Source of the DNA: Verrucomicrobium spinosum DSM 4136 = JCM 18804
GTDB taxonomy: Bacteria > Verrucomicrobiota > Verrucomicrobiia > Verrucomicrobiales > Verrucomicrobiaceae
Direction of reading: 5' to 3'
DNA length: 64,000 nt
Assembly: GCF_000172155.1 (NCBI RefSeq)
Contig: NZ_ABIZ01000001.1
Coordinates: forward strand, 992,001-1,056,000
The number at the start of each line of letters is the position of its first letter. The first letter of the stretch is position 1. Made by a program: the position numbers and the translations under genes. A model generated the notes under the pieces. The model saw only the letters and a program-made list of their open reading frames with translations. It searched no databases and was not told where the DNA came from. Positions 1 through 64,000 of this stretch are shown piece by piece.

Positions 1-1
1 T

Positions 2-97
2 GGAGAGATCGCCTGGCATTTGGGCATGCTGTTGCTGTTCACCGCTGGGTTGTGTTATTGGGCGTATCGGAAGGTGGTGAAGATTCTCACGACGTAG
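2..97 (+). CDS. C-terminal end of a membrane protein (possibly ABC-type permease), 5' end outside window
   Basis: A frame open from base 2 ends at TAG (95-97). The 31 visible residues are a hydrophobic stretch containing LGMLLLFTAGLCYWAY followed by a short basic tail (RKVVKILTT). This looks like the last membrane helix and cytosolic end of an ABC-2-type permease, but so little is visible that only the membrane character is supported. It ends before a repeat-rich intergenic stretch. Confidence 0.35.
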   Translation, partial: GEIAWHLGMLLLFTAGLCYWAYRKVVKILTT

Positions 98-119
98 GCG
101 GGGTGGCCCGGGGAAGCAT

Positions 120-365
120 AGGGAAGGGGAAGTTGGATGCCGAAGGCATCCCAGCTATTAGCCGGGGTTGAGCGTAGCGATACCCCCGGTAATCAAGAAT
201 TTGTCTTCACCCTGAAGGGGTGACAGCAGCGTGAGCCTGTCATTGGACGTCGCTGGCATCCGCTCCGGGATGCGATACCCCTTTCAAAATTCCGGAGGTA
301 TCAGTCGCTACGCTCCTTCAACCTCCGTCTAATGGCTGTGATGCCTCCGGCATCGGGTGGCTACG
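120..365. repeat. Chain of REP-like palindromes in intergenic region
   Basis: The gap between 98 and 471 contains no convincing gene. It holds consecutive short palindromes: GGATGCCGAAGGCATCC (135-151); a CCGGGG...CCCCGG arm pair (162-189) around AGCGTAGCGATA; a CACCC/GGGTG pair near 204-218; a GGCATCC/GGGATGC pair near 258-275; a CGGAGGT/ACCTCCG pair near 293-328; and GATGCCTCCGGCATC near 341-355. The motif GAGCGTAGCGATACC of the second unit recurs in inverted, slightly altered form in the fifth. This is typical of REP/BIME-type intergenic elements. Confidence 0.6.
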
Positions 366-471
366 CTAGAATGATCAGGTGGAAAGGCCCGTCGCCATCA
401 ACGCTTCCACGTCATTCGAGCGCAACGTCGCCCGCAGACTGATGTTTTTCCGCGCCAGCCACACACCAGCC

Positions 472-1878
472 TCACGCCAACACGCTTTTCACCACGTGCC
501 CGTGCACATCAGTGAGACGGAAATCCCGCCCCTGAAACCGATAAGTGAGCTTCTCGTGATCGAAGCCGAGCTGGTGCAGCAAGGTTGCATTCAAGTCATG
601 CACATGCACCGCATCACGCACCACGTTGAAACCCAGTTCGTCGGTCTCGCCGTGGATGTGCCCCTTCTTGAATCCTCCGCCTGCGACCCACATGGTGAAG
701 CAGCGGTTGTGGTGGTCGCGCCCATCATTGCCTCCTTGAACCATGGGCGTCCTCCCAAACTCGCCGCCCCATACCACCAGGGTGTCATCCAGCAGCCCGC
801 GTTGTTTTAAGTCTTTCACCAGTGCAGCGCTGGCCTGATCTGTGTTCTGGCAGTTCTCCTTGATGGCCTTCGTCAGATTGCCGTGCTGGTCCCAGGCTTC
901 GTGAAAGAGCTGCACAAAGCGCACCCCCCGTTCAATCAACCGGCGGGCCAGCAGGCAGTTCCGGGCATAGGAGGCTTCCTTCACATCCTTGATGCCATAC
1001 ATCTCCAGGATGGGTTTCGGCTCCTGGCTGAGATCCATCAGCTCCGGCGCGCTGGTTTGCAACCGGTAGGCCATTTCATAGGCATCAATGCGTGCCGAGA
1101 TCTCCGGATCCCCGGCATCGCCCAGGGCCAGGCGGTTGAGTTCGTTGAGCGTGTCCAGCGAGGCCCGCTGGGCGGCGGCGTCGATGCCCCGTGGGTTCGA
1201 GAGGTATAACACTGGATCTCCCGCACTGCGAAACGGCACGCCGCCGTAGGAGGTGGGCAGGAAGCCGCACCCGTAGTTGCTGGCACCGCCGCTGGTGCCC
1301 TTGGCGCTGGTCAGCACCACATAGCCGGGCAGGTCCTCGCACTCGCTGCCCAGGCCGTAGAGCGTCCAGGCACCGAAGCTTGGCCTGCCGAACTGTTGCG
1401 ACCCGGTGTTCATCAGGATCTGGGCCGGCGCGTGGTTCACTGCATCCGTCTGCATCGAGCGGATCAGGCACAGGTCATCCGCGATGCTGGCGGTATGCGG
1501 CAGCAATTCACTGATCTCCATGCCGCTGGCACCATGCCGGGTAAACTTGTACTTCGCCCCCAGCAAGGCGGAGTTGGGCTTGATGAACGCGGCGCGATAC
1601 CCGTAGAGCAGCTCCGGGGGCGGCAGCTTGCCATCGCGTTTGGTCAGCTCTGGCTTGGGGTCGAAGAGCTCCAGATGACTGGGCGCTCCAGCCTGGAACA
1701 TATAGATGACCCTCTTCGCCTTGGCCGGGAAGTGCGATCTCGGGGTGCCGCCGGTGATTGCAGGAGACGCCGTTGCCGAAGCCTCCCGGGCCAGCAGAGA
1801 ATTGGCGGCAATCCCGGCCAGGCCGAGACCGCAGTCGCGGAGGAACCAGCGTCGCTTCAGATAATTGGGGGGAAACAT
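472..1878 (-). CDS. DUF1501 domain protein (alkaline phosphatase/sulfatase-like fold), Tat-type signal
   Basis: A 468-residue protein of the DUF1501 family, which is abundant in Planctomycetes and Verrucomicrobia. The N-terminus carries a twin-arginine-like signal (KRRWFLRDCGLGLAGIAAN), so export is likely. Around residues 370-390 are the family motifs GEFGRTP and GRDHHNR, which resemble metal-binding motifs of the alkaline phosphatase superfamily. The true biochemical activity of the family is not established. It lies 24 bp downstream of the PSD1-type gene on the same strand. PSD1 and DUF1501 proteins are regularly encoded in pairs in PVC genomes and are thought to act together in periplasmic polymer breakdown (inference from co-occurrence). 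The start at 1878 gives the expected full signal peptide. Confidence 0.9.
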   Translation of the reverse strand: MFPPNYLKRRWFLRDCGLGLAGIAANSLLAREASATASPAITGGTPRSHFPAKAKRVIYMFQAGAPSHLELFDPKPELTKRDGKLPPPELLYGYRAAFIKPNSALLGAKYKFTRHGASGMEISELLPHTASIADDLCLIRSMQTDAVNHAPAQILMNTGSQQFGRPSFGAWTLYGLGSECEDLPGYVVLTSAKGTSGGASNYGCGFLPTSYGGVPFRSAGDPVLYLSNPRGIDAAAQRASLDTLNELNRLALGDAGDPEISARIDAYEMAYRLQTSAPELMDLSQEPKPILEMYGIKDVKEASYARNCLLARRLIERGVRFVQLFHEAWDQHGNLTKAIKENCQNTDQASAALVKDLKQRGLLDDTLVVWGGEFGRTPMVQGGNDGRDHHNRCFTMWVAGGGFKKGHIHGETDELGFNVVRDAVHVHDLNATLLHQLGFDHEKLTYRFQGRDFRLTDVHGHVVKSVLA

Positions 1879-1902
1879 GATGGAGCAGGTGGGCAGGGAG
1901 CT

Positions 1903-4900
1903 TCAGGACTTTGTCATGGTTTCGTCCAGATTCAGGAGGACACGGCTGACCACCGTCCAGGTGGCGATGTCCACCGGCGTGGCGTTGGGCGGGAGCAATT
2001 CCGGCTTGGTAAAAGGAGAGAAGGCGATCTCGCCAGCCTTGAGCTCGCCCTTGCGGAGTCTCTCCCGGGTGACCTTCACCAGATTGAGAATCTGCTCTTG
2101 TTCTGCCAACTGGACCGGTCGTGAGGTGCACAGGCGGTAGGCATAGTTTGCCCGCGCGGCATCGTCATCGCCGCCTTCCCTCAGCACCCGCTGCGCCATT
2201 GCCTGGGCTGCCTCCACGAAGATCGTTTCATTGAGTGCCGTCAGGGAGGAGAGAGGGGTGTTGGATCGGGGCCTCCGGGCGCAGGCCGAGTCACCATTGG
2301 GGGCATCGAAGCTGCTCATCACCGGGTCCGGCATGGACCTCTTTCGGAAAAGATAGAGCGCGCGCCGATAGCGCTCCGGACCGGTGGGCGGCAGCCAGTA
2401 GGTGGGCCTCACATAGTTGTAGTCCAGCACGCTCTGCGGCACAGGCGGGAAAATGCTAGGGCCACCCTCCTCCAGATGCAGCAGGCCTGCCACGCTCAGA
2501 GCGGAGTCTCGCAGCACCTCCGCTTCCATGCGGAAACGTGGACCCCGGGCCAGCAGGCGGTTGTGTGGATCCCGCTCGCGCGCCTCTGGCGTCACCTTGG
2601 AGTCCTGTTGATAGGTGCCGCTGGTCAGCACCCTGGTGAGGAGGTGCTTGTGGCTCCAGCCGTGGTTCATGAAATCTACGGCCAGCCAGTCCAGCAGTTC
2701 CTGATGCTCTGGCACCGGAGCCCGCACGCCAAAGTCCTCCGAGGTCTCCACCAGACCGCTGCCAAACAAGGCCTGCCACACCCGGTTCACGGCCACTCGC
2801 GCGGTCAGAGGTGCACGGGGATTCGTCAACCAGCGGGCAAAGGCGAGCCGGTCACCCGGTGCAGACTGGTCCGAGGCGGCCCCTGCGATCTGGAGCGCCG
2901 CCGGGATGTGAGGCGTGATGACCTGCTTGGGCCGGTCCCAGGAACCGCGATCCAGCAGATGGGTGGGGCGCAGGTTGTTTCCACGACGCTCAGCCAGATG
3001 CAGGATGGAAGTGGTTGCTGGAGGGAGCTTCTTCCACGCAGCGGCGATCTGGTCATTCATCGGCGCGGCCTCCTTCACTGTCTTTCTCCAGGCGGTGAAG
3101 ATTGCTTCCTGTTGGGCGGCAGTCCGCTGTTCCGCTGCGGTCTCCATGGCCAGCACGGCGGCGTAGTCCGCGGGCGGGGCCTCCGGGTTGGCGGTCTCTG
3201 TCAGGCTCACCCGGCAGCAGCCGACCTGTGTGTTGTGCCGGCCATTGTCACTGCCGCTGTGGTAGAACTTGAGCAGCACTTTCAGCTTGGTGCCAGGAGG
3301 CAGGTCCAGCGGCTTTTCAAACTGCACCACCGCCACGCTTTCCTGATTGCGCAATCCCGGGCCGCGATCTGCTCTCCACCCGGTATCATCATTGCCATCG
3401 ATGAGATAGCTCACCGGACCGCGCACCCGTTTCTGCTCCTTGTCGAAGTCCGCCTTCCAGTCCTCCTCCATGCGACCATCCGTCTCGGAGAAATCGGCTG
3501 TCGCGCGGGTCAGTTTGACCGGAGTCCACTGCTCTGAGCCGGGTGCCTGGGTGGTGACCACCATCTCGCTGATGGCCCAGGTGCCGTACTTGCTTCGGCC
3601 GGGACCCCTAAAAGGCAGATCCCCGTGGCAAAGTGCCTCCAGTCGCAGGCCGGTGGCTCCTTTGAGGGTGGGTTCAAAGAGAGCGTAGATGTCGCCTTTG
3701 GTCGTCGGGTGCCCTTGAGTGAGGATGGAAAGGTCGGCCTCCTGAGTCGGATGATTCAGCCCCGAAGTGCTGCCCAGTTCCGTGGCCTTCAAGGGCGTCC
3801 AGGCCAGCTTGCCAGCCTTGAGCCCGGTTTCCCAGTCCGCGATTTCCTTTGGCCAACCCGGCCGGGAGCGTTTCAGTCTCTCCTCGGCTTCGCGTGCCGT
3901 CGCCTTCACTTGGGCCACCTGCTTCTGCTCACCCGGCGTGTACACCCAGGACTGCGCCTCGTACGCATTGTTAAAATAGGCAAAGATGCCGAAATACTCC
4001 TCGTGGGAGATGGGGTCAAACTTATGGGAGTGGCACTGGGCGCACTGGAGGGAGATTCCCAGGGTCGCCTTTCCCAGGCAGTCCATGCGGTCGAACATCT
4101 CATCCATGCGGAACTGCTCCGGCACGATGGCTCCTTCCTCATTGACCATGCTGTTCCGGAGAAATCCGGTGGCCACAATTTGGTCCTGACTTGGCTGAGG
4201 AAGCAAATCCCCCGCCAGCTGCTCCGTGACGAACTGGTCATAGGGCATGTCCGCGTTGAAGGCGCGGATCACCCAGTCCCGCCAGGCCCATTGTTCCCTG
4301 GGCAGATCTTTCTCATACCCGTTACTGTCGGAATAACGGGCCGCGTCCAGCCAGTGCCGGGCCCACTTCTCTCCATACTGTGGAGAGGCCAGCAGTCTGG
4401 TCACCAGCTTCTTGATGGCTGTCGGCCGATCCTGGCGCTCTGCAGTTTCAAAGTCCGCCACCTCCCCTGGTGAAGGGGGAAGCCCGGTCAGATCCAGATA
4501 AATCCGGCGACAGAGGGTGGCCGCAGCGGCGGGAGGGGAGGGCTGCAAGCCCGCTGCGGTGAGCTTCGGTCGCACCATGGCGTCCACTGGGTGGGCGTCC
4601 GGTGCCACAGCTGATTGAACGGGCGCGACGAAGGCCCAGTGCCTGGCGTACGGGGCACCTTCTATGATCCACCGCTTCAGCGTCTCCACCTGGGTGTTGC
4701 TGAGCGGTTTCTTTTCTTTCGGCGGCGGCATGACTTCATCGGAGTCATGCGTTAGCACCCGTGCGATGATGGAACTCGAGTCCGGCTGGCCTGGCGAGAG
4801 TGCTGGGCCGTCGGATTTGCCGCCCTTGAGGGCGTCCTCTCGCACATCCAGGCGGAGACCACCCTTCCGGGTGCCTTCATCCTGGCCATGGCAGTGGGTG

Positions 4901-5013
4901 CAGTGCTCGGCCAGTATCGGCTGCACCTCACGAGCGAAATCCACCGGGGCTGCGAGCGTGGCAGCGGTAGGGAGCAGGAGGATCAGGAGAGACAGGGCAG
5001 GGCGGCGACGCAT
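1903..5013 (-). CDS. PSD1-type planctomycete cytochrome c protein (PSCyt1, DUF1549, DUF1553)
   Basis: About 1036 residues from the chosen ATG at 5013, which is followed directly by a signal peptide (MRRRPALSLLILLLPTAATL). An upstream in-frame start at 5076 would put 21 unlikely residues before the signal and is rejected. A first c-type heme motif, CTHCH, lies at residues 38-42 (PSCyt1). The DUF1549 (PSCyt2) region covers roughly 140-340 and contains a second CxxCH (CAQCH near 323). DUF1553 (PSD1) occupies about 700-980. Between them is a sugar-binding-like beta-rich region with a Trp- and Gly-rich stretch. Such proteins are periplasmic and proposed to work with sulfatases and DUF1501 partners in carbohydrate degradation; the reaction is unproven. 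It is followed by the DUF1501 gene 24 bp downstream. Confidence 0.92.
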   Translation of the reverse strand: MRRRPALSLLILLLPTAATLAAPVDFAREVQPILAEHCTHCHGQDEGTRKGGLRLDVREDALKGGKSDGPALSPGQPDSSSIIARVLTHDSDEVMPPPKEKKPLSNTQVETLKRWIIEGAPYARHWAFVAPVQSAVAPDAHPVDAMVRPKLTAAGLQPSPPAAAATLCRRIYLDLTGLPPSPGEVADFETAERQDRPTAIKKLVTRLLASPQYGEKWARHWLDAARYSDSNGYEKDLPREQWAWRDWVIRAFNADMPYDQFVTEQLAGDLLPQPSQDQIVATGFLRNSMVNEEGAIVPEQFRMDEMFDRMDCLGKATLGISLQCAQCHSHKFDPISHEEYFGIFAYFNNAYEAQSWVYTPGEQKQVAQVKATAREAEERLKRSRPGWPKEIADWETGLKAGKLAWTPLKATELGSTSGLNHPTQEADLSILTQGHPTTKGDIYALFEPTLKGATGLRLEALCHGDLPFRGPGRSKYGTWAISEMVVTTQAPGSEQWTPVKLTRATADFSETDGRMEEDWKADFDKEQKRVRGPVSYLIDGNDDTGWRADRGPGLRNQESVAVVQFEKPLDLPPGTKLKVLLKFYHSGSDNGRHNTQVGCCRVSLTETANPEAPPADYAAVLAMETAAEQRTAAQQEAIFTAWRKTVKEAAPMNDQIAAAWKKLPPATTSILHLAERRGNNLRPTHLLDRGSWDRPKQVITPHIPAALQIAGAASDQSAPGDRLAFARWLTNPRAPLTARVAVNRVWQALFGSGLVETSEDFGVRAPVPEHQELLDWLAVDFMNHGWSHKHLLTRVLTSGTYQQDSKVTPEARERDPHNRLLARGPRFRMEAEVLRDSALSVAGLLHLEEGGPSIFPPVPQSVLDYNYVRPTYWLPPTGPERYRRALYLFRKRSMPDPVMSSFDAPNGDSACARRPRSNTPLSSLTALNETIFVEAAQAMAQRVLREGGDDDAARANYAYRLCTSRPVQLAEQEQILNLVKVTRERLRKGELKAGEIAFSPFTKPELLPPNATPVDIATWTVVSRVLLNLDETMTKS

Positions 5014-5147
5014 GGACGGGAACGGGGGCGATACAGTGCCTCCCAACCCGTGGATAGGGCCGGGGCAATTCCCCAATTACGGGACGACGGGCGCAGATCT
5101 TGTCCCGCGCCTCCATCTCCGGCCGCCCTGACCTGAGGAACGGGGGG

Positions 5148-5897
5148 TCAGGAGGCTGCCGGGGCAGAGCTCTCTGCTTGGGGCTTGGGTTTCCCTTTGC
5201 GTGCTGGCACGATCGGGCTCATCTGGGTGCCCGGCGCCGGCAGCTTCGCTTTGACGGCTTCCCACTCAGGATTGGGGGTCGCTTCAGTGATCTTCAAGTT
5301 GCGAAATTGTACGGACTGCCCACCGACGGTGAAGCCTGCAGCGGCCTTCTGACTCTTGAAGAGCTCGCTGCTGCCATAGGCCTCGTGGGAGTCCACCCGG
5401 CCGTAGAGCGTGTCACCCACCATCTCAAGATGGACCTTGTGCCAGGTGCCGGGCGCAAAGTTGGCGGAGAATCGGGCAAAAATCACCGCCTTGTCCGGTC
5501 CGTCATGATCGTTGTCATCGCGCTGGATGGTCACGCTTGCCGGTGTGATGAGAATCCTTGCCATGTGGTCTTTCACGGCATTGATGCTCACGCTCGTGGC
5601 ACGGGCGCCATCGAAGAGGAATTCATAGTCGAGAATGAAGTCCGGCAGTTTGTCGGGAAGCCGAACAACCGCCCCATGATGATCTTCAGGTTTCTCAGAG
5701 CCGTGCCAGGTGCCGTTCCGCACCTCCCAAGCACCTTTGGCGACCCGCCATGGGCTGGCCGGAGCGACATCCAGCTTGCTCTCATAAATAACTTTTCCCG
5801 GCACACCCAAAATGGGGGTCTGGTCGGAAGCGGACAGCGATACCAGGGGCAGCAGGAGTGGACACGCCAGCAGGGCGCAGTGGAGGATTGATCTCAT
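5148..5897 (-). CDS. Secreted DUF1080/LamG-like protein
   Basis: A 249-residue protein with a clear signal peptide (MRSILHCALLACPLLLPLVS). The rest reads as a single jelly-roll domain: alternating beta strands, an N-terminal Trp-rich segment (WRVAKGAWEVRNGTWHG) and a C-terminal FRNLKI segment are typical of the 3-keto-disaccharide hydrolase (DUF1080)/concanavalin-like proteins of PVC bacteria. The last ~30 residues are Pro/Ala/Lys-rich and probably unstructured. It sits first in a minus-strand group with the PSD1 and DUF1501 genes, separated from PSD1 by 134 bp. A role in polysaccharide binding or hydrolysis is inference from domain type and neighbours. Confidence 0.75.
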   Translation of the reverse strand: MRSILHCALLACPLLLPLVSLSASDQTPILGVPGKVIYESKLDVAPASPWRVAKGAWEVRNGTWHGSEKPEDHHGAVVRLPDKLPDFILDYEFLFDGARATSVSINAVKDHMARILITPASVTIQRDDNDHDGPDKAVIFARFSANFAPGTWHKVHLEMVGDTLYGRVDSHEAYGSSELFKSQKAAAGFTVGGQSVQFRNLKITEATPNPEWEAVKAKLPAPGTQMSPIVPARKGKPKPQAESSAPAAS

Positions 5898-5935
5898 CCG
5901 CCTGCAAACGAAAGGGCGGGGGCCATTGTTTCCTC

Positions 5936-5946
5936 AAAAAAAGGCC
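5936..5946 (-). terminator. U-tract terminator of SRP RNA
   Basis: On the minus strand GGCC is followed by seven T residues immediately after the closing stem of the SRP RNA, so the RNA's own outer stem acts as the terminator hairpin. The DUF1080-like gene starts 38 bp further on. Confidence 0.7.
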
Positions 5947-6035
5947 AGGGAACCGCGGCAAAGCAAGACTGACTGCCGTTGCTGCCTTCCGGCCCTGGCG
6001 GGGTTCGCCAGCTCGCCCTCCACGGTCCCTGACAG
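5943..6035 (-). ncRNA. ffs: Signal recognition particle RNA (4.5S, small bacterial type)
   Basis: Read on the minus strand, the segment contains the invariant SRP helix 8 region: GAACCCCGCCAGG, then GCCGGAAGGCAGCAACGGC with the GGAA tetraloop. The 5' arm GTCAGGGACCGTGG pairs with the 3' arm CCGCGGTTCCCTGGC, closing one long hairpin of about 93 nt. It lacks an Alu domain, as in most Gram-negative-type SRP RNAs. A run of seven T follows directly (5942-5936), serving as terminator. The RNA binds Ffh and targets ribosomes making membrane proteins. The 5' end is estimated from base pairing. Confidence 0.93.
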
Positions 6036-6208
6036 GCTCAGCATGGCACGTGACGGGTTGAATACAAACGGGAAGTGACAGGCGGACGGCGATTTTCAAA
6101 AAAAGGTTCAAGGGGTATTAACGCAACGAACTTTTATGTTGTGTGGATTGGGCCTTTTCGATAGAAAGACCACTGCATCACGAATTTTTTATCAATCTCT
6201 AGGTCACC

Positions 6209-7258
6209 ATGCTCTGGAAACTTCTCTCTGGTCTCGCCGCTGTCGCCCTGCTCGTGGGTGTATGGTCCAGCTATAATAATCGGGTCAGCCTCGAAGAAGA
6301 GTTGAAACAATCCAAGCGGGCCGTGGAGAACAACAAAGCCGTGAAGGCCGAGTTTCCCAAGGTGACCGCCCAGAAAGAGCTCAAGACCAAGCAGCTGGAA
6401 GACCAGAAGAAAGCTCTGGATGAGGTGAAGCTTGAGAAGACCAAAGTGGACGGCGACACCGAGCTCAAGACCAAGGAAGGCGAGCTGGTGAAGCAAAATC
6501 TTGAGGATGTGAACAAGCAGCTCACGCAGCTGGAAGACCAGATCAAGAAGGTAGGCGACGTGAAGAAGCTCCTCGCTTCGGTTCAGGAAGAAACGGAGAA
6601 GAAAAAAGCGGTGGATGCCGCCATCGCCAACCAGCAGCAGCAACTGGCCCTCTCCGATGAGAAGATCTCCAAAGTGCAGGCTGAAATCACCCGCTTTCAA
6701 GAAGTTGAAAAGCGCCAGCGCTCCGGCGTCGTGGAGCCTGGCTTCACTGCCCGTGTGGCCCAGGCTTTCCAGGAGTTCGGTTTTGTGGTGCTGAACAAGG
6801 GCAACGCCAGCGGCATGTTCGCCGACGCCATGCTTGATGTGAAGCGTGGTCGGACGGTCGTTGCCAAACTCAAAGTGCGTGACGTGGAGCAGGGCATGTC
6901 TGTTGCAGACCTTGTTCCCGGTTCCCTTGCTCCTGGCGAGTCCATCCGTTCTGGTGATCTCGTGGTGGCTGCCCGTGAAGTGCCAAGACCCGCCGCTGCT
7001 CCTACGGCACCTGCCCCTGTGGCAGATCCCTCCCAGCCGGCTGCTCCCGCCCCGATGGCTCCTGCGGGTGCCGATCCTTTCGGCGGCGCTCCTGGCGCGG
7101 CTCCCGCTCCTGCTCCGATGGCTCCTGGTGGTGCAGATCCTTTCGCGCCTGCTGCCCCTGCCCCGATGGCCCCGGCAGCAGCCGACCCTTTCGCCCCGCC
7201 CGCCGGCGCGACGCCTGCCGCCCCGGCCACGATGGACCCGTTCGCTCCCAAGCCCTGA
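6209..7258 (+). CDS. Membrane-anchored coiled-coil protein with Pro/Ala-rich tail (paralogue of next gene)
   Basis: A 349-residue protein of unknown function. One N-terminal membrane segment (about 4-21, KLLSGLAAVALLVGVW) is followed by a long Glu/Lys/Gln-rich coiled coil (about 26-168), a small beta-type domain (about 178-255, containing FGFVVLNKGNASGMF and VVAKLKVRDV) and a Pro/Ala tail. The tail holds four imperfect repeats of the form PAPMAPxxADPF. The coiled coil plus beta domain layout recalls MreC, but sequence identity with MreC is not evident. The following gene has the same layout and an alignable beta domain, so the two arose by duplication. The protein probably spans from inner membrane into the periplasm; function unknown. 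Confidence 0.8.
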   Translation: MLWKLLSGLAAVALLVGVWSSYNNRVSLEEELKQSKRAVENNKAVKAEFPKVTAQKELKTKQLEDQKKALDEVKLEKTKVDGDTELKTKEGELVKQNLEDVNKQLTQLEDQIKKVGDVKKLLASVQEETEKKKAVDAAIANQQQQLALSDEKISKVQAEITRFQEVEKRQRSGVVEPGFTARVAQAFQEFGFVVLNKGNASGMFADAMLDVKRGRTVVAKLKVRDVEQGMSVADLVPGSLAPGESIRSGDLVVAAREVPRPAAAPTAPAPVADPSQPAAPAPMAPAGADPFGGAPGAAPAPAPMAPGGADPFAPAAPAPMAPAAADPFAPPAGATPAAPATMDPFAPKP

Positions 7259-7333
7259 TCTGATCTCTACGAGGCCTGACCGCATTTCCGACCCTGTACT
7301 TGATATTCTTCCAGCCCCGACAGCAGCAACACC

Positions 7334-8119
7334 ATGACCAAAGTTCTTTTCCTACTCAGTGCCGTCGTGATGGTGGTAGCAGGATTCTTCAGCTACCAGA
7401 ATCGCGATACCTTTGTCAAAGCCCGTCAGGAACGTCAGGCGGCTGACGCCTCCACGAAGTCCGAGATGGTCAAGTTGAAGAATGAGGCTGGCATCGTGGT
7501 GGGCCTTCAGGGCGAGGTTGACAAGGTCACCGGAGAAATCTCCACAGAAACCGAGCGCCTCAATCAGGCCAAAATCAAGCTGCGGAACGTCCAGGCAGAA
7601 GCTGACCGTGCGCAGGATCAACTGAAAGTCGCCCAGGAGAAGATCAACGCTTACAAGCAGGAGTTGACCAACATTCCTCCTGGCTTCTCGGTGGAGACGA
7701 TGAACGAAGACATCAACAAGCTCAAGCAGAGCATTGCTGATGGGGAGGCTCAGGTGGCCAAGATCCAGGAACAGGTGACTGCCAAAGATGGCGAGCTTAA
7801 GAAGGTGCAGGACACCGTCAACGACATCAAAGAGCGCATCGAGGCCCGCAAGAAGTCCTTTGATCGCAACTCGCTTGTGTCCACCATCATCGCTGTGAAC
7901 AACGACTGGGGTTTCGTGGTGGTGGATGGGGGCACGGACAAGGGCATCACGCCTGAGACCACCCTGCTGGTGACCCGCGGCACCCAGACCATTGGCAAGC
8001 TGAAGATTGTCTCCATCGCGGGCTCCAAGACCGTTGCGAACATCGATCAGAAGTCCCTCCGTTCCGGTCTTTCGGTGGCCCCTGGTGATCGTGTGATCCT
8101 TGAGACCCTCTACCGCTAA
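7334..8119 (+). CDS. Membrane-anchored coiled-coil protein (paralogue of preceding gene)
   Basis: A 261-residue protein with one N-terminal membrane segment (about 4-20), a coiled coil (about 28-175, rich in Lys, Glu, Gln) and a C-terminal beta domain (about 180-261). The beta domain aligns with that of the upstream gene: WGFVVVDGGTDKGITPET matches FGFVVLNKGNASGMFAD, and IGKLKIVSI matches VAKLKVRDV; both end in a GxSV-PGD or GESIRSGD turn. It lacks the Pro/Ala tail. The 75-bp gap to its paralogue and same strand suggest cotranscription. No known family is recognised beyond the MreC-like architecture. Confidence 0.8.
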   Translation: MTKVLFLLSAVVMVVAGFFSYQNRDTFVKARQERQAADASTKSEMVKLKNEAGIVVGLQGEVDKVTGEISTETERLNQAKIKLRNVQAEADRAQDQLKVAQEKINAYKQELTNIPPGFSVETMNEDINKLKQSIADGEAQVAKIQEQVTAKDGELKKVQDTVNDIKERIEARKKSFDRNSLVSTIIAVNNDWGFVVVDGGTDKGITPETTLLVTRGTQTIGKLKIVSIAGSKTVANIDQKSLRSGLSVAPGDRVILETLYR

Positions 8120-8149
8120 GCCGCGAGGCCCGGCAGTGAATGGGCCGAC

Positions 8150-8176
8150 AAGGGGCAATGACATGAAATGCCCCTT
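8150..8176 (+). other. Stem-loop between coiled-coil gene and lipoprotein gene
   Basis: AAGGGGCA (8150-8157) and TGCCCCTT (8169-8176) form an 8-bp perfect stem with an 11-nt loop. No T-run follows, so it is more likely an mRNA-processing or partial attenuation structure than a full terminator. Confidence 0.35.
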
Positions 8177-8209
8177 GATGCCCTCTCAATTCTGGCTACC
8201 TGATTCCCC

Positions 8210-8413
8210 ATGAAGCGGACTCTTTGTCTCCTGTCGAAAATCCTATTGTGTGGTGCCTTGGTTGCCACCGTGAGCTGCGGAACCACAGAGCCGGTGAAAA
8301 AGAAGAAGAAACCGGTGCCGCCGAGTGAAGACTTGAGCGGTCTGCCTTGGAACCGCCCCCGGTCCTTCGAGAGCAGCGCTGGCATGGGTCGCATGATGCC
8401 GCAGAGCCGATAG
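8210..8413 (+). CDS. Small lipoprotein
   Basis: A 67-residue protein with a lipoprotein signal: basic start, hydrophobic core and the lipobox VATVSC with Cys at about 23. The mature part starts GTTEPVKKKKKP and ends with LPWNRPRSFESSAGMGRMM. It has no enzymatic domain. It follows the two coiled-coil membrane proteins on the same strand and is followed by a strong terminator, so it probably belongs to the same envelope-related unit. Function unknown. Confidence 0.7.
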   Translation: MKRTLCLLSKILLCGALVATVSCGTTEPVKKKKKPVPPSEDLSGLPWNRPRSFESSAGMGRMMPQSR

Positions 8414-8441
8414 AAGTGAGGCTCCCCAGTTAAGACCTTTC

Positions 8442-8480
8442 AAATCTCCGCCAGATCTGATCTTGGCGGGGATTTTTTTT
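8442..8480 (+). terminator. Rho-independent terminator after lipoprotein gene
   Basis: AAATCTCCGCCA (8442-8453) pairs with TGGCGGGGATTT (from 8464), with one G-U pair, and runs into eight T (8473-8480). It closes the 6.2-8.4 kb unit. Confidence 0.9.
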
Positions 8481-8501
8481 GCCTTACGAAGGCAATGGTT
8501 G

Positions 8502-8566
8502 GTAGTTCAAACTTTAGTTTGCTCAGTCCGCGGCAGGCTTCCTGAGCAAACTAAAGTTTGAACTAC
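8502..8566. repeat. Perfect 25-bp inverted repeat (REP-like element)
   Basis: The 25 bases at 8502-8526, starting GTAGTTCAAACTTTAG, recur as an exact reverse complement at 8542-8566, with a 15-bp GC-rich spacer between. There is no T-run in either direction. A second small palindrome, CCGACAGAGACTGTCGG, lies near 8628-8644. The stretch 8567-8809 otherwise shows nothing coding on either strand. Confidence 0.8.
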
Positions 8567-8800
8567 AAGCCGAACCTCGTCAGCGGGGATGGGGTGCTTG
8601 AACCTGCAATCCTGCGGCGACTGAGCCGACAGAGACTGTCGGACTACCCCTGTGGCGATCCGGTGACGTCGTCCGATGGTCCCCGTCGGGCTTGGGAGCG
8701 GAAGAGATTGCGAAAAACATCAAGGGCGTACTGGGATCTCAGCGCGCTTTCCCATATCAGGCCGGGCATCGGCGACCATCATCGGCGTCCATCTCTACCT

Positions 8801-8841
8801 CCGAAACAAAACACCCGGGGAACTCTCGTTCACCGGGTGTT
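8801..8841 (-). terminator. Terminator of the cysHDN operon
   Basis: On the minus strand AACACCCGG (8841-8833) pairs with CCGGGTGTT (8818-8810), followed by TTGTTTCGG. It lies about 48 bp after the cysN stop codon. Confidence 0.8.
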
Positions 8842-8888
8842 GAAGCAGATGCAGAAGCTGAAACAATCAGGTCGCTCCTCGAACTGGC

Positions 8889-10208
8889 CTAGATGGCAAA
8901 CTCGTCGGTGCTCTTGGTGGAGTCATCGCCTACTGCGCGGAGGATCATGCCCGCTGCCACCGTGTTGTTGGTCTGTTCATCCACGAGAATAAAGCTCCCC
9001 GTGGTGCGGTTCGTGGCGTAGGAATCAAAGAACAACGGGGAGGCGCAGCGCAGGCGAATGCAGCCGATGTCGTTCAAGCCAAACTCGGTCGGGCCGGGAA
9101 CGCGCTCCATGGTGCTGATGTTCACCTTGTAAAGCAGGTCCGGTACGGACGCCCGCACCGTGCGGGTGGTGTGGCGCAGATAGAACTTGCCCCGGGGTTT
9201 GAGCGGTTTTTCCGTGAACCAGCAGATCATCGCATCGATGTGCTGGCTGTGCTGGGGTGGCTCGTCCGCCTTGGCGATGAGGTCGCCACGGCTGATGTCG
9301 ATCTCGTGGGCCAGCGTGAGGGAATAGCTCAGCATGGGGATCGCCTCTTCCTTCGCCCCTTCCAGGGTGTGGATGCCGGTGATCTGCGTGCTCATGCCAG
9401 CGGGATAGGCAGTGATTTCATCGCCCACCTTGAAAGTGCCACTGGCCATGCGGCCGGCGAAGCCACGGAAGTCGTGATATTCATCCGACTGGGGGCGGAT
9501 GACCCACTGCACGGGGAACCGGGCGCTGCCTTCAGACTCGCCCACGTGCACCTGCACACTCTCCAGGTGCTCCAGCAGCGGCTTGCCGGTGAACCAGGGC
9601 ATGTTGGCGGACTTGTCCACCACGTTGTCCCCGTTGAGGGCGCTCATGGGGATGACCGTAACGTTGACCTTGTTTTCCAGGCCGGCGCGGAACTGCTCAA
9701 AGTCAGCCAGGATCTGGTTGTAACGCTCCTCGCTGAAGTCCACGAGGTCCATCTTGTTGATGGCCAGGACGATCTGTTCGATCCGCAAGAGGGATGCCAG
9801 GAAGGTGTGGCGGCGGGTTTGCTCCACCACGCCATGACGGGCGTCCACCAGGATGATGGCTAGGTCTGCCGTCGATGCACCAGTCACCATGTTGCGGGTG
9901 TACTGGATGTGGCCGGGGGTGTCTGCGATGATGAACTTGCGCTTGGGCGTCGCGAAGTAACGGTAGGCCACATCGATGGTGATGCCCTGCTCGCGCTCAG
10001 CGCGGAGGCCATCGGTCAGCAGAGCCAGATTCACGTGCTCATCGCCGCGTCGCTTGGACGATTCTTCGACCGCCAGAAGCTGGTCTTCGAAGATGGACTT
10101 GGAATCGTAGAGCAGGCGGCCGATCAACGTGCTTTTACCGTCATCCACGCTGCCGGCGGTGGTGAAGCGGAGGAGGCTGGATTCGGTGGGATTGACGAGA
10201 AGATCCAT
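8889..10208 (-). CDS. cysN: Sulfate adenylyltransferase subunit 1 (GTPase)
   Basis: A 439-residue translation-factor-like GTPase that couples GTP hydrolysis to formation of adenosine 5'-phosphosulfate by CysD. It shows the P-loop GSVDDGKSTLIGRL (about 19-32), the switch sequence DTPGH (about 94-98) and NKMD (about 149-152), then the beta-barrel domains of EF-Tu-like proteins. The length fits CysN without the C-terminal APS kinase (CysC) domain found in some fused forms, so APS kinase must be encoded elsewhere if PAPS is made. It is the last gene of cysH-cysD-cysN, 66 bp after cysD, and is followed by a terminator. Confidence 0.96.
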   Translation of the reverse strand: MDLLVNPTESSLLRFTTAGSVDDGKSTLIGRLLYDSKSIFEDQLLAVEESSKRRGDEHVNLALLTDGLRAEREQGITIDVAYRYFATPKRKFIIADTPGHIQYTRNMVTGASTADLAIILVDARHGVVEQTRRHTFLASLLRIEQIVLAINKMDLVDFSEERYNQILADFEQFRAGLENKVNVTVIPMSALNGDNVVDKSANMPWFTGKPLLEHLESVQVHVGESEGSARFPVQWVIRPQSDEYHDFRGFAGRMASGTFKVGDEITAYPAGMSTQITGIHTLEGAKEEAIPMLSYSLTLAHEIDISRGDLIAKADEPPQHSQHIDAMICWFTEKPLKPRGKFYLRHTTRTVRASVPDLLYKVNISTMERVPGPTEFGLNDIGCIRLRCASPLFFDSYATNRTTGSFILVDEQTNNTVAAGMILRAVGDDSTKSTDEFAI

Positions 10209-10274
10209 ACAAACTGTTTTTTCCTAGAAGCGGAGGGAAAGGAGGGGGCGGAACGGGGCCGGGTGAATCTCAAC

Positions 10275-11186
10275 TCAGAAGTAACCTTCCTTCTTGCGGT
10301 CCTCCATGGCTGTCTCAGAGCGGCGGTCGTCTGCGCGGGTCCCGCGCTCGGTCTGCCGGGCGGCAGCCACCTCGGCCACCACATCGTCAATGCTGCTGGC
10401 ATCGGAGAGAACGGCGCCTGTGCAGGTGGCATCGCCCACGGTACGGAAGCGCACTGTCATTTCCTGGATCCGGGGTTTTTCCTCATCCAGGAGCTGGACG
10501 AAGCCGGTCTCGGCATCCAGAAGCTGGCCATGGCGCTCGATGACCCGGCGCTGGTGGGAGAAGTAGAGATTCGGCAGGGGGATGTTTTCCTGGCGGATGT
10601 ACTGCCAGACGTCCATCTCTGTCCAGTTGCTCAGCGGGAACACGCGGAAGTGCTCGCCATAGTTCTTGCGGCCGTTGAAGATGTTCCAGAGCTCAGGGCG
10701 CTGGTTCTTGGGGTCCCACTGGCCAAACTCATCGCGATGGGAGAAGAAGCGCTCCTTGGCGCGGGCCTTCTCTTCATCACGGCGTCCGCCGCCCAGGCAG
10801 GCGTCATATTCATGCGCTTCGATCGTGTCGAGGAGCGTCACCGTCTGTAGCTTGTTGCGGCTGGCGTTGTGGCCCTTTTCCTCGACTGCGCGACCTTCAT
10901 CAATGCTTTTCTGCACGGAGCCCACCACGAGGGTGGCTTTGATCTCATTCACGAACCAGTCGCGGTATTCAATCGCCTCCGGGAAGTTGTGCCCGGTGTC
11001 GATATGAACTAGCGGGAAGGGGAGGTGCGCTGGATGGAAAGCTTTGCGGGCGAGCCAGGCCATGACGATCGAGTCTTTGCCGCCGGAGAACAGCATGGCG
11101 GGCTTGCCAAACTGGGCCGCCGTCTCGCGCAAGATGTAGATCGCCTCGCTTTCGAGGTACTGGAGGTGCGTGATGGAGGATGACAT
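10275..11186 (-). CDS. cysD: Sulfate adenylyltransferase subunit 2
   Basis: ATP-pyrophosphatase family enzyme adenylating sulfate to APS with CysN in the cytoplasm. The PP-loop SGGKDSIVMAWLA is near residues 34-46. The family signature HIDTGHNFPEAIEYRD follows at about 62-77, and the C-terminal half has the typical FPLSNWTEMDVWQYI segment. The start at 11186 (MSSSITHLQ) gives 303 residues, close to the 302 of E. coli CysD, and aligns with its N-terminus; an in-frame ATG at 11219 would add 11 unrelated residues. Neither has a clear ribosome binding site. It lies between cysH (65 bp upstream of this start) and cysN. Confidence 0.95.
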   Translation of the reverse strand: MSSSITHLQYLESEAIYILRETAAQFGKPAMLFSGGKDSIVMAWLARKAFHPAHLPFPLVHIDTGHNFPEAIEYRDWFVNEIKATLVVGSVQKSIDEGRAVEEKGHNASRNKLQTVTLLDTIEAHEYDACLGGGRRDEEKARAKERFFSHRDEFGQWDPKNQRPELWNIFNGRKNYGEHFRVFPLSNWTEMDVWQYIRQENIPLPNLYFSHQRRVIERHGQLLDAETGFVQLLDEEKPRIQEMTVRFRTVGDATCTGAVLSDASSIDDVVAEVAAARQTERGTRADDRRSETAMEDRKKEGYF

Positions 11187-11251
11187 GGAAGAAGTCTGAG
11201 ACTGGAGGCGGGATGACATGGGCGGGCGGGCTGGCAGGTCAAGGCGGGGCG

Positions 11252-11914
11252 TTAGCCCTTGGCGACATCAGTCACGAGCTTCGCGTGCAGGCCGCACTCG
11301 TGTTTTTCATCACCTTTGGCAGGATCGTAGTAGGTGCGCTCGTTGGGCAATTCGAACTCAGCGAGGTAGGCCTCCATTTCCACCGGGGTCCAGTCGAGGA
11401 TGGGGTTCACTTTCAACGTTTGGAACTTCTCATCCCACATCACGGGCTTGAGGGTGGCAGCGCGCTGCGGGTTTTGCTCCTTGCGCAGAGCGGTGATCCA
11501 CACGGTGGGAGCGAGTTCTCTCATGCCGCGCTCGAACGGTTCCAGCTTCATGATGCGGCTGAAGCTTTCCACGCGCTCCACCTCATCCGGCATGGGGATG
11601 CTCCCCCCATTGAGGGCCAGCCAGTGAGCGGCGGTCATGAGGGGCAGGTAAGGGCGGAGGTTCAAAGAGAGCTGGGCGCGGCTCTTTTCCGCGAAACGAT
11701 AAGTCTCGGGCAGATTGGTGCCGTGATCCACCCAGAGCACAGGGATATCTGCCTGAGCCTGGGTGGCGAGATGCAGGATGACCGCTTCGTACGGACGGAA
11801 GTTCGTCGTTACGATCGCTTTTCCCGCAGCTTGCTCGATGGCCCAGCGGGTGAGTTCCAAGGGGGAAAGGCCCTTTACAGTATCATTGAGAGCGGCAACC
11901 TGGTCGGGAGTCAT
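11252..11914 (-). CDS. cysH: Phosphoadenylyl-sulfate reductase (PAPS/APS reductase family)
   Basis: A 220-residue cytoplasmic enzyme reducing (phospho)adenylyl sulfate to sulfite with thioredoxin. The C-terminal catalytic motif ECGLH is present near residue 210. The paired Cys motifs that bind the 4Fe-4S cluster of APS-type reductases (CC...CxxC) are absent, so it resembles the PAPS-specific E. coli type (inference). It is the first gene of the minus-strand operon with cysD and cysN. A near-consensus promoter ends only 9 bp before the start codon. Confidence 0.93.
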   Translation of the reverse strand: MTPDQVAALNDTVKGLSPLELTRWAIEQAAGKAIVTTNFRPYEAVILHLATQAQADIPVLWVDHGTNLPETYRFAEKSRAQLSLNLRPYLPLMTAAHWLALNGGSIPMPDEVERVESFSRIMKLEPFERGMRELAPTVWITALRKEQNPQRAATLKPVMWDEKFQTLKVNPILDWTPVEMEAYLAEFELPNERTYYDPAKGDEKHECGLHAKLVTDVAKG

Positions 11915-11923
11915 GGGGCCGCG

Positions 11924-11952
11924 AAATTAATTCCCATTTCCCGATATGACAA
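11924..11952 (-). promoter_or_regulatory. Sigma-70-type promoter of cysHDN, near-leaderless
   Basis: On the minus strand TTGTCA (11952-11947), a 17-bp spacer, then TAATTT (11929-11924). The cysH ATG begins at 11914, leaving 9 bp, so the transcript would have a leader of only a few bases. Confidence 0.6.
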
Positions 11953-12053
11953 GTAGGAAATAGAAACTTCCGCTGTGGTTTAGCTGAAGTTTCCCCCTCT
12001 TTTGGCCTTGGATGTGCAGTGGTGCACAAGGCGTGAAATGCCGTCCCCTCGAT

Positions 12054-12080
12054 TTGCTCCTGCATCGTATTTTGTATAAG
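12054..12080 (+). promoter_or_regulatory. Possible promoter of clpS, near-leaderless
   Basis: TTGCTC (12054-12059) and TATAAG (12075-12080), 15-bp spacer, 8 bp before the clpS ATG. The short spacer makes the -35 assignment uncertain; the -10 is good. Confidence 0.4.
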
Positions 12081-12088
12081 ATCAGACT

Positions 12089-12385
12089 ATGCCCTCCATC
12101 GCCACTCCCGATAAACAGACCTTGGTCGAGACCGACCCGAGCGTGGCTCTGGATTCACCCTGGCATGTGATTATTCACAACGACCCGGTGAATTTGATGA
12201 GCTACGTTGCCCATGTGATTCGAAAGATCTTTGGTTACCCAGACAAGGAGGCGCAGCGTCTCATGCTTCAAGTGCACCAGGAGGGGCGCAGCCAGGTGTG
12301 GACGGGGCGCCGGGAAAAAGCGGAGCACTACGTTCGGGAACTGCATGGGCACCAGTTGCTCGCCACCTTGGAGAAGTCAGACTAG
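12089..12385 (+). CDS. clpS: ATP-dependent Clp protease adaptor ClpS
   Basis: A 98-residue adaptor that hands N-end-rule substrates to ClpAP/ClpCP. The core WHVIIHNDPVNLMSYVAHV (about 25-43) holds the conserved N-degron pocket residues (NDP, then M), followed by the helix FGYPDKEAQRLMLQVHQEG. It resembles the actinobacterial form of ClpS more than the proteobacterial one (judged by eye). Its stop is 15 bp before the start of a DUF2017-like gene, an arrangement also typical of actinobacteria. Confidence 0.93.
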   Translation: MPSIATPDKQTLVETDPSVALDSPWHVIIHNDPVNLMSYVAHVIRKIFGYPDKEAQRLMLQVHQEGRSQVWTGRREKAEHYVRELHGHQLLATLEKSD

Positions 12386-12400
12386 AGGAGTGTTGTGCCC

Positions 12401-12943
12401 ATGCGATTGAGCGTTCAAAAGGCCATGGGAACGTGGCAGTTGGGAGACATGGAGGACATCCATGTCACATTGCTGCGGCAGGCAGCGGAAGATGCGAGCA
12501 TGACCGATTGTCCTGAGGGACGGGCTCGGTTGGGGCCCAGCCCCGTGGCTGCCAAGGACGAGTTGCGCGAGGGCGAGTTCCTGGAGGACTGGTCCGAGTT
12601 CGTCACTGAAGATCTTGAGAATCAGTTCGCCGAGGATGTCGGGACCTTGCTCGCGGATTTGGATGGCCTGGAGACCCTCACCTTGGAGGATGAGCCCGAC
12701 GAGGAGCGCTACCGGGTGTCCATCCCGCTCGATCATGGCATGGCCTGGTTTAGCGCTCTCAATCAAGCGCGGCTGATGCTGGATTTGCGTTTCATGCTGC
12801 ATCCAGGGGGACAGGAATTCGAACCGCACCCTGATCCGGACATCGTCAAGGGGGTGGACTTCTCCGAGCGCTTTACTGCCTACATGCGTTATGAATTTTA
12901 TGCTGTTGTGCAGGAATGGCTGGTAAAAGAGGTCTTGGAGTGA
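12401..12943 (+). CDS. DUF2017-like protein downstream of clpS
   Basis: About 180 residues, acidic and probably cytoplasmic. The family call rests on position right after clpS and on the C-terminal pattern (LNQARLMLDLRFML, then a helical EFYAVVQEWLVKEVLE segment), similar in style to actinobacterial DUF2017, whose gene follows clpS. Function unknown; a role in Clp-dependent turnover is inference. A Shine-Dalgarno-like AGAGGAG (12384-12390) sits 10 bp before ATG 12401. A GTG at 12395 in the same frame would leave only 4 bp and is less likely. Confidence 0.6.
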   Translation: MRLSVQKAMGTWQLGDMEDIHVTLLRQAAEDASMTDCPEGRARLGPSPVAAKDELREGEFLEDWSEFVTEDLENQFAEDVGTLLADLDGLETLTLEDEPDEERYRVSIPLDHGMAWFSALNQARLMLDLRFMLHPGGQEFEPHPDPDIVKGVDFSERFTAYMRYEFYAVVQEWLVKEVLE

Positions 12944-13021
12944 GGATCGAAGTGGGGGGCTGAACGAATCTTCATTTGAGGAGAGGGAAAGTGGCTCGTA
13001 GCGCTGACTTCCCCCCGAAGA

Positions 13022-13753
13022 ATGAAGTTCTCCCTCCCCCGTCTCCTTTCCCCACTTCCGCCTGCCGGGGAGCAGGAGATCAAGTTTCTCATACCCCGAA
13101 GCCAGTCCCCTGCATTCCGTTCCTGGTTGCAGGCACAGTTTGTGACCCATCCTGCGCATGGGCTGTGCACGGTGTGCTCCATCTACTTTGACACGCCGGA
13201 TCAGGCCTCCTTCCGTGAGAAGGAGGCCAGCGACTACTTCAAATCCAAGTATCGCATCCGTTGGTACGCCTCCCCCGCAGGGGAGATCCTGCCCGTGCCA
13301 GCCCATCTGGAGGTCAAGCTCAAGGAGGGAGTGGCGCGGACGAAGCACCGCGTGGCGTTGCCCATTCCTGCGGCGACACTGGCCGGCTGGCCGCTGGATG
13401 ATTTGCGGCTTGCTGACCTGTATCGGTCGCACCTTCCCGCAGAGGTGCAGCTTCCTGCTGGAGGGCTGAGGCCGGTCGTGGAGATTCGCTACCTCAGGCA
13501 GCGTTGGCAGCATGCCGTCTTCTCTGAAACTTTCTGCCTGGACTCAGACATCCGCGCCGTGCGCGCCCGCACTGGCGTGATGCCGCCGGCGCATGGTGGG
13601 ATTTTGCCCTTTGATGTGTTTGAGCAAAAGGGGGGCAGCATTCATCCATTGCCCTCTCTGCGGGCTCTTCCGCGCTTTGGTGCCCGGCGAGCTGCGGTCT
13701 CCAAGTACTTTTTGACGGTGCGTAATCTTCAACCCCACGGCGAGCTGGCATGA
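13022..13753 (+). CDS. VTC domain protein (polyphosphate polymerase-like)
   Basis: A 243-residue VTC domain, the tunnel fold that in yeast Vtc4 polymerises inorganic phosphate from ATP. Typical elements are EIKFLI near 19-24, SIYFDTPD (about 53-60), KYRIRWY (about 74-80), HLEVKLKEG (about 94-102) with a following TKHR, and the final KYFLTV segment: the alternating basic and acidic residues lining the tunnel. Its stop overlaps the next gene by 4 bp (ATGA), so the two are translationally coupled. In many bacteria VTC, DUF4956 and CotH genes travel together; the shared job may concern polyphosphate or surface phosphorylation (inference). Confidence 0.85.
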   Translation: MKFSLPRLLSPLPPAGEQEIKFLIPRSQSPAFRSWLQAQFVTHPAHGLCTVCSIYFDTPDQASFREKEASDYFKSKYRIRWYASPAGEILPVPAHLEVKLKEGVARTKHRVALPIPAATLAGWPLDDLRLADLYRSHLPAEVQLPAGGLRPVVEIRYLRQRWQHAVFSETFCLDSDIRAVRARTGVMPPAHGGILPFDVFEQKGGSIHPLPSLRALPRFGARRAAVSKYFLTVRNLQPHGELA

Positions 13754-14466
13754 CTATTGAGGAACTTAAACGCGCTGCTGGCGTGGTGATGTTTGGCGGA
13801 GATGTGCGGGAGGTGGCGGATCTCGGATTGGCCACGCTTTCCCTGAGCCTGACCGCATCTCTGGCATCATCGATTCTATTGTCCTGGGCTTACAGCGCGT
13901 TCTTTGGTTCCAGGGCCACTGGCAGCAATGTGCATCGAGCCTTCCCGTTGATCAGCCTGGCGGTGACAGCCATTTTCATCTGTGTGCAGTTCTCGCTGCC
14001 GCTGTCATTAGGGCTGCTGGGGTCACTGTCCATCGTCCGCTTCCGCACCCCCATCAAGGAGCCGGAGGAGATTGGCTTCATCATGCTGGTGATAGCCTCA
14101 GCCCTGTGTTGCGCCTCGTTTAATGTAGCCTTCCTCATCGCCATCCTGGCAGCCGCTGGTGTGGCCATGGCGATTCTGCGCTGGAGCCCGGGCTTTCTGA
14201 GTCGCCGCTCCGGATCAGGCACCCTCGTCATCCGCTGCAGTGTGGATCAATATCGCACCGCCTTGCCCGCACTGGTGCCGATCATTGAGGCCCACCTGAG
14301 TCGTCCCTCCTTCGACAGTCTTTCTACGGCAGACAGCGAGTGCGTGCTCACGTGGTCTTTCCAAAAGGTCTCGCTGACAAAATCCGCCGAGCTGGAGCAG
14401 AAGCTTCAGCAGCAACTCCCAGATGCCAAGTTGGGGCTCTACTACCACGGCCACGCCAATGCTTGA
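13750..14466 (+). CDS. DUF4956 membrane protein
   Basis: A 238-residue integral membrane protein of the DUF4956 family. Hydrophobic segments lie at about 25-48, 64-90 and 109-142, and the conserved loop SIVRFRTPIKEPEEIGFIML (about 93-112) between them is the family signature. The C-terminal ~80 residues form a soluble ferredoxin-like-looking domain. Its ATG overlaps the stop of the VTC gene, and its own end overlaps the CotH start by 8 bp, so the three genes form one translational unit. Molecular role unknown. Confidence 0.85.
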   Translation: MTIEELKRAAGVVMFGGDVREVADLGLATLSLSLTASLASSILLSWAYSAFFGSRATGSNVHRAFPLISLAVTAIFICVQFSLPLSLGLLGSLSIVRFRTPIKEPEEIGFIMLVIASALCCASFNVAFLIAILAAAGVAMAILRWSPGFLSRRSGSGTLVIRCSVDQYRTALPALVPIIEAHLSRPSFDSLSTADSECVLTWSFQKVSLTKSAELEQKLQQQLPDAKLGLYYHGHANA

Positions 14467-15982
14467 GCCGCCCTCCCAACTGGAGCTTCGACCCGTTGCC
14501 CACCCCCGCAGACGCTCCCTGCTGGTGGTGCCGTGCGCCATGCTGCTGCTCGGAGTGGCCGTTCTGGTGGAGTTCTTTCCACTGGAAGGTTTGGAGGCTT
14601 ACCAGGACAGGTCGGCACCTGAACTGGTGTTGGGGCGCGATGAGGTGACGAGCCGCAACGCTGCGCTCATTCGTATGGGCCTGCTCAAGATGAGCCACAA
14701 GTTTTGCGAACCCGAGGACCTGGCCGCGTTTTCGGAAGAGGCGGTGGCCTTGTTCAAGCAGCCGTGTCCCGCTCCATCGGCTGCCTTGCTGGAGCAGGGT
14801 AGCCCGCCTTCCACGGCTTTGCTCGCGTCCCGGGTTGCGGCGTTGCCGGCGGACATGGTGGTCGTCTCCATCGTTTGCCGCAGCAGTGAACTCTTTGATC
14901 CCGATCATGGTATCGTCACGCATCCGCTGGAGCACAACCGGGAGGCGGAGCGTCCTGCATGGTTTTCTGCCTGGCAAAATTCACGGTTGCTCATCGAGTC
15001 TCCCATTGGGCTCCGGGTTCATGGGGGGCACAGCCGCACGCTTCCTGCAAAGAGCTTCGCCCTTCGGTTCCGGGAAGAATATGGCGGCCGTGAGACCGGT
15101 CCGGCAGGTTTGTTCTTTGGAGCGGAAGCTCCTCCCGTTCGAGAGTTGGTGCTGAGCAATGCGGACCACCCCAGCCGCTTCAATGCCGCTCTCGCCACGG
15201 AGATCGCCACCCTCGCGGGTTGCAAGGTTTCCCGGTGTGTGCCTGCGATCGTGTATCTCAATGGGACCGAGATTCGCTCTCCCTTCTTCATCTATGAGCA
15301 TCAGTCCCCGGACTTCGTGCAGGGTCGGTTCGGGCTTGCAGACGTGGACTGGGTCCGCCTGAAGTCCCGGGAACCCGTGGAAAACGAAGCCTACATTGAG
15401 TGGCGTCGTTGGGTCCGTCGCCCTCGCAACCCCATCCTCATGGAGGAAGAGGCGGCCAAGTTCAATCTCCAGGATCTGAACGCCTGGGTCCTGGCCATGA
15501 GCTTCACCGCTACGGGTGACAACAACCAGGGAGCTTATTTCCGCGACCGGCGGAATCCCCGGGCGGTCTGGCAATCACTGGTCTGGGACATGGATTGGGC
15601 GTTTGACGAGGGCGTGCATCAAACGGCCCAGGGGCCATTGCGTCCCTCCACAGATTCTTTCAAGGTGCTGCTGGGGGATCGTGCCCGGCTCTTCAACCGG
15701 CTTTTCGATAACAATGAGGAGTACCGAGAGGCTTATCAGCAGTATGTCCGGGAGCGATTGAGCCGTCAGTTAAGCCGGGAGACCGTCCTCAAACTGATGG
15801 ATCGCTACGAGAGTCTGGCCTGCCGTCATCCGTCCTCCAGTCCCAAGCTCATGGCGGTGATGAAAACCACGCGCGCCTTTCTGGAGCGTCGCCATGCGGA
15901 GTACGAAGGCCTGCTGAAGGAGCGGGTGCGCGAGGCGCTCTCCGGTGCCAGAGGAGAATCGCGCCCTCTGGCGGAAAGGTGA
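14459..15982 (+). CDS. CotH kinase family protein, membrane-anchored
   Basis: A 507-residue protein. One membrane segment near the N-terminus (about 21-40, RSLLVVPCAMLLLGVAVLVE) precedes a CotH domain. CotH proteins are secreted or surface protein kinases, known from spore coat assembly. Visible motifs: GLRVHGGHSRTLPAKSFALR with the catalytic-type Lys, a LVLSNADHPSRFN segment, and the metal-binding WDMDWAFDEG. The start at 14459 lies inside the end of the DUF4956 gene; a farther upstream in-frame start (14423) would overlap more and lacks support. Forms a trio with VTC and DUF4956 genes. Confidence 0.88.
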   Translation: MLEPPSQLELRPVAHPRRRSLLVVPCAMLLLGVAVLVEFFPLEGLEAYQDRSAPELVLGRDEVTSRNAALIRMGLLKMSHKFCEPEDLAAFSEEAVALFKQPCPAPSAALLEQGSPPSTALLASRVAALPADMVVVSIVCRSSELFDPDHGIVTHPLEHNREAERPAWFSAWQNSRLLIESPIGLRVHGGHSRTLPAKSFALRFREEYGGRETGPAGLFFGAEAPPVRELVLSNADHPSRFNAALATEIATLAGCKVSRCVPAIVYLNGTEIRSPFFIYEHQSPDFVQGRFGLADVDWVRLKSREPVENEAYIEWRRWVRRPRNPILMEEEAAKFNLQDLNAWVLAMSFTATGDNNQGAYFRDRRNPRAVWQSLVWDMDWAFDEGVHQTAQGPLRPSTDSFKVLLGDRARLFNRLFDNNEEYREAYQQYVRERLSRQLSRETVLKLMDRYESLACRHPSSSPKLMAVMKTTRAFLERRHAEYEGLLKERVREALSGARGESRPLAER

Positions 15983-16026
15983 TTCGCCTGACAAAAAGTA
16001 CGCTTTTATGACGTAGTTCTCCGGCC

Positions 16027-18903
16027 ATGAGTCGGAAAATTATCGTTTTGGCAGCACTATTGTATCACTTGGGGTCACAATCAGGATCAGGTGAGCCTCC
16101 ACAGTACACCCTGCCGGAAGGTCTCGAGCTGGTTTCCGCCGCGGCACCACCGTTGGTTCACCACCCGATCATGGGCTGCGTGGATCCGCAAGGGGCGCTG
16201 TACCTGGGTGATGCGGCAGGACTCAACCTGAACAAGGCGGAGCTGGAAACCCAGCTCCCCAACCGTGTGCTCAAGCTGGTGGATGACAATGCAGACGGCG
16301 TTTATGACCGCGCGACGGTCTTTGCGGACAAGATGACTTTTCCGCAAGGGGCCTGCTGGCACGAGGGGGCTCTGTATGTGGCGTCACCCCCCGGGATCTG
16401 GCGGTTGCGGGACGCCGATGGCGATGGTGTGGCGGAAGAGCGAACGATGATCGTGGGTGGCTTTGACTACACGGGCAACGCGGCCGATGTCCATGGCCCG
16501 TTTCTTCATCCCAATGGCAGGCTTTACTGGTGCCATGGACGCAAAGGGCATCGCGTGGTGCAGAGTGCTGGTGGCAAGCTCGTGCATGAAGGCCTGGCCT
16601 CGGGGATCTGGTCGTGCCAGCCGGACGGCTCCGATGTGCGGTGGCATTCACTGGGATGCGCAGACAATCCCACCGAAATCGATTTCACCCCCGAAGGCGA
16701 CATCATCGGGACCTGCAATCTCTATTACTCCCAGCCTCGCGGTGACACCCTCATGCACTGGCTGGAGGGCGGAGTGTACGAGCGGGCGGACATGATGAAG
16801 GCCATCACAGGCCTGCCCAGAACGCTGGAACGCATGCCGGTGATCCACAACTTTGGTCATGTGGCCGTCTCCGGCTGCACGTTTGACCGGACCGGGGTGT
16901 TGTTTCCTCCATCGGCCGGAAAGCGGACCCTTTTCGTCACCCACTTCAACACGCAGCGAGTGGTGCGGATGGAGCTGGAGCCTTTGGGATCCACCTACAA
17001 GGCGGTCGAACGAGAGTTCTTGAAGATCCATGATCCTGAGGCTCATTTGACGGATGTGATCGAAGATCGCGACGGCTCTTTACTGGTGCTCGACACCGGA
17101 GGGTGGTTCCGCATTGGTTGCCCCAGCAGCCTCATGGCCAAACCGGATGTCAAAGGCGCGGTTTACCGCATCCGGAAGAGCGGACAGGGGGATCTGGCAC
17201 CGCCGCTTGGCAAGGTGCCCCGGCCGCCTTCGTCCACCGGTTCATGGGCATGGCAGACGGAGGAGGAGATTCGCGCCGCACTGACCTCAGGTGTCCTCTC
17301 CCGGCAAAGGATGGCCTGCGATGCCCTGGCGCGCCGGGCTGACCTTAAAACCCTGCTCGAACCGCTGAAAATGCTTCTCACGTCCGAGGTTGATCCTGCT
17401 TTGGAGCATGCGGGCATCCGGGCTCTGGCTGCCTTGATGACGGTGGAGGATCTTCTTGGTGGCAGAGAATCTTCTGCGAACGACCGCCTGCGGAGTTGCG
17501 AGGTTCGAGCGGCTAACTATTCCCAGATCGACGGCAGCGGACCCGCGGCGGACCGCGCGACGTACAGCGTCCGTCTCGTCAGCCTCGCCAGCAGTCTCGG
17601 ACTCGAGCAGCCCATGACGAGGGATGCGGTCCTGTTCGGCCTGGATCTGATCCCTGAGGCGGTCGATGCGAATGCCAGGACGTTTGATGAGTGGTTGGCG
17701 GCCGGTCCGCTCGCTCCGGCCCAAGCGGCCGTGGTGGAGAGGGTCTTGAAGAACCGGCTGGGCAACCCGGCGGCGGCGCAGGTTTTGGCCCGCATGCTGG
17801 CCCATTCGGACGCGGTCACGCGGCGTCTGGCCTTGCAGATCGCCGCGCAGTCGAGTGCGGTTCCCCCAGTGGAAGGCATCATCGCCCCGCTTTTGGCGGA
17901 CCTGGCCCGTCTGGCTGAGCCGGAAGCGGGCGGGAGGAGTGCCTTGCCCGTGCTTCTTGGGGTCGTGCAGCGGCTAAAGTCCCCTCAGTTTGATCCGGTC
18001 TTGGAGCGGCTCGCGGCGGACGCGTCGCAACCGTCGTCGCTAAGATTGAAGGCCCTGACGGCACTGTCGTCTTCGGGCGGGGCGGTGCGCAGTGCCTCCT
18101 TCGATCTCCTCTCCAAAGCGGCTGCGGACCCAATCAATATTGCCGCTCGCATCGAGGCCGTGCGGATGCTTGCGGCGGCCCGGTTGACGGACGCCCAGTT
18201 GGCTGCGGTCCTGGCTGATTTGCCCATGTGCGGTCCCTTGGAACTGGCGGAATGGCTCAAGGGATTGCGGAAATACGGCGAACCAGAACAGGGGCGGATG
18301 ATCGCTCGTGCCCTGGCGGCGACTCCAGCGCTGGGGAGCATCGACGAAAGCACTGTGCGGACGCTCTGTAGTGACTGGCCGACGGACGTCTTTGCCGGAT
18401 TGCGCCCCTCTCTGGAGAAGGCGCATGAGGCCATCGAGCTCAAGAAGCGGCGGCTCGAATTGCTGGCCACGCTCGTCAAAGAGAAGGGCCGCCCTCAGGA
18501 AGGGGGCAAACTGTTTGAGACGGGACGGGGCACCTGCGTGGCCTGCCATCAGGTGGCGGGCTTGGGGCGGGCCATTGGGCCTGACCTCAGCCGCATCGGG
18601 GCCATCCGCCGGGAGCGTGACCTGCTGGAGAGCATCCTGTTCCCCAGCGCCACGCTGGCCCGTGACTATGAAACCCAGGCGATTGAGACGTCAGATGGAC
18701 AGAGCCACATGGGGCTGATCCGCAGTCACACCGCGGAGGGGCTTTTGCTGGTGGATCTGGCCGGGCAGGAGAAGAGCCTCGCGCATGACCGCATCTCTGC
18801 GCAAACCACCCTCGCGACAAGTCTCATGCCCATGGGGCTGGACATGACGATGAGTGAGCAGGAGCTCTGTGACCTGGTGGCCTGGTTGTGTTCCCGCAAG
18901 TGA
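16027..18903 (+). CDS. PVC-type heme-binding CxxCH protein (propeller dehydrogenase-like + HEAT + cytochrome c)
   Basis: A 958-residue exported protein. After a weak signal peptide, residues about 25-390 form the PVC-type propeller, with Asp/Gly-rich repeat turns such as DDNADGVYDR and DADGDGVAEE. The middle (about 410-790) is Ala/Leu-rich and helical, fitting HEAT-like repeats. A C-terminal cytochrome c domain has CVACH at about 837-841, followed by GPDLSRIG and a Met-rich end where the axial Met may lie. Such proteins are annotated as membrane-bound dehydrogenases and are thought to oxidise sugars or alcohols in the periplasm; the substrate is unknown. It ends 17 bp before the convergent ECF sigma factor gene. 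Confidence 0.9.
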   Translation: MSRKIIVLAALLYHLGSQSGSGEPPQYTLPEGLELVSAAAPPLVHHPIMGCVDPQGALYLGDAAGLNLNKAELETQLPNRVLKLVDDNADGVYDRATVFADKMTFPQGACWHEGALYVASPPGIWRLRDADGDGVAEERTMIVGGFDYTGNAADVHGPFLHPNGRLYWCHGRKGHRVVQSAGGKLVHEGLASGIWSCQPDGSDVRWHSLGCADNPTEIDFTPEGDIIGTCNLYYSQPRGDTLMHWLEGGVYERADMMKAITGLPRTLERMPVIHNFGHVAVSGCTFDRTGVLFPPSAGKRTLFVTHFNTQRVVRMELEPLGSTYKAVEREFLKIHDPEAHLTDVIEDRDGSLLVLDTGGWFRIGCPSSLMAKPDVKGAVYRIRKSGQGDLAPPLGKVPRPPSSTGSWAWQTEEEIRAALTSGVLSRQRMACDALARRADLKTLLEPLKMLLTSEVDPALEHAGIRALAALMTVEDLLGGRESSANDRLRSCEVRAANYSQIDGSGPAADRATYSVRLVSLASSLGLEQPMTRDAVLFGLDLIPEAVDANARTFDEWLAAGPLAPAQAAVVERVLKNRLGNPAAAQVLARMLAHSDAVTRRLALQIAAQSSAVPPVEGIIAPLLADLARLAEPEAGGRSALPVLLGVVQRLKSPQFDPVLERLAADASQPSSLRLKALTALSSSGGAVRSASFDLLSKAAADPINIAARIEAVRMLAAARLTDAQLAAVLADLPMCGPLELAEWLKGLRKYGEPEQGRMIARALAATPALGSIDESTVRTLCSDWPTDVFAGLRPSLEKAHEAIELKKRRLELLATLVKEKGRPQEGGKLFETGRGTCVACHQVAGLGRAIGPDLSRIGAIRRERDLLESILFPSATLARDYETQAIETSDGQSHMGLIRSHTAEGLLLVDLAGQEKSLAHDRISAQTTLATSLMPMGLDMTMSEQELCDLVAWLCSRK

Positions 18904-18920
18904 TGCCAAGCCAAGCAGGG

Positions 18921-19676
18921 TTACTTCTCGAAGCAGCGCCAGAGATAGCTCAATTCATCATCCAGCTCGGCCTCACTCACCATTGGCTTGATGACTTCCT
19001 CCAGCATCTGGCGGAATTTTCTGCCGAAGCGGGAGACGCGCTGGCGCATGGTTACTTCCGTGATGCCCAGTCGGGCCGCAGCCACTTCGTAGCTCTCCCC
19101 TTCACCGCGCTTCCTGAGGAGGAAGTCCTGGAGGGTCTCAAATTCCTCGCCCCGGCCTTCCGCCACAAACTTGGCGCGCAGGCGGTCCAGCGCTTCGCGG
19201 AAGGTGGCTAGCGTCCAGGCGCGGTCGAATTCCTTGTCAGGCGTGTTGTCGTCCCGGGGCTCCACCGCCGTGCGATTGGTCTCGCTGGGGAACTCTGCTG
19301 GCACGTGGATGGCATGGCCGCCACGCTTCTGGGCGTGTTGTTTGCGGCGGTGATTGGCCACGAAATTGTCCAGATAGCTCAGCAGGAAGGAGCGGAAACG
19401 ACCTTTTTCAGGATCGGCGCGCTTCAGATAGTCCCCATGGATCAGCCAGGTGATGAAGGTCTGGGCCAGATCCTCTGAGTCATGATGCTCGTAGCCGTGC
19501 TTGAACCGCAGCGCGATGTAAATGGGGTGGCGGTAAATCCGGCAAAGCTCCTCCAGCGCATTGGCGGAGTCTCGGTCCATCCCGCCTCCCTTGGCGCGGT
19601 TGACCACATCCCACTTGGTCACAAACGTGGAATCATGTGAGGTGGAGAATCGGGCAGTGGAGAACTTGTCGTTCAT
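18921..19676 (-). CDS. ECF-type RNA polymerase sigma factor
   Basis: About 251 residues from ATG 19676 (MNDKFSTARF). A longer frame from 19745 adds a hydrophobic stretch unlike a sigma factor, so this start is preferred. Region 2 is visible near 40-110 (LEELCRIYRHPIY, then EDLAQTFITWLIHGDYLKRADPEKGRF in two parts), and region 4 near 185-225 contains the helix-turn-helix EVAAARLGITEVTMRQRVSRF. The sequence resembles the sigma factors expanded in PVC bacteria. No anti-sigma gene is adjacent. It converges on the heme propeller gene and is divergent from the membrane protein at 19955. Confidence 0.85.
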   Translation of the reverse strand: MNDKFSTARFSTSHDSTFVTKWDVVNRAKGGGMDRDSANALEELCRIYRHPIYIALRFKHGYEHHDSEDLAQTFITWLIHGDYLKRADPEKGRFRSFLLSYLDNFVANHRRKQHAQKRGGHAIHVPAEFPSETNRTAVEPRDDNTPDKEFDRAWTLATFREALDRLRAKFVAEGRGEEFETLQDFLLRKRGEGESYEVAAARLGITEVTMRQRVSRFGRKFRQMLEEVIKPMVSEAELDDELSYLWRCFEK

Positions 19677-19902
19677 GGTGGCTACGGTGTTGCGAGTCGA
19701 ACTGGGCCGCAGTAGCAGGAATGATAGGAGTTTACCAAAGCACAAAGTGCGCCGGAAGCGAGCACTACCCTGTATGGAATTCTACGGACAGCAGGGAAAA
19801 TGTTTTACTTTTCAGGTCACATTGGCCCGGATTTCCAAATGCATGCCCTTGAAGGCCCACACGGTTCTCCCCCTTTGAGCCCGGGGTCTTCACAAAACCC
19901 CA

Positions 19903-19932
19903 CCGGCGTGCCCCTTTGCAGGGGTGCGCCGG
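19903..19932. other. GC-rich hairpin in divergent intergenic region
   Basis: CCGGCGTGCCCC (19903-19914) pairs with GGGGTGCGCCGG (19921-19932), with one mismatch. There is no T-run. It sits 22 bp before the start of the membrane protein gene and may be an operator, an mRNA leader structure or a REP unit. Confidence 0.4.
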
Positions 19933-19954
19933 ACACCCCGTTTAGACCGAGATC

Positions 19955-20470
19955 ATGAATCCTGCCGTTCCACCCTTGCGGTCAGAAGAAATTGAGCGGT
20001 TGCCTGAACTGCGATTCGCTCCTAAATCGTTGCCATCTGCCAAAGCTATGCCTTTTCCCCGTTTCGTGCTCTCCCTTGTTGGGGCGTCCCTCATTCTCTG
20101 GGGCGCCAAGGGCGAGGTGTTGAACATGCCGATGATCGGGGTGGTGAGCCTCTTTGAGATGAACCGGGCCGCGGCGTGGACCCTGGTGTCCGCTGCCGTG
20201 ATCGTGATGGCGCTCGCCTGGCTAAGATCGGCCAGGTATGCCTGGATTGCGTGGATCATCGCTGTCGGGGCACTGAGCTTTCTGGTCAAAGATCTCTGGG
20301 GTAAGGTGGATCTTCTTGCCGCTGGTTTTGAAGAATTGAAGGCGGCAGGCCTTCCGGCGATGGATCTGAACTCGATCATCGCGAAGACCCAGATCAAGCC
20401 TGGGGCTGTTTCCCTGGGTGTGGGGCTGGTAATCCAGATGGTGGGCCTGCTCCTTACGCGGCGGAAGTAG
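19955..20470 (+). CDS. Small integral membrane protein
   Basis: A 171-residue protein of unknown function with four likely membrane helices at about 34-50, 71-90, 94-110 and 149-166. The first ~30 residues are a soluble Pro/Arg/Glu segment. No enzymatic motif. A second ATG at 20048 would trim the N-terminus and cannot be excluded. Its end overlaps the end of folP on the other strand by 17 bp. Confidence 0.6.
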   Translation: MNPAVPPLRSEEIERLPELRFAPKSLPSAKAMPFPRFVLSLVGASLILWGAKGEVLNMPMIGVVSLFEMNRAAAWTLVSAAVIVMALAWLRSARYAWIAWIIAVGALSFLVKDLWGKVDLLAAGFEELKAAGLPAMDLNSIIAKTQIKPGAVSLGVGLVIQMVGLLLTRRK

Positions 20471-21350
20471 CGATTGGACTCGGGTGGGTGGCCTGCCAGA
20501 GGACTTTCACTGCCTGGGCCGCTGCTTCCACATGGTGTACCCGGAAGATTTGCGCTCCACGGCGGATGCCGACGGCGATGCAGGCGACCGTTCCAGCATC
20601 ACGGTCTTGCGGGTTCGGCAGCTCCAAGACTTGACCGATGACGGTCTTCCGTGAGACGGGCAACAGGAGGGGACGGCCAAAGCGGTGCAACCGATCCAGC
20701 TCCCGGTAGATGGCGAGGTTGTCATCGCGTTGTTTGGCAAAGTCGATGCCAGGATCGAGTAGCACCCGCTCTTCAGAAAGACCGGCGGTCTTGGCCAGGA
20801 GGAGCTTGTCTTCAAAAAAGCGGTCTAGCGTCTCCATCACGTCCGGATAACTCACGTGGGTGTGTGGGATTTTGGGCTCGCCTACGCTGTGCATGATGAG
20901 CAGAGCAGCGTCGTGTTGGGCGCACAGTTCGGCGTTGCGTGCGTCCGGCAGTCCGGAGATGTCATTGATTAAATCCCCGCCAAGGGGAAGCACCCGCTCG
21001 ATTACCCCGCTACGCCAGGTGTTGATCGACAAAATCGGCGGCCAGAGCTGGTCGGAATCCCAGGGGGGGCTGGCAAATTCCGCTGTCAGAGCTGGCCAGG
21101 CTTGCAGGAAGGGGAGGAGCCGGGCCACTTCTTCGTCCTCGGTGATGGCGGCACGATTGGTGCGGGCGCTCTCTGCGCCAATATCGATGATGTCGGCTCC
21201 TGCTTTCAGAAACTGCCTCGCCTGGGCCAGGGCGACCCCGGCGTCGAGTGACCCGTCACCTGAAAACGAGTCGTCGTTGATGTTCACGATGCCCATGACC
21301 AGCGGGCGTCGCGGGAAGCGGACTTGAAGGCCACGGGCTTTGAGTAACAT
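20454..21350 (-). CDS. folP: Dihydropteroate synthase
   Basis: A 298-residue TIM-barrel enzyme condensing 6-hydroxymethyl-7,8-dihydropterin diphosphate with p-aminobenzoate in folate synthesis. Signature segments: VMGIVNINDDSFSGDG (about 18-33), ADIIDIGAESAR (about 53-64), ISGLPDARN (about 131-139), LLDPGIDFAKQ (about 197-207) and SRKTVIG (about 232-238), where Lys and Arg bind the pterin phosphate. It starts 18 bp after the hisJ stop on the same strand, so the two are probably cotranscribed. Confidence 0.93.
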   Translation of the reverse strand: MLLKARGLQVRFPRRPLVMGIVNINDDSFSGDGSLDAGVALAQARQFLKAGADIIDIGAESARTNRAAITEDEEVARLLPFLQAWPALTAEFASPPWDSDQLWPPILSINTWRSGVIERVLPLGGDLINDISGLPDARNAELCAQHDAALLIMHSVGEPKIPHTHVSYPDVMETLDRFFEDKLLLAKTAGLSEERVLLDPGIDFAKQRDDNLAIYRELDRLHRFGRPLLLPVSRKTVIGQVLELPNPQDRDAGTVACIAVGIRRGAQIFRVHHVEAAAQAVKVLWQATHPSPIATSAA

Positions 21351-21368
21351 AGGCGTCGCGGACTGGGT

Positions 21369-22160
21369 TCAGAGGGGGATGGGGGTGGCGGTCCGGCCCA
21401 AAAACTTGAGTGTGTGGGTGTAGCCCACCTCCCGGGCGAGAGCCACGGCCTTGTCGAAATCTGCGCCAACCTCCCCCGGAGCATGGGCGTCGGAGTTGAT
21501 GAGCAGTGGCACCCCTGCGGAGAAGGCCATCTCCAGAAACTCCCGACTGGGGTACATCTCGCGAACATCCTTGCGCAGCCCTGCGGTGTTGATTTCGATG
21601 GCTGTCCCGATATCCGCGAGAGCCTGGATCGTGGGCTCATAATAAGGGCGCAGATCGCCTGAAGGGCGGTGGCCAAACTTCTTGGGAAGGTCTGGGTGCC
21701 CCATGAAATCAAAAAGCCGGGAGCGGATCGCTTTTTCGAACAGTCTCCAATAGGTCGCCCAGATCTCCTCCACACCGTGTTCTGAAAAGCGCGAGAGGTG
21801 CTTGGGGTTGTCCACATCCCAGCCGGGGGCAATGTAGTGGACGCTGCCAATGAGGTAGTCGAATGGGGCTTTGGTCGAGAGTTCCTCCACCCAGGCCTCT
21901 CCTCCCTCCAAATAGTCCACTTCCAATCCCAGTCGAATAGGCAGGGAGGGGTGCTCAGCTCTTGCTTCGTCCACCATCTCCAGGTAGCGGGGGAATTCCT
22001 CCCATTCCATCCGCCAGTCGTCGAAGTGGGACTTCATCGGGCTGTGGTCGGACAATCCGATCTCGGGCAGGCCAAGTGCCACAGCAGCAGCGGCATACTC
22101 ACGGGGATGGCCCTCTGCATGTTTGCAAAGAGGAGTGTGTAAATGGTAGTCCGGCGGCAT
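21369..22160 (-). CDS. hisJ: Histidinol-phosphatase, PHP family (HisJ/HisK type)
   Basis: A 263-residue PHP-domain phosphatase, predicted to remove phosphate from histidinol phosphate, the penultimate step of histidine synthesis. The N-terminal motif DYHLHTPLCKHAEGH and SDHSP provide metal-binding His and Asp residues; further ligands are in GLEVDYLEG, GSVHYI, MGHPDL and NSDAHAPGEVG, in the standard PHP order. PHP proteins can act on other sugar phosphates, but the HLHTPLCKHA start and overall length fit the histidinol-phosphatase subfamily. Upstream of folP. Confidence 0.85.
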   Translation of the reverse strand: MPPDYHLHTPLCKHAEGHPREYAAAAVALGLPEIGLSDHSPMKSHFDDWRMEWEEFPRYLEMVDEARAEHPSLPIRLGLEVDYLEGGEAWVEELSTKAPFDYLIGSVHYIAPGWDVDNPKHLSRFSEHGVEEIWATYWRLFEKAIRSRLFDFMGHPDLPKKFGHRPSGDLRPYYEPTIQALADIGTAIEINTAGLRKDVREMYPSREFLEMAFSAGVPLLINSDAHAPGEVGADFDKAVALAREVGYTHTLKFLGRTATPIPL

Positions 22161-22205
22161 GGTGCAATGGAGTCGAAGCGAAACGAATGAATTTCAAAAA
22201 AAATC

Positions 22206-22235
22206 TTGAAGGGATGTGTACGAGTCCGCTAGTTT
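22206..22235 (+). promoter_or_regulatory. Possible promoter of secreted protein gene, near-leaderless
   Basis: TTGAAG (22206-22211), 18-bp spacer, TAGTTT (22230-22235); the chosen start codon is at 22243, only 7 bp further. Confidence 0.35.
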
Positions 22236-22242
22236 CAGGCCC

Positions 22243-23058
22243 ATGACTAAGAAAAAGCTATTTTCAGTTCTTGCTGGTCTTGCGCTCGTGTCGGGCTCAC
22301 AGGCGTTTGCCTGGGTGGGCGGTCCTTTCGACAACGGCGACTATAGCGCCACGCTGGATAATGAAGGCGTGTATCAGGCCTCCCTGCGCTACAAAAACGG
22401 GTCTGGCTACGCCCAGTGGGGAAACAACGTTGACCTTGGACCTTCGGTTGCCTCTGGTTCAACGGGCAGCGGTGGCAGCACGACCGCCACGAATTCCACG
22501 GTGGGCAGCTATCTGAACCGTAGCGTCCTTTACTATCAGGGCATCGCCTTTTTCGGCACGGCTTCCGGCATGGTGGACATGGACCGTCGCGAAGTGACCT
22601 GCGTCACCAACTCCCAGTCCGAAGTGACTTTGAGCGACCAGGCTTCCACGAACACCCAAGGCAGTTTCTTCCTTTTCGGTTCCAGCAACACCGTCAACTC
22701 CTCCACCAGCGTGGTGAACAACGGTGGCCGTGGCTTTGTCGCCAACACCAACTTCGTCGCCAAGATCACCAAGACCTATCCCGAACTCCGTTTCTCTGGC
22801 AAAGGCAAGATCACCATCCTTTCCCCGGATGCGCAGCCGATCATCTCGCAGCTGGCCCAGACCATTGCTGAAGGCCTGGTCGAAATCGAGCCTTCGGATG
22901 ACGGTACGATCATCATCAACAATCCGTTCGGCTTCCTGAGCGATCCTGTCTTCCTTGCGGCAATCACCCCCAAGAACATTGACGAAGTTCAAGAAAATGC
23001 CGAAACCCTGACGATGAAAGTGTACGGCAGCCGTCGCTTCTTCCTGGGTTCCCGCTAA
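22243..23058 (+). CDS. Secreted protein of unknown function
   Basis: A 271-residue protein from ATG 22243, directly followed by a signal peptide (MTKKKLFSVLAGLALVSGS, cleavage after AFA). An earlier in-frame start would add 9 residues ahead of the signal. The mature part is Ser/Thr/Asn/Gly-rich with alternating beta-type segments and a Gly/Ser linker near residues 77-90. It is otherwise unrecognised; outer-membrane or extracellular location is likely. It is followed by a strong terminator, so it is probably transcribed alone. Confidence 0.7.
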   Translation: MTKKKLFSVLAGLALVSGSQAFAWVGGPFDNGDYSATLDNEGVYQASLRYKNGSGYAQWGNNVDLGPSVASGSTGSGGSTTATNSTVGSYLNRSVLYYQGIAFFGTASGMVDMDRREVTCVTNSQSEVTLSDQASTNTQGSFFLFGSSNTVNSSTSVVNNGGRGFVANTNFVAKITKTYPELRFSGKGKITILSPDAQPIISQLAQTIAEGLVEIEPSDDGTIIINNPFGFLSDPVFLAAITPKNIDEVQENAETLTMKVYGSRRFFLGSR

Positions 23059-23098
23059 TTGAGTAAGCCTGTTTCCGACTTGATCTGAAGTCCCTTTG

Positions 23099-23126
23099 TG
23101 CCGCGCGATTCATCGCGCGGCATTTT
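23099..23126 (+). terminator. Rho-independent terminator
   Basis: TGCCGCGCGA (23099-23108) pairs perfectly with TCGCGCGGCA (23113-23122) around a 4-nt loop, followed by TTTT. Confidence 0.85.
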
Positions 23127-23141
23127 CACTTTTAGTGAGAG

Positions 23142-23669
23142 ATGAGAAAACGCCCCGTTCCCCACGGATACACCCTCATTGAGATGTTGATCGTCATCGC
23201 CATTGTGGCGTTGCTGGCAACCATCTCGTTTCCTGTATTCGGTCAATTCCGGAACATGGCAGGCTATGCGGCCTGCATTTCCAACATGAGGATCATGCAT
23301 GTGGGGTTCAACTCATACATGCAGGATCATGAAATGGTCTGGCCCCAGCTCCCTGAGGATGGGTACGAGGATGAAGACCAGGAGTGGAAGTGGTGGTATG
23401 AGAAGCTGAAGGACTATGGCGTGGCCAAGACCAACTGGGTCTGCCCATCCGATGACACCCACCGGGGTGTGGCCAATGACGACAGCGGAGAAGAGATTTA
23501 CTCCAGCTCGTACGTACCCACGACGTTTGATGACTCCCCGAGCACGGCTTTCCGCTGGAACCAGCCTTGGGTTCTGGAGCGTGGCGGATTCCACAAAAAG
23601 ACCCAGGGGCCGAACATGTTGATGCCTGACGGCACCATTCAGCAGGGCCCCTCGATGATGGCTCCCTAG
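23142..23669 (+). CDS. Type II secretion/pilin-like pseudopilin
   Basis: A 175-residue protein with a class III prepilin leader: short basic start, Gly at 9, then YTLIEMLIVIAIVALLATI with Glu at mature position +5, as required for PilD-type processing. A short soluble domain follows, with CPSDD and a Trp-rich acidic stretch; the end (MLMPDGTIQQGP) resembles the H-x9-DG-type ends of PVC pseudopilin-like proteins. PVC genomes carry many such orphan pseudopilins. No secretion genes are adjacent. Confidence 0.8.
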   Translation: MRKRPVPHGYTLIEMLIVIAIVALLATISFPVFGQFRNMAGYAACISNMRIMHVGFNSYMQDHEMVWPQLPEDGYEDEDQEWKWWYEKLKDYGVAKTNWVCPSDDTHRGVANDDSGEEIYSSSYVPTTFDDSPSTAFRWNQPWVLERGGFHKKTQGPNMLMPDGTIQQGPSMMAP

Positions 23670-23802
23670 TGCGACAGGGGGGGGGATTGATGCGGGCACT
23701 GTCCCGCGTGGCTGAAGCCTCCCTGGCAGGCGCTTCCCTGCATCCACCCTAGTTGGTGCTTGCAAGTGGGCGCGGGCTCCTGCATTGCTTGGGCTTTCTG
23801 AC

Positions 23803-25335
23803 ATGAGCACAGCCTCCGCCATTACCCCTACCCGCGCCGACAACTTTCCTGAGTGGTATCAGCAAGTCGTCCGAGCTGCCGATCTCGCTGAAAACTCTGA
23901 GGTGCGAGGCTGCATGGTCATCAAGCCGTGGGGCTACGGGATATGGGAGCTCATCCAGAAGCACCTTGATGCCAAGTTCAAGGAAACGGGGCACCAGAAT
24001 GCGTATTTCCCGTTGCTGATTCCTCTGAGCTATCTGGAAAAGGAAGCTCAGCACGCAGAAGGATTCGCCACAGAATGTGCCGTGGTGACGCATCACCGCC
24101 TCGAAGCGGTGAAGCAGCCCGATGGCACCGTGAAAATGGAGCCCACCGGCAAGCTCGAAGAGCCCTTCGTCATTCGCCCGACTTCTGAGACGATCATTGG
24201 GGCCGCTTTCGCACGGTGGGTGGAAAGCTACCGCGACCTGCCCCTGCTCATCAACCAGTGGGCCAACGTGATGCGCTGGGAGATGCGCCCCCGTCTTTTC
24301 CTCCGCACGGCCGAGTTTCTGTGGCAGGAGGGGCACACTGCCCATGAGACCTCTGAGGAAGCCATGAAAGAGGCCAAGCTGATGCACGGCGTCTATGAAG
24401 ATTTCCTGCGCAACTATCTCGCCATTCCCGCCATTCCGGGAGAAAAGACTGAGCGCGAGCGCTTCCCCGGTGCGCTGAACACTTTCACGGTTGAGGCCAT
24501 GGTGCAGGACCGCAAGGCCATCCAGGCGGGCACCTCGCATTTCCTGGGGCAGAACTTCGCCAAGGCGGCCAACATTGAGTTTCTGGGGCGCGACAATCTT
24601 CGTCACCATGCTTGGACGACGAGCTGGGGGGTGAGCACCCGTCTGATTGGCACATTGCTGATGGCCCATGCAGACGATGACGGTGCGGTGCTGCCTCCCC
24701 GGATCGCTCCCACGCAGATCGTGATCCTCCCGGTCACTCCCAAGCCTGATACCAAGGATGCGGTGATTGACGCGTGCGAAGCCCTGGCCACCACCTTGCG
24801 TGCCCACGCCTTTCATGGCGAGCCGCTGCGTGTCCATGTGGACAAGCGGGACATCGCCGGCGGCGCTCGCAACTGGGAGTGGATCAAGAAAGGGGTGCCG
24901 CTGCGTGTCGAGATCGGCCCGCGCGACATCACCAGCCGCAGTGTGGCGGTGGCGCGTCGTGACCGCGGCCCCAAAGAGAAAGAATTCATCCCCAAAGAAC
25001 AGTTCATTCAAGATGTGGGCGACATTCTCGCCGACATCCAGAAGCAGCTGCTGGCCCGCGCTACCGCGCTCCGTAACGAGCACATGCACAAGCTTAACAC
25101 GGAAGCGGAGTTTCGTGCTTTCTTCACGCCGAAGAGCGAAGACAAGCCAGAGATCCACGGCGGTTTTGCCCTCATGCACTGGGCGGGCAGCAGCGAAGAT
25201 GAAGAGCGGCTTCAAAAGGAACTCAAGGTCACCGTCCGTTGTATCCCCGATGGCGACGAGTACGTCGAAGAAGGGGTGTGCTTCCTGACGGGCAAGCCCA
25301 GCTCCCGCCGCGTGGTGTTTGCGAAGAGCTATTGA
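23803..25335 (+). CDS. proS: Prolyl-tRNA synthetase (archaeal/eukaryal type)
   Basis: A 510-residue class II synthetase charging tRNA-Pro. The short N-terminus without an editing insertion, the motif 2 region (VMRWEMRPRLFLRTAEFLWQEGHTAHET, split over about 154-181), motif 3 and the C-terminal zinc-type region place it with the archaeal/eukaryal-type (type 3) ProS found in some bacteria, not with E. coli-type ProS. The start at 23803 gives MSTASAITPTR; an upstream in-frame codon at 23785 adds six unlikely residues. Flanked downstream by a 600-bp repeat-rich gap. Confidence 0.95.
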   Translation: MSTASAITPTRADNFPEWYQQVVRAADLAENSEVRGCMVIKPWGYGIWELIQKHLDAKFKETGHQNAYFPLLIPLSYLEKEAQHAEGFATECAVVTHHRLEAVKQPDGTVKMEPTGKLEEPFVIRPTSETIIGAAFARWVESYRDLPLLINQWANVMRWEMRPRLFLRTAEFLWQEGHTAHETSEEAMKEAKLMHGVYEDFLRNYLAIPAIPGEKTERERFPGALNTFTVEAMVQDRKAIQAGTSHFLGQNFAKAANIEFLGRDNLRHHAWTTSWGVSTRLIGTLLMAHADDDGAVLPPRIAPTQIVILPVTPKPDTKDAVIDACEALATTLRAHAFHGEPLRVHVDKRDIAGGARNWEWIKKGVPLRVEIGPRDITSRSVAVARRDRGPKEKEFIPKEQFIQDVGDILADIQKQLLARATALRNEHMHKLNTEAEFRAFFTPKSEDKPEIHGGFALMHWAGSSEDEERLQKELKVTVRCIPDGDEYVEEGVCFLTGKPSSRRVVFAKSY

Positions 25336-25435
25336 TCGGCGCTGCGGCAAGATTTCGGGATCTTTTCCCGGGAGGGGAGGGGCAAGGAGCTGCGAGGTTC
25401 TTTGCCCCTTGCTATTGGGACAAAGTGAGCGGAGG

Positions 25436-25700
25436 GCGACGGATGGGGAGCCTGACCGCCGTAACTCCTTCGGAGTAGGCGCTATTTCATTGCCTACCCA
25501 ACGTAGGCTCGCTGGAAGCTCGCCAATGTTGGGCTTGTGGCTGCATCCTCTTCGAGGAAGAGCTTCCGACAGGCTGCTTTGCACGCACGGTTTTTGGAAG
25601 TTGTACGGAGTCCAGTCCCGCATGCGGGGCTGCCTCAGTGCACCCGCCGCAAACTGAGGCAGACTGAAGTCCGCCACTACTTTGCTGGAGCTGAGCCTGC
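25436..25700. repeat. REP-like palindrome cluster between proS and rpsB
   Basis: The stretch from 25336 to 25931 has no gene. It contains clustered short inverted repeats, including CTCGCTGGAAGCTCGCC and a GAGGAAGAGCTTCC-type unit, and ends with a 30-bp segment (25654-25683, starting CTGAGGCAGACTGAAG) that recurs with two mismatches at 50122-50151. Bases 25700-25931 include a T-rich stretch that probably holds the rpsB promoter; no single promoter stands out. Confidence 0.6.
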
Positions 25701-25931
25701 CTGGTCCCCCACTTTTGACTTTTCACTCTCTACTTTTCACTTTTTTAGCCCCGGCAATTCTTCTTGCGCATTCAACAATTGCCCTTATCCTGCCTGCCCC
25801 TTTCCGCTGGGCGGTGAGGGTTTCAGTATTAGTTCAACGTTTATCCGCCTGCCGACCGGATCATTCCTCAAAGAATGAGCTGGCCCGTCCTTGAAGGAGG
25901 GGAAAGTGCGGTCTCAGGCTTCGTCAGCATC

Positions 25932-26624
25932 ATGTCCTATCAACAACTCGCAGAACTCGTCGAGGCCGGAGTACACTTCGGTCACCAAACCCGCCGTTGG
26001 AACCCGAAGATGAAGGGGTTCCTTCTGGAGGCCCGCAACGGCATCCACATCATCAACATCGAGAAGACGCTCGAGCAGGCTGAAGTTGCTGCAAACTTCC
26101 TTGCTGACCTGACCCGCAAGGGCAAGCGCATCCTTTTCGTGGGTTGCAAGCGCCAGGCCCAGGAAGCTGTGCAGGAAGCGGCCACGGCCGTGGGCCAGTT
26201 CTATGTGAATCACCGCTGGCTCGGTGGTACGCTCACCAACCAGGCGACCATCCGCAAGAGTGTGGCCCGCTGGCAGTACCTTGAAGATCTCCCGAAGCTC
26301 CCCGAGTTCAAGGCGATGTCCAAGAAGGAAATCGCGGCCCTCAACCGTGAGAAGGCCAAGCTTGAGCGCAACCTCAAGGGCATTCGTTACATGGACGGCC
26401 TTCCGGACGCCATGGTGATCGTGGACAGCGCCCGTGAACACATCGCGGTGCATGAGGCCACCCGCCTTCGCATCCCGATCGTGGCCCTCGTGGACAGCAA
26501 CGCTGACCCGAACGCAGTGGACTACCCGATCGCCGCCAACGACGACGCCATCCGCTCCATCCGCATCATCCTGCAGAAGCTGATCGACCCGATCCTCATG
26601 GCCCAGGCCGAGGTGAAGAAGTAA
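25932..26624 (+). CDS. rpsB: 30S ribosomal protein S2
   Basis: A 230-residue S2. The start ATG 25932 gives [19 protein letters not shown], the standard S2 N-terminus; the frame opens earlier (25875) but the extra residues match no S2. Conserved segments: [42 protein letters not shown] and [25 protein letters not shown] stretch lies about 35 bp upstream, too far to serve as its ribosome binding site. Followed by a hairpin and tsf, as in most bacteria. Confidence 0.97.
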
Positions 26625-26655
26625 GTCGGTTTCGTTGCTTGCTGCTTCGTTTCCC

Positions 26656-26685
26656 GGCGCGCAGCCTTTGCTGCGCGCCCTTTAG
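26656..26685 (+). terminator. Hairpin/attenuator between rpsB and tsf
   Basis: GGCGCGCAGC (26656-26665) pairs perfectly with GCTGCGCGCC (26670-26679), followed by the short CTTTAGTTT tract. Partial termination would lower tsf relative to rpsB, as reported in other bacteria (inference). Confidence 0.6.
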
Positions 26686-26717
26686 TTTCCCTCTAATCTT
26701 TCATTCTGTAATCACCC

Positions 26718-27308
26718 ATGGCTGAAATCACCGCTGAACTCGTCAACAACCTCCGCAAAAAGACCAATGCGGGCATGATGGACTGCAAAAAGGCTCTCAC
26801 CGAAGCCCAAGGCAACATCGAGGAGGCCGAAACGATCCTGCGCAAGAAGGGCATCGCCAAGGCGGCGGGCAAGGCGGATCGTGAAGCCAAGGAAGGCATC
26901 ATTTCCAGCTACATTCACATGGCTGGTCGCGTGGGCGTGCTCATCGAAGTCAATTGCGAAACCGACTTCGTGGCGAAGAACGAGAACTTCCAGACCTTTG
27001 TGAAGGACCTCACCCTGCACATCGCTGCTGCCAACCCGAGCTACCTCCAGCGCGAAGACGTGCCGGAAAGCCTGCTTGAGAAAGAGCGCGAAATCGCGGC
27101 TGACCAGGTCAAGGGCAAGCCCGCCAACGTGGTGGACAAGATCGTGGAAGGCAAAATCAACAAGTACTTTGCCGACAACTGCTTGCTTGAGCAGCCTTTC
27201 ATCAAGGACGACAAGGTCGTGATTCGCGACCTCGTGAAGAGCAAGATCGCTGAGCTTGGCGAGAACATCGTCGTGCGTCGCTTTACCCGCTACGCAGTGG
27301 GCGGTTAA
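26718..27308 (+). CDS. tsf: Translation elongation factor Ts (short form)
   Basis: A 196-residue EF-Ts that reloads EF-Tu with GTP. The N-terminal UBA-like domain (LVNNLRKKTNAGMMDCKKAL, about 8-27) and the TDFVAKNENF motif (about 78-87), which contacts EF-Tu, are intact. The length is that of the short Thermus-type EF-Ts with one core subdomain, in contrast to the ~283 residues of E. coli. It follows rpsB and ends before a strong terminator. Confidence 0.97.
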   Translation: MAEITAELVNNLRKKTNAGMMDCKKALTEAQGNIEEAETILRKKGIAKAAGKADREAKEGIISSYIHMAGRVGVLIEVNCETDFVAKNENFQTFVKDLTLHIAAANPSYLQREDVPESLLEKEREIAADQVKGKPANVVDKIVEGKINKYFADNCLLEQPFIKDDKVVIRDLVKSKIAELGENIVVRRFTRYAVGG

Positions 27309-27359
27309 TCGAGCGGTCTCTCTGAGATCCCTTTCCGGCCTGTGTGGCCGAAATGAAAG

Positions 27360-27391
27360 AGCGGATGATGCCTTGCATCATCCGCTTTTTT
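27360..27391 (+). terminator. Rho-independent terminator after tsf
   Basis: AGCGGATGATGC (27360-27371) pairs perfectly with GCATCATCCGCT (27375-27386) around a 3-nt loop, followed by TTTTTT. Confidence 0.95.
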
Positions 27392-27421
27392 AATCTTGCG
27401 AAGAGTGGGGCGAGTTCCGCC

Positions 27422-28297
27422 TTATTTGAGGTCTTCGATGCCAGTCAGGGCGGTGGTCACCTTCTGCGTCATGGGAGCTTCTTTGCCGCCCACATTCAGT
27501 TTCAGGGTGGTGTTGGTCACGTTGTTGACGACCACCTTGCGATCCAGGTCGAAGAGCACTTCGGCGTCGAACTTGGAGCCTTCGCCGAGATTCACCAACT
27601 GGTTGTCGCCCTCGGTGGAAAACTCACCTGTGATGAGCAGCTTTGCGGTATTGGCTCCTTTGACCGTGGCCAGGGAGTCAAACTTCCCGGTGGCTTTGAT
27701 GACGAGTTTGCCAATCGGGGGCAGGTCCATCTTTTCTTCCACCTTCCAGGTGTCTCCCACAGCCACAGGGTCTTTGGGCAGCCCCATTTCGCTGGATTTA
27801 CGGAAGGCTTCGGCAAGTTGTTTGCCATCCATCGCCTGGGTCTTGCCCAGCGGTGTCGGAGCAAGGTTTTCGATACCCTTTACGGAGACGAACTTGTCAT
27901 CCTTGTCGTAAACGATGGTGAAGGACTTGCCGACCATGGCTCCAAACGCCTGCTGTAGGAAGGGCTGGGATTTGGCGGGATCGTTGGAGTCATAGGTCAT
28001 CACCTGGCCCATCATGGTCATGGAGCCTTTGATGGCGGCAAACTTGACTTCAGCGGACTTGTTATCTGAACCGGGATCTTTGGTGACGCCGACGGTCAGG
28101 CTCTGGATGATGTTCGTTTTTTGTTCGCCTGCGGCTCCCAAGCCTGGCATGACCATGGACATGTCTGTGACATTTTCCTGTTTATACAGCTTTCCGGGTT
28201 CCCAGTGCTGACGAAGGGTGACTTTGTCAGCACCGCTGGCATTGAGGGTGAAAGCTGCGAGGAGGGCGGGGAAGAGAACTACAAATGGTGTTTGCAT
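27422..28297 (-). CDS. Secreted DUF6263-like protein
   Basis: A 291-residue exported protein from ATG 28297 (signal MQTPFVVLFPALLAAFTL, cleavage near NASGA). The frame opens at 28333, but the extra residues precede the signal. The mature part alternates beta strands with Lys/Thr/Asp-rich loops and repeats phrases such as VGDTWKVEEKMDLPP and GKFDSLATVKG, as in the DUF6263 family of Bacteroidetes and Verrucomicrobia. Function unknown. Divergent from glnB. Confidence 0.7.
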   Translation of the reverse strand: MQTPFVVLFPALLAAFTLNASGADKVTLRQHWEPGKLYKQENVTDMSMVMPGLGAAGEQKTNIIQSLTVGVTKDPGSDNKSAEVKFAAIKGSMTMMGQVMTYDSNDPAKSQPFLQQAFGAMVGKSFTIVYDKDDKFVSVKGIENLAPTPLGKTQAMDGKQLAEAFRKSSEMGLPKDPVAVGDTWKVEEKMDLPPIGKLVIKATGKFDSLATVKGANTAKLLITGEFSTEGDNQLVNLGEGSKFDAEVLFDLDRKVVVNNVTNTTLKLNVGGKEAPMTQKVTTALTGIEDLK

Positions 28298-28428
28298 GAG
28301 GTGGGTTTTGATTGGATAGACTGATAGAAACATGCCGAGTGAGGCTTGCCAAGCTTCGCGACGGGGGTTTGCAAAAATTCAGTGTGCCGAAAGTGGTCTT
28401 AACCATCTTTTTCAAAATTCGTGGTGAG

Positions 28429-28445
28429 TTGGCACGGTGCCCGCT
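28429..28445 (+). promoter_or_regulatory. Sigma-54 (RpoN) promoter of glnB
   Basis: TTGGCACG (28429-28436) is a perfect -24 element; GC at 28443-28444 sits exactly 12 bases after the GG at 28431-28432, giving TTGGCACG-N4-CCGCT against the consensus TTGGCACG-N4-TTGCW. The predicted start near 28456 leaves a leader of about 73 nt before glnB. The palindrome GGCACGGTGCC overlaps it. Confidence 0.65.
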
Positions 28446-28447
28446 AA

Positions 28448-28876
<429 letters not shown>

Positions 28877-28931
28877 TGCCCCCTGACAAGGATTTCCGAC
28901 TAACCATCGGAGTGAGGAAGCGTGCGAAAAA

Positions 28932-28969
28932 GGCAGGTCGGACCGGGTGGTCCGGCCTGTCTTTTTTTT
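28932..28969 (+). terminator. Rho-independent terminator after glnB
   Basis: CAGGTCGGACC (28934-28944) pairs with GGTCCGGCCTG (28949-28959), with one mismatch, followed by a tract of eight T (28962-28969). Confidence 0.85.
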
Positions 28970-28983
28970 GCCGCTCCGCGGCG

Positions 28984-29174
28984 GACAGAAGACTGGAAGA
29001 AAGAAGACAGAAGACCTGAGCTGGCACCTGGAGGGGAAGCCGGGAGACTCAAGTGTACCATAGTCCGGACCGGGCTAGATATGTCCTTGGCTCCATTTCC
29101 TGACCAGCTCCGCTGGAGACGGCCACACTTGCGCCAGCTCAGGTCTTCTGTCTTGCGTCTTCCAGTCTTCTGTC
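28984..29174. repeat. Element bounded by 42-bp inverted repeats
   Basis: Bases 28984-29025 (starting GACAGAAGACTGGAAGA) and 29133-29174 are reverse complements with only three adjacent mismatches. The 107-bp interior has small palindromes (CCAGCTCCGCTGG) and no coding frame of note. The unit lies between the glnB terminator and the end of the DUF151 gene. Confidence 0.8.
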
Positions 29175-29189
29175 TCCGCCCCGAAGGGG

Positions 29190-29651
29190 TCATTCGTCTT
29201 CCTTGCGGCGACCGCGTTTTTGCACCTGATCGAGGGTCTCGCTGACGTCATCCACGGACTGCCAGACTTCGTTGGCCACGAGGATGGGGGCATTCTGCGC
29301 GACGGCGAGGGCAATGCTGTCACTGGGGCGGGCATCCAGTTCCACAACCTTGCGCTGCTGAACTTCATTCTGCGCACTGATGATGAGACGGGCGTAGAAG
29401 ACGCCGTTGTCCAGGGAGTTGATGATCATGCGCTCCACCTTCGCCCCGAAGGCCCGGAGCAGATGACTCATGAGGTCATGGGTGAGAGGCCGGTCTTTGA
29501 CGATGCCACGCATCGACATGGTGATGGCTGTGCCTACCGGCTCATCCACAAAGATGACAAACGTCTTCTCCGCGTTGCCCAGGAACACCGCATGGCCGTT
29601 GTCCATGGGAAGCACATTGCGCAACTCCACCGCCACCACATCATTGTTCAT
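29190..29651 (-). CDS. Bifunctional nuclease family protein (DUF151)
   Basis: A 153-residue DUF151 protein, from ATG 29651 (MNNDVVAVELRNV). The longer frame to 29780 crosses the gpmI terminator and is rejected. The family core is complete: GNAEKTFVIFVDEPVGTAI, a DLMSHLLRAFGAKVERMII segment, FYARLII and the acidic RPSDSIALAVA motif. The Thermotoga structure and plant homologues suggest a nuclease fold; the bacterial role is unclear. The C-terminal RGRRKEDE tail is charged. Confidence 0.88.
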   Translation of the reverse strand: MNNDVVAVELRNVLPMDNGHAVFLGNAEKTFVIFVDEPVGTAITMSMRGIVKDRPLTHDLMSHLLRAFGAKVERMIINSLDNGVFYARLIISAQNEVQQRKVVELDARPSDSIALAVAQNAPILVANEVWQSVDDVSETLDQVQKRGRRKEDE

Positions 29652-29736
29652 ATAAAAAGGATACGCTTTCGGCTGGGGGAGGCAAGCAAGACTGGCGGAA
29701 CCGGGGCATAACAGCCCATCAGGGCTCGTCAGCCTC

Positions 29737-29776
29737 AAAAAAAACTGCTCCCCCGAAGAGATGAGGGAGCAGCTTT
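29737..29776 (-). terminator. Terminator of gpmI
   Basis: On the minus strand CTGCTCCC (29772-29765) pairs with GGGAGCAG (29752-29745), followed by eight T (29744-29737). It lies 44 bp after the gpmI stop codon. Confidence 0.88.
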
Positions 29777-29819
29777 TCAACCAGGAAGCAGGATGATTAT
29801 CGGGCCCGGCCCGGCCAGA

Positions 29820-31373
29820 TCAGGCTTTAGGCTCAAGGAGCGACTTGCCAGTCATTTCAGGCGGCTGTGCGACTCCCAGCATGTGCAGCAGGGTGGGGGC
29901 GATGTCCGCGAGCCTGCCAGGGCGCACCTGGTGCTCTGCGGCGTCCGCGGCCACGTAGATGCCGTGCACAAGGTTCGTGGTGTGAGCCGTGTGGGGTGTG
30001 CCGTCGGCATTACGCATCTGCTCGCAGTTACCATGGTCGGCCGTGATGAAGAGTTTGCCCCCCAGGGAGAGAACCTTTTCCACCACCAGGCGTACGCCCA
30101 GATCGATCGTCTCCACCGCATGCACGCCAGCTTCGACGATGCCGGTGTGGCCCACCATGTCGGGGTTGGCGAAGTTGATGATGACCAAGTCGTAGTTCCC
30201 CATGCGGCGCACCAGCTCGAAGGCGAGGTCCGGAGCGCTCATCTGGGGCTTCTGGTCATAGGTGGCCACTTCCTTGGGACTGATGGCCAGGTAGCGCTCT
30301 TCGCCTTCAAACGGGGTTTCCAACCCGCCATTGAAGAAGAATGTGACATGCGGGTACTTCTCCGTCTCTGCAGCGCGCAGTTGCTTGAGTCCGGCGGCAG
30401 ACACCACCTCGCCAAGGATGTTCTTCATGCTCTCGGGCCCAAAGATGACCTGGCAGCCGAGGTGGTAGTAGGTCTGGTCGTACTCCGTGAGGGTGTAGTA
30501 GGCTACCTTTGGCGTGACTTCACGTTCGAATCCGTTGAAGTCGGACAGCAGGAACGCCTCGCTGAGCTGGCGCGCGCGGTCGGCACGGAAGTTGAACCAC
30601 AGTACCACGTCGCCGTCGTTGATGCGCTGCGTGTTGGCGTCTGCAAAGATCATGGGCAGCAGGAACTCATCGCCCCGGGGCTCTGTCGCGTAGGCGGCGG
30701 CCACCGCTGCGCTCGGAGCGTCGCTGTGCACGTCGCCCCGCCCCAGAACAATGGCGTCCCAGGCGAGCTTGTTGCGCTCCCAGCGTTTGTCACGGTCCAT
30801 GGCATAGTATCGGCCGATGACGGTGGCGATCTTGGCCCCGCTGGGGATGAGGTCCTTCTCCAGCTTGGCCACGTAGGCGGCACCGCCCTTTGGCGAGGTG
30901 TCGCGTCCGTCCGTGATGGCATGGACGAAGATGTCTTCCACCCCGGCGGCCTTGGCGGCATCACACAGGGCCACCAGATGATCCTGGTGGGAATGCACGC
31001 CGCCATCACTCACCAGGCCCAGGAAGTGCAGGCGTTTGCCTTTGGCCTTGGCAAAGGCATCCACCAGGACGGGCTGCCCGGCGAGTTCGCCTTCACGAAT
31101 GCACTTGTTGATGCGGGTCAGGTCCTGATAGACGACGCGGCCGGCCCCAAGGTTGAGGTGGCCCACTTCGCTGTTGCCCATCTGGCCATCGGGGAGGCCC
31201 ACGTCCTCACCACTGCCGCTCACGGTGCTCCAGGGGTACTTGGCATAGAGCTCGTCGTGAAAGGGCGTGTGAGCCAGCAGCGTGGCGTCGCCGTTTTCGA
31301 CCGCCGCAGCTTTGCCGCCGGGATTGATCCCCCAGCCGTCGCGAATGATGAGTACAACAGGTTTTCTGGACAT
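29820..31373 (-). CDS. gpmI: 2,3-bisphosphoglycerate-independent phosphoglycerate mutase
   Basis: A 517-residue metal-dependent glycolytic enzyme interconverting 3- and 2-phosphoglycerate. The start ATG 31373 gives MSRKPVVLIIRDGWGINPGG with the first metal-ligand Asp; 18 upstream residues of the open frame are ignored. Further signature segments are NSEVGHLNLGAGRVV, SDGGVHSHQ, TDGRDTSP, NFRADRARQ and the C-terminal FITADHGNCEQM and TAHTTNLV, in the alkaline phosphatase superfamily order. Ends at its own terminator. Confidence 0.96.
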   Translation of the reverse strand: MSRKPVVLIIRDGWGINPGGKAAAVENGDATLLAHTPFHDELYAKYPWSTVSGSGEDVGLPDGQMGNSEVGHLNLGAGRVVYQDLTRINKCIREGELAGQPVLVDAFAKAKGKRLHFLGLVSDGGVHSHQDHLVALCDAAKAAGVEDIFVHAITDGRDTSPKGGAAYVAKLEKDLIPSGAKIATVIGRYYAMDRDKRWERNKLAWDAIVLGRGDVHSDAPSAAVAAAYATEPRGDEFLLPMIFADANTQRINDGDVVLWFNFRADRARQLSEAFLLSDFNGFEREVTPKVAYYTLTEYDQTYYHLGCQVIFGPESMKNILGEVVSAAGLKQLRAAETEKYPHVTFFFNGGLETPFEGEERYLAISPKEVATYDQKPQMSAPDLAFELVRRMGNYDLVIINFANPDMVGHTGIVEAGVHAVETIDLGVRLVVEKVLSLGGKLFITADHGNCEQMRNADGTPHTAHTTNLVHGIYVAADAAEHQVRPGRLADIAPTLLHMLGVAQPPEMTGKSLLEPKA

Positions 31374-31493
31374 GGTGATAAATTGGGAGCCGCTTCCATG
31401 CCCGCAAAGGGGCCGGGAATCAAGCAAAGGAAATGGTCCCTCCGGGGAGAGCTCAGTCAGCTCCCAGCTCTCTCACCACTGCGGCTGCCAATC

Positions 31494-31739
31494 TCAGGCG
31501 CTTTTCCTGGGGGCAGTGAAGGCCCGCTGAAAGGTCACCAGTACGGCAGCCACCCCAATGACCAGCACGATGGCCCGCGGGTTATGCGGCAGGGCGGAGG
31601 AGGGCATCACAGCACTACCGGTGCCGCTGGCACCTGCGGCCGCCGCGCTGGTCACCCCGGATACCCCACCTGCGTCGTCAGCATGGACGACGGAACCGCT
31701 CATCAAGAGCAGGGCGGTCAGGAGACTGAAAATGCGCAT
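31494..31739 (-). CDS. Small exported membrane protein
   Basis: An 81-residue protein with a signal peptide (MRIFSLLTALLLMSGSVVHA), a Gly/Ala/Ser-rich linker (about 22-45) and a C-terminal membrane segment (about 55-70, AIVLVIGVAAVLVTF) with a basic end. Gly/Ala linkers followed by a hydrophobic segment and basic residues recall C-terminal sorting signals, but no PEP motif is present. Function unknown; the frame could be fortuitous, though the two hydrophobic segments and codon use argue for a gene. Confidence 0.55.
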   Translation of the reverse strand: MRIFSLLTALLLMSGSVVHADDAGGVSGVTSAAAAGASGTGSAVMPSSALPHNPRAIVLVIGVAAVLVTFQRAFTAPRKSA

Positions 31740-31898
31740 GGAGGTATCCCAACAGACCGCGCAGCCAGTGGCAAGGTTGAATTTTTTTCAAATCGAGAGT
31801 TTGTTTCTCAATTTTATAGAAATCTTTCCACCTGAAGACTGGGTTGCGTGAGGGTGGTATCCCATGCATGATGCGCGCCTCATTTTCGCGCTCATATC

Positions 31899-33218
31899 AT
31901 GTCCAGTAACGTGCCCAGTCCCCGTCTCGTTCGCATCGGTCTCGCAGGTTTGGGAAATGTAGGAATGGGAGTTTTCAAAAATCTCCGTCAAAACGAGGGA
32001 CTGCTCAAAGAACGTACTGGCTGCCTGCTGCGGGTGGACAAGATCGCCGTGCGCGATGTGACCAAGCCTCGCGGTGCGGAGATCCCAGCCAGCATGATTA
32101 CGGGCGACTGGCGGGAACTGGTGGCCGACCCTAACCTGGATGTGATGGTGGAGCTGGTGGGGGGCACGACCGAGGCCTTTGACCTGGTGTGCGCTGCGTT
32201 GCGGGCGAAGAAACCGGTGGTGACGGGCAACAAGGCGCTCCTGGCAGAGCGTGGGCAGGAGCTCTTTGCGCTGGCGGAGCAATGTCACGTGCCCATCTAC
32301 TTTGAGGCCGCCGTGGCAGGGGGCATTCCCATCATCCAGACGGTGCAGGAAGGCTTCGTGGGCAACCACATCAAGAGCATCCACGGCATCATCAACGGGA
32401 CCTGCAACTACATCCTCTCCCGCATGAAGGAGGCGGGTATCAGCTACGAGCAGGCGCTGGATGAGGCGCAGGCGCATGGCTTTGCCGAGGCAGACCCGAC
32501 CTTGGACGTGAGCGGCTGGGATGCCGCGCACAAGGCGATCATCCTGGCCTCCCTGAGCTACGGCTTCTGGATCAAGCCCCAGGACGTGCATGTAGAAGGC
32601 ATCGAGCGCGTCACACCCACGGACATGGCCTTTGCTGAAAAGCTGGGCTACACGATCAAGCTGCTGAGCGTGATCCGGGCAGACAAGAAGGGGCGCGTGG
32701 AGGTGAGCACCCGTCCGAGCCTGCTGCCCAGCAGCCATATCCTGGCGAGCGTGAGCGGCGCGTACAACGCGGTGCTGGTGAACGGCGACATCGTGGGGGA
32801 GACCCTCTTCTACGGCAAAGGGGCTGGGCAGGACCCGACTTCTTCCAGTGTGATTTCTGACCTGGCCGAGGCGGCTGCCACCTTGGTGTATGGTCCCCGC
32901 CACAGCGGGTTCGTGCCTCACGGTCTCTATGGCAAGAGCAAGCCGGCGGCCGAGACCATCTCGCACTACTACGTGCGTCTGAAGGTGGATGACAAGCCGG
33001 GTGTGCTGGCCCAGGTGGCGGCCCTGCTGGGCGACCGCGGCATTGGCATCTCCAGCGTCATGCAGCCGGAGGAGCTGGGCTCGGAGTTCACTTCCCTGAT
33101 TCTGATGCTGGATGACGCAACACTCGCGACCGTGAAGGAAGCCATCGGCAGCATCGCGGCTCTGGAATGTGTGCGTGAAGCGCCAGTATGGATGCGGGTG
33201 GAGACGATGGAGGGGTGA
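31899..33218 (+). CDS. hom: Homoserine dehydrogenase with ACT domain
   Basis: A 439-residue enzyme reducing aspartate semialdehyde to homoserine for threonine and methionine synthesis. NAD-binding GLAGLGNVGMGVF near 14-26; KPVVTGNKALLAERG, EAAVAGGIPII and the family signature FAEADPTLDVSGWDAAHK follow. A C-terminal ACT domain (about 358-430, YYVRLKVDDKPGVLAQVAALL) suggests feedback regulation by an amino acid, as in Gram-positive and other monofunctional Hom enzymes. Confidence 0.97.
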   Translation: MSSNVPSPRLVRIGLAGLGNVGMGVFKNLRQNEGLLKERTGCLLRVDKIAVRDVTKPRGAEIPASMITGDWRELVADPNLDVMVELVGGTTEAFDLVCAALRAKKPVVTGNKALLAERGQELFALAEQCHVPIYFEAAVAGGIPIIQTVQEGFVGNHIKSIHGIINGTCNYILSRMKEAGISYEQALDEAQAHGFAEADPTLDVSGWDAAHKAIILASLSYGFWIKPQDVHVEGIERVTPTDMAFAEKLGYTIKLLSVIRADKKGRVEVSTRPSLLPSSHILASVSGAYNAVLVNGDIVGETLFYGKGAGQDPTSSSVISDLAEAAATLVYGPRHSGFVPHGLYGKSKPAAETISHYYVRLKVDDKPGVLAQVAALLGDRGIGISSVMQPEELGSEFTSLILMLDDATLATVKEAIGSIAALECVREAPVWMRVETMEG

Positions 33219-33258
33219 GGAGGCGGGAGGCTTAAACCTACCCGCACGAGTAACAGGA

Positions 33259-33714
33259 TTAAGACGGCTTCTTCACCGGGTACTCCTTCTTCAACTCACT
33301 GCCCCGCTCGTTGCGGAGTTTTTTCATCTGCGCCATCTGCTCCGGGGTGAGGATCTGGGCGAGGCGGGTGTCGGTGTCTTCCTTGATGCTCTTGAGCTCC
33401 TGCTTGGATTGCTCCAGGGCGGCGGCTTTCTGTTCACTGCTCTTGTTGCCGCTCAGGTTCTTAAGCGCAGACTGGAGCAGGGCGTTGCTGCGGACCAGGG
33501 CGTCCTCGAAAACCGGCCGGACCTGGGTCTTCTGCACGTCGCTGAGCTTCAGCTTGTCCATCATGACCTCCAACTCCTGGCGGGCCTTGGTCGCGAGGGT
33601 GTTAGTCGAGGGGATGGAGGGTGTTTTGCCCGGTTCCGCCGCCGCGGCGGGGATCGAGGAAAGCATCACGGCGGCGGCAGTGCCGGCCATCAGAAGGGAA
33701 AGGACAGATCTCAC
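33259..33714 (-). CDS. Exported Spy/CpxP-like protein with LTxxQ-type motif
   Basis: About 151 residues from a GTG at 33714, which opens a signal peptide (VRSVLSLLMAGTAAAVMLSS, cleavage after AAAA). The open frame continues upstream to 33837 without a signal. The mature protein is helical and charged; near 105-120 it carries ILTPEQMAQMKKLR, the LTxxQ-like motif of Spy/CpxP periplasmic proteins, preceded by a matching KLSDVQKTQVRPVF segment. A role in envelope stress or as a periplasmic chaperone is inference. Confidence 0.7.
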   Translation of the reverse strand: MRSVLSLLMAGTAAAVMLSSIPAAAAEPGKTPSIPSTNTLATKARQELEVMMDKLKLSDVQKTQVRPVFEDALVRSNALLQSALKNLSGNKSSEQKAAALEQSKQELKSIKEDTDTRLAQILTPEQMAQMKKLRNERGSELKKEYPVKKPS

Positions 33715-33789
33715 GGTGGGGACAGGGTTCTGGGGGTTGGGATCAGATACGGCTGGCAGCCCTACTATGCGCTGAAATCCCGCGGGATG

Positions 33790-33823
33790 CAAAAAGCGGC
33801 TCCTGGGGGCACCAGGAGCCGCT
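33790..33823 (-). terminator. Terminator of ilvD
   Basis: On the minus strand AGCGGCTCCTGG (33823-33812) pairs perfectly with CCAGGAGCCGCT (33806-33795) and runs into TTTTT. It lies 24 bp after the ilvD stop. Confidence 0.9.
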
Positions 33824-33846
33824 TGTACGGGGTGCAAGAGGCGGGG

Positions 33847-35589
33847 TTACACCACGTCCTTGTCCGTGACCGCGCCTTCGCTGGCGCTGGTGACGGTGGC
33901 GGCGTACTTGGCCAGCACGCCACGGGTGTAGCGGGGCTTGGGCTGCTTCCAGGCTTTGAGGCGGGCTTGCAGTTCCTTGGCGGGAATGCCCAGGGTGATG
34001 GCGCGTTTTTCGGCGTCGATGGTGATGGGGTCGCCGTTCTTGATGACGGCAATCGGACCGCCCACGAAGGCCTCCGGGGTGACGTGGCCGACCACGAAGC
34101 CGTGGCTGCCGCCGCTGAAACGGCCGTCGGTGATGAGGGCGACGTCTTTGCCCAGGCCCTTGCCCATGATGGCACTGGTGGGGCTCAGCATCTCGCGCAT
34201 GCCGGGGCCGCCCTTCGGTCCTTCCATGCGGATGACGATGACGTGGCCTTTTTTCACCTTGTCATTGAGGATGGCGTCCAGCGCCTTCTCCTCGGACTCG
34301 AACACGATGGCTTTGCCGTTGAAGACGAGGCCTTCCTTGCCGCTGATCTTGCCGACGGCACCCTCAGGGCAGAGGTTCCCTTTAAAGATGACCAGGTGGC
34401 TGTCTTTTTTGATCGGGTTGCTCAGCGGGTAGATGATGTTCTGGCTCTTGGGGTAGATCAGTTTGATCTTGCTGAGGTTCTCCTTCATCGTGCGGCCGGT
34501 GACGGTGAGGCAGTCGCCGTGCATGAGGCCTTCTTCCACGAGGATCTTCATGAGCGGCACGGTGCCGCCGATCTTCACGAGGTCGTTCATGAAGTACTTG
34601 CCGCTGGGCTTGAGGTCGGCCAGGACCGGGGTCTTCTTGCCGATGCGGACGAAGTCCTCAATGCTGAGCTTCACGCCGGCGGAGTGGGCCATGGCGATGA
34701 GGTGCAGCACGGCGTTGGTGGAGCCGCCCAGGGTGATGATGAGGGTGATGGCGTTTTCAAACGACTCCTTGGTGATGATGTCACGCGGGGTGATGCCCAG
34801 CTTGATCATGTTCAGCACGGCAGCGCCGGCGTCGAAACAGTCGCGCAGCTTGTCGTCGGACACGGCGGATTGCGCGCCGCTGTTGGGCAGGCTCAGGCCC
34901 ATGGCCTCGATGGCGCTGGCCATGGTGTTCGCCGTGTACATCCCGCCACAGGAGCCTTCCCCGGGGATGGCGTGCTCTTCGATGTCTTCCAGCTCCTTGT
35001 CGCCGATGAGGCAGTTGGCGTGCTTGCCCACGGCCTCGAACACGGTGACGATGTCGCTTTCCTTCTTCTCGGGGCCCACGCAGCCGGGGAGGATGGTGCC
35101 GCCGTAAACGAAGACGCTGGGGCGGTTGAGCCGGGCCATGGCGATCACGCAGCCGGGCATGTTTTTGTCGCAGCCGCCGATGGCGACGAAGCCGTCCATG
35201 CCCTCGCAGCCCACCACGGTCTCGATGGAGTCGGCGATGACCTCGCGGCTCACGAGGGAGTATTTCATCCCCTCCGTGCCCATGGAGATGCCGTCGGAGA
35301 TGGTGATGGTGTTGAAGATGATGCTCTTGCCCCCGGCGGCGTCAGCGCCCTTGGCGGCCTCTTTGGCCAGGCGGTCGATGTGCATGTTGCACGGGGTGAC
35401 CATGCTCCAGGTGGAGGCGATGCCGATGACCGACTTCTTAAAGTCGTCCCGCTTGAAGCCCACGGCGTGCAGCATGGCGCGGCTGGCGGCGCGCTCCACG
35501 CCGTCCACGACGATGGCGGAGTGCTTGCGATGCAGTTCAGAGGAGGCGGCGGACTTCGCTTTCGATTTCGCGGACGATTTGGGAGGCAT
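33847..35589 (-). CDS. ilvD: Dihydroxy-acid dehydratase
   Basis: A 580-residue iron-sulfur dehydratase of valine, leucine and isoleucine synthesis. The start ATG 35589 gives a Lys/Ser-rich leader ([17 protein letters not shown]) before the conserved core; the frame continues upstream for 91 unrelated residues. Cluster-binding Cys residues are visible in [10 protein letters not shown] (about 130) and [12 protein letters not shown] (about 201-212); [12 protein letters not shown] marks the C-terminal active site. The Lys/Ser-rich N-terminus is an extra compared with the usual family start. Confidence 0.96.
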
Positions 35590-35773
35590 GGCGGTTCGGT
35601 CGGATTGCGGAATACAGAAAAATCGGTGTTGAAACTCCCAGCATGCCCGGCTTGGCGGGAGATTCAAGCCCGGTTGCTTTGTGTTTGCGTTGTCCGGGAC
35701 TGGCCTGCGGTTGACGATTTTACGCTTCTGGAGGGACTTTCCAGTCGCCCAAGTCGCGTTAGACTGGTCGTGT

Positions 35774-36604
35774 ATGTGGAAAAAGACCGGTGAAACCCTC
35801 CTCGTCTCCGCCGCCCGAATCCTTGCTGTCATGGTGTTGTTCCTTGCCTGCTGCCAGAGCAAAATGATCTACATGCCCCGTGCCTATGATGCGGCCACGG
35901 TGCAACATGTGGATGCCCGACCTCTGGTTTATGAGACCGGGCAGGGGAAACAGACGGCATGGATCCATCCCAAGGCCGCCACCGGCAGTCAGGGCATCGT
36001 GTGGCTCGTCTTCGGCGGGAACGGCACCGTGGCCCTGGACTGGGTTGGCTTCTTTGACTCCCCGACGCTGAAGCAGGACACCTATGTGCTGGTGGACTAC
36101 CCCGGCTATGGCAGCAGCGATGGCAGCCCCACCCCCGGCCGGATCAAGGAGTCGGTGCAGAAGCTGGTGCCCGCCCTCGCGGTGGAGCTCAAGACCACCG
36201 AGGCCGAACTGCATCCCCGCCTGCGGGTGTTTGGCCACTCCCTCGGCTGCTCCGCCGCCCTCATGGCGATGGAGGAACATCACATCAAGAAAGGCGTGAT
36301 TCTCGCCCCCTACACCAGCATGAAAGACATGGCCCGCCACGTCCTCGGCTGGCCCTTGTGCGAGATCCTGCATCACCGCTTCGACAACGTCGCCACCTTG
36401 AAGCGCCTGCAAAAAGAAGGCGGCTACCAAGTGGTGGCCAGACACGGCACCGAGGATGAAGTGATCCCCGTGGCCATGGGGCGGAAGCTGGGTGAGTTAT
36501 TTCCTGATGTCGTGAAGTATGAGGATATTACAGGGGCGCGGCACAACGATGTGTTGAACACGGATACGGACAAGGTGCATGCGGCGCTGGAGGGGGTGAG
36601 GTGA
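35774..36604 (+). CDS. Alpha/beta hydrolase, predicted lipoprotein
   Basis: A 276-residue protein. The N-terminus has a signal-type hydrophobic stretch ([15 protein letters not shown]) with a possible lipobox LAC at about 25-27, so it may be lipid-anchored in the envelope. The alpha/beta hydrolase core shows [10 protein letters not shown], the nucleophile elbow [10 protein letters not shown] (Ser in the middle), and a late HGTEDEVIP segment with the acid; the catalytic His is probably in ARHND near the end. It resembles BEM46-like hydrolases; substrate unknown. Divergent from ilvD. Confidence 0.8.
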
Positions 36605-36670
36605 GGGGGGGATTGTGGAGTGTCATTTCTGAAAAGGTTATCAATTCGCTGGTCCCGTTGTTGGAGTTTG

Positions 36671-36712
36671 TTTTGGTGTGATCAACAAAAATTTTGGTGT
36701 GATCAACAAAAA
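36671..36712. repeat. Perfect tandem repeat of a 21-bp AT-rich unit
   Basis: Two exact 21-bp copies (36671-36691 and 36692-36712), each built on TTTTGGTGTGATCAACAAAA, lie end to end about 55 bp upstream of the promoter of the giant RHS gene. The unit contains TGATCA. A regulator-binding site is plausible. Confidence 0.85.
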
Positions 36713-36743
36713 CATAGTAAAAGTTTACTGCACAAAATTGTTA

Positions 36744-36772
36744 TTGCGTGAGGTGTTCATTTGCGCTATGTT
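36744..36772 (+). promoter_or_regulatory. Probable promoter of the RCC1-RHS gene
   Basis: TTGCGT (36744-36749), exact 17-bp spacer, TATGTT (36767-36772), 34 bp before the start codon, in a markedly AT-rich stretch. Confidence 0.5.
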
Positions 36773-36806
36773 CGTGTAAATAACACCCCCCGGTAACAAA
36801 CCGACC

Positions 36807-39800
36807 ATGCTACACCGCCAGCTTAAGGGCAGCGCATTGCCCTTCTACGTCCGTCTGTCATTTTCGAAGTGCCTGTTGAGGCCTTTCTGTCTGCTATGGA
36901 TCCTTATTTGTCTGTCTGCTTCTGCTGCATTGGGCGGTGGGAAAATTGCCAGCGGTCTCCGGCATCATCTCGCGGTCAAGTCAGACGGAACGGTGTGGGC
37001 GTGGGGACAAAACAGCAGCGGACAGCTGGGCAACGGTGCCACTGTGGACAGCAATGTGCCAGTGCAGGTTTCAGGGCTCACCAATGTGGTCTCGGTGGCG
37101 GCTGGATCGTCCTGGTCTTTGGCGCTGAAATCCGACGGTACAGTTTGGGGCTGGGGCACTAATCAAGGGTATTATGGTGGAGGGACGACGGCGGACACCT
37201 CCATTCCCCGACAGGTGACCGGGCTCTCTGACATCGTGAAAATCGCCGTGTCATGCAAGACTGGGACCATTGCCCGCTTTTTTGCTTACGCGGTGAAGTC
37301 GGATGGAACTCTGTGGGCGTGGGGGGACAATAGCTACGCGCAGTTTGGCAACGGAACGCTGTCCCCTCTAGGCAGCTACACGCCTCAAGAAGTGCCCGGC
37401 TTGACGGATGTGGTGGATGTGGATGCAGGAGAGTTTTTCGGTGTTGCTGCCAAAGGCGACGGCACCGCGTGGATCTGGGGCGGCACTTCGAATATCGTTG
37501 GCCTGTATAGTGTGATAGGCGTGACGTCCCCCAAGTCGCCGGTGCAATTGAGTGTTTCGGACATTGTCCAAGTGTCTGCCGGCAGGGGGCATGTGTTGGC
37601 GCTCAATTCGGCAGGGCAAGTGCGGGGTTGGGGTAGCGATGTTGATGGTGAACTAGGGAACGGTGGCCTTCCGCCTACGGGCTATCCGGTGCATTGTCCG
37701 TTTGGGACAGAGGCAATTACCTCCATCTCGACGGGTACGCGGCATTCGATGGCTGTCACGGCCTCTGGTCGTGTATGGGTTACAGGGTCCAACGCAAATC
37801 GACAGCTTGGAGTCGAAAACGCCGGGAAAGTGTTGACACCTGTGCTGTTGGCGCTGCCGACAGCAGTATCCGAAGTTTGCGGGGATGATAACGCAAGCAT
37901 CGCCGTGACCACTTCTGGAGCAATCTGGGGCTGGGGAGAGGGCTCCGCCGCGACTTGGAATTTTGAGACGCCGTTAGATCAGACGGAAAAACTGAAGGAG
38001 GTTGCTGGCACTGGAGTGATCAGACAAATTGCAGCTGGAACCTCCCATGGATTGTCGCTCCTCACAGGTGGGACGGTGAAGGGATGGGGTGCAAATGGTT
38101 CTTATCAAGTTGGAACTGGTGATATTGGGGTGCGGACCAGGCCCTCCACAGTTATTGAGATGGGTTACAATCAAGAGTTAACGAACGTTTCTAAAATTGC
38201 CGCCGGACGAAACTTTTCCCTAGCAATTCGTCAATCAGACGCGGCATTGCGGATGTGGGGGACAAATGCTTTGGGACTGGTGGGGCAGGACACTCAGTCT
38301 CCGACTGCGAAAGGCTATGCGCTTTCTGGCCTCTTTGGAGGCGGAGTGGTTCCGGTTGGTGTTGCGGCAGGCGCCACTCACGCGTTGGTGCTTTCTTCTG
38401 CGGGCAAGGTCTACTCATGGGGGGGATATTCAGCCGGGCAACTGGGGCGGACGATCGGAACCGGGATGGAGGGGGGACTTCGTTACGATGCTATCTATCC
38501 TGGAGAAGTGGCTGGTTTATCTAATGTGGTGGCGATTGCGGGATCCGCGCAATCTTCGTTCGCTCTCAAGAGCGATGGTACTGTCTGGGCCTGGGGTGGC
38601 AACAACCGAGGGCAGCTCGGAATTGGCACGACGACTGGAGCTTCATCCCCGCAACAGGTGGGGGCGGGCATCTTATTGAATGTTGTTTCCATTGCAGCGG
38701 GGCAGGATCATGCGCTGGCGCTTACTTCTGACGGTGAAGTTTGGGCTTGGGGGCTCAACTCCTCGGGGCAGATCGGCAATGGAGTCTTGACGGATGTCTT
38801 GACCCCTGTGTGTTTGTCATTGACGAACATTGCGGCAATCGGATGCGGGCAACTGCACAGTCTGGCCGTCGGTGCCGATGGCTCGGTGTGGAGTTGGGGG
38901 AGCAATTCCACGGGGCAATTGGGGCGGACAACTGGGAGTACGTCGAGTCCGGGTATCGTGCCGAAAACTCAAGGTGTGGTCCAAGTTGCTGGGGGAGGCT
39001 CGTTTTCGATGGCGCTGAAAGAAGATGGCTCGGTCATCACGTGGGGGCCTGAAACGGCTTCTTCACAACGCCAGGTGTTTGGTGTGGGGTACAGTGCGTT
39101 TGTTTCACCGGGAGTGCTGCCCGGCTTCAATCTGTCCTCCTCAGTGCCGGAGGTGAGCTTCGCGAGTGGTGCTCCCACCGTCACCGTCTCGCTTGGACAA
39201 CAGGCAGTGTTACCCATCGCCTACCAGTCTTCGAGCTTGGCAGCCATGGACTCCGTCAGCCTCTACTATGGCAATGACGTTGTCGGAGTGGCTGGACCCG
39301 GGGCTGGCAGTGTTCCGTTCTCGCCTCGTACTTGGGGAGACTTTCCTGTCACCTTGATCGCAAAGGATGTGCATGGTGCGCATTCTCTCCGTGCTACACC
39401 GATCACGATCCACGTTCCATACGACAGCGATAGCAACAGCCTTCCTGACTGGTGGGAGTTGAAGCACTTCGCGAAACTTGGCGTGACGCCCGGAGGCGAT
39501 CCTGACCGCGACGGGGTGACCAATTTGCAGGAGTACAAGGCGGGGACCGATCCGTTGGATGCAGTGAATTTGGCAAACGTTTCGGGATCTTCGCCGGGAG
39601 TCACCTGGTCAGGCAATGTCTCCGGCGGCAATGCAGGGACAGGAGGAGTGGTCCCTGGTGCCCCCACTGCGCTTCCCAATGGCACCGCAGTGGATGAATC
39701 CTTCATCGATGTGAGCGAACCCCAGCAGGGAAGTGCCTTGGGAGAGGGGATGAAGATCGAGGCAAAATGGGTGTCTGTGGACTATTGGGATGAGACATTC

Positions 39801-42800
39801 GATTGGGATCCACCAGGAATGGACTCCGACAGTCTGTATTGGAACCTCTATCGGTCTGGAGAATTCCCATCCTTGGGATTGACCACCGAACCTGCATTGA
39901 CGCTGGGAACTAACTGGGATGTGGGATTTGGCATTTGGGGAATCAATCCTGATGCTGAGTCTCATCGGAGGCGTCCGTTCAATGAGCCGATGTTTGATGA
40001 AGGTGCCTGGCTGGCCGGGGTCCATAAGGTGCATGACAGCTGGTGGAGCGAGTGGATGCAGGTGCGGGCGACTCTGTGGGATCCTGCGGAGCGGTGGTAC
40101 TACTATTATTACAACAAGATCAAGGTGGTGAAGGAGGACAATGTGGAAGTCTCCCGCACCGTGATGGGGCCTGAAAGATTGGTGATCCGACCTGGCGAAA
40201 CTTCCTCGGGTGTTGTCAACTTGATGCCGCAACCTGGAGATCTCCTGGCACCCGGCGAATCGGAGCAAATCTTCCTTGAACGCGTCGAAACGACTGGCGA
40301 AGCGCAACCCAGCTTTCGCATCTCCGCCTCTGACGCGGCCGGGCCGGTGCATCGCAAGATCGGCCTCCATGGCATGCCTCTTTCCGACAGCAAGCCGCAG
40401 GTGAAGGACGAGAGCGGGGAGGTCCCGGAAGAAACCTTTGTGGATGCCTTTACCCGGCAGCTCAACCACTCCGTCAGCGACGTCTATTCCAGTGTGGACA
40501 GCTCCCTGCTGCCGCTCACGGTCCGCCGCGGAACCCGTGAACATGTGTGGAGCCTGCGCAGCGGGCTGCGCCCCTCGGAGCTGCCCGATGCCCCTTTTGG
40601 ACCGGGTTGGTCCTCGAACCTGTGCGCCCACATCAAGTTTGAGTGGGGGTATCAAAAGGCCGTAGTCACAGATGAACAAGGGGCTGCTTCAGTCTATTTT
40701 CGCGTGCTTCGGGATGAAGAAGGGGTGTTGCATCCCAATGACGTCCACGTGTGGATGCACACCCGGGAGGAAAAGCAGGACGCCAAGACCGCCTACAACA
40801 CCTTCGAAACGATTTGGGACGAAAACCAGCAGGTCACAGGCTTTGTGTACCGCAAGAAGTATGGTGCCACCTGCACCTACGAGCTGGTTCCGATTTTCCA
40901 GTTCTTCTCCAACAACCGTCTGGATGGCGCTCATACCTTCACGGATTACACCTACGCACGCCTGACCAAAGTGGAAGACCGCTGGGGCAACAAGCTTCTC
41001 TACAGCTACCCCACGGACACCACACTTATTCCCAACAAGATTGAAGATCCTGACCGCCCCAACCAGGTGGTCACCATCACCCAGAACAACGGGGTGGTCA
41101 CGGCCGTGCGTGGTCCTTCAGGGGAAACCGTCGAGTACAACTACGCCACCCAGAACACGGGTGATGACCTGGTGCGGTATCTGTCCTCGGTGGAACGTGG
41201 GGGACAAACGGTCAGCTACCAGTATGAAACGGAGATTGAGCCTGTTCCGGCCATCGACCTCGATGCGGACGGGCCGCCTGACCCCCAGAACCGGCACTTC
41301 TCCCTGACCCGCATCACGGACGAGCGGGGTGGGGATTACGAGTTCGAGTACGAGTTCAATTACGGCAACAAGTACCTGGAAGTCTCTGGAGACGGGTTCA
41401 TGACCCGCAGCCAGCTGGGCATGCCCCGGCTGGTGAAGAAGGTGACCCTGCCGAATAATGCGGTGACCACCTTTGGGGGAACCCGGCAGCTCGTCTGTCA
41501 GAGTGATGCCACCCTGAACGCGGTGTCCATGGAGACCCAGGTCAGCGGCCCGTGTGGGACCTACACTTACACGTTCACCCAGCCGGACGTCTTTGTGCCG
41601 CTGGCTCAAGATCCTGACCGCAATCCCGATCCCTTCAGCCGCCAGCTCACCGTCTTCTTCAGTCGGATGAAGATCGACACCCCTGAGGGGGATGAGGTTT
41701 ACAACTTCGACTTCGACCACGGCATGGCGCTCAGCTCAGCCACGGATATAAGCGGGAACACCACTACCTTCCACTATGGCACGGTGGGCTCCAACGGCCT
41801 CGGGTGGGATGATCCCATCCAGCAGGTCAATGCCCTGGGCAAGAGCCGGTACTTCACTTATGACGATGACACCCGGGTCATGAAGTCCATGACCGATGAG
41901 CGGGGTACGCTGACCAGTTACACCATTCAATCCGGCACCGGACTGCGGACCAAGGAAACCATCAGCAAGGGCGGCAGCACCTTGCGGGTCACTGACTTTG
42001 ACTATGGTGCCGGCGGCTTTGCCGGGTTCCTGGCCAGGACCACCGTGCAGAGCACCACGGCCACCGGGGGCGATCTGGTCACCGAGTACACTCCCGATGC
42101 CAATGGCCGGGTCCAGAAGGAAGCGGTCACGGCCGGAGGTGGCATCGAGCTGGTCACCAGCTACACCTACACGGGCAACGGCAGCAAGAAGACCGTCACC
42201 AACCCACGCGGGCACACCACCACCTTCACCTATGATGCCCAGAGCCTGCGGCTCACGGGTGTGGAGAACCCCGACAGCACCACGCGCACCCTGGGCTATG
42301 ACGCCCATGGCAACCTCACCAGTGAGGTGAACGAGCGCGGCGTCACGACCACGCACGAGTACGACGCCTTGAACCGGCGCAAGAAGACCATCGTGGACAT
42401 GGATGACGGGGCCGACCTGGTGAGCGAAACCACCTACACGGCGCTGAACCTGCCGCACACCGAAACCGACCCACGCGGCACGGTCACCACCCACACCTAT
42501 GACGGCATCGGCCGACGTCTCACCACCACGGTGGGCAGCGGCGGGGACGCCCAGACCACGACCTGCACCTACGGGGCCAACAGCGGGGGCAGCGTCTTTG
42601 ATGTGAGCGGGTTCAAGCCCACCACGCTCACCGACCCCCGTGGCAAGGTGACCACCATCACCTATGACGACCTCTACCGGCCCACGGTCAAGCAGCTGCC
42701 GGAGGGTAACACCGTCACCACCACTTATGACGACGCCGGCAACCCCGAGGAGGTCAAGGACGCGCTCAACCGCATCACCAAGACCACCTTTGACGGCCTG

Positions 42801-45800
42801 AACCGTCCCACCCAGGTGGAGTATCCCGATGCCACCACCCGGCATTCCTACTACACGCCCTCCGGTCTGGTCTGGAAGGTGGTGGACGAACTGGGTCGTG
42901 AAACCCTCACCCAGTACGACCGGGCGGGTCGCGCTGTGGAGGTGACGCTTCCTGCGGTCAACGGGGTCAGCCCGGTGACCAAGACCGCCTATGACGCCAA
43001 TGGCGATGTCATTGCCGTGCAGGATCCCCTGGGGAACATCGTCACCACGGTCTACGACAACCGCAACCGTCCCACCAAGGTGACCTCCCCGTACATCTGG
43101 GATGCCCTGGAGGGTCAGTGGTCCCGGCCGGAGGTGAACACCACCTATGACGCTGGGGGCAACGTGCTCACGGTCACCGACCCTCTGGGCAAGGTTACCA
43201 CCAAGACCTACAACAACGCGGGCTGGGGGCTCACCGTAACCAATGCCCTGGGCCAGGTGACCGCTTCCACCTATGACCGCAACGGCAACGTCAAGACGGT
43301 GACCGATGCGCTCAACCGGGTGGTGACCAACACCTATGACATCCACAACCGTCTCATCGAGACGGAAGATGCGGAGGAGCAGATCACCACCTTTGGTTAC
43401 GACAAGAACGGCAACCGGACCTCGGTGACAGATCCGCGGGGCAAGGTGACCACGTTCACCTATGACGACCTCAACCGGCTCCTCAAAGAAACGTTCCAGG
43501 AGGGCGTGTGGACCGAGCGTCATTACGATGCTCTTCGTGAAACCTCCCGGGAGGACAGCGCGGGCCGTGAGTTCACCTTTGGGTATGACCTGCGCGACCG
43601 CCTCACCACCACGACCTGGACGGTGGGTGGCAGCCCGGTGGTGCGCACCCGGGTCTATGACACTGCGGGCCGTCTCACCGATGTGACCGAGACGGGGCGT
43701 CCCGAGGCCACGGTGGGCTACACCTATGATGCCCTCAATCGGGTGGCCACCGAAACCACCCAGGGCCTCACGCACACTTACACCTATGACCTGGGCGGCC
43801 GCCGGACCGGAAGCGCTCTGGGCACGGGCAAGACCATTGCCACCACCTACGACAGCCAGGGCAAACCGCTCACGGTCACCGAGGGCGGGCGCACCACGGT
43901 CTATCACTATGACCTGGCCAGCCGGGCGGTGGCCCAGACACAGCCCAACGGGTTGTGGCAGTATAATGCGTACGACGACCTAAGCCGGTTGGAATCGCGC
44001 CAGACCTACACCAGCGCCGATGCCCTGCAGGCCCAGTTCCTGTGGACCTATGATGCGGTGGGCAATGTCACCGTGCAGTCAGAGCGCTGGCCCGGAGAAG
44101 GCACGCGTGGGGCAGGCTGGCGCAGCACCGTCATGGTGTATGACGCCACCAACCGGCTCACAGGTGAGGCCATGGCCCAGCCTGGCTCCCCGGTGATCAC
44201 CACCGGTTATGCCTATGACACGGGCAGCAACCGCAGCGTGAAGCTGGTGAGCAGGGACGGCAGCCTGACCACCAAGACGCTCTACACCTACAACCACTTC
44301 AACCAGCTCGCGGACTGGTCGGAGGAGGATGGGCTGGGGGCGGTGACACGCACCGCCGCCTTGACCTATGACCTGGCCGGCAACCGGGCCACCCAGACGC
44401 TCACCACCGCCGAGCAGTCCGTGCAGACCACCACCTACCACTGGGATGCAGAGAACCGGCTGGAAGGCGTGACCCTGCCGAATGCTGAGGAGCACGAGTA
44501 TGGCTATGACTACCGGACCCGGCGCATCAGCCGGGTGGAAAACGGCATCGGTACGGCCATCGTGTTCAGCGGCGGCCTGAGCGTGGCCGAGTACGAGTCC
44601 CAGGGCATCACGCCCACGGTGGAATACCTGCGTGGCCCCGACATGGGCGGTGGCGTGGGCGGGATGATGTACAGCCTGCGCAACGGCGGGACCGAGGCGA
44701 AGTATGCGATGAGCAACGGCCGAGGAGACGTCGTGGCCCAGAGCAACGATGCCGGAGCCCTGACCTGGACAGCCAGCTACGAAGCCTACGGCAAACGTCC
44801 AGTGGAAACCGGGACCAACCTGGACCGTCAGCGGGCCAACACCAAAGAGGAAGATCCGACCGGGCTGCTCAACGAAGGGTTTCGCTACCGTGACATCGAG
44901 ACCGGTGTCTGGCTGAGCCGCGACCCGGCGGGGTTCGTGGATGGCCCCAACCTGTATGCGTATGTCCGCCAGAATCCGTGGACCGCATTCGATCCTCTGG
45001 GCTTGGAAGGGACCATTGTCTTCGGAGTGTTTTTCAGCACGGAGTATGGGTTGGAGATTGCACCTGCGAAGGACTTCCACAGGGCGCGGGCCACAAGAGT
45101 GTTTCCGGACGTTAACAAGGCAAAGGAGCGGTTTAGTGACCTAACGGAATCTCCAGGCCAATTTGGAGCAGGATTCCTCGGGGGCTATCATGGTAGTGGT
45201 CTCGGAGGCGACTCTAGGGCTGCTCAGAACGGGAGGGCTGTTGGAGAAAACGTTGCAATAGCAGAAGCTGTGATAGCAGCATTCTCGCGCACTGGCGTGC
45301 CCAAAGGACCCGGTCCGAGGCTTGCACCGGCGCACGGTCCAGCGATAGCCGACCTTCCAGTGGCAGTACCTGCCACGCGTCCGCCTGCCATTGTGCTAAT
45401 GAACCAGAATTCCGGGCATGAGTCTCCAACTGAGACGGGTAAGGGGAATGCAGGAAAGAGTGAGGAAATTGCTACAGATGCAGCAGGCACAGGTGGTCAC
45501 TTTGTCGGTGAGGCTACCCCATGGGCAGTTGGAGCTACTCCTAATTCGATCTACACTCAGATTTCAGGGAAATCTGGAGCTGCAATCAAAAACGTAATCT
45601 ATGATGGTTCCGGACGATACGTCGGTGAGGTGAACTTCCGCAACCATGGCGGAGGGATGGTGTCGGGCCACGGCCATAAGGCAGACTCTCCTGGGGACAT
45701 CGGTAGTGCTCATTTGCCTCAGAACCACTTGCTACCATCGCAAGTGCCGTCATCATGGTCCACTTTGCCACCTAATATTCCACCTACGACCCCGCTCGGA

Positions 45801-45806
45801 AAATGA
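36807..45806 (+). CDS. Giant RCC1 + RHS repeat protein with variable C-terminal toxin-like domain
   Basis: A 2999-residue exported protein. After a long signal peptide (about 1-50) come roughly 13-14 RCC1-type propeller repeats (about 50-780; recurring SDGTVWAWG and GQLGNG), then an immunoglobulin-like stretch and a calcium-binding, thrombospondin-3-like segment (about 872-918, DSDSNSLPDWWE and DPDRDGVTNLQEY). From about 1400 to 2690 are RHS/YD repeats (many GN-x-TYDxxNR units), ending with the RHS core signature (RYRDIETGVWLSRDP, then DPLGLEG near 2735). The last ~264 residues are unrelated to the core and less GC-rich. They end in a His/Gly-rich segment (GRYVGEVNFRNHGGG, SGHGHK) that looks like a nuclease-type toxin tip (inference). 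The shell-plus-swappable-tip design is that of RHS polymorphic toxins; no PAAR or T6SS element is present. Confidence 0.9.
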   Translation: MLHRQLKGSALPFYVRLSFSKCLLRPFCLLWILICLSASAALGGGKIASGLRHHLAVKSDGTVWAWGQNSSGQLGNGATVDSNVPVQVSGLTNVVSVAAGSSWSLALKSDGTVWGWGTNQGYYGGGTTADTSIPRQVTGLSDIVKIAVSCKTGTIARFFAYAVKSDGTLWAWGDNSYAQFGNGTLSPLGSYTPQEVPGLTDVVDVDAGEFFGVAAKGDGTAWIWGGTSNIVGLYSVIGVTSPKSPVQLSVSDIVQVSAGRGHVLALNSAGQVRGWGSDVDGELGNGGLPPTGYPVHCPFGTEAITSISTGTRHSMAVTASGRVWVTGSNANRQLGVENAGKVLTPVLLALPTAVSEVCGDDNASIAVTTSGAIWGWGEGSAATWNFETPLDQTEKLKEVAGTGVIRQIAAGTSHGLSLLTGGTVKGWGANGSYQVGTGDIGVRTRPSTVIEMGYNQELTNVSKIAAGRNFSLAIRQSDAALRMWGTNALGLVGQDTQSPTAKGYALSGLFGGGVVPVGVAAGATHALVLSSAGKVYSWGGYSAGQLGRTIGTGMEGGLRYDAIYPGEVAGLSNVVAIAGSAQSSFALKSDGTVWAWGGNNRGQLGIGTTTGASSPQQVGAGILLNVVSIAAGQDHALALTSDGEVWAWGLNSSGQIGNGVLTDVLTPVCLSLTNIAAIGCGQLHSLAVGADGSVWSWGSNSTGQLGRTTGSTSSPGIVPKTQGVVQVAGGGSFSMALKEDGSVITWGPETASSQRQVFGVGYSAFVSPGVLPGFNLSSSVPEVSFASGAPTVTVSLGQQAVLPIAYQSSSLAAMDSVSLYYGNDVVGVAGPGAGSVPFSPRTWGDFPVTLIAKDVHGAHSLRATPITIHVPYDSDSNSLPDWWELKHFAKLGVTPGGDPDRDGVTNLQEYKAGTDPLDAVNLANVSGSSPGVTWSGNVSGGNAGTGGVVPGAPTALPNGTAVDESFIDVSEPQQGSALGEGMKIEAKWVSVDYWDETFDWDPPGMDSDSLYWNLYRSGEFPSLGLTTEPALTLGTNWDVGFGIWGINPDAESHRRRPFNEPMFDEGAWLAGVHKVHDSWWSEWMQVRATLWDPAERWYYYYYNKIKVVKEDNVEVSRTVMGPERLVIRPGETSSGVVNLMPQPGDLLAPGESEQIFLERVETTGEAQPSFRISASDAAGPVHRKIGLHGMPLSDSKPQVKDESGEVPEETFVDAFTRQLNHSVSDVYSSVDSSLLPLTVRRGTREHVWSLRSGLRPSELPDAPFGPGWSSNLCAHIKFEWGYQKAVVTDEQGAASVYFRVLRDEEGVLHPNDVHVWMHTREEKQDAKTAYNTFETIWDENQQVTGFVYRKKYGATCTYELVPIFQFFSNNRLDGAHTFTDYTYARLTKVEDRWGNKLLYSYPTDTTLIPNKIEDPDRPNQVVTITQNNGVVTAVRGPSGETVEYNYATQNTGDDLVRYLSSVERGGQTVSYQYETEIEPVPAIDLDADGPPDPQNRHFSLTRITDERGGDYEFEYEFNYGNKYLEVSGDGFMTRSQLGMPRLVKKVTLPNNAVTTFGGTRQLVCQSDATLNAVSMETQVSGPCGTYTYTFTQPDVFVPLAQDPDRNPDPFSRQLTVFFSRMKIDTPEGDEVYNFDFDHGMALSSATDISGNTTTFHYGTVGSNGLGWDDPIQQVNALGKSRYFTYDDDTRVMKSMTDERGTLTSYTIQSGTGLRTKETISKGGSTLRVTDFDYGAGGFAGFLARTTVQSTTATGGDLVTEYTPDANGRVQKEAVTAGGGIELVTSYTYTGNGSKKTVTNPRGHTTTFTYDAQSLRLTGVENPDSTTRTLGYDAHGNLTSEVNERGVTTTHEYDALNRRKKTIVDMDDGADLVSETTYTALNLPHTETDPRGTVTTHTYDGIGRRLTTTVGSGGDAQTTTCTYGANSGGSVFDVSGFKPTTLTDPRGKVTTITYDDLYRPTVKQLPEGNTVTTTYDDAGNPEEVKDALNRITKTTFDGLNRPTQVEYPDATTRHSYYTPSGLVWKVVDELGRETLTQYDRAGRAVEVTLPAVNGVSPVTKTAYDANGDVIAVQDPLGNIVTTVYDNRNRPTKVTSPYIWDALEGQWSRPEVNTTYDAGGNVLTVTDPLGKVTTKTYNNAGWGLTVTNALGQVTASTYDRNGNVKTVTDALNRVVTNTYDIHNRLIETEDAEEQITTFGYDKNGNRTSVTDPRGKVTTFTYDDLNRLLKETFQEGVWTERHYDALRETSREDSAGREFTFGYDLRDRLTTTTWTVGGSPVVRTRVYDTAGRLTDVTETGRPEATVGYTYDALNRVATETTQGLTHTYTYDLGGRRTGSALGTGKTIATTYDSQGKPLTVTEGGRTTVYHYDLASRAVAQTQPNGLWQYNAYDDLSRLESRQTYTSADALQAQFLWTYDAVGNVTVQSERWPGEGTRGAGWRSTVMVYDATNRLTGEAMAQPGSPVITTGYAYDTGSNRSVKLVSRDGSLTTKTLYTYNHFNQLADWSEEDGLGAVTRTAALTYDLAGNRATQTLTTAEQSVQTTTYHWDAENRLEGVTLPNAEEHEYGYDYRTRRISRVENGIGTAIVFSGGLSVAEYESQGITPTVEYLRGPDMGGGVGGMMYSLRNGGTEAKYAMSNGRGDVVAQSNDAGALTWTASYEAYGKRPVETGTNLDRQRANTKEEDPTGLLNEGFRYRDIETGVWLSRDPAGFVDGPNLYAYVRQNPWTAFDPLGLEGTIVFGVFFSTEYGLEIAPAKDFHRARATRVFPDVNKAKERFSDLTESPGQFGAGFLGGYHGSGLGGDSRAAQNGRAVGENVAIAEAVIAAFSRTGVPKGPGPRLAPAHGPAIADLPVAVPATRPPAIVLMNQNSGHESPTETGKGNAGKSEEIATDAAGTGGHFVGEATPWAVGATPNSIYTQISGKSGAAIKNVIYDGSGRYVGEVNFRNHGGGMVSGHGHKADSPGDIGSAHLPQNHLLPSQVPSSWSTLPPNIPPTTPLGK

Positions 45807-46195
45807 GTCTTACTGAACTATCAACGGCACGTTCTTTGCTTAGCAGTTACTGCGAACTCTGCGACGCAGTGATAGAGAATGTGGAGTTGCGATTTGGTTT
45901 AGACCCGGAGTTGAATATGTTGCTTGTGGTGAGGACGAACGAGGGCGTTCCTTGTCGTGTCACGTTGCGGCTTTCTAGTGTTGAAGCTTTCCGGTTCGAG
46001 TTCTTGGAGCATCAGTCGGGCAAGGTGATTTCTGAGGGGGTTCGTGTTGATTGCGACGGCGACAGTTTGTTTGTGGATTTTGGCGACGATCCCGACCTGC
46101 GGCCGGGAGAAGCGGGGTGGCAAGTTTATTCGAAAAAGTGGTGCGTTTGTGCTGCTTTGGACATTGTTGACGTGCAACCTTATTCGCCGAGTTGA
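45803..46195 (+). CDS. Candidate cognate immunity protein of the RHS toxin
   Basis: A 130-residue acidic cytoplasmic protein without a signal peptide. Its ATG overlaps the RHS stop codon (ATGA), giving tight translational coupling. It has no family I recognise; notable are several Cys (17, 20, 118, 120), and the run VDCDGDSLFVDFGDDPDLR near 82-100. Position directly behind the variable toxin tip, small size, acidity and lower GC than the RHS core fit an immunity protein. That role is inference from context. Confidence 0.7.
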   Translation: MSLTELSTARSLLSSYCELCDAVIENVELRFGLDPELNMLLVVRTNEGVPCRVTLRLSSVEAFRFEFLEHQSGKVISEGVRVDCDGDSLFVDFGDDPDLRPGEAGWQVYSKKWCVCAALDIVDVQPYSPS

Positions 46196-46311
46196 GTTTA
46201 TGGGCATGATAAAGTACAGTGCCAGACATTATGTAAAGACAGGCTCTTGAGAAAGCCTCCCGGGCTTCATGTGAGGAAACAACATCTTTGGATCCGGGCA
46301 TAGTGAGTCTT

Positions 46312-46355
46312 CAAGCAGTGCAAATAGACAGGCCAAGCAGTACAAATAGACAGGC
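46312..46355. repeat. Tandem 22-bp repeat with GACAGGC motif
   Basis: Two 22-bp copies (46312-46333 and 46334-46355), differing at one base, each ending AAATAGACAGGC. The second continues into CTA, as do the copies that border the Y1 transposase element (48601 and 49873). A further partial copy, AAAGACAGGCT, lies near 46235. Confidence 0.8.
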
Positions 46356-46370
46356 TAGAATGGCGCTGAC

Positions 46371-46757
46371 TTAAGTCGCATCCTTTTTGCGAATCTGGCG
46401 CTGGGCCCGGTGTGGCTCCTCCCTCATTTCGTGCCGGGGTTTGGTCATCAGCTGGGTAAGCGAGTAACCAAGCCCCGTGGGTGCAGGGCTTGACTTTTGC
46501 TGGTCGGCACGCCGTGCCATCCACGCCCGGGGCGTGATTTCCTTCATCTGTTGATTGGTCATCGCTGGCAGCTTCGTGAACAGGTCCTTGAGATACTCGT
46601 AGGCATCCGCCCCAGCCCGCTTCGCATTGTCCAACAGCGTGTAAAACGTCGCCGCACGCACTCCCGCCTGCGCGTCGCCCACGAACAACCAGTTCTTCTT
46701 GCCGATGGCACTGGGCCGGATCGTGTTCTCCACCAGGTTGTTGTGTATGCCTCGGAA
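46371..46757 (-). pseudogene. IS66-family transposase (TnpC), C-terminal remnant
   Basis: About 125 residues remain. The segment HNNLVENTIRPSAIGKKNW followed by LFVGDAQAG is the characteristic end of the IS66 DDE transposase catalytic domain, including the Glu of the DDE triad in VENTIRP. A C-terminal tail about 70 residues long follows. The N-terminal three quarters are missing: homology stops at about 46757, where the group II intron sequence begins on the opposite strand. No other IS66 part is visible in the window, so this is a dead remnant. Confidence 0.85.
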
Positions 46758-48600
46758 AGGCGTTGAGAATCACCGGGTGGAAGTCCCGGCTGGCTATATC
46801 GCTCCGGCCAGAAGCACTGGGGGCGGTTCAAGAGGTGACAAATGAATCGAAGTACTTCCAGAAAAGGCTCCGTAGGGAGTCAGCGATCATGCGGGCTGCA
46901 ATGTAGTGTGAACACCGTGCAGGCCTCGAAAGACTGTTGTGGGAGCCGACCCGCCATAATAACGGGGAAGGCCGTCGTCTGGGGCCGCTCTGAGCGGTTG
47001 AAGGTCCTGGATTCCACCGGGGTAGTGGTGGCAGTACGCATGGAAGGGGCTCAACGCAACGAGGGAAGTCTGCTGGGATGGACAGCCGGGGTGGCATCCG
47101 GAGCCCAACCATCGGCCCGCGAGGGAGACGGTGGGTCCTGGCAGATGACGGATGGGGGTGTAGTACCTGGGAAGCCTGGTAATGCGGGTGGAGGGAAGGC
47201 TCCCTGATGACTGGCAAGTGAACCAAGCAGCGAGAACCATGAGGATTGATGGCAACAGATTGATGGCAACATCTACGAACTTCAACCGGGCAAGACCGGG
47301 ACGGTTGGGAAGCTGCAAAGTGCACTGCTGACAAAAGCCAAGGCCGAGCCCGGCTGCCGGTTTTACAGTCTGTGGGACAAGGTCTGGCGCGAGGATGTGC
47401 TGGCTGAAGCCTGGGACCGCTGCCGCCGCAAAGCGGGGGCACCCGGAGTGGATGGCACCAGCTTCCAACAGATCGAACAACAGGATGTGAGCGTGTGGCT
47501 GAGGGAGCTGCGGGAGGAGTTGCGAAGCGGTGCTTACCGCCCGCAACGCCTCCGCCGGGTGTGGATACCCAAAGCAGGAGGAGGACAGAGACCGCTGGGC
47601 ATTCCCACGGTGAAGGACAGAGTGGTGCAAATGGCGATGGTGCTGGTGCTGGCCCCAATCTTTGAGGCCGACCTCTGCGAAGAGCAGATGGGGTATCGTC
47701 CGGGACGCGACGCTAAAACTGCGGTACGCCTTGTCTATTATCAGGTGAGGCAGAAAGGACGCAGTGAAGTGGTGGACGCGGACCTGAGCGATTACTTCAA
47801 CACCATCCCCCATGGAGCGCTGCTCAAGTGCCTGAGCCGGAGGATAGCTGATGGCAAAGTGCTCCGGATCATCCGGATGTGGCTCAAAGTCCCCGTCAAA
47901 GAACCAAGCAGAGGCAGCCGAACTGTCCAAGCGACTGAAAGCCGCAACCACCGACGCGGGGTGCCGCAGGGAGGGGTGATCTCGCCCCTGCTTGCCAACC
48001 TTTACTTTCGGAGGTTCCTGCTGGCCTGGAAGAAGTTTGGGCACGACCGTGCCACGCAATCGGTGATCGTGAACTACGCTGATGACTTCGTGATCTGTTG
48101 CAAACCCGGAAACGGGCCGACGGCCCTCGAGGCCATGGAAGGGATCATGGAGAAACTTGGGTTGAAGGTAAACGAGCGCAAGACGCGGCTGGTGCAGGTG
48201 CCGGGAGGGATGTTTGACTTCCTGGGTTACAGCTTCGGACGGTTTTACGGACGAGACGGAAAGTCATATGAAGGGACCCGGCCTTCCAAGAAGGCTGTGC
48301 AAAAACTGATGAAGGCAATCCATGACGAGACCACCTCACTGTGGCACGCCTCGGAACCCGAGGTGAGGACATTGGTGATCAACCGGAAACTGAGAGGCTG
48401 GGCGGGTTACTTCAACCAAGGCCCGGTCTTCAAGGAGTATCGCAAGATCCAAGCCTATACAGAGAGGCGGTTGCGCAGGTGGCTGATGCGGCGCAGGCAG
48501 AAGAAAGGCACGGGCTACCGCCAGTATCCCGACAAGCACCTCTACGAGGAGCTTGGCCTGTACAAACTGCAATGCGAGCGCCCAGGCACGCAGTACGAAG
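46745..48600 (+). mobile_element. Group II intron, 3'-truncated, inserted in IS66 transposase
   Basis: The intron lies antisense to the IS66 remnant. Its 5' ribozyme part (about 46745-47238, domains I to IV) contains no gene and is rich in structured sequence (for example GGGTGGAAGTCCCGGCTGG). The maturase gene follows. No domain V (a short GAGCC...GGTTC hairpin) or domain VI is seen after the maturase or on the far side of the Y1 transposase element, and no 3' exon of IS66 is found. The intron therefore seems to have lost its 3' end. Boundaries are approximate. Confidence 0.75.
47244..47271 (+). repeat. 14-bp tandem duplication frameshifting the maturase gene
   Basis: GATTGATGGCAACA occurs twice end to end (47244-47257, 47258-47271), right after an ATG at 47239. 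Removing one copy joins ATG AGG ATT GAT GGC AAC to the downstream maturase frame. Confidence 0.85.
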
Positions 48601-48797
48601 AGACAGGCTATTACGAGAAAGAGAAGTTGACGGCTCTACCTTTTAGGGCGATGGGCTGCCATGGCTTCGCCTCGATATATTGCCGATCCGCTGGCTCCGG
48701 TTGCCTTTTACCACTGCATTTCTCGGGTGGTGGAGAGGCGGCTGGCGTTTGGGCCGGAGGAGAAGGAGCAGTTTGTGCGCTTGATGCGGGCCTATGA
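47397..48797 (+). CDS. Group II intron reverse transcriptase/maturase, damaged at both ends
   Basis: The frame from GTG 47397 encodes a reverse transcriptase with GAPGVDG, IPKAGGGQRPLGIPT, the catalytic YADD near residue 224, FDFLGYSFGRF, and a maturase X domain (KLRGWAGYF near 345). No HNH endonuclease domain is seen. The N-terminus is damaged: homology continues upstream in the same frame (VGKLQSALLTKAKAEPGC), and the natural start is probably ATG 47239, separated by a 14-bp tandem duplication that breaks the frame. The C-terminus is damaged too: after LYEELGLYKL the sequence stops matching the family and runs on into the flank of the Y1 transposase element until 48797. Probably non-functional. 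Confidence 0.85.
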   Translation: MLAEAWDRCRRKAGAPGVDGTSFQQIEQQDVSVWLRELREELRSGAYRPQRLRRVWIPKAGGGQRPLGIPTVKDRVVQMAMVLVLAPIFEADLCEEQMGYRPGRDAKTAVRLVYYQVRQKGRSEVVDADLSDYFNTIPHGALLKCLSRRIADGKVLRIIRMWLKVPVKEPSRGSRTVQATESRNHRRGVPQGGVISPLLANLYFRRFLLAWKKFGHDRATQSVIVNYADDFVICCKPGNGPTALEAMEGIMEKLGLKVNERKTRLVQVPGGMFDFLGYSFGRFYGRDGKSYEGTRPSKKAVQKLMKAIHDETTSLWHASEPEVRTLVINRKLRGWAGYFNQGPVFKEYRKIQAYTERRLRRWLMRRRQKKGTGYRQYPDKHLYEELGLYKLQCERPGTQYEETGYYEKEKLTALPFRAMGCHGFASIYCRSAGSGCLLPLHFSGGGEAAGVWAGGEGAVCALDAGL

Positions 48798-49886
48798 GGG
48801 GTTCTGCCAGGTGCGGGTGTTGTCCTATTGTGTGATGTCCAATCACTTCCACATCATGGTGGAGGTGAAGAAGCGGCCTGAAGGGGCGGTGTATTCGGAT
48901 GCATGGCTGCTCAAGCAGGCGGCGTTGATCTATTCCCAACCGGCGGTGCGGATGCTCAAGGAGACGCTGGAAACCTTTCGCAGCCAGGGGCATGACGCGG
49001 CGGCCGAGGAACTCAAGGAGAGATATTTGGGGCGGATGTGGGATGTGAGCCAGTTCATGAAGGAACTCAAACAGCGCTTTTGTCTCTCGCGTTTCGCTCG
49101 CGACCTGCAGTTTGGCTTCGCTCTAAGTTGCCGCTTCGCGGCATGGCAGTGTCTGTGGTTCAACAAGCGGGAGAACCGCAAGGGCACGCTTTGGGAGGAG
49201 CGGTTCACCAGTGTGCTGCTGGAAGGTGAGCTCGCTACGCTCTCGGTGATGAGTGCCTACATCGATCTCAATCCGGTGCGGACGGGACTGGTGCAGGATC
49301 CCAAGGACTACCGGTGGTGCAGCTATGCGGAGGCGGTGGCGGGTGGACGCAAGGCGTTGTCAGCCTTGTACACGATCACGAATGAGCAACGGGCGCATGA
49401 GCGGAACCAGCTAGGGGGCTCGCATCGGATTCCCGGTGCGGCCAAGGTCCTTTCCGGCTACCGGGTATGGCTCTTTGGCCAGGGGGAGGAGGTTCGAGAC
49501 GGTCACGGTCCGGACAGCCAGGTGCTGCGCAAGGGGATCAAGCGCGAGCTGGTGGAGCAGGTACGCACGGAAGACGGCAAGCTGACCCTCGCGGAGACGC
49601 TGCGTCATCGGGTGACGTACTTCACGCTAGGTGTGGCCTTGGGAAGCCGGGGTTTTGTGGATGAGTTCTTTGAGGCGCGGCGAGAACAGTTTGATGCCCG
49701 CCGCCAACGAGGTGCCCGCCCCATGAAGGGCGGGAGTTTTGCGGGGATGTTTGCCTTTCGAGCGCCGAGAGTCGGGGTGGTGTGACGGCAATAAGGGGTG
49801 CCGCAAAGAAGGGTGGCTGGTGCATACGGGAATAGGGGACCAAGGGGTATTGAGCCCTTGGGGTGGCAAGATAGACAGGCTATTAC
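48601..49886 (+). mobile_element. RAYT-type Y1 transposase element bounded by 14-bp direct repeats
   Basis: AGACAGGCTATTAC occurs exactly at 48601-48614 and 49873-49886, bracketing the Y1 transposase gene. The left copy lies within the disrupted end of the intron maturase frame, so the element probably inserted there. Whether the repeats are element ends or target-derived cannot be told from one copy. Confidence 0.6.
48661..49785 (+). CDS. REP-associated tyrosine transposase-like protein (Y1/TnpA_REP family)
   Basis: A 374-residue HUH-type single-strand transposase relative of IS200/IS605 TnpA. The start MASPRYIADPLAPVAFYHCISRV has the typical first strand of the family. The metal-binding HUH motif is SNHFHIMVEV (about 60-69). 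The catalytic Tyr is probably in the SAYIDLNPVRTGLV helix (about 198-211), followed by the diagnostic YRWCSYAEA. It is longer than IS200 TnpA and has a C-terminal extension of ~100 residues, as in RAYT proteins that mobilise or maintain REP sequences. Codon use resembles the host. Appears intact. Confidence 0.88.
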   Translation: MASPRYIADPLAPVAFYHCISRVVERRLAFGPEEKEQFVRLMRAYEGFCQVRVLSYCVMSNHFHIMVEVKKRPEGAVYSDAWLLKQAALIYSQPAVRMLKETLETFRSQGHDAAAEELKERYLGRMWDVSQFMKELKQRFCLSRFARDLQFGFALSCRFAAWQCLWFNKRENRKGTLWEERFTSVLLEGELATLSVMSAYIDLNPVRTGLVQDPKDYRWCSYAEAVAGGRKALSALYTITNEQRAHERNQLGGSHRIPGAAKVLSGYRVWLFGQGEEVRDGHGPDSQVLRKGIKRELVEQVRTEDGKLTLAETLRHRVTYFTLGVALGSRGFVDEFFEARREQFDARRQRGARPMKGGSFAGMFAFRAPRVGVV

Positions 49887-50034
49887 TGGACGCCTTTGTG
49901 GCCAGGCCCATCACTGGTGAACAACGGTCGAGGCTTGAAAGTATGGAGCGTGAGTTGGGTGTCCTGTAGTTTGATCAAAGGTCAGTGTCGGATGGCAGAT
50001 TGTTGTAAGATGCCAGCGTTGTGAGGCTTGATGA

Positions 50035-50270
50035 GGCCGGGCTTTCAGCCCTCAATCGTATTGGGGTGGTCAAACCTTGGGCGTTGCCCAAGGCTGGTTT
50101 GAAGCCGGACCTTTGGTCCTTCTGAGGCAGGCTGAAGCCCGCCACTACTTTCTGAGGCTGCGCTCCCGTCATGGTCTGGGTTGCTCGCGTCATCTGATTG
50201 CGCCCGGCGGTTGTGCTTGAAGCGCAAACCGCCGCTCCTTCGAGGAGCCGCGCCCCGCCAACCAGGCACC
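50035..50270. repeat. REP-like palindrome cluster between transposase element and ldhA
   Basis: The stretch 49887-50292 has no convincing gene; a short frame ending at 49969 (ARPITGEQRSRLESMEREL) may be a gene remnant. Palindromes: CCTTGGGCGTTGCCCAAGG near 50075-50093, GGACCTTTGGTCC near 50107-50119, a 30-bp unit (50122-50151) shared with 25654-25683, and GCGGTTGTGCTTGAAGCGCA with its matching AACCGC near 50207-50232. Confidence 0.6.
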
Positions 50271-50292
50271 AAGAACTACGAACCAAAAACTA

Positions 50293-51279
50293 TCAAACCG
50301 CATTCGCACACACGCCGTCACGCTCCAGGGCGGTGAGGTTGCCGAGGGTGGTGGTGGCGATGCCCATGAGGGCTTCGTGGGTGAAGAAGGCCTGGTGGCC
50401 GGTGATGAGGACGTTGGGGAAGGTGGTGAGGCGCATGAAGACGTCGTCCGTGATGACTTCGCCCGAGTGGTCGGTGAAGAAAAGTTTTTCCTCTTCCTCG
50501 TACACGTCAAGGGCCAGGCCGCCGATGATGCCGCGTTTGAGCCCCTCGATGAGGGCCTGTGTGTCCACAAGGGCACCTCGGCCGGTGTTGACGAGGAGCA
50601 TGCCGGGCTTGAGGAGGGGGAGCTTGCTCTCGTTGATCAGGTGGTGGGTTTCAGGAGTCAAGGGGCAGTGCAGGCTGACCACCTCGCTCTGGGGCAGGGC
50701 CTCCTCCAGGGAGACATAGGTGCCGCCCAGCTCTTCCACCACGGGATTGCGGTACATGTCCACGGCCAGGATGCGGCAGCCGAAGCCGCGCATGATGGTT
50801 GCGAAGAGGGCCCCGATCTTGCCGGTGCCGACCACGGTGACGGTTTTGCCATGCAGATCGAAGCCCAGGAGGCCACGCAGTTCAAAGTTGCCTTCACGCA
50901 CGCGGTTGTAGGCCTTGTGCAGGTGCCGGTTGAGCGCCAGCAGCATGGCCACGGCGTGCTCGGCCACAGCGTGCGGGGAGTAGGCTGGCACCCGCACGAT
51001 GGAGAGCCCCAGGGATTTGGCGTGCTTCAGGTCCACATTGTTGTAGCCAGCGCAGCGCAGGGCGATGTGCCTCACGCCGTGGGAGGCGAGGCGGTCCAGC
51101 ACGGCCTGATTCACCACGTCGTTGACGAATACGCACACTGCCAGGTGGCCCTTGGCGAGATCCACGGTGGTCTCATCTAGCCGGGCGGCCAGAAAGGTGA
51201 ACTCATGGGCATGGTCCGCGTTGGCCAGCGTGAAAAAATCCTCGTCGTAGCTTTTGCTGCTGAAGACGGCTGTTCTCAT
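50293..51279 (-). CDS. ldhA: D-lactate dehydrogenase (fermentative, NAD-dependent)
   Basis: A 328-residue member of the D-2-hydroxyacid dehydrogenase family. ATG 51279 (MRTAVFSSKSYDEDFF) matches the LdhA N-terminus; 26 upstream residues of the open frame do not. Signature sites: CAGYNNVDL (about 75-83), dinucleotide-binding VVGTGKIGALFA (about 151-162), LVNTGRGALVDT with the catalytic Arg, the late acidic YEEEEKLFF and the active-site His in GHQAFFTHEAL. The product converts pyruvate to D-lactate, regenerating NAD. It is divergent from the cbb3 oxidase operon with 123 bp between starts, which suggests shared oxygen-responsive control (inference). Confidence 0.93.
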   Translation of the reverse strand: MRTAVFSSKSYDEDFFTLANADHAHEFTFLAARLDETTVDLAKGHLAVCVFVNDVVNQAVLDRLASHGVRHIALRCAGYNNVDLKHAKSLGLSIVRVPAYSPHAVAEHAVAMLLALNRHLHKAYNRVREGNFELRGLLGFDLHGKTVTVVGTGKIGALFATIMRGFGCRILAVDMYRNPVVEELGGTYVSLEEALPQSEVVSLHCPLTPETHHLINESKLPLLKPGMLLVNTGRGALVDTQALIEGLKRGIIGGLALDVYEEEEKLFFTDHSGEVITDDVFMRLTTFPNVLITGHQAFFTHEALMGIATTTLGNLTALERDGVCANAV

Positions 51280-51402
51280 GGGTGAACCCTTACCGCACAT
51301 CGGGGACATTACCAGTAGGAAACCCCTGAGAAGCAAGATGCGGGAGGGCTTGGCCAAGATGCGCGGAGCGACTGAGGTGCCGCTGGCGGATCATTGGGGC
51401 AC

Positions 51403-51588
51403 ATGGAAGTGCTCGCCGTCACCCTCTTTCTCAGTCTGCTGCTGGCGGTGTTCTTTGTGGTGCTCTTCCTCGGCAGCCATCGGTCCTCCCGCCGCAGTGT
51501 GGAGCAGGACGCGCTGATGCCGCTCGATGATTCGGGCTCTCCGCGCCGTGCGCCCGCACCTGAAACCCGCCCGCAGGCCCGTGTTTGA
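51403..51588 (+). CDS. ccoS: cbb3-type cytochrome oxidase assembly protein CcoS
   Basis: A 61-residue protein from ATG 51403 (MEVLAVTLFLSLLLAVFFVVLFL). One membrane segment is followed by a short soluble tail with QDALMPLDD, matching the layout of CcoS, which is needed for cofactor insertion into cbb3 oxidase. A TTG at 51394 in frame is unlikely. It heads the oxidase operon, 27 bp before ccoNO; in most bacteria ccoS is at the end with ccoI, so the position is unusual. Confidence 0.75.
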   Translation: MEVLAVTLFLSLLLAVFFVVLFLGSHRSSRRSVEQDALMPLDDSGSPRRAPAPETRPQARV

Positions 51589-51615
51589 CCAGGCTCCCGT
51601 CTCTTTTCTCTCCCT

Positions 51616-54018
51616 ATGAACGCCCCCACCAAGACCGTCGTTATCGAGTACGAAGACCGCACTGTGCGCCATTTCATGCTGGCCTCCGTGATCTGGGGGG
51701 CGGTGGCGCTCCTGGTGGGGGTGGTGGTGGCCTCGCAGCTCAACTACTGGCAGATGAACTTCAACCTGCCGTGGCTCACCTTTGGCAGGTTGCGCCCGCT
51801 GCACACGAATGCTGCCATCTTTGCCTTCGTGGGGAACATGATGTTCGCCGGCATTTACTACTCCACGCAACGCCTGTGCAAGACGCGGACGGCGTCTGAT
51901 CTGCTTTCGCGCATTCACTTCTGGGGCTGGCAGCTCATCATCCTGGCGGCGGCGATCACGCTGCCTCTGGGCTACTCACGCAGCAAGGAGTACGCGGAGC
52001 TCATCTGGCCCATCAACATCGCGGTGGCGCTGATCTGGGTGGTGTTTGCCATCAACTTCTTCTGGACGCTGAAGAGGCGCAATGAGCCGTCTCTCTATGT
52101 GGCGCTGTGGTTCTACATCGCCACCATCATCACGGTGACGATGTTGTATGTGGTGAACCACCTGCAGATTCCCACCTCCTGGACGCATGCGTATCCCGTG
52201 TTTGCCGGGGTGCAGGATGGCCTGGTGCAGTGGTGGTATGGGCACAATGCGGTGGCCTTCTTTCTCACCACACCCATCCTGGGCATCATGTATTATTTCC
52301 TGCCGAAGGCGGCAGAGCGGCCGGTGTACTCGTACCGGCTGAGCATCATTCACTTCTGGTCGCTGGTCTTCATCTACATCTGGGCGGGGCCGCACCACTT
52401 GCTCAATACCTCCCTGCCGCACTGGTTGCAGATGCTGGGCATGCTCTTCAGTCTCATGCTCTGGGCACCGTCCTGGGGGGGGATGCTGAACGGCCTGCTC
52501 ACACTCCGCGGGGCATGGGACAAGCTGCGCACGGATCCGGTGATCAAGTTCTTCGTGGCCGCCATCACCTTCTACGGCATGGCCACCTTTGAGGGGCCGC
52601 TGCTTTCCATTCGTGCGGTGAACTCCCTGTCCCACTACTCGGACTGGACCATTGGCCATGTGCACAGCGGTACTTTGGGCTGGAACGGCTTCATGGCGGC
52701 GGGTCTCTTCTACTGGATGGCACCGCGTCTCTGGGGCACCAAGCTGCACTCGGTGGCCCTGGCCAACTTCCACTTCTGGATTGGTCTGGTGGGCATCCTC
52801 TTCTACGTGGCCTCCATGTGGGTCTCCGGCGTCATGCAGGGGCTCATGCTGAACGCCACCACCGACGGTGGCACCGTGCTGGCCTATCCGAACTTTGTGG
52901 AGACGCTCAATGCCATCCGCCCCCTCATGCTGTTGCGGGTGCTCGGCGGGGCGTTCTACCTGGCCGGGTTCCTCATCATGGTGTACAACCTGTGGCGCAC
53001 CATCCGCAGCGGCCGCCCCGTGGTGGAGAGCCGGGAGGTGCATGTGGAAGTTTCCTCCAACCAGGACCGCATGAGCTGGAAGGAGGTGGTGAACAACGAC
53101 CCCGTCATCTTCACAGTGGTGGGTCTGGCCTTCATGTGTGCGTGGTTCTTCCTCCCCAGCTATGCCAACCTGGCGGCTCTGGTCAGCGGTGTCATCCTCT
53201 GCTGGCTGGGTGTGCAGCGCTTCCAGGCCAGCGGGAAGTCCTGGGGCTACTGGTATGACCGCCTGCTGGAGAACTACCTGCCCTTCAGCGTGCTCACCCT
53301 GGTGGCGGTGGCGATTGGCGGGGTGATCCAGATCCTGCCCACGGTGACGGTGAACCGGGCGAAGAATGTGGAGGACCGCATCCAAAAGCCCTACACGCCG
53401 CTGGAGCTGGCGGGTCGCGACATCTATGTGGGCGAGGGCTGCTACAACTGCCACTCACAGATGATCCGCACCATGGTGCCGGATGTGCTGCGCTACGGCG
53501 ACTACTCCCGCCTGGGTGAGAGCATCTATGACTACCCGTTCCAGTGGGGGAGCAAGCGTACCGGTCCGGATCTGGCGCGCATCGGCGGCAAGTACCCCAA
53601 CGTGTGGCACTACAACCACATGAAGGATCCGCGCGCGGTGAGCCCCGGCTCCAACATGCCGAACTACGCCTGGATGCTGGACAAGAAGACCGACATCAAA
53701 GCCCTGCCGGCCAAGATCGCCGTGCAGCAGCGCCTGGGGGTGCCGTACCCGGCCATGAGCCGGGATGAGATTCAGCAGCAGGCCATTGAGCAGGGCATCG
53801 CCATTTCTGCCGACCTGAAGAAGGCGGGTGCCTTTGCCCTGCCGGACTCCCAGATGGTGGCGCTCATCGCCTACCTGCAAAAGGTGGGCCAGTCTGAGGC
53901 ACCGGAGGAGCGCCCTGCCGAGACGCCATGGAATGAGAAGCCCTTCCCCGTGGTGCCGGCCCTGCCGGACAAGCATCGCACGGCCCAGGCCGCGCCGCAG
54001 AACAGCCCGCCCAACTAA
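51616..54018 (+). CDS. ccoNO: cbb3-type cytochrome c oxidase, fused subunits I and II (CcoN-CcoO)
   Basis: An 800-residue fusion. Residues about 1-490 are CcoN with its 12-14 membrane helices: heme and CuB ligand His residues are visible in RPLHTNA, WYGHNAVAFF, WAGPHHLLNT and IGHVHSGTLGW. Residues about 550-800 are CcoO, a monoheme cytochrome c with CYNCH at about 609-613 and GSNMPNYAWM bearing a likely axial Met. A helical linker with extra hydrophobic segments (about 490-560) joins them. The complex reduces oxygen at the inner membrane with high affinity and pumps protons. Fusion of N and O fixes the 1:1 ratio. Confidence 0.95.
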   Translation: MNAPTKTVVIEYEDRTVRHFMLASVIWGAVALLVGVVVASQLNYWQMNFNLPWLTFGRLRPLHTNAAIFAFVGNMMFAGIYYSTQRLCKTRTASDLLSRIHFWGWQLIILAAAITLPLGYSRSKEYAELIWPINIAVALIWVVFAINFFWTLKRRNEPSLYVALWFYIATIITVTMLYVVNHLQIPTSWTHAYPVFAGVQDGLVQWWYGHNAVAFFLTTPILGIMYYFLPKAAERPVYSYRLSIIHFWSLVFIYIWAGPHHLLNTSLPHWLQMLGMLFSLMLWAPSWGGMLNGLLTLRGAWDKLRTDPVIKFFVAAITFYGMATFEGPLLSIRAVNSLSHYSDWTIGHVHSGTLGWNGFMAAGLFYWMAPRLWGTKLHSVALANFHFWIGLVGILFYVASMWVSGVMQGLMLNATTDGGTVLAYPNFVETLNAIRPLMLLRVLGGAFYLAGFLIMVYNLWRTIRSGRPVVESREVHVEVSSNQDRMSWKEVVNNDPVIFTVVGLAFMCAWFFLPSYANLAALVSGVILCWLGVQRFQASGKSWGYWYDRLLENYLPFSVLTLVAVAIGGVIQILPTVTVNRAKNVEDRIQKPYTPLELAGRDIYVGEGCYNCHSQMIRTMVPDVLRYGDYSRLGESIYDYPFQWGSKRTGPDLARIGGKYPNVWHYNHMKDPRAVSPGSNMPNYAWMLDKKTDIKALPAKIAVQQRLGVPYPAMSRDEIQQQAIEQGIAISADLKKAGAFALPDSQMVALIAYLQKVGQSEAPEERPAETPWNEKPFPVVPALPDKHRTAQAAPQNSPPN

Positions 54019-54033
54019 CCACCGCCTGATCCC

Positions 54034-54369
54034 ATGTTCCGCCGCATCATTCATGAGCACTGGCATGACCTCGTTCCGGTTATTGCCTTTATCCTGACGT
54101 TTGCCGTCTTCATCGTCGCCTTCATCCGCGCTCTGCTGGCGCGGAAGGAGACGGTGGCCCACATGGCGGCGCTGCCGCTGGATGAGCCCCTGCAGGTGCC
54201 GGCCACGGAGGCGGTGGAGAAGGGCCCGGCAGAGAAAGAGGAGGGCGCAGGCTGCTCCGACACCTGCCGCAGGTGCCCGGGCTGCCGCCGCAAGGAAGGC
54301 GGCCCTGCCCACGAGTCCGACCACGCCCGCCCCCACTCTCATTCTCATCTGCACACGTCCACACACTGA
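54034..54369 (+). CDS. ccoQ: CcoQ-like small oxidase subunit with Cys/His-rich tail
   Basis: A 111-residue protein. Residues 1-40 form a CcoQ-like single membrane helix (about 14-34, VPVIAFILTFAVFIVAFIRA). The remainder is an unusual soluble extension: four Cys in CSDTCRRCPGC (74, 78, 81, 84) and then seven His between 93 and 111 (SHSHLHTSTH at the end). Normal CcoQ is 50-70 residues and lacks this. The pattern suggests metal binding, perhaps copper for the oxidase, but this is inference. Between ccoNO and ccoP, 15 bp after ccoNO. Confidence 0.7.
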   Translation: MFRRIIHEHWHDLVPVIAFILTFAVFIVAFIRALLARKETVAHMAALPLDEPLQVPATEAVEKGPAEKEEGAGCSDTCRRCPGCRRKEGGPAHESDHARPHSHSHLHTSTH

Positions 54370-54374
54370 AGCCC

Positions 54375-54986
54375 ATGTCCAAGCCCACCGAGGAAACAAC
54401 GCCTGAACTCCGGCCGCATGTGTATGACGGGATTCAGGAGTATGACCAGAAGCTGCCGAACTGGTGGCTCTTCACCTTCTACATCGCGATTGCGTTCTTC
54501 GTCATCTACTGGCTGGCCTACTACCAGTTCCAGCTCATTCCCACGGATGAGGACCGCATGCACGCGGCCATGGCGCAGATCGACGCGGCGCGGCTGAAGC
54601 AGCTGGAGTCTCTGGATGACGCCAAACTCTGGGCGATGTCCAGGGATGCGAAGGCGGTTGAGTCGGGCAAGGCCACCTATGCTGCAAGCTGCATGGCCTG
54701 CCATGGCCCCACGCTGACGGGTGGTCCCGGGCTGCCGGGCCTTTCGCTGGCAGACGAGGTGTGGAAACACGGCGGTCATCCCACGGAGATTCTGAAAGTC
54801 ATCCGCAAAGGCTCGCCGGACGTGACCAAGGGCATGCCCGCCTGGGAGCCGCAACTGGGGCTGCCCCGGGTGCTGGAGGTGCTGGCCTATGTGCTGAGCC
54901 ATCACCAGGAGGGGGAGAACTTCAAGGTGGACCCCAACGACAAGCCGGCCTGGATGGCCGCGACGCCAGTCGCAGGGGCCCAGTGA
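54375..54986 (+). CDS. ccoP: cbb3-type oxidase subunit III (CcoP), single-heme form
   Basis: A 203-residue protein from ATG 54375, 5 bp after the ccoQ stop. The N-terminal YDGIQEYDQKLPNWWLFTF followed by one membrane helix (about 31-52) is the CcoP signature. Only one c-type heme site, CMACH (106-110), is present, with a candidate axial Met in KGMPAWEP (about 158). Canonical CcoP has two heme motifs and ~300 residues. Electron entry may thus go through one heme less, or through a separate cytochrome. Confidence 0.93.
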   Translation: MSKPTEETTPELRPHVYDGIQEYDQKLPNWWLFTFYIAIAFFVIYWLAYYQFQLIPTDEDRMHAAMAQIDAARLKQLESLDDAKLWAMSRDAKAVESGKATYAASCMACHGPTLTGGPGLPGLSLADEVWKHGGHPTEILKVIRKGSPDVTKGMPAWEPQLGLPRVLEVLAYVLSHHQEGENFKVDPNDKPAWMAATPVAGAQ

Positions 54987-55008
54987 TGTGGGGGATAACT
55001 GAAACAAC

Positions 55009-56439
55009 ATGAGCCGCTCCCTTCCCAACCTCATCAGCGTCACCACCATTGCCCCGGACGGGTCCCGGCGCACGGTGCAGCCTGCCGATGTGCGGGGGCG
55101 GTACACCTTCTGGCGTCGCGTCACGGCGGTGGTGCTGCTGGCGGTGTACATCCTGCTTCCATGGATCCCCATCAACGGCAGCCCCGCTGTGTTTCTGGAT
55201 GTGGCCCACCGGCGCTTTCACATCCTGGGTTTTGTGCTGGCGGCGGAGGATCTCTGGCTGGGCTTTTTCCTCGTCACCGGGGTGGCGTTCTCGCTTTTCT
55301 ATGTATCAGCCTTGATGGGGCGGGTTTGGTGCGGATGGACCTGCCCCTACACCGTGTTTCTTGAGCACATCTATCGCCGTGTGGAGCGCTGGATCGACGG
55401 GGACGGCCCGGCCCGCCGGAAGCTGGAAGAAGCGCCGTGGACGGTGGGCAAGGCGGTACGCCGGGTGTTCAAGCACGGCATTTACCTGCTGCTCTCCGCC
55501 TTCATCGCGCACGTGTTCCTGTCCTACTTTGTCTCCCTGCGCCAGCTCTATGCCATGATGCAGGGGCCGCCTTCGCAGCACTGGCTGGCCTTTGGCGTGG
55601 TGGCGTTTCTCACGGCCTCGTTGTACTTTGCCTTCAGCTGGTTCCGGGAGCAGTTCTGCATCATCCTCTGCCCTTATGGCCGGCTTCAGTCTGCCCTCAC
55701 CGACGATCACACGGTCAACGTGGGGTATGACAAGACGAGAGGCGAGCCACGGGGCAAGGTGAACACACCGGGCGCGGGCGATTGCATCAACTGCCGCCGC
55801 TGTGTGCAGGTGTGTCCTACGGGCATCGACATCCGCAACGGTCTGCAGCTGGAGTGCATCGGCTGTGCCGCCTGCGTGGATGCGTGCGATGACATCATGG
55901 CCAAAGTGGGGCGCAAACCCGGCCTCATCCGCCACGACTCCCTGGCGGCCTTCAAAGGCGGGCGCACGAGGTGGGTGCGGCCGCGCACCGTGCTCTACGG
56001 GCTGCTCCTGGCCTGCGGGATGATCGTGTGCAGCCTCTCCCTGCTGGCGGTGAAGCCGGTGGGAGTTTCATTGAACCGGCTGACCGGAGCCCCCTACTTC
56101 GTGAACAACGGGGAGATCCGGAACCAGTTCCAGCTGCGGCTCGTGAACAAGCGACCCCGGCCTGCGGTTTACCGGGTGGCGCTGGCACCGGATGCGCCGG
56201 AGGGCCTGCGCCTGACGGACGCTGCAGATGCCGTGGAGGTGCCCGCCCTGGGTGAGGTGGTGAAGACCGTGGTGCTGACCCTGCCGAAGGACCACTTCCG
56301 TGGGCCCATCAAGACGCAGCTCTCCATTTCGACCGAGCCGGATGGCCGGGCCCAGGTGGCGCGGGAGCTGGAGTTTCTTGGACCTGATCCCCGACTGCAA
56401 AACGATGAATATCTCAATCCGAAAAACTATCTCCGCTAG
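55009..56439 (+). CDS. ccoG: Cytochrome c oxidase accessory protein CcoG (FixG)
   Basis: A 476-residue inner-membrane protein involved in copper reduction for cbb3 assembly. Membrane helices lie near 43-62, 80-105, 155-180 and 190-210, then a polyferredoxin-like part with CINCRRCVQVCPTG (about 259-272) and CIGCAACVDACD (about 284-295), each able to bind a 4Fe-4S cluster. The Cys in CGWTCPY and LCPYGR near the membrane are also conserved in the family. The C-terminal third is an immunoglobulin-like periplasmic domain (DUF3483-like). Its end overlaps the next small gene by 35 bp. Confidence 0.94.
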   Translation: MSRSLPNLISVTTIAPDGSRRTVQPADVRGRYTFWRRVTAVVLLAVYILLPWIPINGSPAVFLDVAHRRFHILGFVLAAEDLWLGFFLVTGVAFSLFYVSALMGRVWCGWTCPYTVFLEHIYRRVERWIDGDGPARRKLEEAPWTVGKAVRRVFKHGIYLLLSAFIAHVFLSYFVSLRQLYAMMQGPPSQHWLAFGVVAFLTASLYFAFSWFREQFCIILCPYGRLQSALTDDHTVNVGYDKTRGEPRGKVNTPGAGDCINCRRCVQVCPTGIDIRNGLQLECIGCAACVDACDDIMAKVGRKPGLIRHDSLAAFKGGRTRWVRPRTVLYGLLLACGMIVCSLSLLAVKPVGVSLNRLTGAPYFVNNGEIRNQFQLRLVNKRPRPAVYRVALAPDAPEGLRLTDAADAVEVPALGEVVKTVVLTLPKDHFRGPIKTQLSISTEPDGRAQVARELEFLGPDPRLQNDEYLNPKNYLR

Positions 56440-56566
56440 GCCCTGGCTGCTGGTGGTGGCGGCCTTTGTGCTGCTGGTGACCATGTGGACGGGCCTGATC
56501 GTCGTGGCGGTGCGTCACGCGCCGCAGAGTGTGCCGTTGTCCCCCGTTGTCCATGACCAGCATTGA
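56405..56566 (+). CDS. Small single-span membrane protein (possible reduced FixH/CcoH)
   Basis: A 53-residue frame starting at ATG 56405, inside the end of ccoG, with one hydrophobic helix (about 13-34, WLLVVAAFVLLVTMWTGLIVVAV) and a short periplasmic tail. It sits exactly where fixH/ccoH is found in ccoGHIS clusters, but lacks the FixH soluble domain (usually ~150 residues). It could be a reduced CcoH or an unrelated subunit. Its stop overlaps the start of the next gene by 14 bp. Confidence 0.5.
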   Translation: MNISIRKTISARPWLLVVAAFVLLVTMWTGLIVVAVRHAPQSVPLSPVVHDQH

Positions 56567-57236
56567 CACCACGGCAGGCGCCTTCCTGGCAGGTCTGGTG
56601 ACCAGTCTGCACTGCGTGGGCATGTGCGGCCCTCTCGCTTGTGCCTGGGCCACGGGGCGGGGCGGGGCGTCGTCTGGTTTCCTGCGAAACACGGCGGCTT
56701 ATCACGCCTGCAAGCTGGTTTCCTATGCCCTGGTGGGAGCGATAGCCGGGGCGCTGGGCACGCTGCCGGTGCGCCTGTTCCAGCACGGGCCGGGGCTGCT
56801 GGTGCCGTGGCTCATGGTGGCCATGTTTGCCTTTGTCGCGCTGGGGCTGGAGCGCTGGCTGCCCAAGCCCCTGTTTCTGACGCGGCCCATGGCGCGCGTG
56901 CGGGCCTGGGCTGCCAACCGGGGCGGTCTGGCCCGGGCCTCGCTGTTGGGAATGGCCACCCCGCTGCTGCCATGCGGGCCGCTGTATCTCATGTTTGGCC
57001 TGGCGCTGGCGAATGGCTCCGCTCTGCGCGGGGCGGAGTTTGCCGCTGCCTTTGGCCTGGGCACGCTCCCGCTGCTGTTGCTGGCCCAGACGCAGTTGCG
57101 ACTCCTGAACCTGCGCCTTACGCCCTTGCAGATGCACCGCCTCCAGCGGGGGCTGGCCCTCTGCGCCACGCTTGTGATGGTATGGCGCCTCCGCGACACC
57201 CTTACCGGGGCGGCGGAGGTGAGCTGCTGTCATTGA
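56553..57236 (+). CDS. TauE/SafE-like (UreH/DsbD_2-type) membrane protein
   Basis: A 227-residue protein from ATG 56553 (MTSIDTTAGAFLAGLVTSLH). It has about six membrane helices and the family motif GLVTSLHCVGMCGPLACA near the N-terminus, plus a matching second repeat LLGMATPLLPCGPLYLMF (about 137-154). Cys in both repeats suggest copper or thiol chemistry. Such proteins are regular members of cbb3 assembly clusters, lying between ccoG and ccoI, and are implicated in copper supply. Confidence 0.85.
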   Translation: MTSIDTTAGAFLAGLVTSLHCVGMCGPLACAWATGRGGASSGFLRNTAAYHACKLVSYALVGAIAGALGTLPVRLFQHGPGLLVPWLMVAMFAFVALGLERWLPKPLFLTRPMARVRAWAANRGGLARASLLGMATPLLPCGPLYLMFGLALANGSALRGAEFAAAFGLGTLPLLLLAQTQLRLLNLRLTPLQMHRLQRGLALCATLVMVWRLRDTLTGAAEVSCCH

Positions 57237-57272
57237 ATGGAATTCCACCCTCGTGCCCCGGCTTGATCAATC

Positions 57273-59756
57273 ATGAAACACGATGCCGCCCCCCTCTGCC
57301 AGCACTGTGGCACGCCTGTGCCATCCCAGGCGCTGGATGCGAGGTTCTGCTGCGCCGGGTGCGCGTATGTGCATGAGCTGCTGGTGACGGAGGGGCTGGG
57401 CAAGTTCTATGAACTACGCGGCGGCACCGCGCTGCCGCCGGTGGCCCCTGATGCCCTGCGGGCCCGGGATGATGAATGGCTCCAGGAGCAGGTGGCGGCA
57501 GCAGAGTCGGCTGCCGGACCCGGTGGCACGGCACACCTGGACCTGGCCGTGCAGGGGCTCACGTGTGTGGGCTGTGTGTGGCTCATGGAAAAGGTCTTTC
57601 ACAGCGCCCCGGGGGCGATGCATCTGGATGTGCATGTGGCCCGGGGGGAGGCGCATGTGGAGTGGCAGGCCGGGGAGTGGGATCTGCCCGCGTATGCGAG
57701 GCGGCTCCAGCAGTTTGGTTATCTGGTGGGGCCGGCCGGGGAGCGAGGAAACACCTCCGTGCAGTCCGCGGGATTTGGCCGCCGGGTGGGGCTCTGCGGG
57801 GCCTTTGCCATGAATGCCATGGCCTTCTCCCTCCCGGGTTATCTGGGCATGCGGCCGGACTTCCTCTTTGCCTCCTGGTTTGACATCATCGCCGCCTGTT
57901 CCGCCACGCTCTCGGTGCTGGTGGGCGGGAGTTATTTCATGGAGCGCAGCGTGAACTCCCTGCGGCAGGGCATTCTGCACATGGACACCCCCATCGCCCT
58001 GGGCATCGCGCTGGCCTGGCTGGGCTCCATGGCGGGCTGGCTGGCGGGGGAGGCCCGGCTCAAGTACTTCGACTTCGTGGGCGTCTTTGTCTTTCTCATG
58101 CTGGCCGGGCGCTGGCTCCAGCAGAGCATGGTGGAGCGCAACCGCCGCCGCCTGCTGGCAGCGAGTGCCGTGCCGGGCTGGGTGCGGGTGGTGGGGGCGG
58201 AGGGGCGGGAGACGCGCACGGTGTTGGATGAGGTGGTGGTGGGTGACCGGTTGCGCATCCCTTCCGGCAGCATCTGCCCGGTGGGCGGGGTGCTGGTCTC
58301 CCCTGTGGCATCGCTGAGCCTGGAGTGGATCAACGGCGAAAGCGCGGCAGTGGATCGTACTGGCGGGCAGGCGGTGCCCTCGGGAGCGGTCAATATCGGT
58401 CTGGGCCAGGTGGAGGTGCGGGCCACAGAGGTGTGGAAGGCGTCCCTGCTCTGCCGATTGAATGCCGCCACCGGTCAGGAGGGCTCACGCGCGGTCTCCA
58501 GCCGGTTCCTGGCAGGGTATCTCATGGTGGTGCTCGCCCTGGGAGTGATCGGGGCGGCGGGATGGTGGCTCTCAGGACACGGGGTGGTGAAGGCGCTGCA
58601 GGTCATGATCTCCGTCTTTGTCGTCTCCTGCCCGTGTGCGCTGGGGGTGGCGGTGCCCTTTGCCGATGACCTGGCGGCTTCTCGCATGGCGCGCCTGGGG
58701 GTGTTTGTGCGGGCGGGCAGCCTGTGGGCACGGCTGCTGCGGGTGCACAAGGTGGTCTTTGACAAGACAGGCACCCTTACCATGGAGAACCCGGTGCTGG
58801 CCAATCCCGTGGAGGTGAGGGGAATGCCGCCCGGGGCCCGGGCGGCCCTGCGGAAGATTGTTTCCAGCAACCTGCATCCGGTGAGCCGCAGTCTCTTTGA
58901 CGCCCTGGGGCCGGATGCGGCCTTCGATGATGCGGCGGCTGCAGGCGGAATTGAGGAAATAGCAGGCCAGGGGCTGCGCTGGACCAGCCCGGACGGGCGG
59001 GTGTGGGCTCTGGGACGGCCGGGTTGGGGGGATGTGAAAATGGCGATGGAAGGAGGCGTAGGCGTCCCGCGGGAGGCGCGTGCTGCGGATGCATGGTTCA
59101 CGTGCGATGGAGTCCTGCAGGCAGGTTTCCGCTTCACAGACTCCCTGCGGCCTGAATCGGTGGAGGCGTGTGAGGCCTTGCGGGGCCGGGGTTGCAAGCT
59201 GTATCTGCTGAGCGGGGACCGGGAGGCCAAGGTCGCGGCAGTGGCCGGGCAGTTGCACATCCCCGTAACCCACTGGCAGGCTGAGATGACGCCGGAGGGC
59301 AAGGCAGCGCGGGTGAGGCAGATGAACCAGCAGGACACCCTGTATCTGGGGGACGGGGCCAACGATGTGTTGGCACTGGAGGCGGCGCTGTGTGCGGGCA
59401 GTCCGGTGACGGGGCGGAACTTTCTGGAGCACCGTGCAGACTTTTACTTTCTGGGGAACTGCCTCCGCTTCATGCCGGAGCTGCTCCAGATGGCGGTGGT
59501 GCGCTCCCGGGCCGTGCGCCGGGTGCTGGCCTTTGCCCTGGCTTACAATGCTGCGGCCGTGGCGCTCTCGCTGGCAGGATGGATGAACCCGTTGCTGGCA
59601 GCGGTGCTCATGCCGTTGAGCTCTCTGCTCACCCTGGGGCTGGTGGGTGCCACGTTCCGCAGCCGGTCCGGGGCGTTTGTGGCAAATCGCACGCAAGAAC
59701 GGACGGAAATGGAGCAAACGATGCGTCGCACTGCGGGGCCAGTTCCGATATCATGA
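57273..59756 (+). CDS. ccoI: Copper-translocating P-type ATPase CcoI (FixI)
   Basis: An 827-residue P1B-type ATPase supplying copper to cbb3 oxidase. N-terminal Cys-rich zone (CQHCG at 9-13, CCAGC at 26-30), then an HMA domain with GLTCVGC (about 94-100). Membrane copper site SCPCALG (about 452), phosphorylation site DKTGTLT (about 497), nucleotide-domain HP in NLHPVSR (about 532), phosphatase-loop NGES (about 351) and hinge GDGANDV (about 694) are all present. The residue after the hinge is not the usual Pro/Ala. It follows the SafE-like gene by 36 bp, and its end overlaps no gene. Confidence 0.93.
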   Translation: MKHDAAPLCQHCGTPVPSQALDARFCCAGCAYVHELLVTEGLGKFYELRGGTALPPVAPDALRARDDEWLQEQVAAAESAAGPGGTAHLDLAVQGLTCVGCVWLMEKVFHSAPGAMHLDVHVARGEAHVEWQAGEWDLPAYARRLQQFGYLVGPAGERGNTSVQSAGFGRRVGLCGAFAMNAMAFSLPGYLGMRPDFLFASWFDIIAACSATLSVLVGGSYFMERSVNSLRQGILHMDTPIALGIALAWLGSMAGWLAGEARLKYFDFVGVFVFLMLAGRWLQQSMVERNRRRLLAASAVPGWVRVVGAEGRETRTVLDEVVVGDRLRIPSGSICPVGGVLVSPVASLSLEWINGESAAVDRTGGQAVPSGAVNIGLGQVEVRATEVWKASLLCRLNAATGQEGSRAVSSRFLAGYLMVVLALGVIGAAGWWLSGHGVVKALQVMISVFVVSCPCALGVAVPFADDLAASRMARLGVFVRAGSLWARLLRVHKVVFDKTGTLTMENPVLANPVEVRGMPPGARAALRKIVSSNLHPVSRSLFDALGPDAAFDDAAAAGGIEEIAGQGLRWTSPDGRVWALGRPGWGDVKMAMEGGVGVPREARAADAWFTCDGVLQAGFRFTDSLRPESVEACEALRGRGCKLYLLSGDREAKVAAVAGQLHIPVTHWQAEMTPEGKAARVRQMNQQDTLYLGDGANDVLALEAALCAGSPVTGRNFLEHRADFYFLGNCLRFMPELLQMAVVRSRAVRRVLAFALAYNAAAVALSLAGWMNPLLAAVLMPLSSLLTLGLVGATFRSRSGAFVANRTQERTEMEQTMRRTAGPVPIS

Positions 59757-59782
59757 TAGGGGAAAACTACCCCATCACGGCC

Positions 59783-60727
59783 ATGAAAACGTATCGTCAC
59801 ATCCTCGTCGGCATCGATTTTTCGCCCGCTTCCCGGGCAGCTCTGAGGACGGCAGTTCGCATTGCCTCCTCTCACGACACGCCGCTGACGGCGGTGCATG
59901 TGATGGATCCCACCCTGGCGGGAGCCATCAAGGAGGCCCACAACTTCAGCGATGAGCAGCTCTTCGCCGACATGAACGAGCGGGTGCAGACCTTCATGAC
60001 GCATGCGGAGATCGGCACTGAGATGGTGCAGACCCGTCTGGAAGTGGGGCAGCCCATTGCGGTGCTGGGGGCGGCATGCCTGGAGCTGGGGGCTGATCTG
60101 CTCGTGCTGGGCTCCCGCGGGACTGAACACGGGCCCAACCAAGTGGGAACGGTCGCCTCCAAGTGCCTGCGCAAGGCTCCTGCGGACGTGCTGCTGGTTC
60201 GCACCCATCTGGACGGCCCCTTCAAGCAGGTGCTGGCCTGCGTGGACCTTTCTGAAACTTCTGCCAAAGCGGTGCGCAGTGCCCGCTGGATCGCGGAGCG
60301 GGATCACAGCAAGCTGGACTGCCTGTTTGTCTATCAGAGCGCACTGGCACTCTCGCTGGACTATGGTGGATTCGTGCCGCCGCTGCCGGTGGCGGATACC
60401 GCTGTGGGGGACACCTGGAAGAAGGACCTGGACGACTTTGTCCGGCCCCTCCTGCGCACCAGCGAGGATCTCGACTCCCGCAACATCATACTGGAGCGGG
60501 TGAACATCCGCGAGGCCATCGTGGAGCATATCAAGGAAACGAACACCGATCTCGTGGTGGTGGGTACGCGGGGCAAGAATGACTTGCGCACCTTCTTCAT
60601 GGGCACCACCGCCGAGAAGGTGGTGTCGCATGCGCCATGCTCCATTCTGGCGGTGAAACCCGATGGCTTTGTCTCCCCGCTCACTCCGGCACCAGCACTC
60701 CCGCCGGCCACGGTTCCCATGGCATGA
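59783..60727 (+). CDS. Universal stress protein, two tandem Usp domains
   Basis: A 314-residue protein from ATG 59783 (MKTYRHILVGIDFSPAS); the frame is open far upstream inside ccoI but only this start opens a Usp domain. Domain 1 covers about 1-150, with ATP-site GSRGTEHGPNQVGTVA (about 116-131). Domain 2 covers about 153-300, with VVGTRGKNDLRTFFMGTTAEK (split, about 263-283) and CSILAVKP. Usp proteins beside oxidase and two-component genes are typical of hypoxia or dormancy regulons. Its stop overlaps the sensor kinase start (ATGA). Confidence 0.92.
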   Translation: MKTYRHILVGIDFSPASRAALRTAVRIASSHDTPLTAVHVMDPTLAGAIKEAHNFSDEQLFADMNERVQTFMTHAEIGTEMVQTRLEVGQPIAVLGAACLELGADLLVLGSRGTEHGPNQVGTVASKCLRKAPADVLLVRTHLDGPFKQVLACVDLSETSAKAVRSARWIAERDHSKLDCLFVYQSALALSLDYGGFVPPLPVADTAVGDTWKKDLDDFVRPLLRTSEDLDSRNIILERVNIREAIVEHIKETNTDLVVVGTRGKNDLRTFFMGTTAEKVVSHAPCSILAVKPDGFVSPLTPAPALPPATVPMA

Positions 60728-61887
60728 AGTCCCCGGCCCGATCTTCCCAACACTTGAAGGGCATCCGATCCTCGGCGAGGGTGGTGGCCGGAGAAAATAT
60801 GAATGGTCACCCGCCTGAGAATGATGAGCAGCATCTGCGCGAACTGGAGGAGGTGCGCGAGGCTCTCCGTCTCAGTGAGGATCGCAATCGCGCCATCGTG
60901 GAGACGGCGGTCAATGCCATCATCACCATCAACGAGCGCGGCGTCATTGAGTCCGTGAACTCCGCCACCGTGCGGATGTTTGGCTACGTCACGGAGGAGA
61001 TGATCGGAAGGAATGTGAGCATGCTCATGCCCAGCCCCTACCGTGAGCAGCATGACGGGTATCTGGGAAACTACCTTCGCACTGGCGAGCGGAAGATCAT
61101 CGGCATCGGCCGGGAGACGCTGGCCCAGCGCAAAGACGGCACCATCTTCCCCATGGACCTGTCTGTGGGGGAGGTGAAACTGCCGCGTGGGCGGATCTTC
61201 GCCGGCATCATTCGCGACATCACGGACCGCAAGGAGCTGGAGCAGCAAATCCTGGGAATCAGCGAGGAGGCGCAGCACCGCATCGGGCAGGATCTGCACG
61301 ATGACTTGTGCCAGCAGCTCGCCGCCATTGGCTGCCTGGCCAAGGTGGTGCTACAGCGTCTGGAGTCCACGCGGAATGGCGAATCTGCCAATGTGGCGGA
61401 GATCGTAAAACTCATCTCCCAGGCCAACACGCGGGCACGGGAGATGTCCCGCGGGCTGGTGCCAGTGGTGTTGGATTCTGAGGGGCTCATGGCTGCGCTC
61501 AATGAACTGGTGGCCGGCACGGAGCGCATCTTCCGCGTGTCCTGCCGTTTCCGCTGTGATCCGCCCGTGCATCTCTACGAAAACAAGACGGCCACCCAGC
61601 TCTACCGCATTGCCCAGGAGGCGGTGGGAAATGCCATCAAGCACAGCCACGCCACGCGGGTGGAGATTCAGCTCACGCAGCAGGGGGGCATGTTGCAACT
61701 GACCATCCGCGACAACGGCATCGGCATCCCGGACCATTCCCCGCGCAAGGGCACGGGCATGGGGCTGTACACCATGGGACATCGGGCAAAGATGCTGGGC
61801 GGCGAGCTCCACGTCGGGCCGGATGTCTATGGCGGCACGGTGGTGCAGTGCGATGTGCCCATGCCAGAGCCCCATTCTCAGTCATGA
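60724..61887 (+). CDS. FixL-like PAS-domain sensor histidine kinase (HisKA_3 type)
   Basis: A 387-residue cytoplasmic kinase without membrane helices. A PAS domain (about 55-165) resembles the FixL oxygen-sensing domain: IGRNVSMLMPSPYREQHDGY, GERKIIGIGR and FAGIIRDITDRK. His110 in EQHDGY aligns with the heme-ligand His of Bradyrhizobium FixL (His200), and Arg130 aligns with its Arg220. The kinase is of the NarX/DegS type: acceptor His192 in QDLHDDLCQQL, N box NAIKHSHA, G boxes DNGIGIP and GTGMGLYTM. The start overlapping the usp stop (ATGA) is chosen because of coupling; a later ATG at 60799 is possible. Its own stop overlaps the response regulator start. Confidence 0.9.
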   Translation: MKSPARSSQHLKGIRSSARVVAGENMNGHPPENDEQHLRELEEVREALRLSEDRNRAIVETAVNAIITINERGVIESVNSATVRMFGYVTEEMIGRNVSMLMPSPYREQHDGYLGNYLRTGERKIIGIGRETLAQRKDGTIFPMDLSVGEVKLPRGRIFAGIIRDITDRKELEQQILGISEEAQHRIGQDLHDDLCQQLAAIGCLAKVVLQRLESTRNGESANVAEIVKLISQANTRAREMSRGLVPVVLDSEGLMAALNELVAGTERIFRVSCRFRCDPPVHLYENKTATQLYRIAQEAVGNAIKHSHATRVEIQLTQQGGMLQLTIRDNGIGIPDHSPRKGTGMGLYTMGHRAKMLGGELHVGPDVYGGTVVQCDVPMPEPHSQS

Positions 61888-62546
61888 AGAAAAACAAAAA
61901 ACGCGTCCTGCTGGTGGATGACCATCCCATCATGCGCCATGGGCTGGCCCAGCTCATCCGCGCTGAGGCGGACCTGGAGGTGTGTGGTGAAGGCGGCAGC
62001 GCGGCAGAAGGTCTGGCCCTGGTTGGCTCCTTGAAGCCCGATCTCGTGGTGGCGGATCTGACCTTGCCGGACAAACATGGCCTGGAGTTCATCAAGGATG
62101 TGCAGTCCATGTATCCTGGCACGCTCATCTTGGTGCTCTCCATGCACGATGAGTCCCTGTATGCCGAGCGCGTGTTGCGTGCTGGCGCGCGGGGTTACGT
62201 GATGAAGGAGACCGCCGCCGACATGCTGGTGCTGGCCGCCCGCCGGGTGCTGGATGGCGGCATTTATCTCAGTGAGAAGATGTCCAGTCTCATGCTGGAG
62301 ATGATGGCAGGCCATCGGAAGCCGGTGTCCAGTTCTGCGCTGGACCGTCTCACGGATCGCGAACTGGAGGTGCTGCAGCTCATTGGCCAGGGGAGGGCCA
62401 CCCGGCACATCGCCGAGCAGTTGCACGTGAGCGTGCGGACGGTGGATGCCCACCGGGCCAACATCAAAGAGAAGCTGCAACTGGCAGATGGGGCCACCCT
62501 GGTGCGCTACGCGGTGCGCTGGATGGACACGCAGGCCAAAGCCTAG
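61884..62546 (+). CDS. NarL/FixJ-type response regulator
   Basis: A 220-residue regulator. Receiver domain with acidic pair DDHP (12-15), phospho-acceptor Asp58 in VVADLTLPDKHG, and Lys in VMKETAAD (about 108-115). LuxR-type helix-turn-helix at about 150-210 (LTDRELEVLQLIGQGRAT, then IAEQLHVSVRTVDAHR). Start ATG overlaps the kinase stop (ATGA), so the two form a pair. Target genes are unknown; the neighbouring cco operon, usp and ldhA are the obvious candidates. Confidence 0.95.
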   Translation: MKKNKKRVLLVDDHPIMRHGLAQLIRAEADLEVCGEGGSAAEGLALVGSLKPDLVVADLTLPDKHGLEFIKDVQSMYPGTLILVLSMHDESLYAERVLRAGARGYVMKETAADMLVLAARRVLDGGIYLSEKMSSLMLEMMAGHRKPVSSSALDRLTDRELEVLQLIGQGRATRHIAEQLHVSVRTVDAHRANIKEKLQLADGATLVRYAVRWMDTQAKA

Positions 62547-62660
62547 TGGATTCCTCTACGCCCGGATTGCCGTTTTCATGCCTCGTGCAGCCGTAGGGGC
62601 TACGAATTTACCCCGGCCCAGGATGGGTGATCGTGGAGCGTCAACCAGCCCGACGTTACC

Positions 62661-63467
62661 ATGAATCATCCTCTGAATCACCCCAGCCTGCTTCCCCAAC
62701 TTGCCCAAAGTGATCTGTTCCTGAAATTCCGGGAGGCCTTTGAAGTGGCCACTGGCCGTCATCTGGACCTGCAGCTTGTGCAGGATCAGGATCAGAAAGC
62801 GAAGCCTGATGAATTGCCCTTCCCTGTGATCCTCAAGGTGCCGGTGCAGGTGAATGGTCAGCCCTTCGCCGAACTGGTGCTCGATCCCGTGCGTCTGTCT
62901 GACGGGGAGTTCGCGAGCTTTGACAAAGTGGCCGTCAGCCTGCTGGACGACGGCTGCGATGCCGCGATGGTGCGCCGCGCGCAGGCGGTGTTTCAGAACA
63001 TGCCCGCGCTGCCCGCCAACCGCCTGGAGGCGCTCCGGATCATGATGCAGTGCTTCAGCACGCAACTGGGTGACCTGGCCTACCGGCTTTTTCTTCAGTG
63101 CGCGGACAATGAACCCCCGGCCGTACGCCGCGCGCGGCAGCACATCACCCAGCATCTGGCGCAGCCGTTGTGCCTGGAGGAAGTGGCGCGCCACTCCGGG
63201 GTGAGCCCGTTCCACTTTTGCAAGATCTTCAAGCGCTTCACCGGTCTCACCTTCACGGAGTATGTGAACCGCGCCCGGGTGGAGAAGGCCAAGCAACTGC
63301 TCATCAAACCCCAGTCCCGCGTGACCGAGGTGGCCTATGATGTTGGCTTCCAGTCCCTGTCACAGTTCAACCGCAGCTTCCGCCGCGTGATGGACCAGTC
63401 TCCCACGGAGTTCCGCAGCAGTATGACGCCAGCGGAGAAGCGGCACATGTTGGCGGGGAGTTTTTAG
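62661..63467 (+). CDS. AraC-family transcriptional regulator
   Basis: A 268-residue protein. The C-terminal ~100 residues carry the double helix-turn-helix of the AraC family: LCLEEVARHSGVSPFHFCKIF (split), FTEYVNRARVEKAKQLL and VTEVAYDVGFQSLSQFNRSFRR. The N-terminal ~150 residues are a PocR-like or GAF-like sensor: PVQVNGQPFAELVLDPV fits the core sheet, but the Cys residues usual in PocR domains are not seen. It follows the two-component pair by 114 bp on the same strand and may or may not belong to that unit. Confidence 0.9.
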   Translation: MNHPLNHPSLLPQLAQSDLFLKFREAFEVATGRHLDLQLVQDQDQKAKPDELPFPVILKVPVQVNGQPFAELVLDPVRLSDGEFASFDKVAVSLLDDGCDAAMVRRAQAVFQNMPALPANRLEALRIMMQCFSTQLGDLAYRLFLQCADNEPPAVRRARQHITQHLAQPLCLEEVARHSGVSPFHFCKIFKRFTGLTFTEYVNRARVEKAKQLLIKPQSRVTEVAYDVGFQSLSQFNRSFRRVMDQSPTEFRSSMTPAEKRHMLAGSF

Positions 63468-63469
63468 TT

Positions 63470-63518
63470 AAATTATAAATTATAAATTATAAATTATAAA
63501 TTATAAATTATAAATTAT
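63470..63518. repeat. Heptanucleotide microsatellite, seven perfect copies
   Basis: Seven exact copies of AAATTAT occupy 63470-63518, starting 2 bp after the AraC stop codon. It is a pure AT tract in a GC-rich genome. Confidence 0.95.
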
Positions 63519-63546
63519 GAATGAGGAATGAGGGGGGCGTTGAAGA

Positions 63547-63743
63547 TTAACCACAGAGGGCACGGAGTTTCAAGGAGACTGAAACTGAGGTTTAGACAGA
63601 ATTAACAGAATTTACGGAATTGGGTTTAGCTTCTCGTGATGAGTGTTGTCACCCAGAACCTTAAGCGGGAATCCAATTTTGTTAATTCCGTCAATCCTGT
63701 CTAAGAAATCATTCCTCTGTGCTCTCTGTGTCTCTGTGGTTAA
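63547..63743. repeat. Nested inverted repeats (REP- or MITE-like element)
   Basis: Outer arms TTAACCACAGAG (63547-63558) and CTCTGTGGTTAA (63732-63743) are perfect reverse complements. Inner arms at 63591-63622 (TTTAGACAGAATTAACAG...) and 63673-63704 (...GTCAATCCTGTCTAA) pair imperfectly. There is no coding frame of note. The stretch between the AraC gene and the sulfatase contains nothing else. Confidence 0.75.
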
Positions 63744-63755
63744 ACAAGATGCTCG

Positions 63756-64000
63756 TTATCCCTTCGGCTTTGCAGCCTGCCAGCCTTGTTCTGCCTGGGC
63801 GGAGAGTTGCTTTACCAGATCCGCTTTGGCCGGGTCGGCGGCCAGGTTGATGTTTTCCTGAGGATCGGTCTGATGGTCGTACAGCTCCAAGGCCACGACT
63901 TTTGAGGCGTCGGTGCGGTCCACCCAGCGGGTGAGGCGATACTTCTCGGTGCGCATGCTGTAGCCCATGACGGCCACGCCTGCCTCTTTGGCACCACGAG
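63756..64000 (-). CDS. Sulfatase, C-terminal part, 5' end outside window
   Basis: About 80 residues of the C-terminus are visible, in frame through the window edge. MGYSMRTEKYRLTRWVD, then LELYDHQTDPQENINLA, is the conserved end of type I sulfatases of the iduronate-2-sulfatase group common in PVC bacteria. These hydrolyse sulfate esters of polysaccharides in the periplasm after formylglycine activation. The active-site Cys/Ser motif lies outside the window. Confidence 0.85.
   Translation of the reverse strand, partial: RGAKEAGVAVMGYSMRTEKYRLTRWVDRTDASKVVALELYDHQTDPQENINLAADPAKADLVKQLSAQAEQGWQAAKPKG

What the first reader, a model, noticed from the sequence alone, without database searches (positions are those of the whole stretch)
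36807..46195. RCC1-propeller/RHS polymorphic toxin with unrecognised C-terminal tip and overlapping candidate immunity gene
Seen: signal peptide, 13-14 RCC1 repeats, calcium-type segment, RHS repeats, RHS core ending DPLGLEG, then ~264 unrelated residues; a 130-residue acidic gene starts inside the stop codon. Known: RHS toxins release a variable C-terminal effector and are paired with immunity proteins. Inference: this is a Sec-exported contact or surface toxin with an RCC1 front end and a new effector (His/Gly-rich end with NHGGG and GHGHK). The RCC1 + RHS fusion with no PAAR/T6SS part suggests a different delivery mode.
Basis: partly seen in the sequence, partly recalled or inferred. Interest (0 to 1): 0.75.

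Follow-up and report, generated by a model that had tools for sequence, protein, structure and literature searches.

The report
Swappable toxin tip with immunity gene
A giant secreted bacterial protein ends in a small exchangeable toxin that is followed by its own antidote gene; the same toxin-antidote pair recurs on unrelated carrier proteins in distant bacteria, so this is a real but previously unnamed member of a known class of bacterial weapons.

Summary
ORF 36807-45806 (2999 aa) has 14 RCC1-repeat matches, an RHS shell, an RHS core ending DPLGL, and then a tip. A 130-aa gene starts inside its stop codon (ATGA). The reading as toxin plus immunity is well supported by comparison. (1) A paralogue in the same genome (L079), also RCC1-fronted, matches the shell at about 94-100% per block over residues 1630-2729, then carries an unrelated PT-HINT tip. 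(2) The last ~108 residues form a compact domain found on four other RHS carriers, in two other Verrucomicrobiota genomes and in Rahnella and Caballeronia. All five complete loci have a related small gene immediately downstream. (3) A relative keeps the immunity gene beside the last ~20 codons of a lost toxin. Corrections: the first ~150 'tip' residues are a linker, part of it shared with an RHS protein bearing another toxin. The effector is not wholly unrecognised: its relatives match Pfam Ntox24 below the gathering cutoff. RCC1 is one of several front ends in this genus. In Rahnella the tip rides a T6SS-type RHS, while this genome lacks VipB, so the cassette does not depend on one delivery route. 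Most likely action: cytoplasmic RNA cleavage (inferred). New variant of a known kind.

The parts
36807..45806 (+). RCC1-RHS polymorphic toxin gene, 2999 aa
36807..36932 (+). signal-peptide-like N terminus (residues ~1-42)
   Evidence: sequence only: hydrophobic stretch ending CLSASA-ALGG; the paralogue L079 has a similar one
36984..39180 (+). RCC1 repeats, 14 matches (residues ~60-790), probably two seven-bladed propellers
   Evidence: RCC1_2 E 2e-87, 14 stretches; WD40_RLD E 4e-143; the two-propeller reading is inference
39498..39563 (+). TSP3-like Asp-rich segment (residues 898-919)
   Evidence: E 0.23, sub-threshold
40578..45005 (+). RHS/YD shell (residues ~1258-2733); ~94-100% identical per 50-residue block to paralogue L079 from residue 1630 to 2729
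44778..45005 (+). RHS-associated core ending in DPAGF...DPLGL, the presumed self-cleavage region
   Evidence: TIGR03696, 54 bits; motif read from the sequence
45090..45464 (+). linker (residues ~2762-2886), shared with a G014 RHS protein that ends in another toxin
45480..45803 (+). effector domain (residues ~2892-2999); GATPNSIYT, NFRNHG, SGHGH, WSTLPP motifs
   Evidence: sub-threshold Ntox24 in relatives
45803..46195 (+). immunity gene, 130 aa, overlapping the toxin stop by ATGA

Best explanation
This is a polymorphic toxin locus. The 2999-aa protein is exported by Sec (inferred from its N terminus). RCC1 propellers at the front serve as an adhesion or docking module (inferred). The RHS shell encloses the C-terminal part and cuts itself after the DPLGL motif (inferred from the RHS core family). 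What is released is a linker plus a ~108-aa effector that acts inside a target bacterial cell. The effector belongs to a small cross-phylum family whose closest named relative is Ntox24, and it most likely cleaves RNA (inferred from the published Ntox24 prediction and from conserved Tyr and His residues; about 50% likely on its own). The 130-aa product of the overlapping gene binds the effector and protects the producer. Shown here by comparison: the carrier/tip break, the recurrence of the effector on unrelated carriers, and the constant pairing with one family of small genes. Inferred: secretion, cleavage, target, enzymatic activity and binding. The confidence below is for the toxin-immunity reading.
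For: Paralogue L079 has ~94-100% identity per block over residues 1630-2729 and then an unrelated tip; that tip holds PT-HINT (E 1.1e-19), and a third RCC1-RHS protein in the genome holds PT-TG, both published pre-toxin domains. The effector is on four other carriers: L067/L048 (50% identity), L068 (82% to L067, on a different RHS backbone), Rahnella (75% to L068) and Caballeronia (55% to L068). The small gene is related across loci: window vs G262, 27% identity, E 8e-8. A profile from the verrucomicrobial immunity proteins alone finds the small genes behind the Rahnella and Caballeronia tips at E 4.5e-5 and 0.006, the only other hits above inclusion in the 116 fetched loci; hhalign gives E 8.4e-6. 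Gene spacing is -4, -1, -4, +8 and +9 nt. G014 keeps an immunity gene directly after the last ~20 codons of a lost tip; G038 has an orphan immunity gene. GC falls from 62.5% in the RHS shell to 53.5% in the effector and 51.0% in the immunity gene.
Against: No toxicity or binding was measured. The structure models are weak (effector mean pLDDT 70 with 3 sequences; immunity 52) and no solved fold matched clearly, so the nuclease reading rests on sub-threshold Ntox24 matches. A direct profile comparison with one true Ntox24 sequence from this phylum (L069) gave no support. The window's own tip does not match Ntox24 at all.
Confidence: 0.9

Rival explanations
1. Same effector-immunity pair, but the effector is not an RNase: the five invariant histidines (H56, H64, H66, H78, H83 of the alignment) bind a metal and the domain is a new hydrolase or DNase.
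For: Five invariant His in all five family members; no solved structure is similar by sequence or fold.
Against: The only recurring Pfam match is Ntox24, predicted in PMC3482391 to be a metal-independent RNase with conserved Y, H, H.
Confidence: 0.3
2. The RHS protein is a surface or adhesion protein and its C terminus is an inert variable tail; the small gene is unrelated to it.
For: RCC1 and RHS repeats also occur in surface proteins; no toxicity data exist.
Against: The same tail sits on unrelated RHS carriers and is followed by a related small gene in 5 of 5 complete loci; paralogues carry PT-HINT and PT-TG pre-toxin domains.
Confidence: 0.05
3. The pair works as an intracellular toxin-antitoxin or addiction module, not as an exported weapon.
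For: Ntox24 domains are also reported in toxin-antitoxin systems (PMC3482391).
Against: Here and in all four relatives the effector is the C terminus of an RHS-core protein; the carrier has a signal-peptide-like N terminus.
Confidence: 0.04

Closest known systems
RHS polymorphic toxin systems (Rhs_assc_core, TIGR03696; PMC3482391)
   Same: YD shell, conserved core ending DPxGL, variable tip, adjacent small immunity gene, tip exchange between near-identical carriers
   Different: 14 RCC1 repeats at the N terminus; no PAAR, DUF4150 or VgrG part
Ntox24 (PF15529)
   Same: Best Pfam match for four of the five family members over ~42-64 of 91 model positions; small, strand-rich domain with conserved Tyr and His; carried by RHS proteins
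   Different: All matches are under the gathering score and the window's own tip does not match; longer His-rich C-terminal half; small gene has no match to Imm50 or Imm53
Tc toxin TcB-TcC and teneurins (recalled, not tested beyond Pfam)
   Same: Beta-propeller plus YD shell plus C-terminal toxin-like domain
   Different: The propeller is RCC1; no SpvB or TcdB_toxin_mid domain was found
T6SS RHS effectors (Rahnella locus L098)
   Same: A related effector and a related small downstream gene
   Different: That carrier lies beside DUF2169, DUF4150 and PAAR genes; this genome has no VipB

Membership tests
RHS polymorphic toxin | RHS-associated core above the curated cutoff | tested here: met
   TIGR03696, 54 bits vs 32.5
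RHS polymorphic toxin | variable C-terminal tip after a conserved carrier | tested here: met
   ~94-100% identical shell with an unrelated tip in L079; PT-HINT in that tip
RHS polymorphic toxin | linked cognate immunity gene, conserved with the tip | tested here: met
   related small gene behind 5 of 5 complete tips; binding not tested
RHS polymorphic toxin | toxicity of the tip, neutralised by the small protein | not testable with these tools
   needs expression in a laboratory strain
Ntox24 (PF15529) | score over the Pfam gathering cutoff of 24 bits | tested here: not met
   relatives 16.4-20.5 bits; window tip no match
Ntox24 (PF15529) | conserved Y, H, H (PMC3482391) | tested here: inconclusive
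   Tyr and several His are invariant in the family, but their equivalence to the Ntox24 residues could not be shown
Imm50 / Imm53 (the immunity families listed for Ntox24) | Pfam match of the small protein | tested here: not met
   no match for the window protein or its relatives
T6SS RHS effector | PAAR, DUF4150 or VgrG part, and a T6SS in the genome | tested here: not met
   no such domain; VipB/TssC absent, control positive in E. coli
Tc toxin BC component | SpvB and TcdB_toxin_mid domains | tested here: not met
   no match in Pfam
RCC1 repeat protein | several RCC1 repeats over cutoff | tested here: met
   RCC1 E 8e-78, RCC1_2 14 stretches

The most novel reading that the evidence does not exclude
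The effector and its immunity protein are a new, cross-phylum toxin-immunity family pair (not Ntox24/Imm50) with a His-rich active site, carried by Sec-exported RCC1-RHS scaffolds that deliver it without a T6SS, by a contact mechanism in which RCC1 propellers take the part that other propellers have in Tc toxins.
Probability: 0.2. Interest if true: 0.7.

Novelty: new variant of a known kind. Interest (0 to 1): 0.42.

Why it matters
It defines a small effector-immunity pair that Pfam, NCBIfam and PHROGs do not recognise over cutoff, shared by Verrucomicrobiota and Proteobacteria. It also gives a clean natural swap (two carriers ~94-100% identical along the last ~1100 shell residues, with unrelated tips) and an RCC1-RHS scaffold in a genome without VipB, so how such proteins reach a target cell becomes a testable question.

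Tried and rejected
Exact-pattern scans of genome contigs with the full tip, and of viral contigs with the tip alignment, found no relative. Weak single hits in relatives, such as L005, L050, L052, L062 and L084, lie in unrelated ORFs and were dropped. Fold searches of both models gave only noise: effector best Z 3.6; immunity Foldseek E above 1. Sequence searches of solved structures gave no credible match. No match in phages or E. coli. PHROGs empty. Profile comparison of the family with one true Ntox24 sequence, and with the second small cassette behind L068, gave no support. No paper in the held library was found that joins RCC1 repeats with RHS or YD repeats in a bacterial toxin (of the two papers, PMC3482391 mentions RCC1 only as part of a virus strain name and PMC4140846 was not read). 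No paper names 'polymorphic toxin type 24'. A genome search outside the phylum, centred on a plasmid record, was not possible.

Full report
What is there. Pfam finds 14 RCC1_2 and 14 RHS_repeat stretches. NCBIfam finds the RHS-associated core at residues 2658-2733. The window lies in one 8,220,857-base contig; that size is, from memory only, that of Verrucomicrobium spinosum.

The carrier is shared and the tip is not. The genome has 24 RHS-core matches. The gene at L079 also starts with a signal-like segment and RCC1 repeats. Against the window protein it is ~94-100% identical per 50-residue block from residue 1630 to 2729, and unrelated afterwards. Its tip holds the pre-toxin domain PT-HINT (E 1.1e-19). 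A third RCC1-RHS protein (L077) has PT-TG. Two further RCC1-RHS carriers, cut by contig ends, are in a second species of the genus, while the same shell in G003 has a different front end (L114). RCC1 is therefore one of several front modules in this genus.

The tip has two parts. Residues ~2762-2886 match an RHS protein of G014 (34%, E 1.5e-11), which then ends in a different sequence followed by a different small ORF. Residues ~2892-2999 recur on other carriers: G262 (50% identity, E 1e-28; the same locus as L067), a Puniceicoccaceae MAG (L068, on a different RHS backbone), Rahnella victoriana and Caballeronia zhejiangensis. The Rahnella carrier lies beside DUF2169, DUF4150 and PAAR genes, the genes of T6SS-linked RHS effectors.

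The small gene travels with the effector. The G262 gene is 27% identical to the window's (E 8e-8), and L068 has the third. A profile of five verrucomicrobial proteins, which did not include the proteobacterial ones, found the genes directly behind the Rahnella and Caballeronia tips (E 4.5e-5 and 0.006) and nothing else above inclusion among the fetched loci. hhalign between the two sets gave E 8.4e-6, probability 83%. Spacing in the five loci is -4, -1, -4, +8 and +9 nt. In G014 the last ~20 codons of a lost tip stand directly before an immunity homologue; in G038 the homologue is alone. This is the pattern expected of toxin-immunity cassettes and their leftovers. The base composition agrees: GC is 62.5% in the RHS shell, 53.5% in the effector and 51.0% in the immunity gene.

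What the effector is. Four of the five family members give Pfam Ntox24 as best match (16.4-20.5 bits; cutoff 24). The window's own tip gives none. Ntox24 is described as all-beta with conserved Y, H, H, found with RHS repeats, paired with Imm50 or Imm53, and conceivably a metal-independent RNase (PMC3482391). The family here has an invariant Tyr and five invariant His, and the model shows three strands in a row at its best-predicted part. The immunity proteins do not match Imm50 or Imm53. I therefore say that it works like an Ntox24-type effector, and do not file it as a member.

Delivery. The protein has no PAAR or similar part, and VipB/TssC is absent from the genome with a positive control, so T6SS delivery is unlikely. 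Sec export is inferred from the N terminus. How the tip enters a target cell is unknown; a docking role of the RCC1 propellers is a guess by analogy with the propellers of Tc toxins (own knowledge).

A side observation. A Y1 (IS200-like/RAYT) transposase gene at 48661-49785 has about 13 close copies in the genome. Seven lie within 6 kb downstream, same strand, of an RHS core, against 0.1 expected for random placement. Three of five near copies checked in two sister species show the same order. This recalls, from memory, the H-repeat beside E. coli Rhs elements. It could reflect shared duplication and was not followed to a mechanism.

Noticed in passing
48661-49785 (+), and L117, L119, L120, L122, L125, L126, L129, L130, L131: A Y1/RAYT transposase gene sits 1-6 kb downstream, same strand, of RHS cores in 7 of ~13 copies in this genome (0.1 expected by random placement) and in 3 of 5 copies checked in two sister species.
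   Followed up: partly
46371-46733 (-) and 47397-~48590 (+): IS66 C-terminal remnant followed by a group II intron reverse transcriptase just downstream of the immunity gene. The stretch 46635-47806 is 97% identical to DNA near the RHS locus L078.
   Followed up: partly
L068:3709-4799: A second possible cassette behind the first one in the Puniceicoccaceae MAG: a 220-aa ORF with a hydrophobic N terminus and a VDFDHSHGPLGPGHVHP stretch near its end, followed by an overlapping 143-aa ORF; no family match for the first.
   Followed up: partly
35681-36604: The alpha/beta hydrolase gene upstream of the toxin; DNA in this gene (about 36049-36249 and 36343-36610) is 82-90% identical to DNA near the start of the paralogue L079.
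   Followed up: no
L123:3338-5500 and 8172-11500: Two copies of an ORF starting MNFYVMEYLNNSPCGKF near RAYT copies that lie far from any RHS core; it resembles immunity genes of the DUF1629/Imm11 kind by eye only.
   Followed up: no
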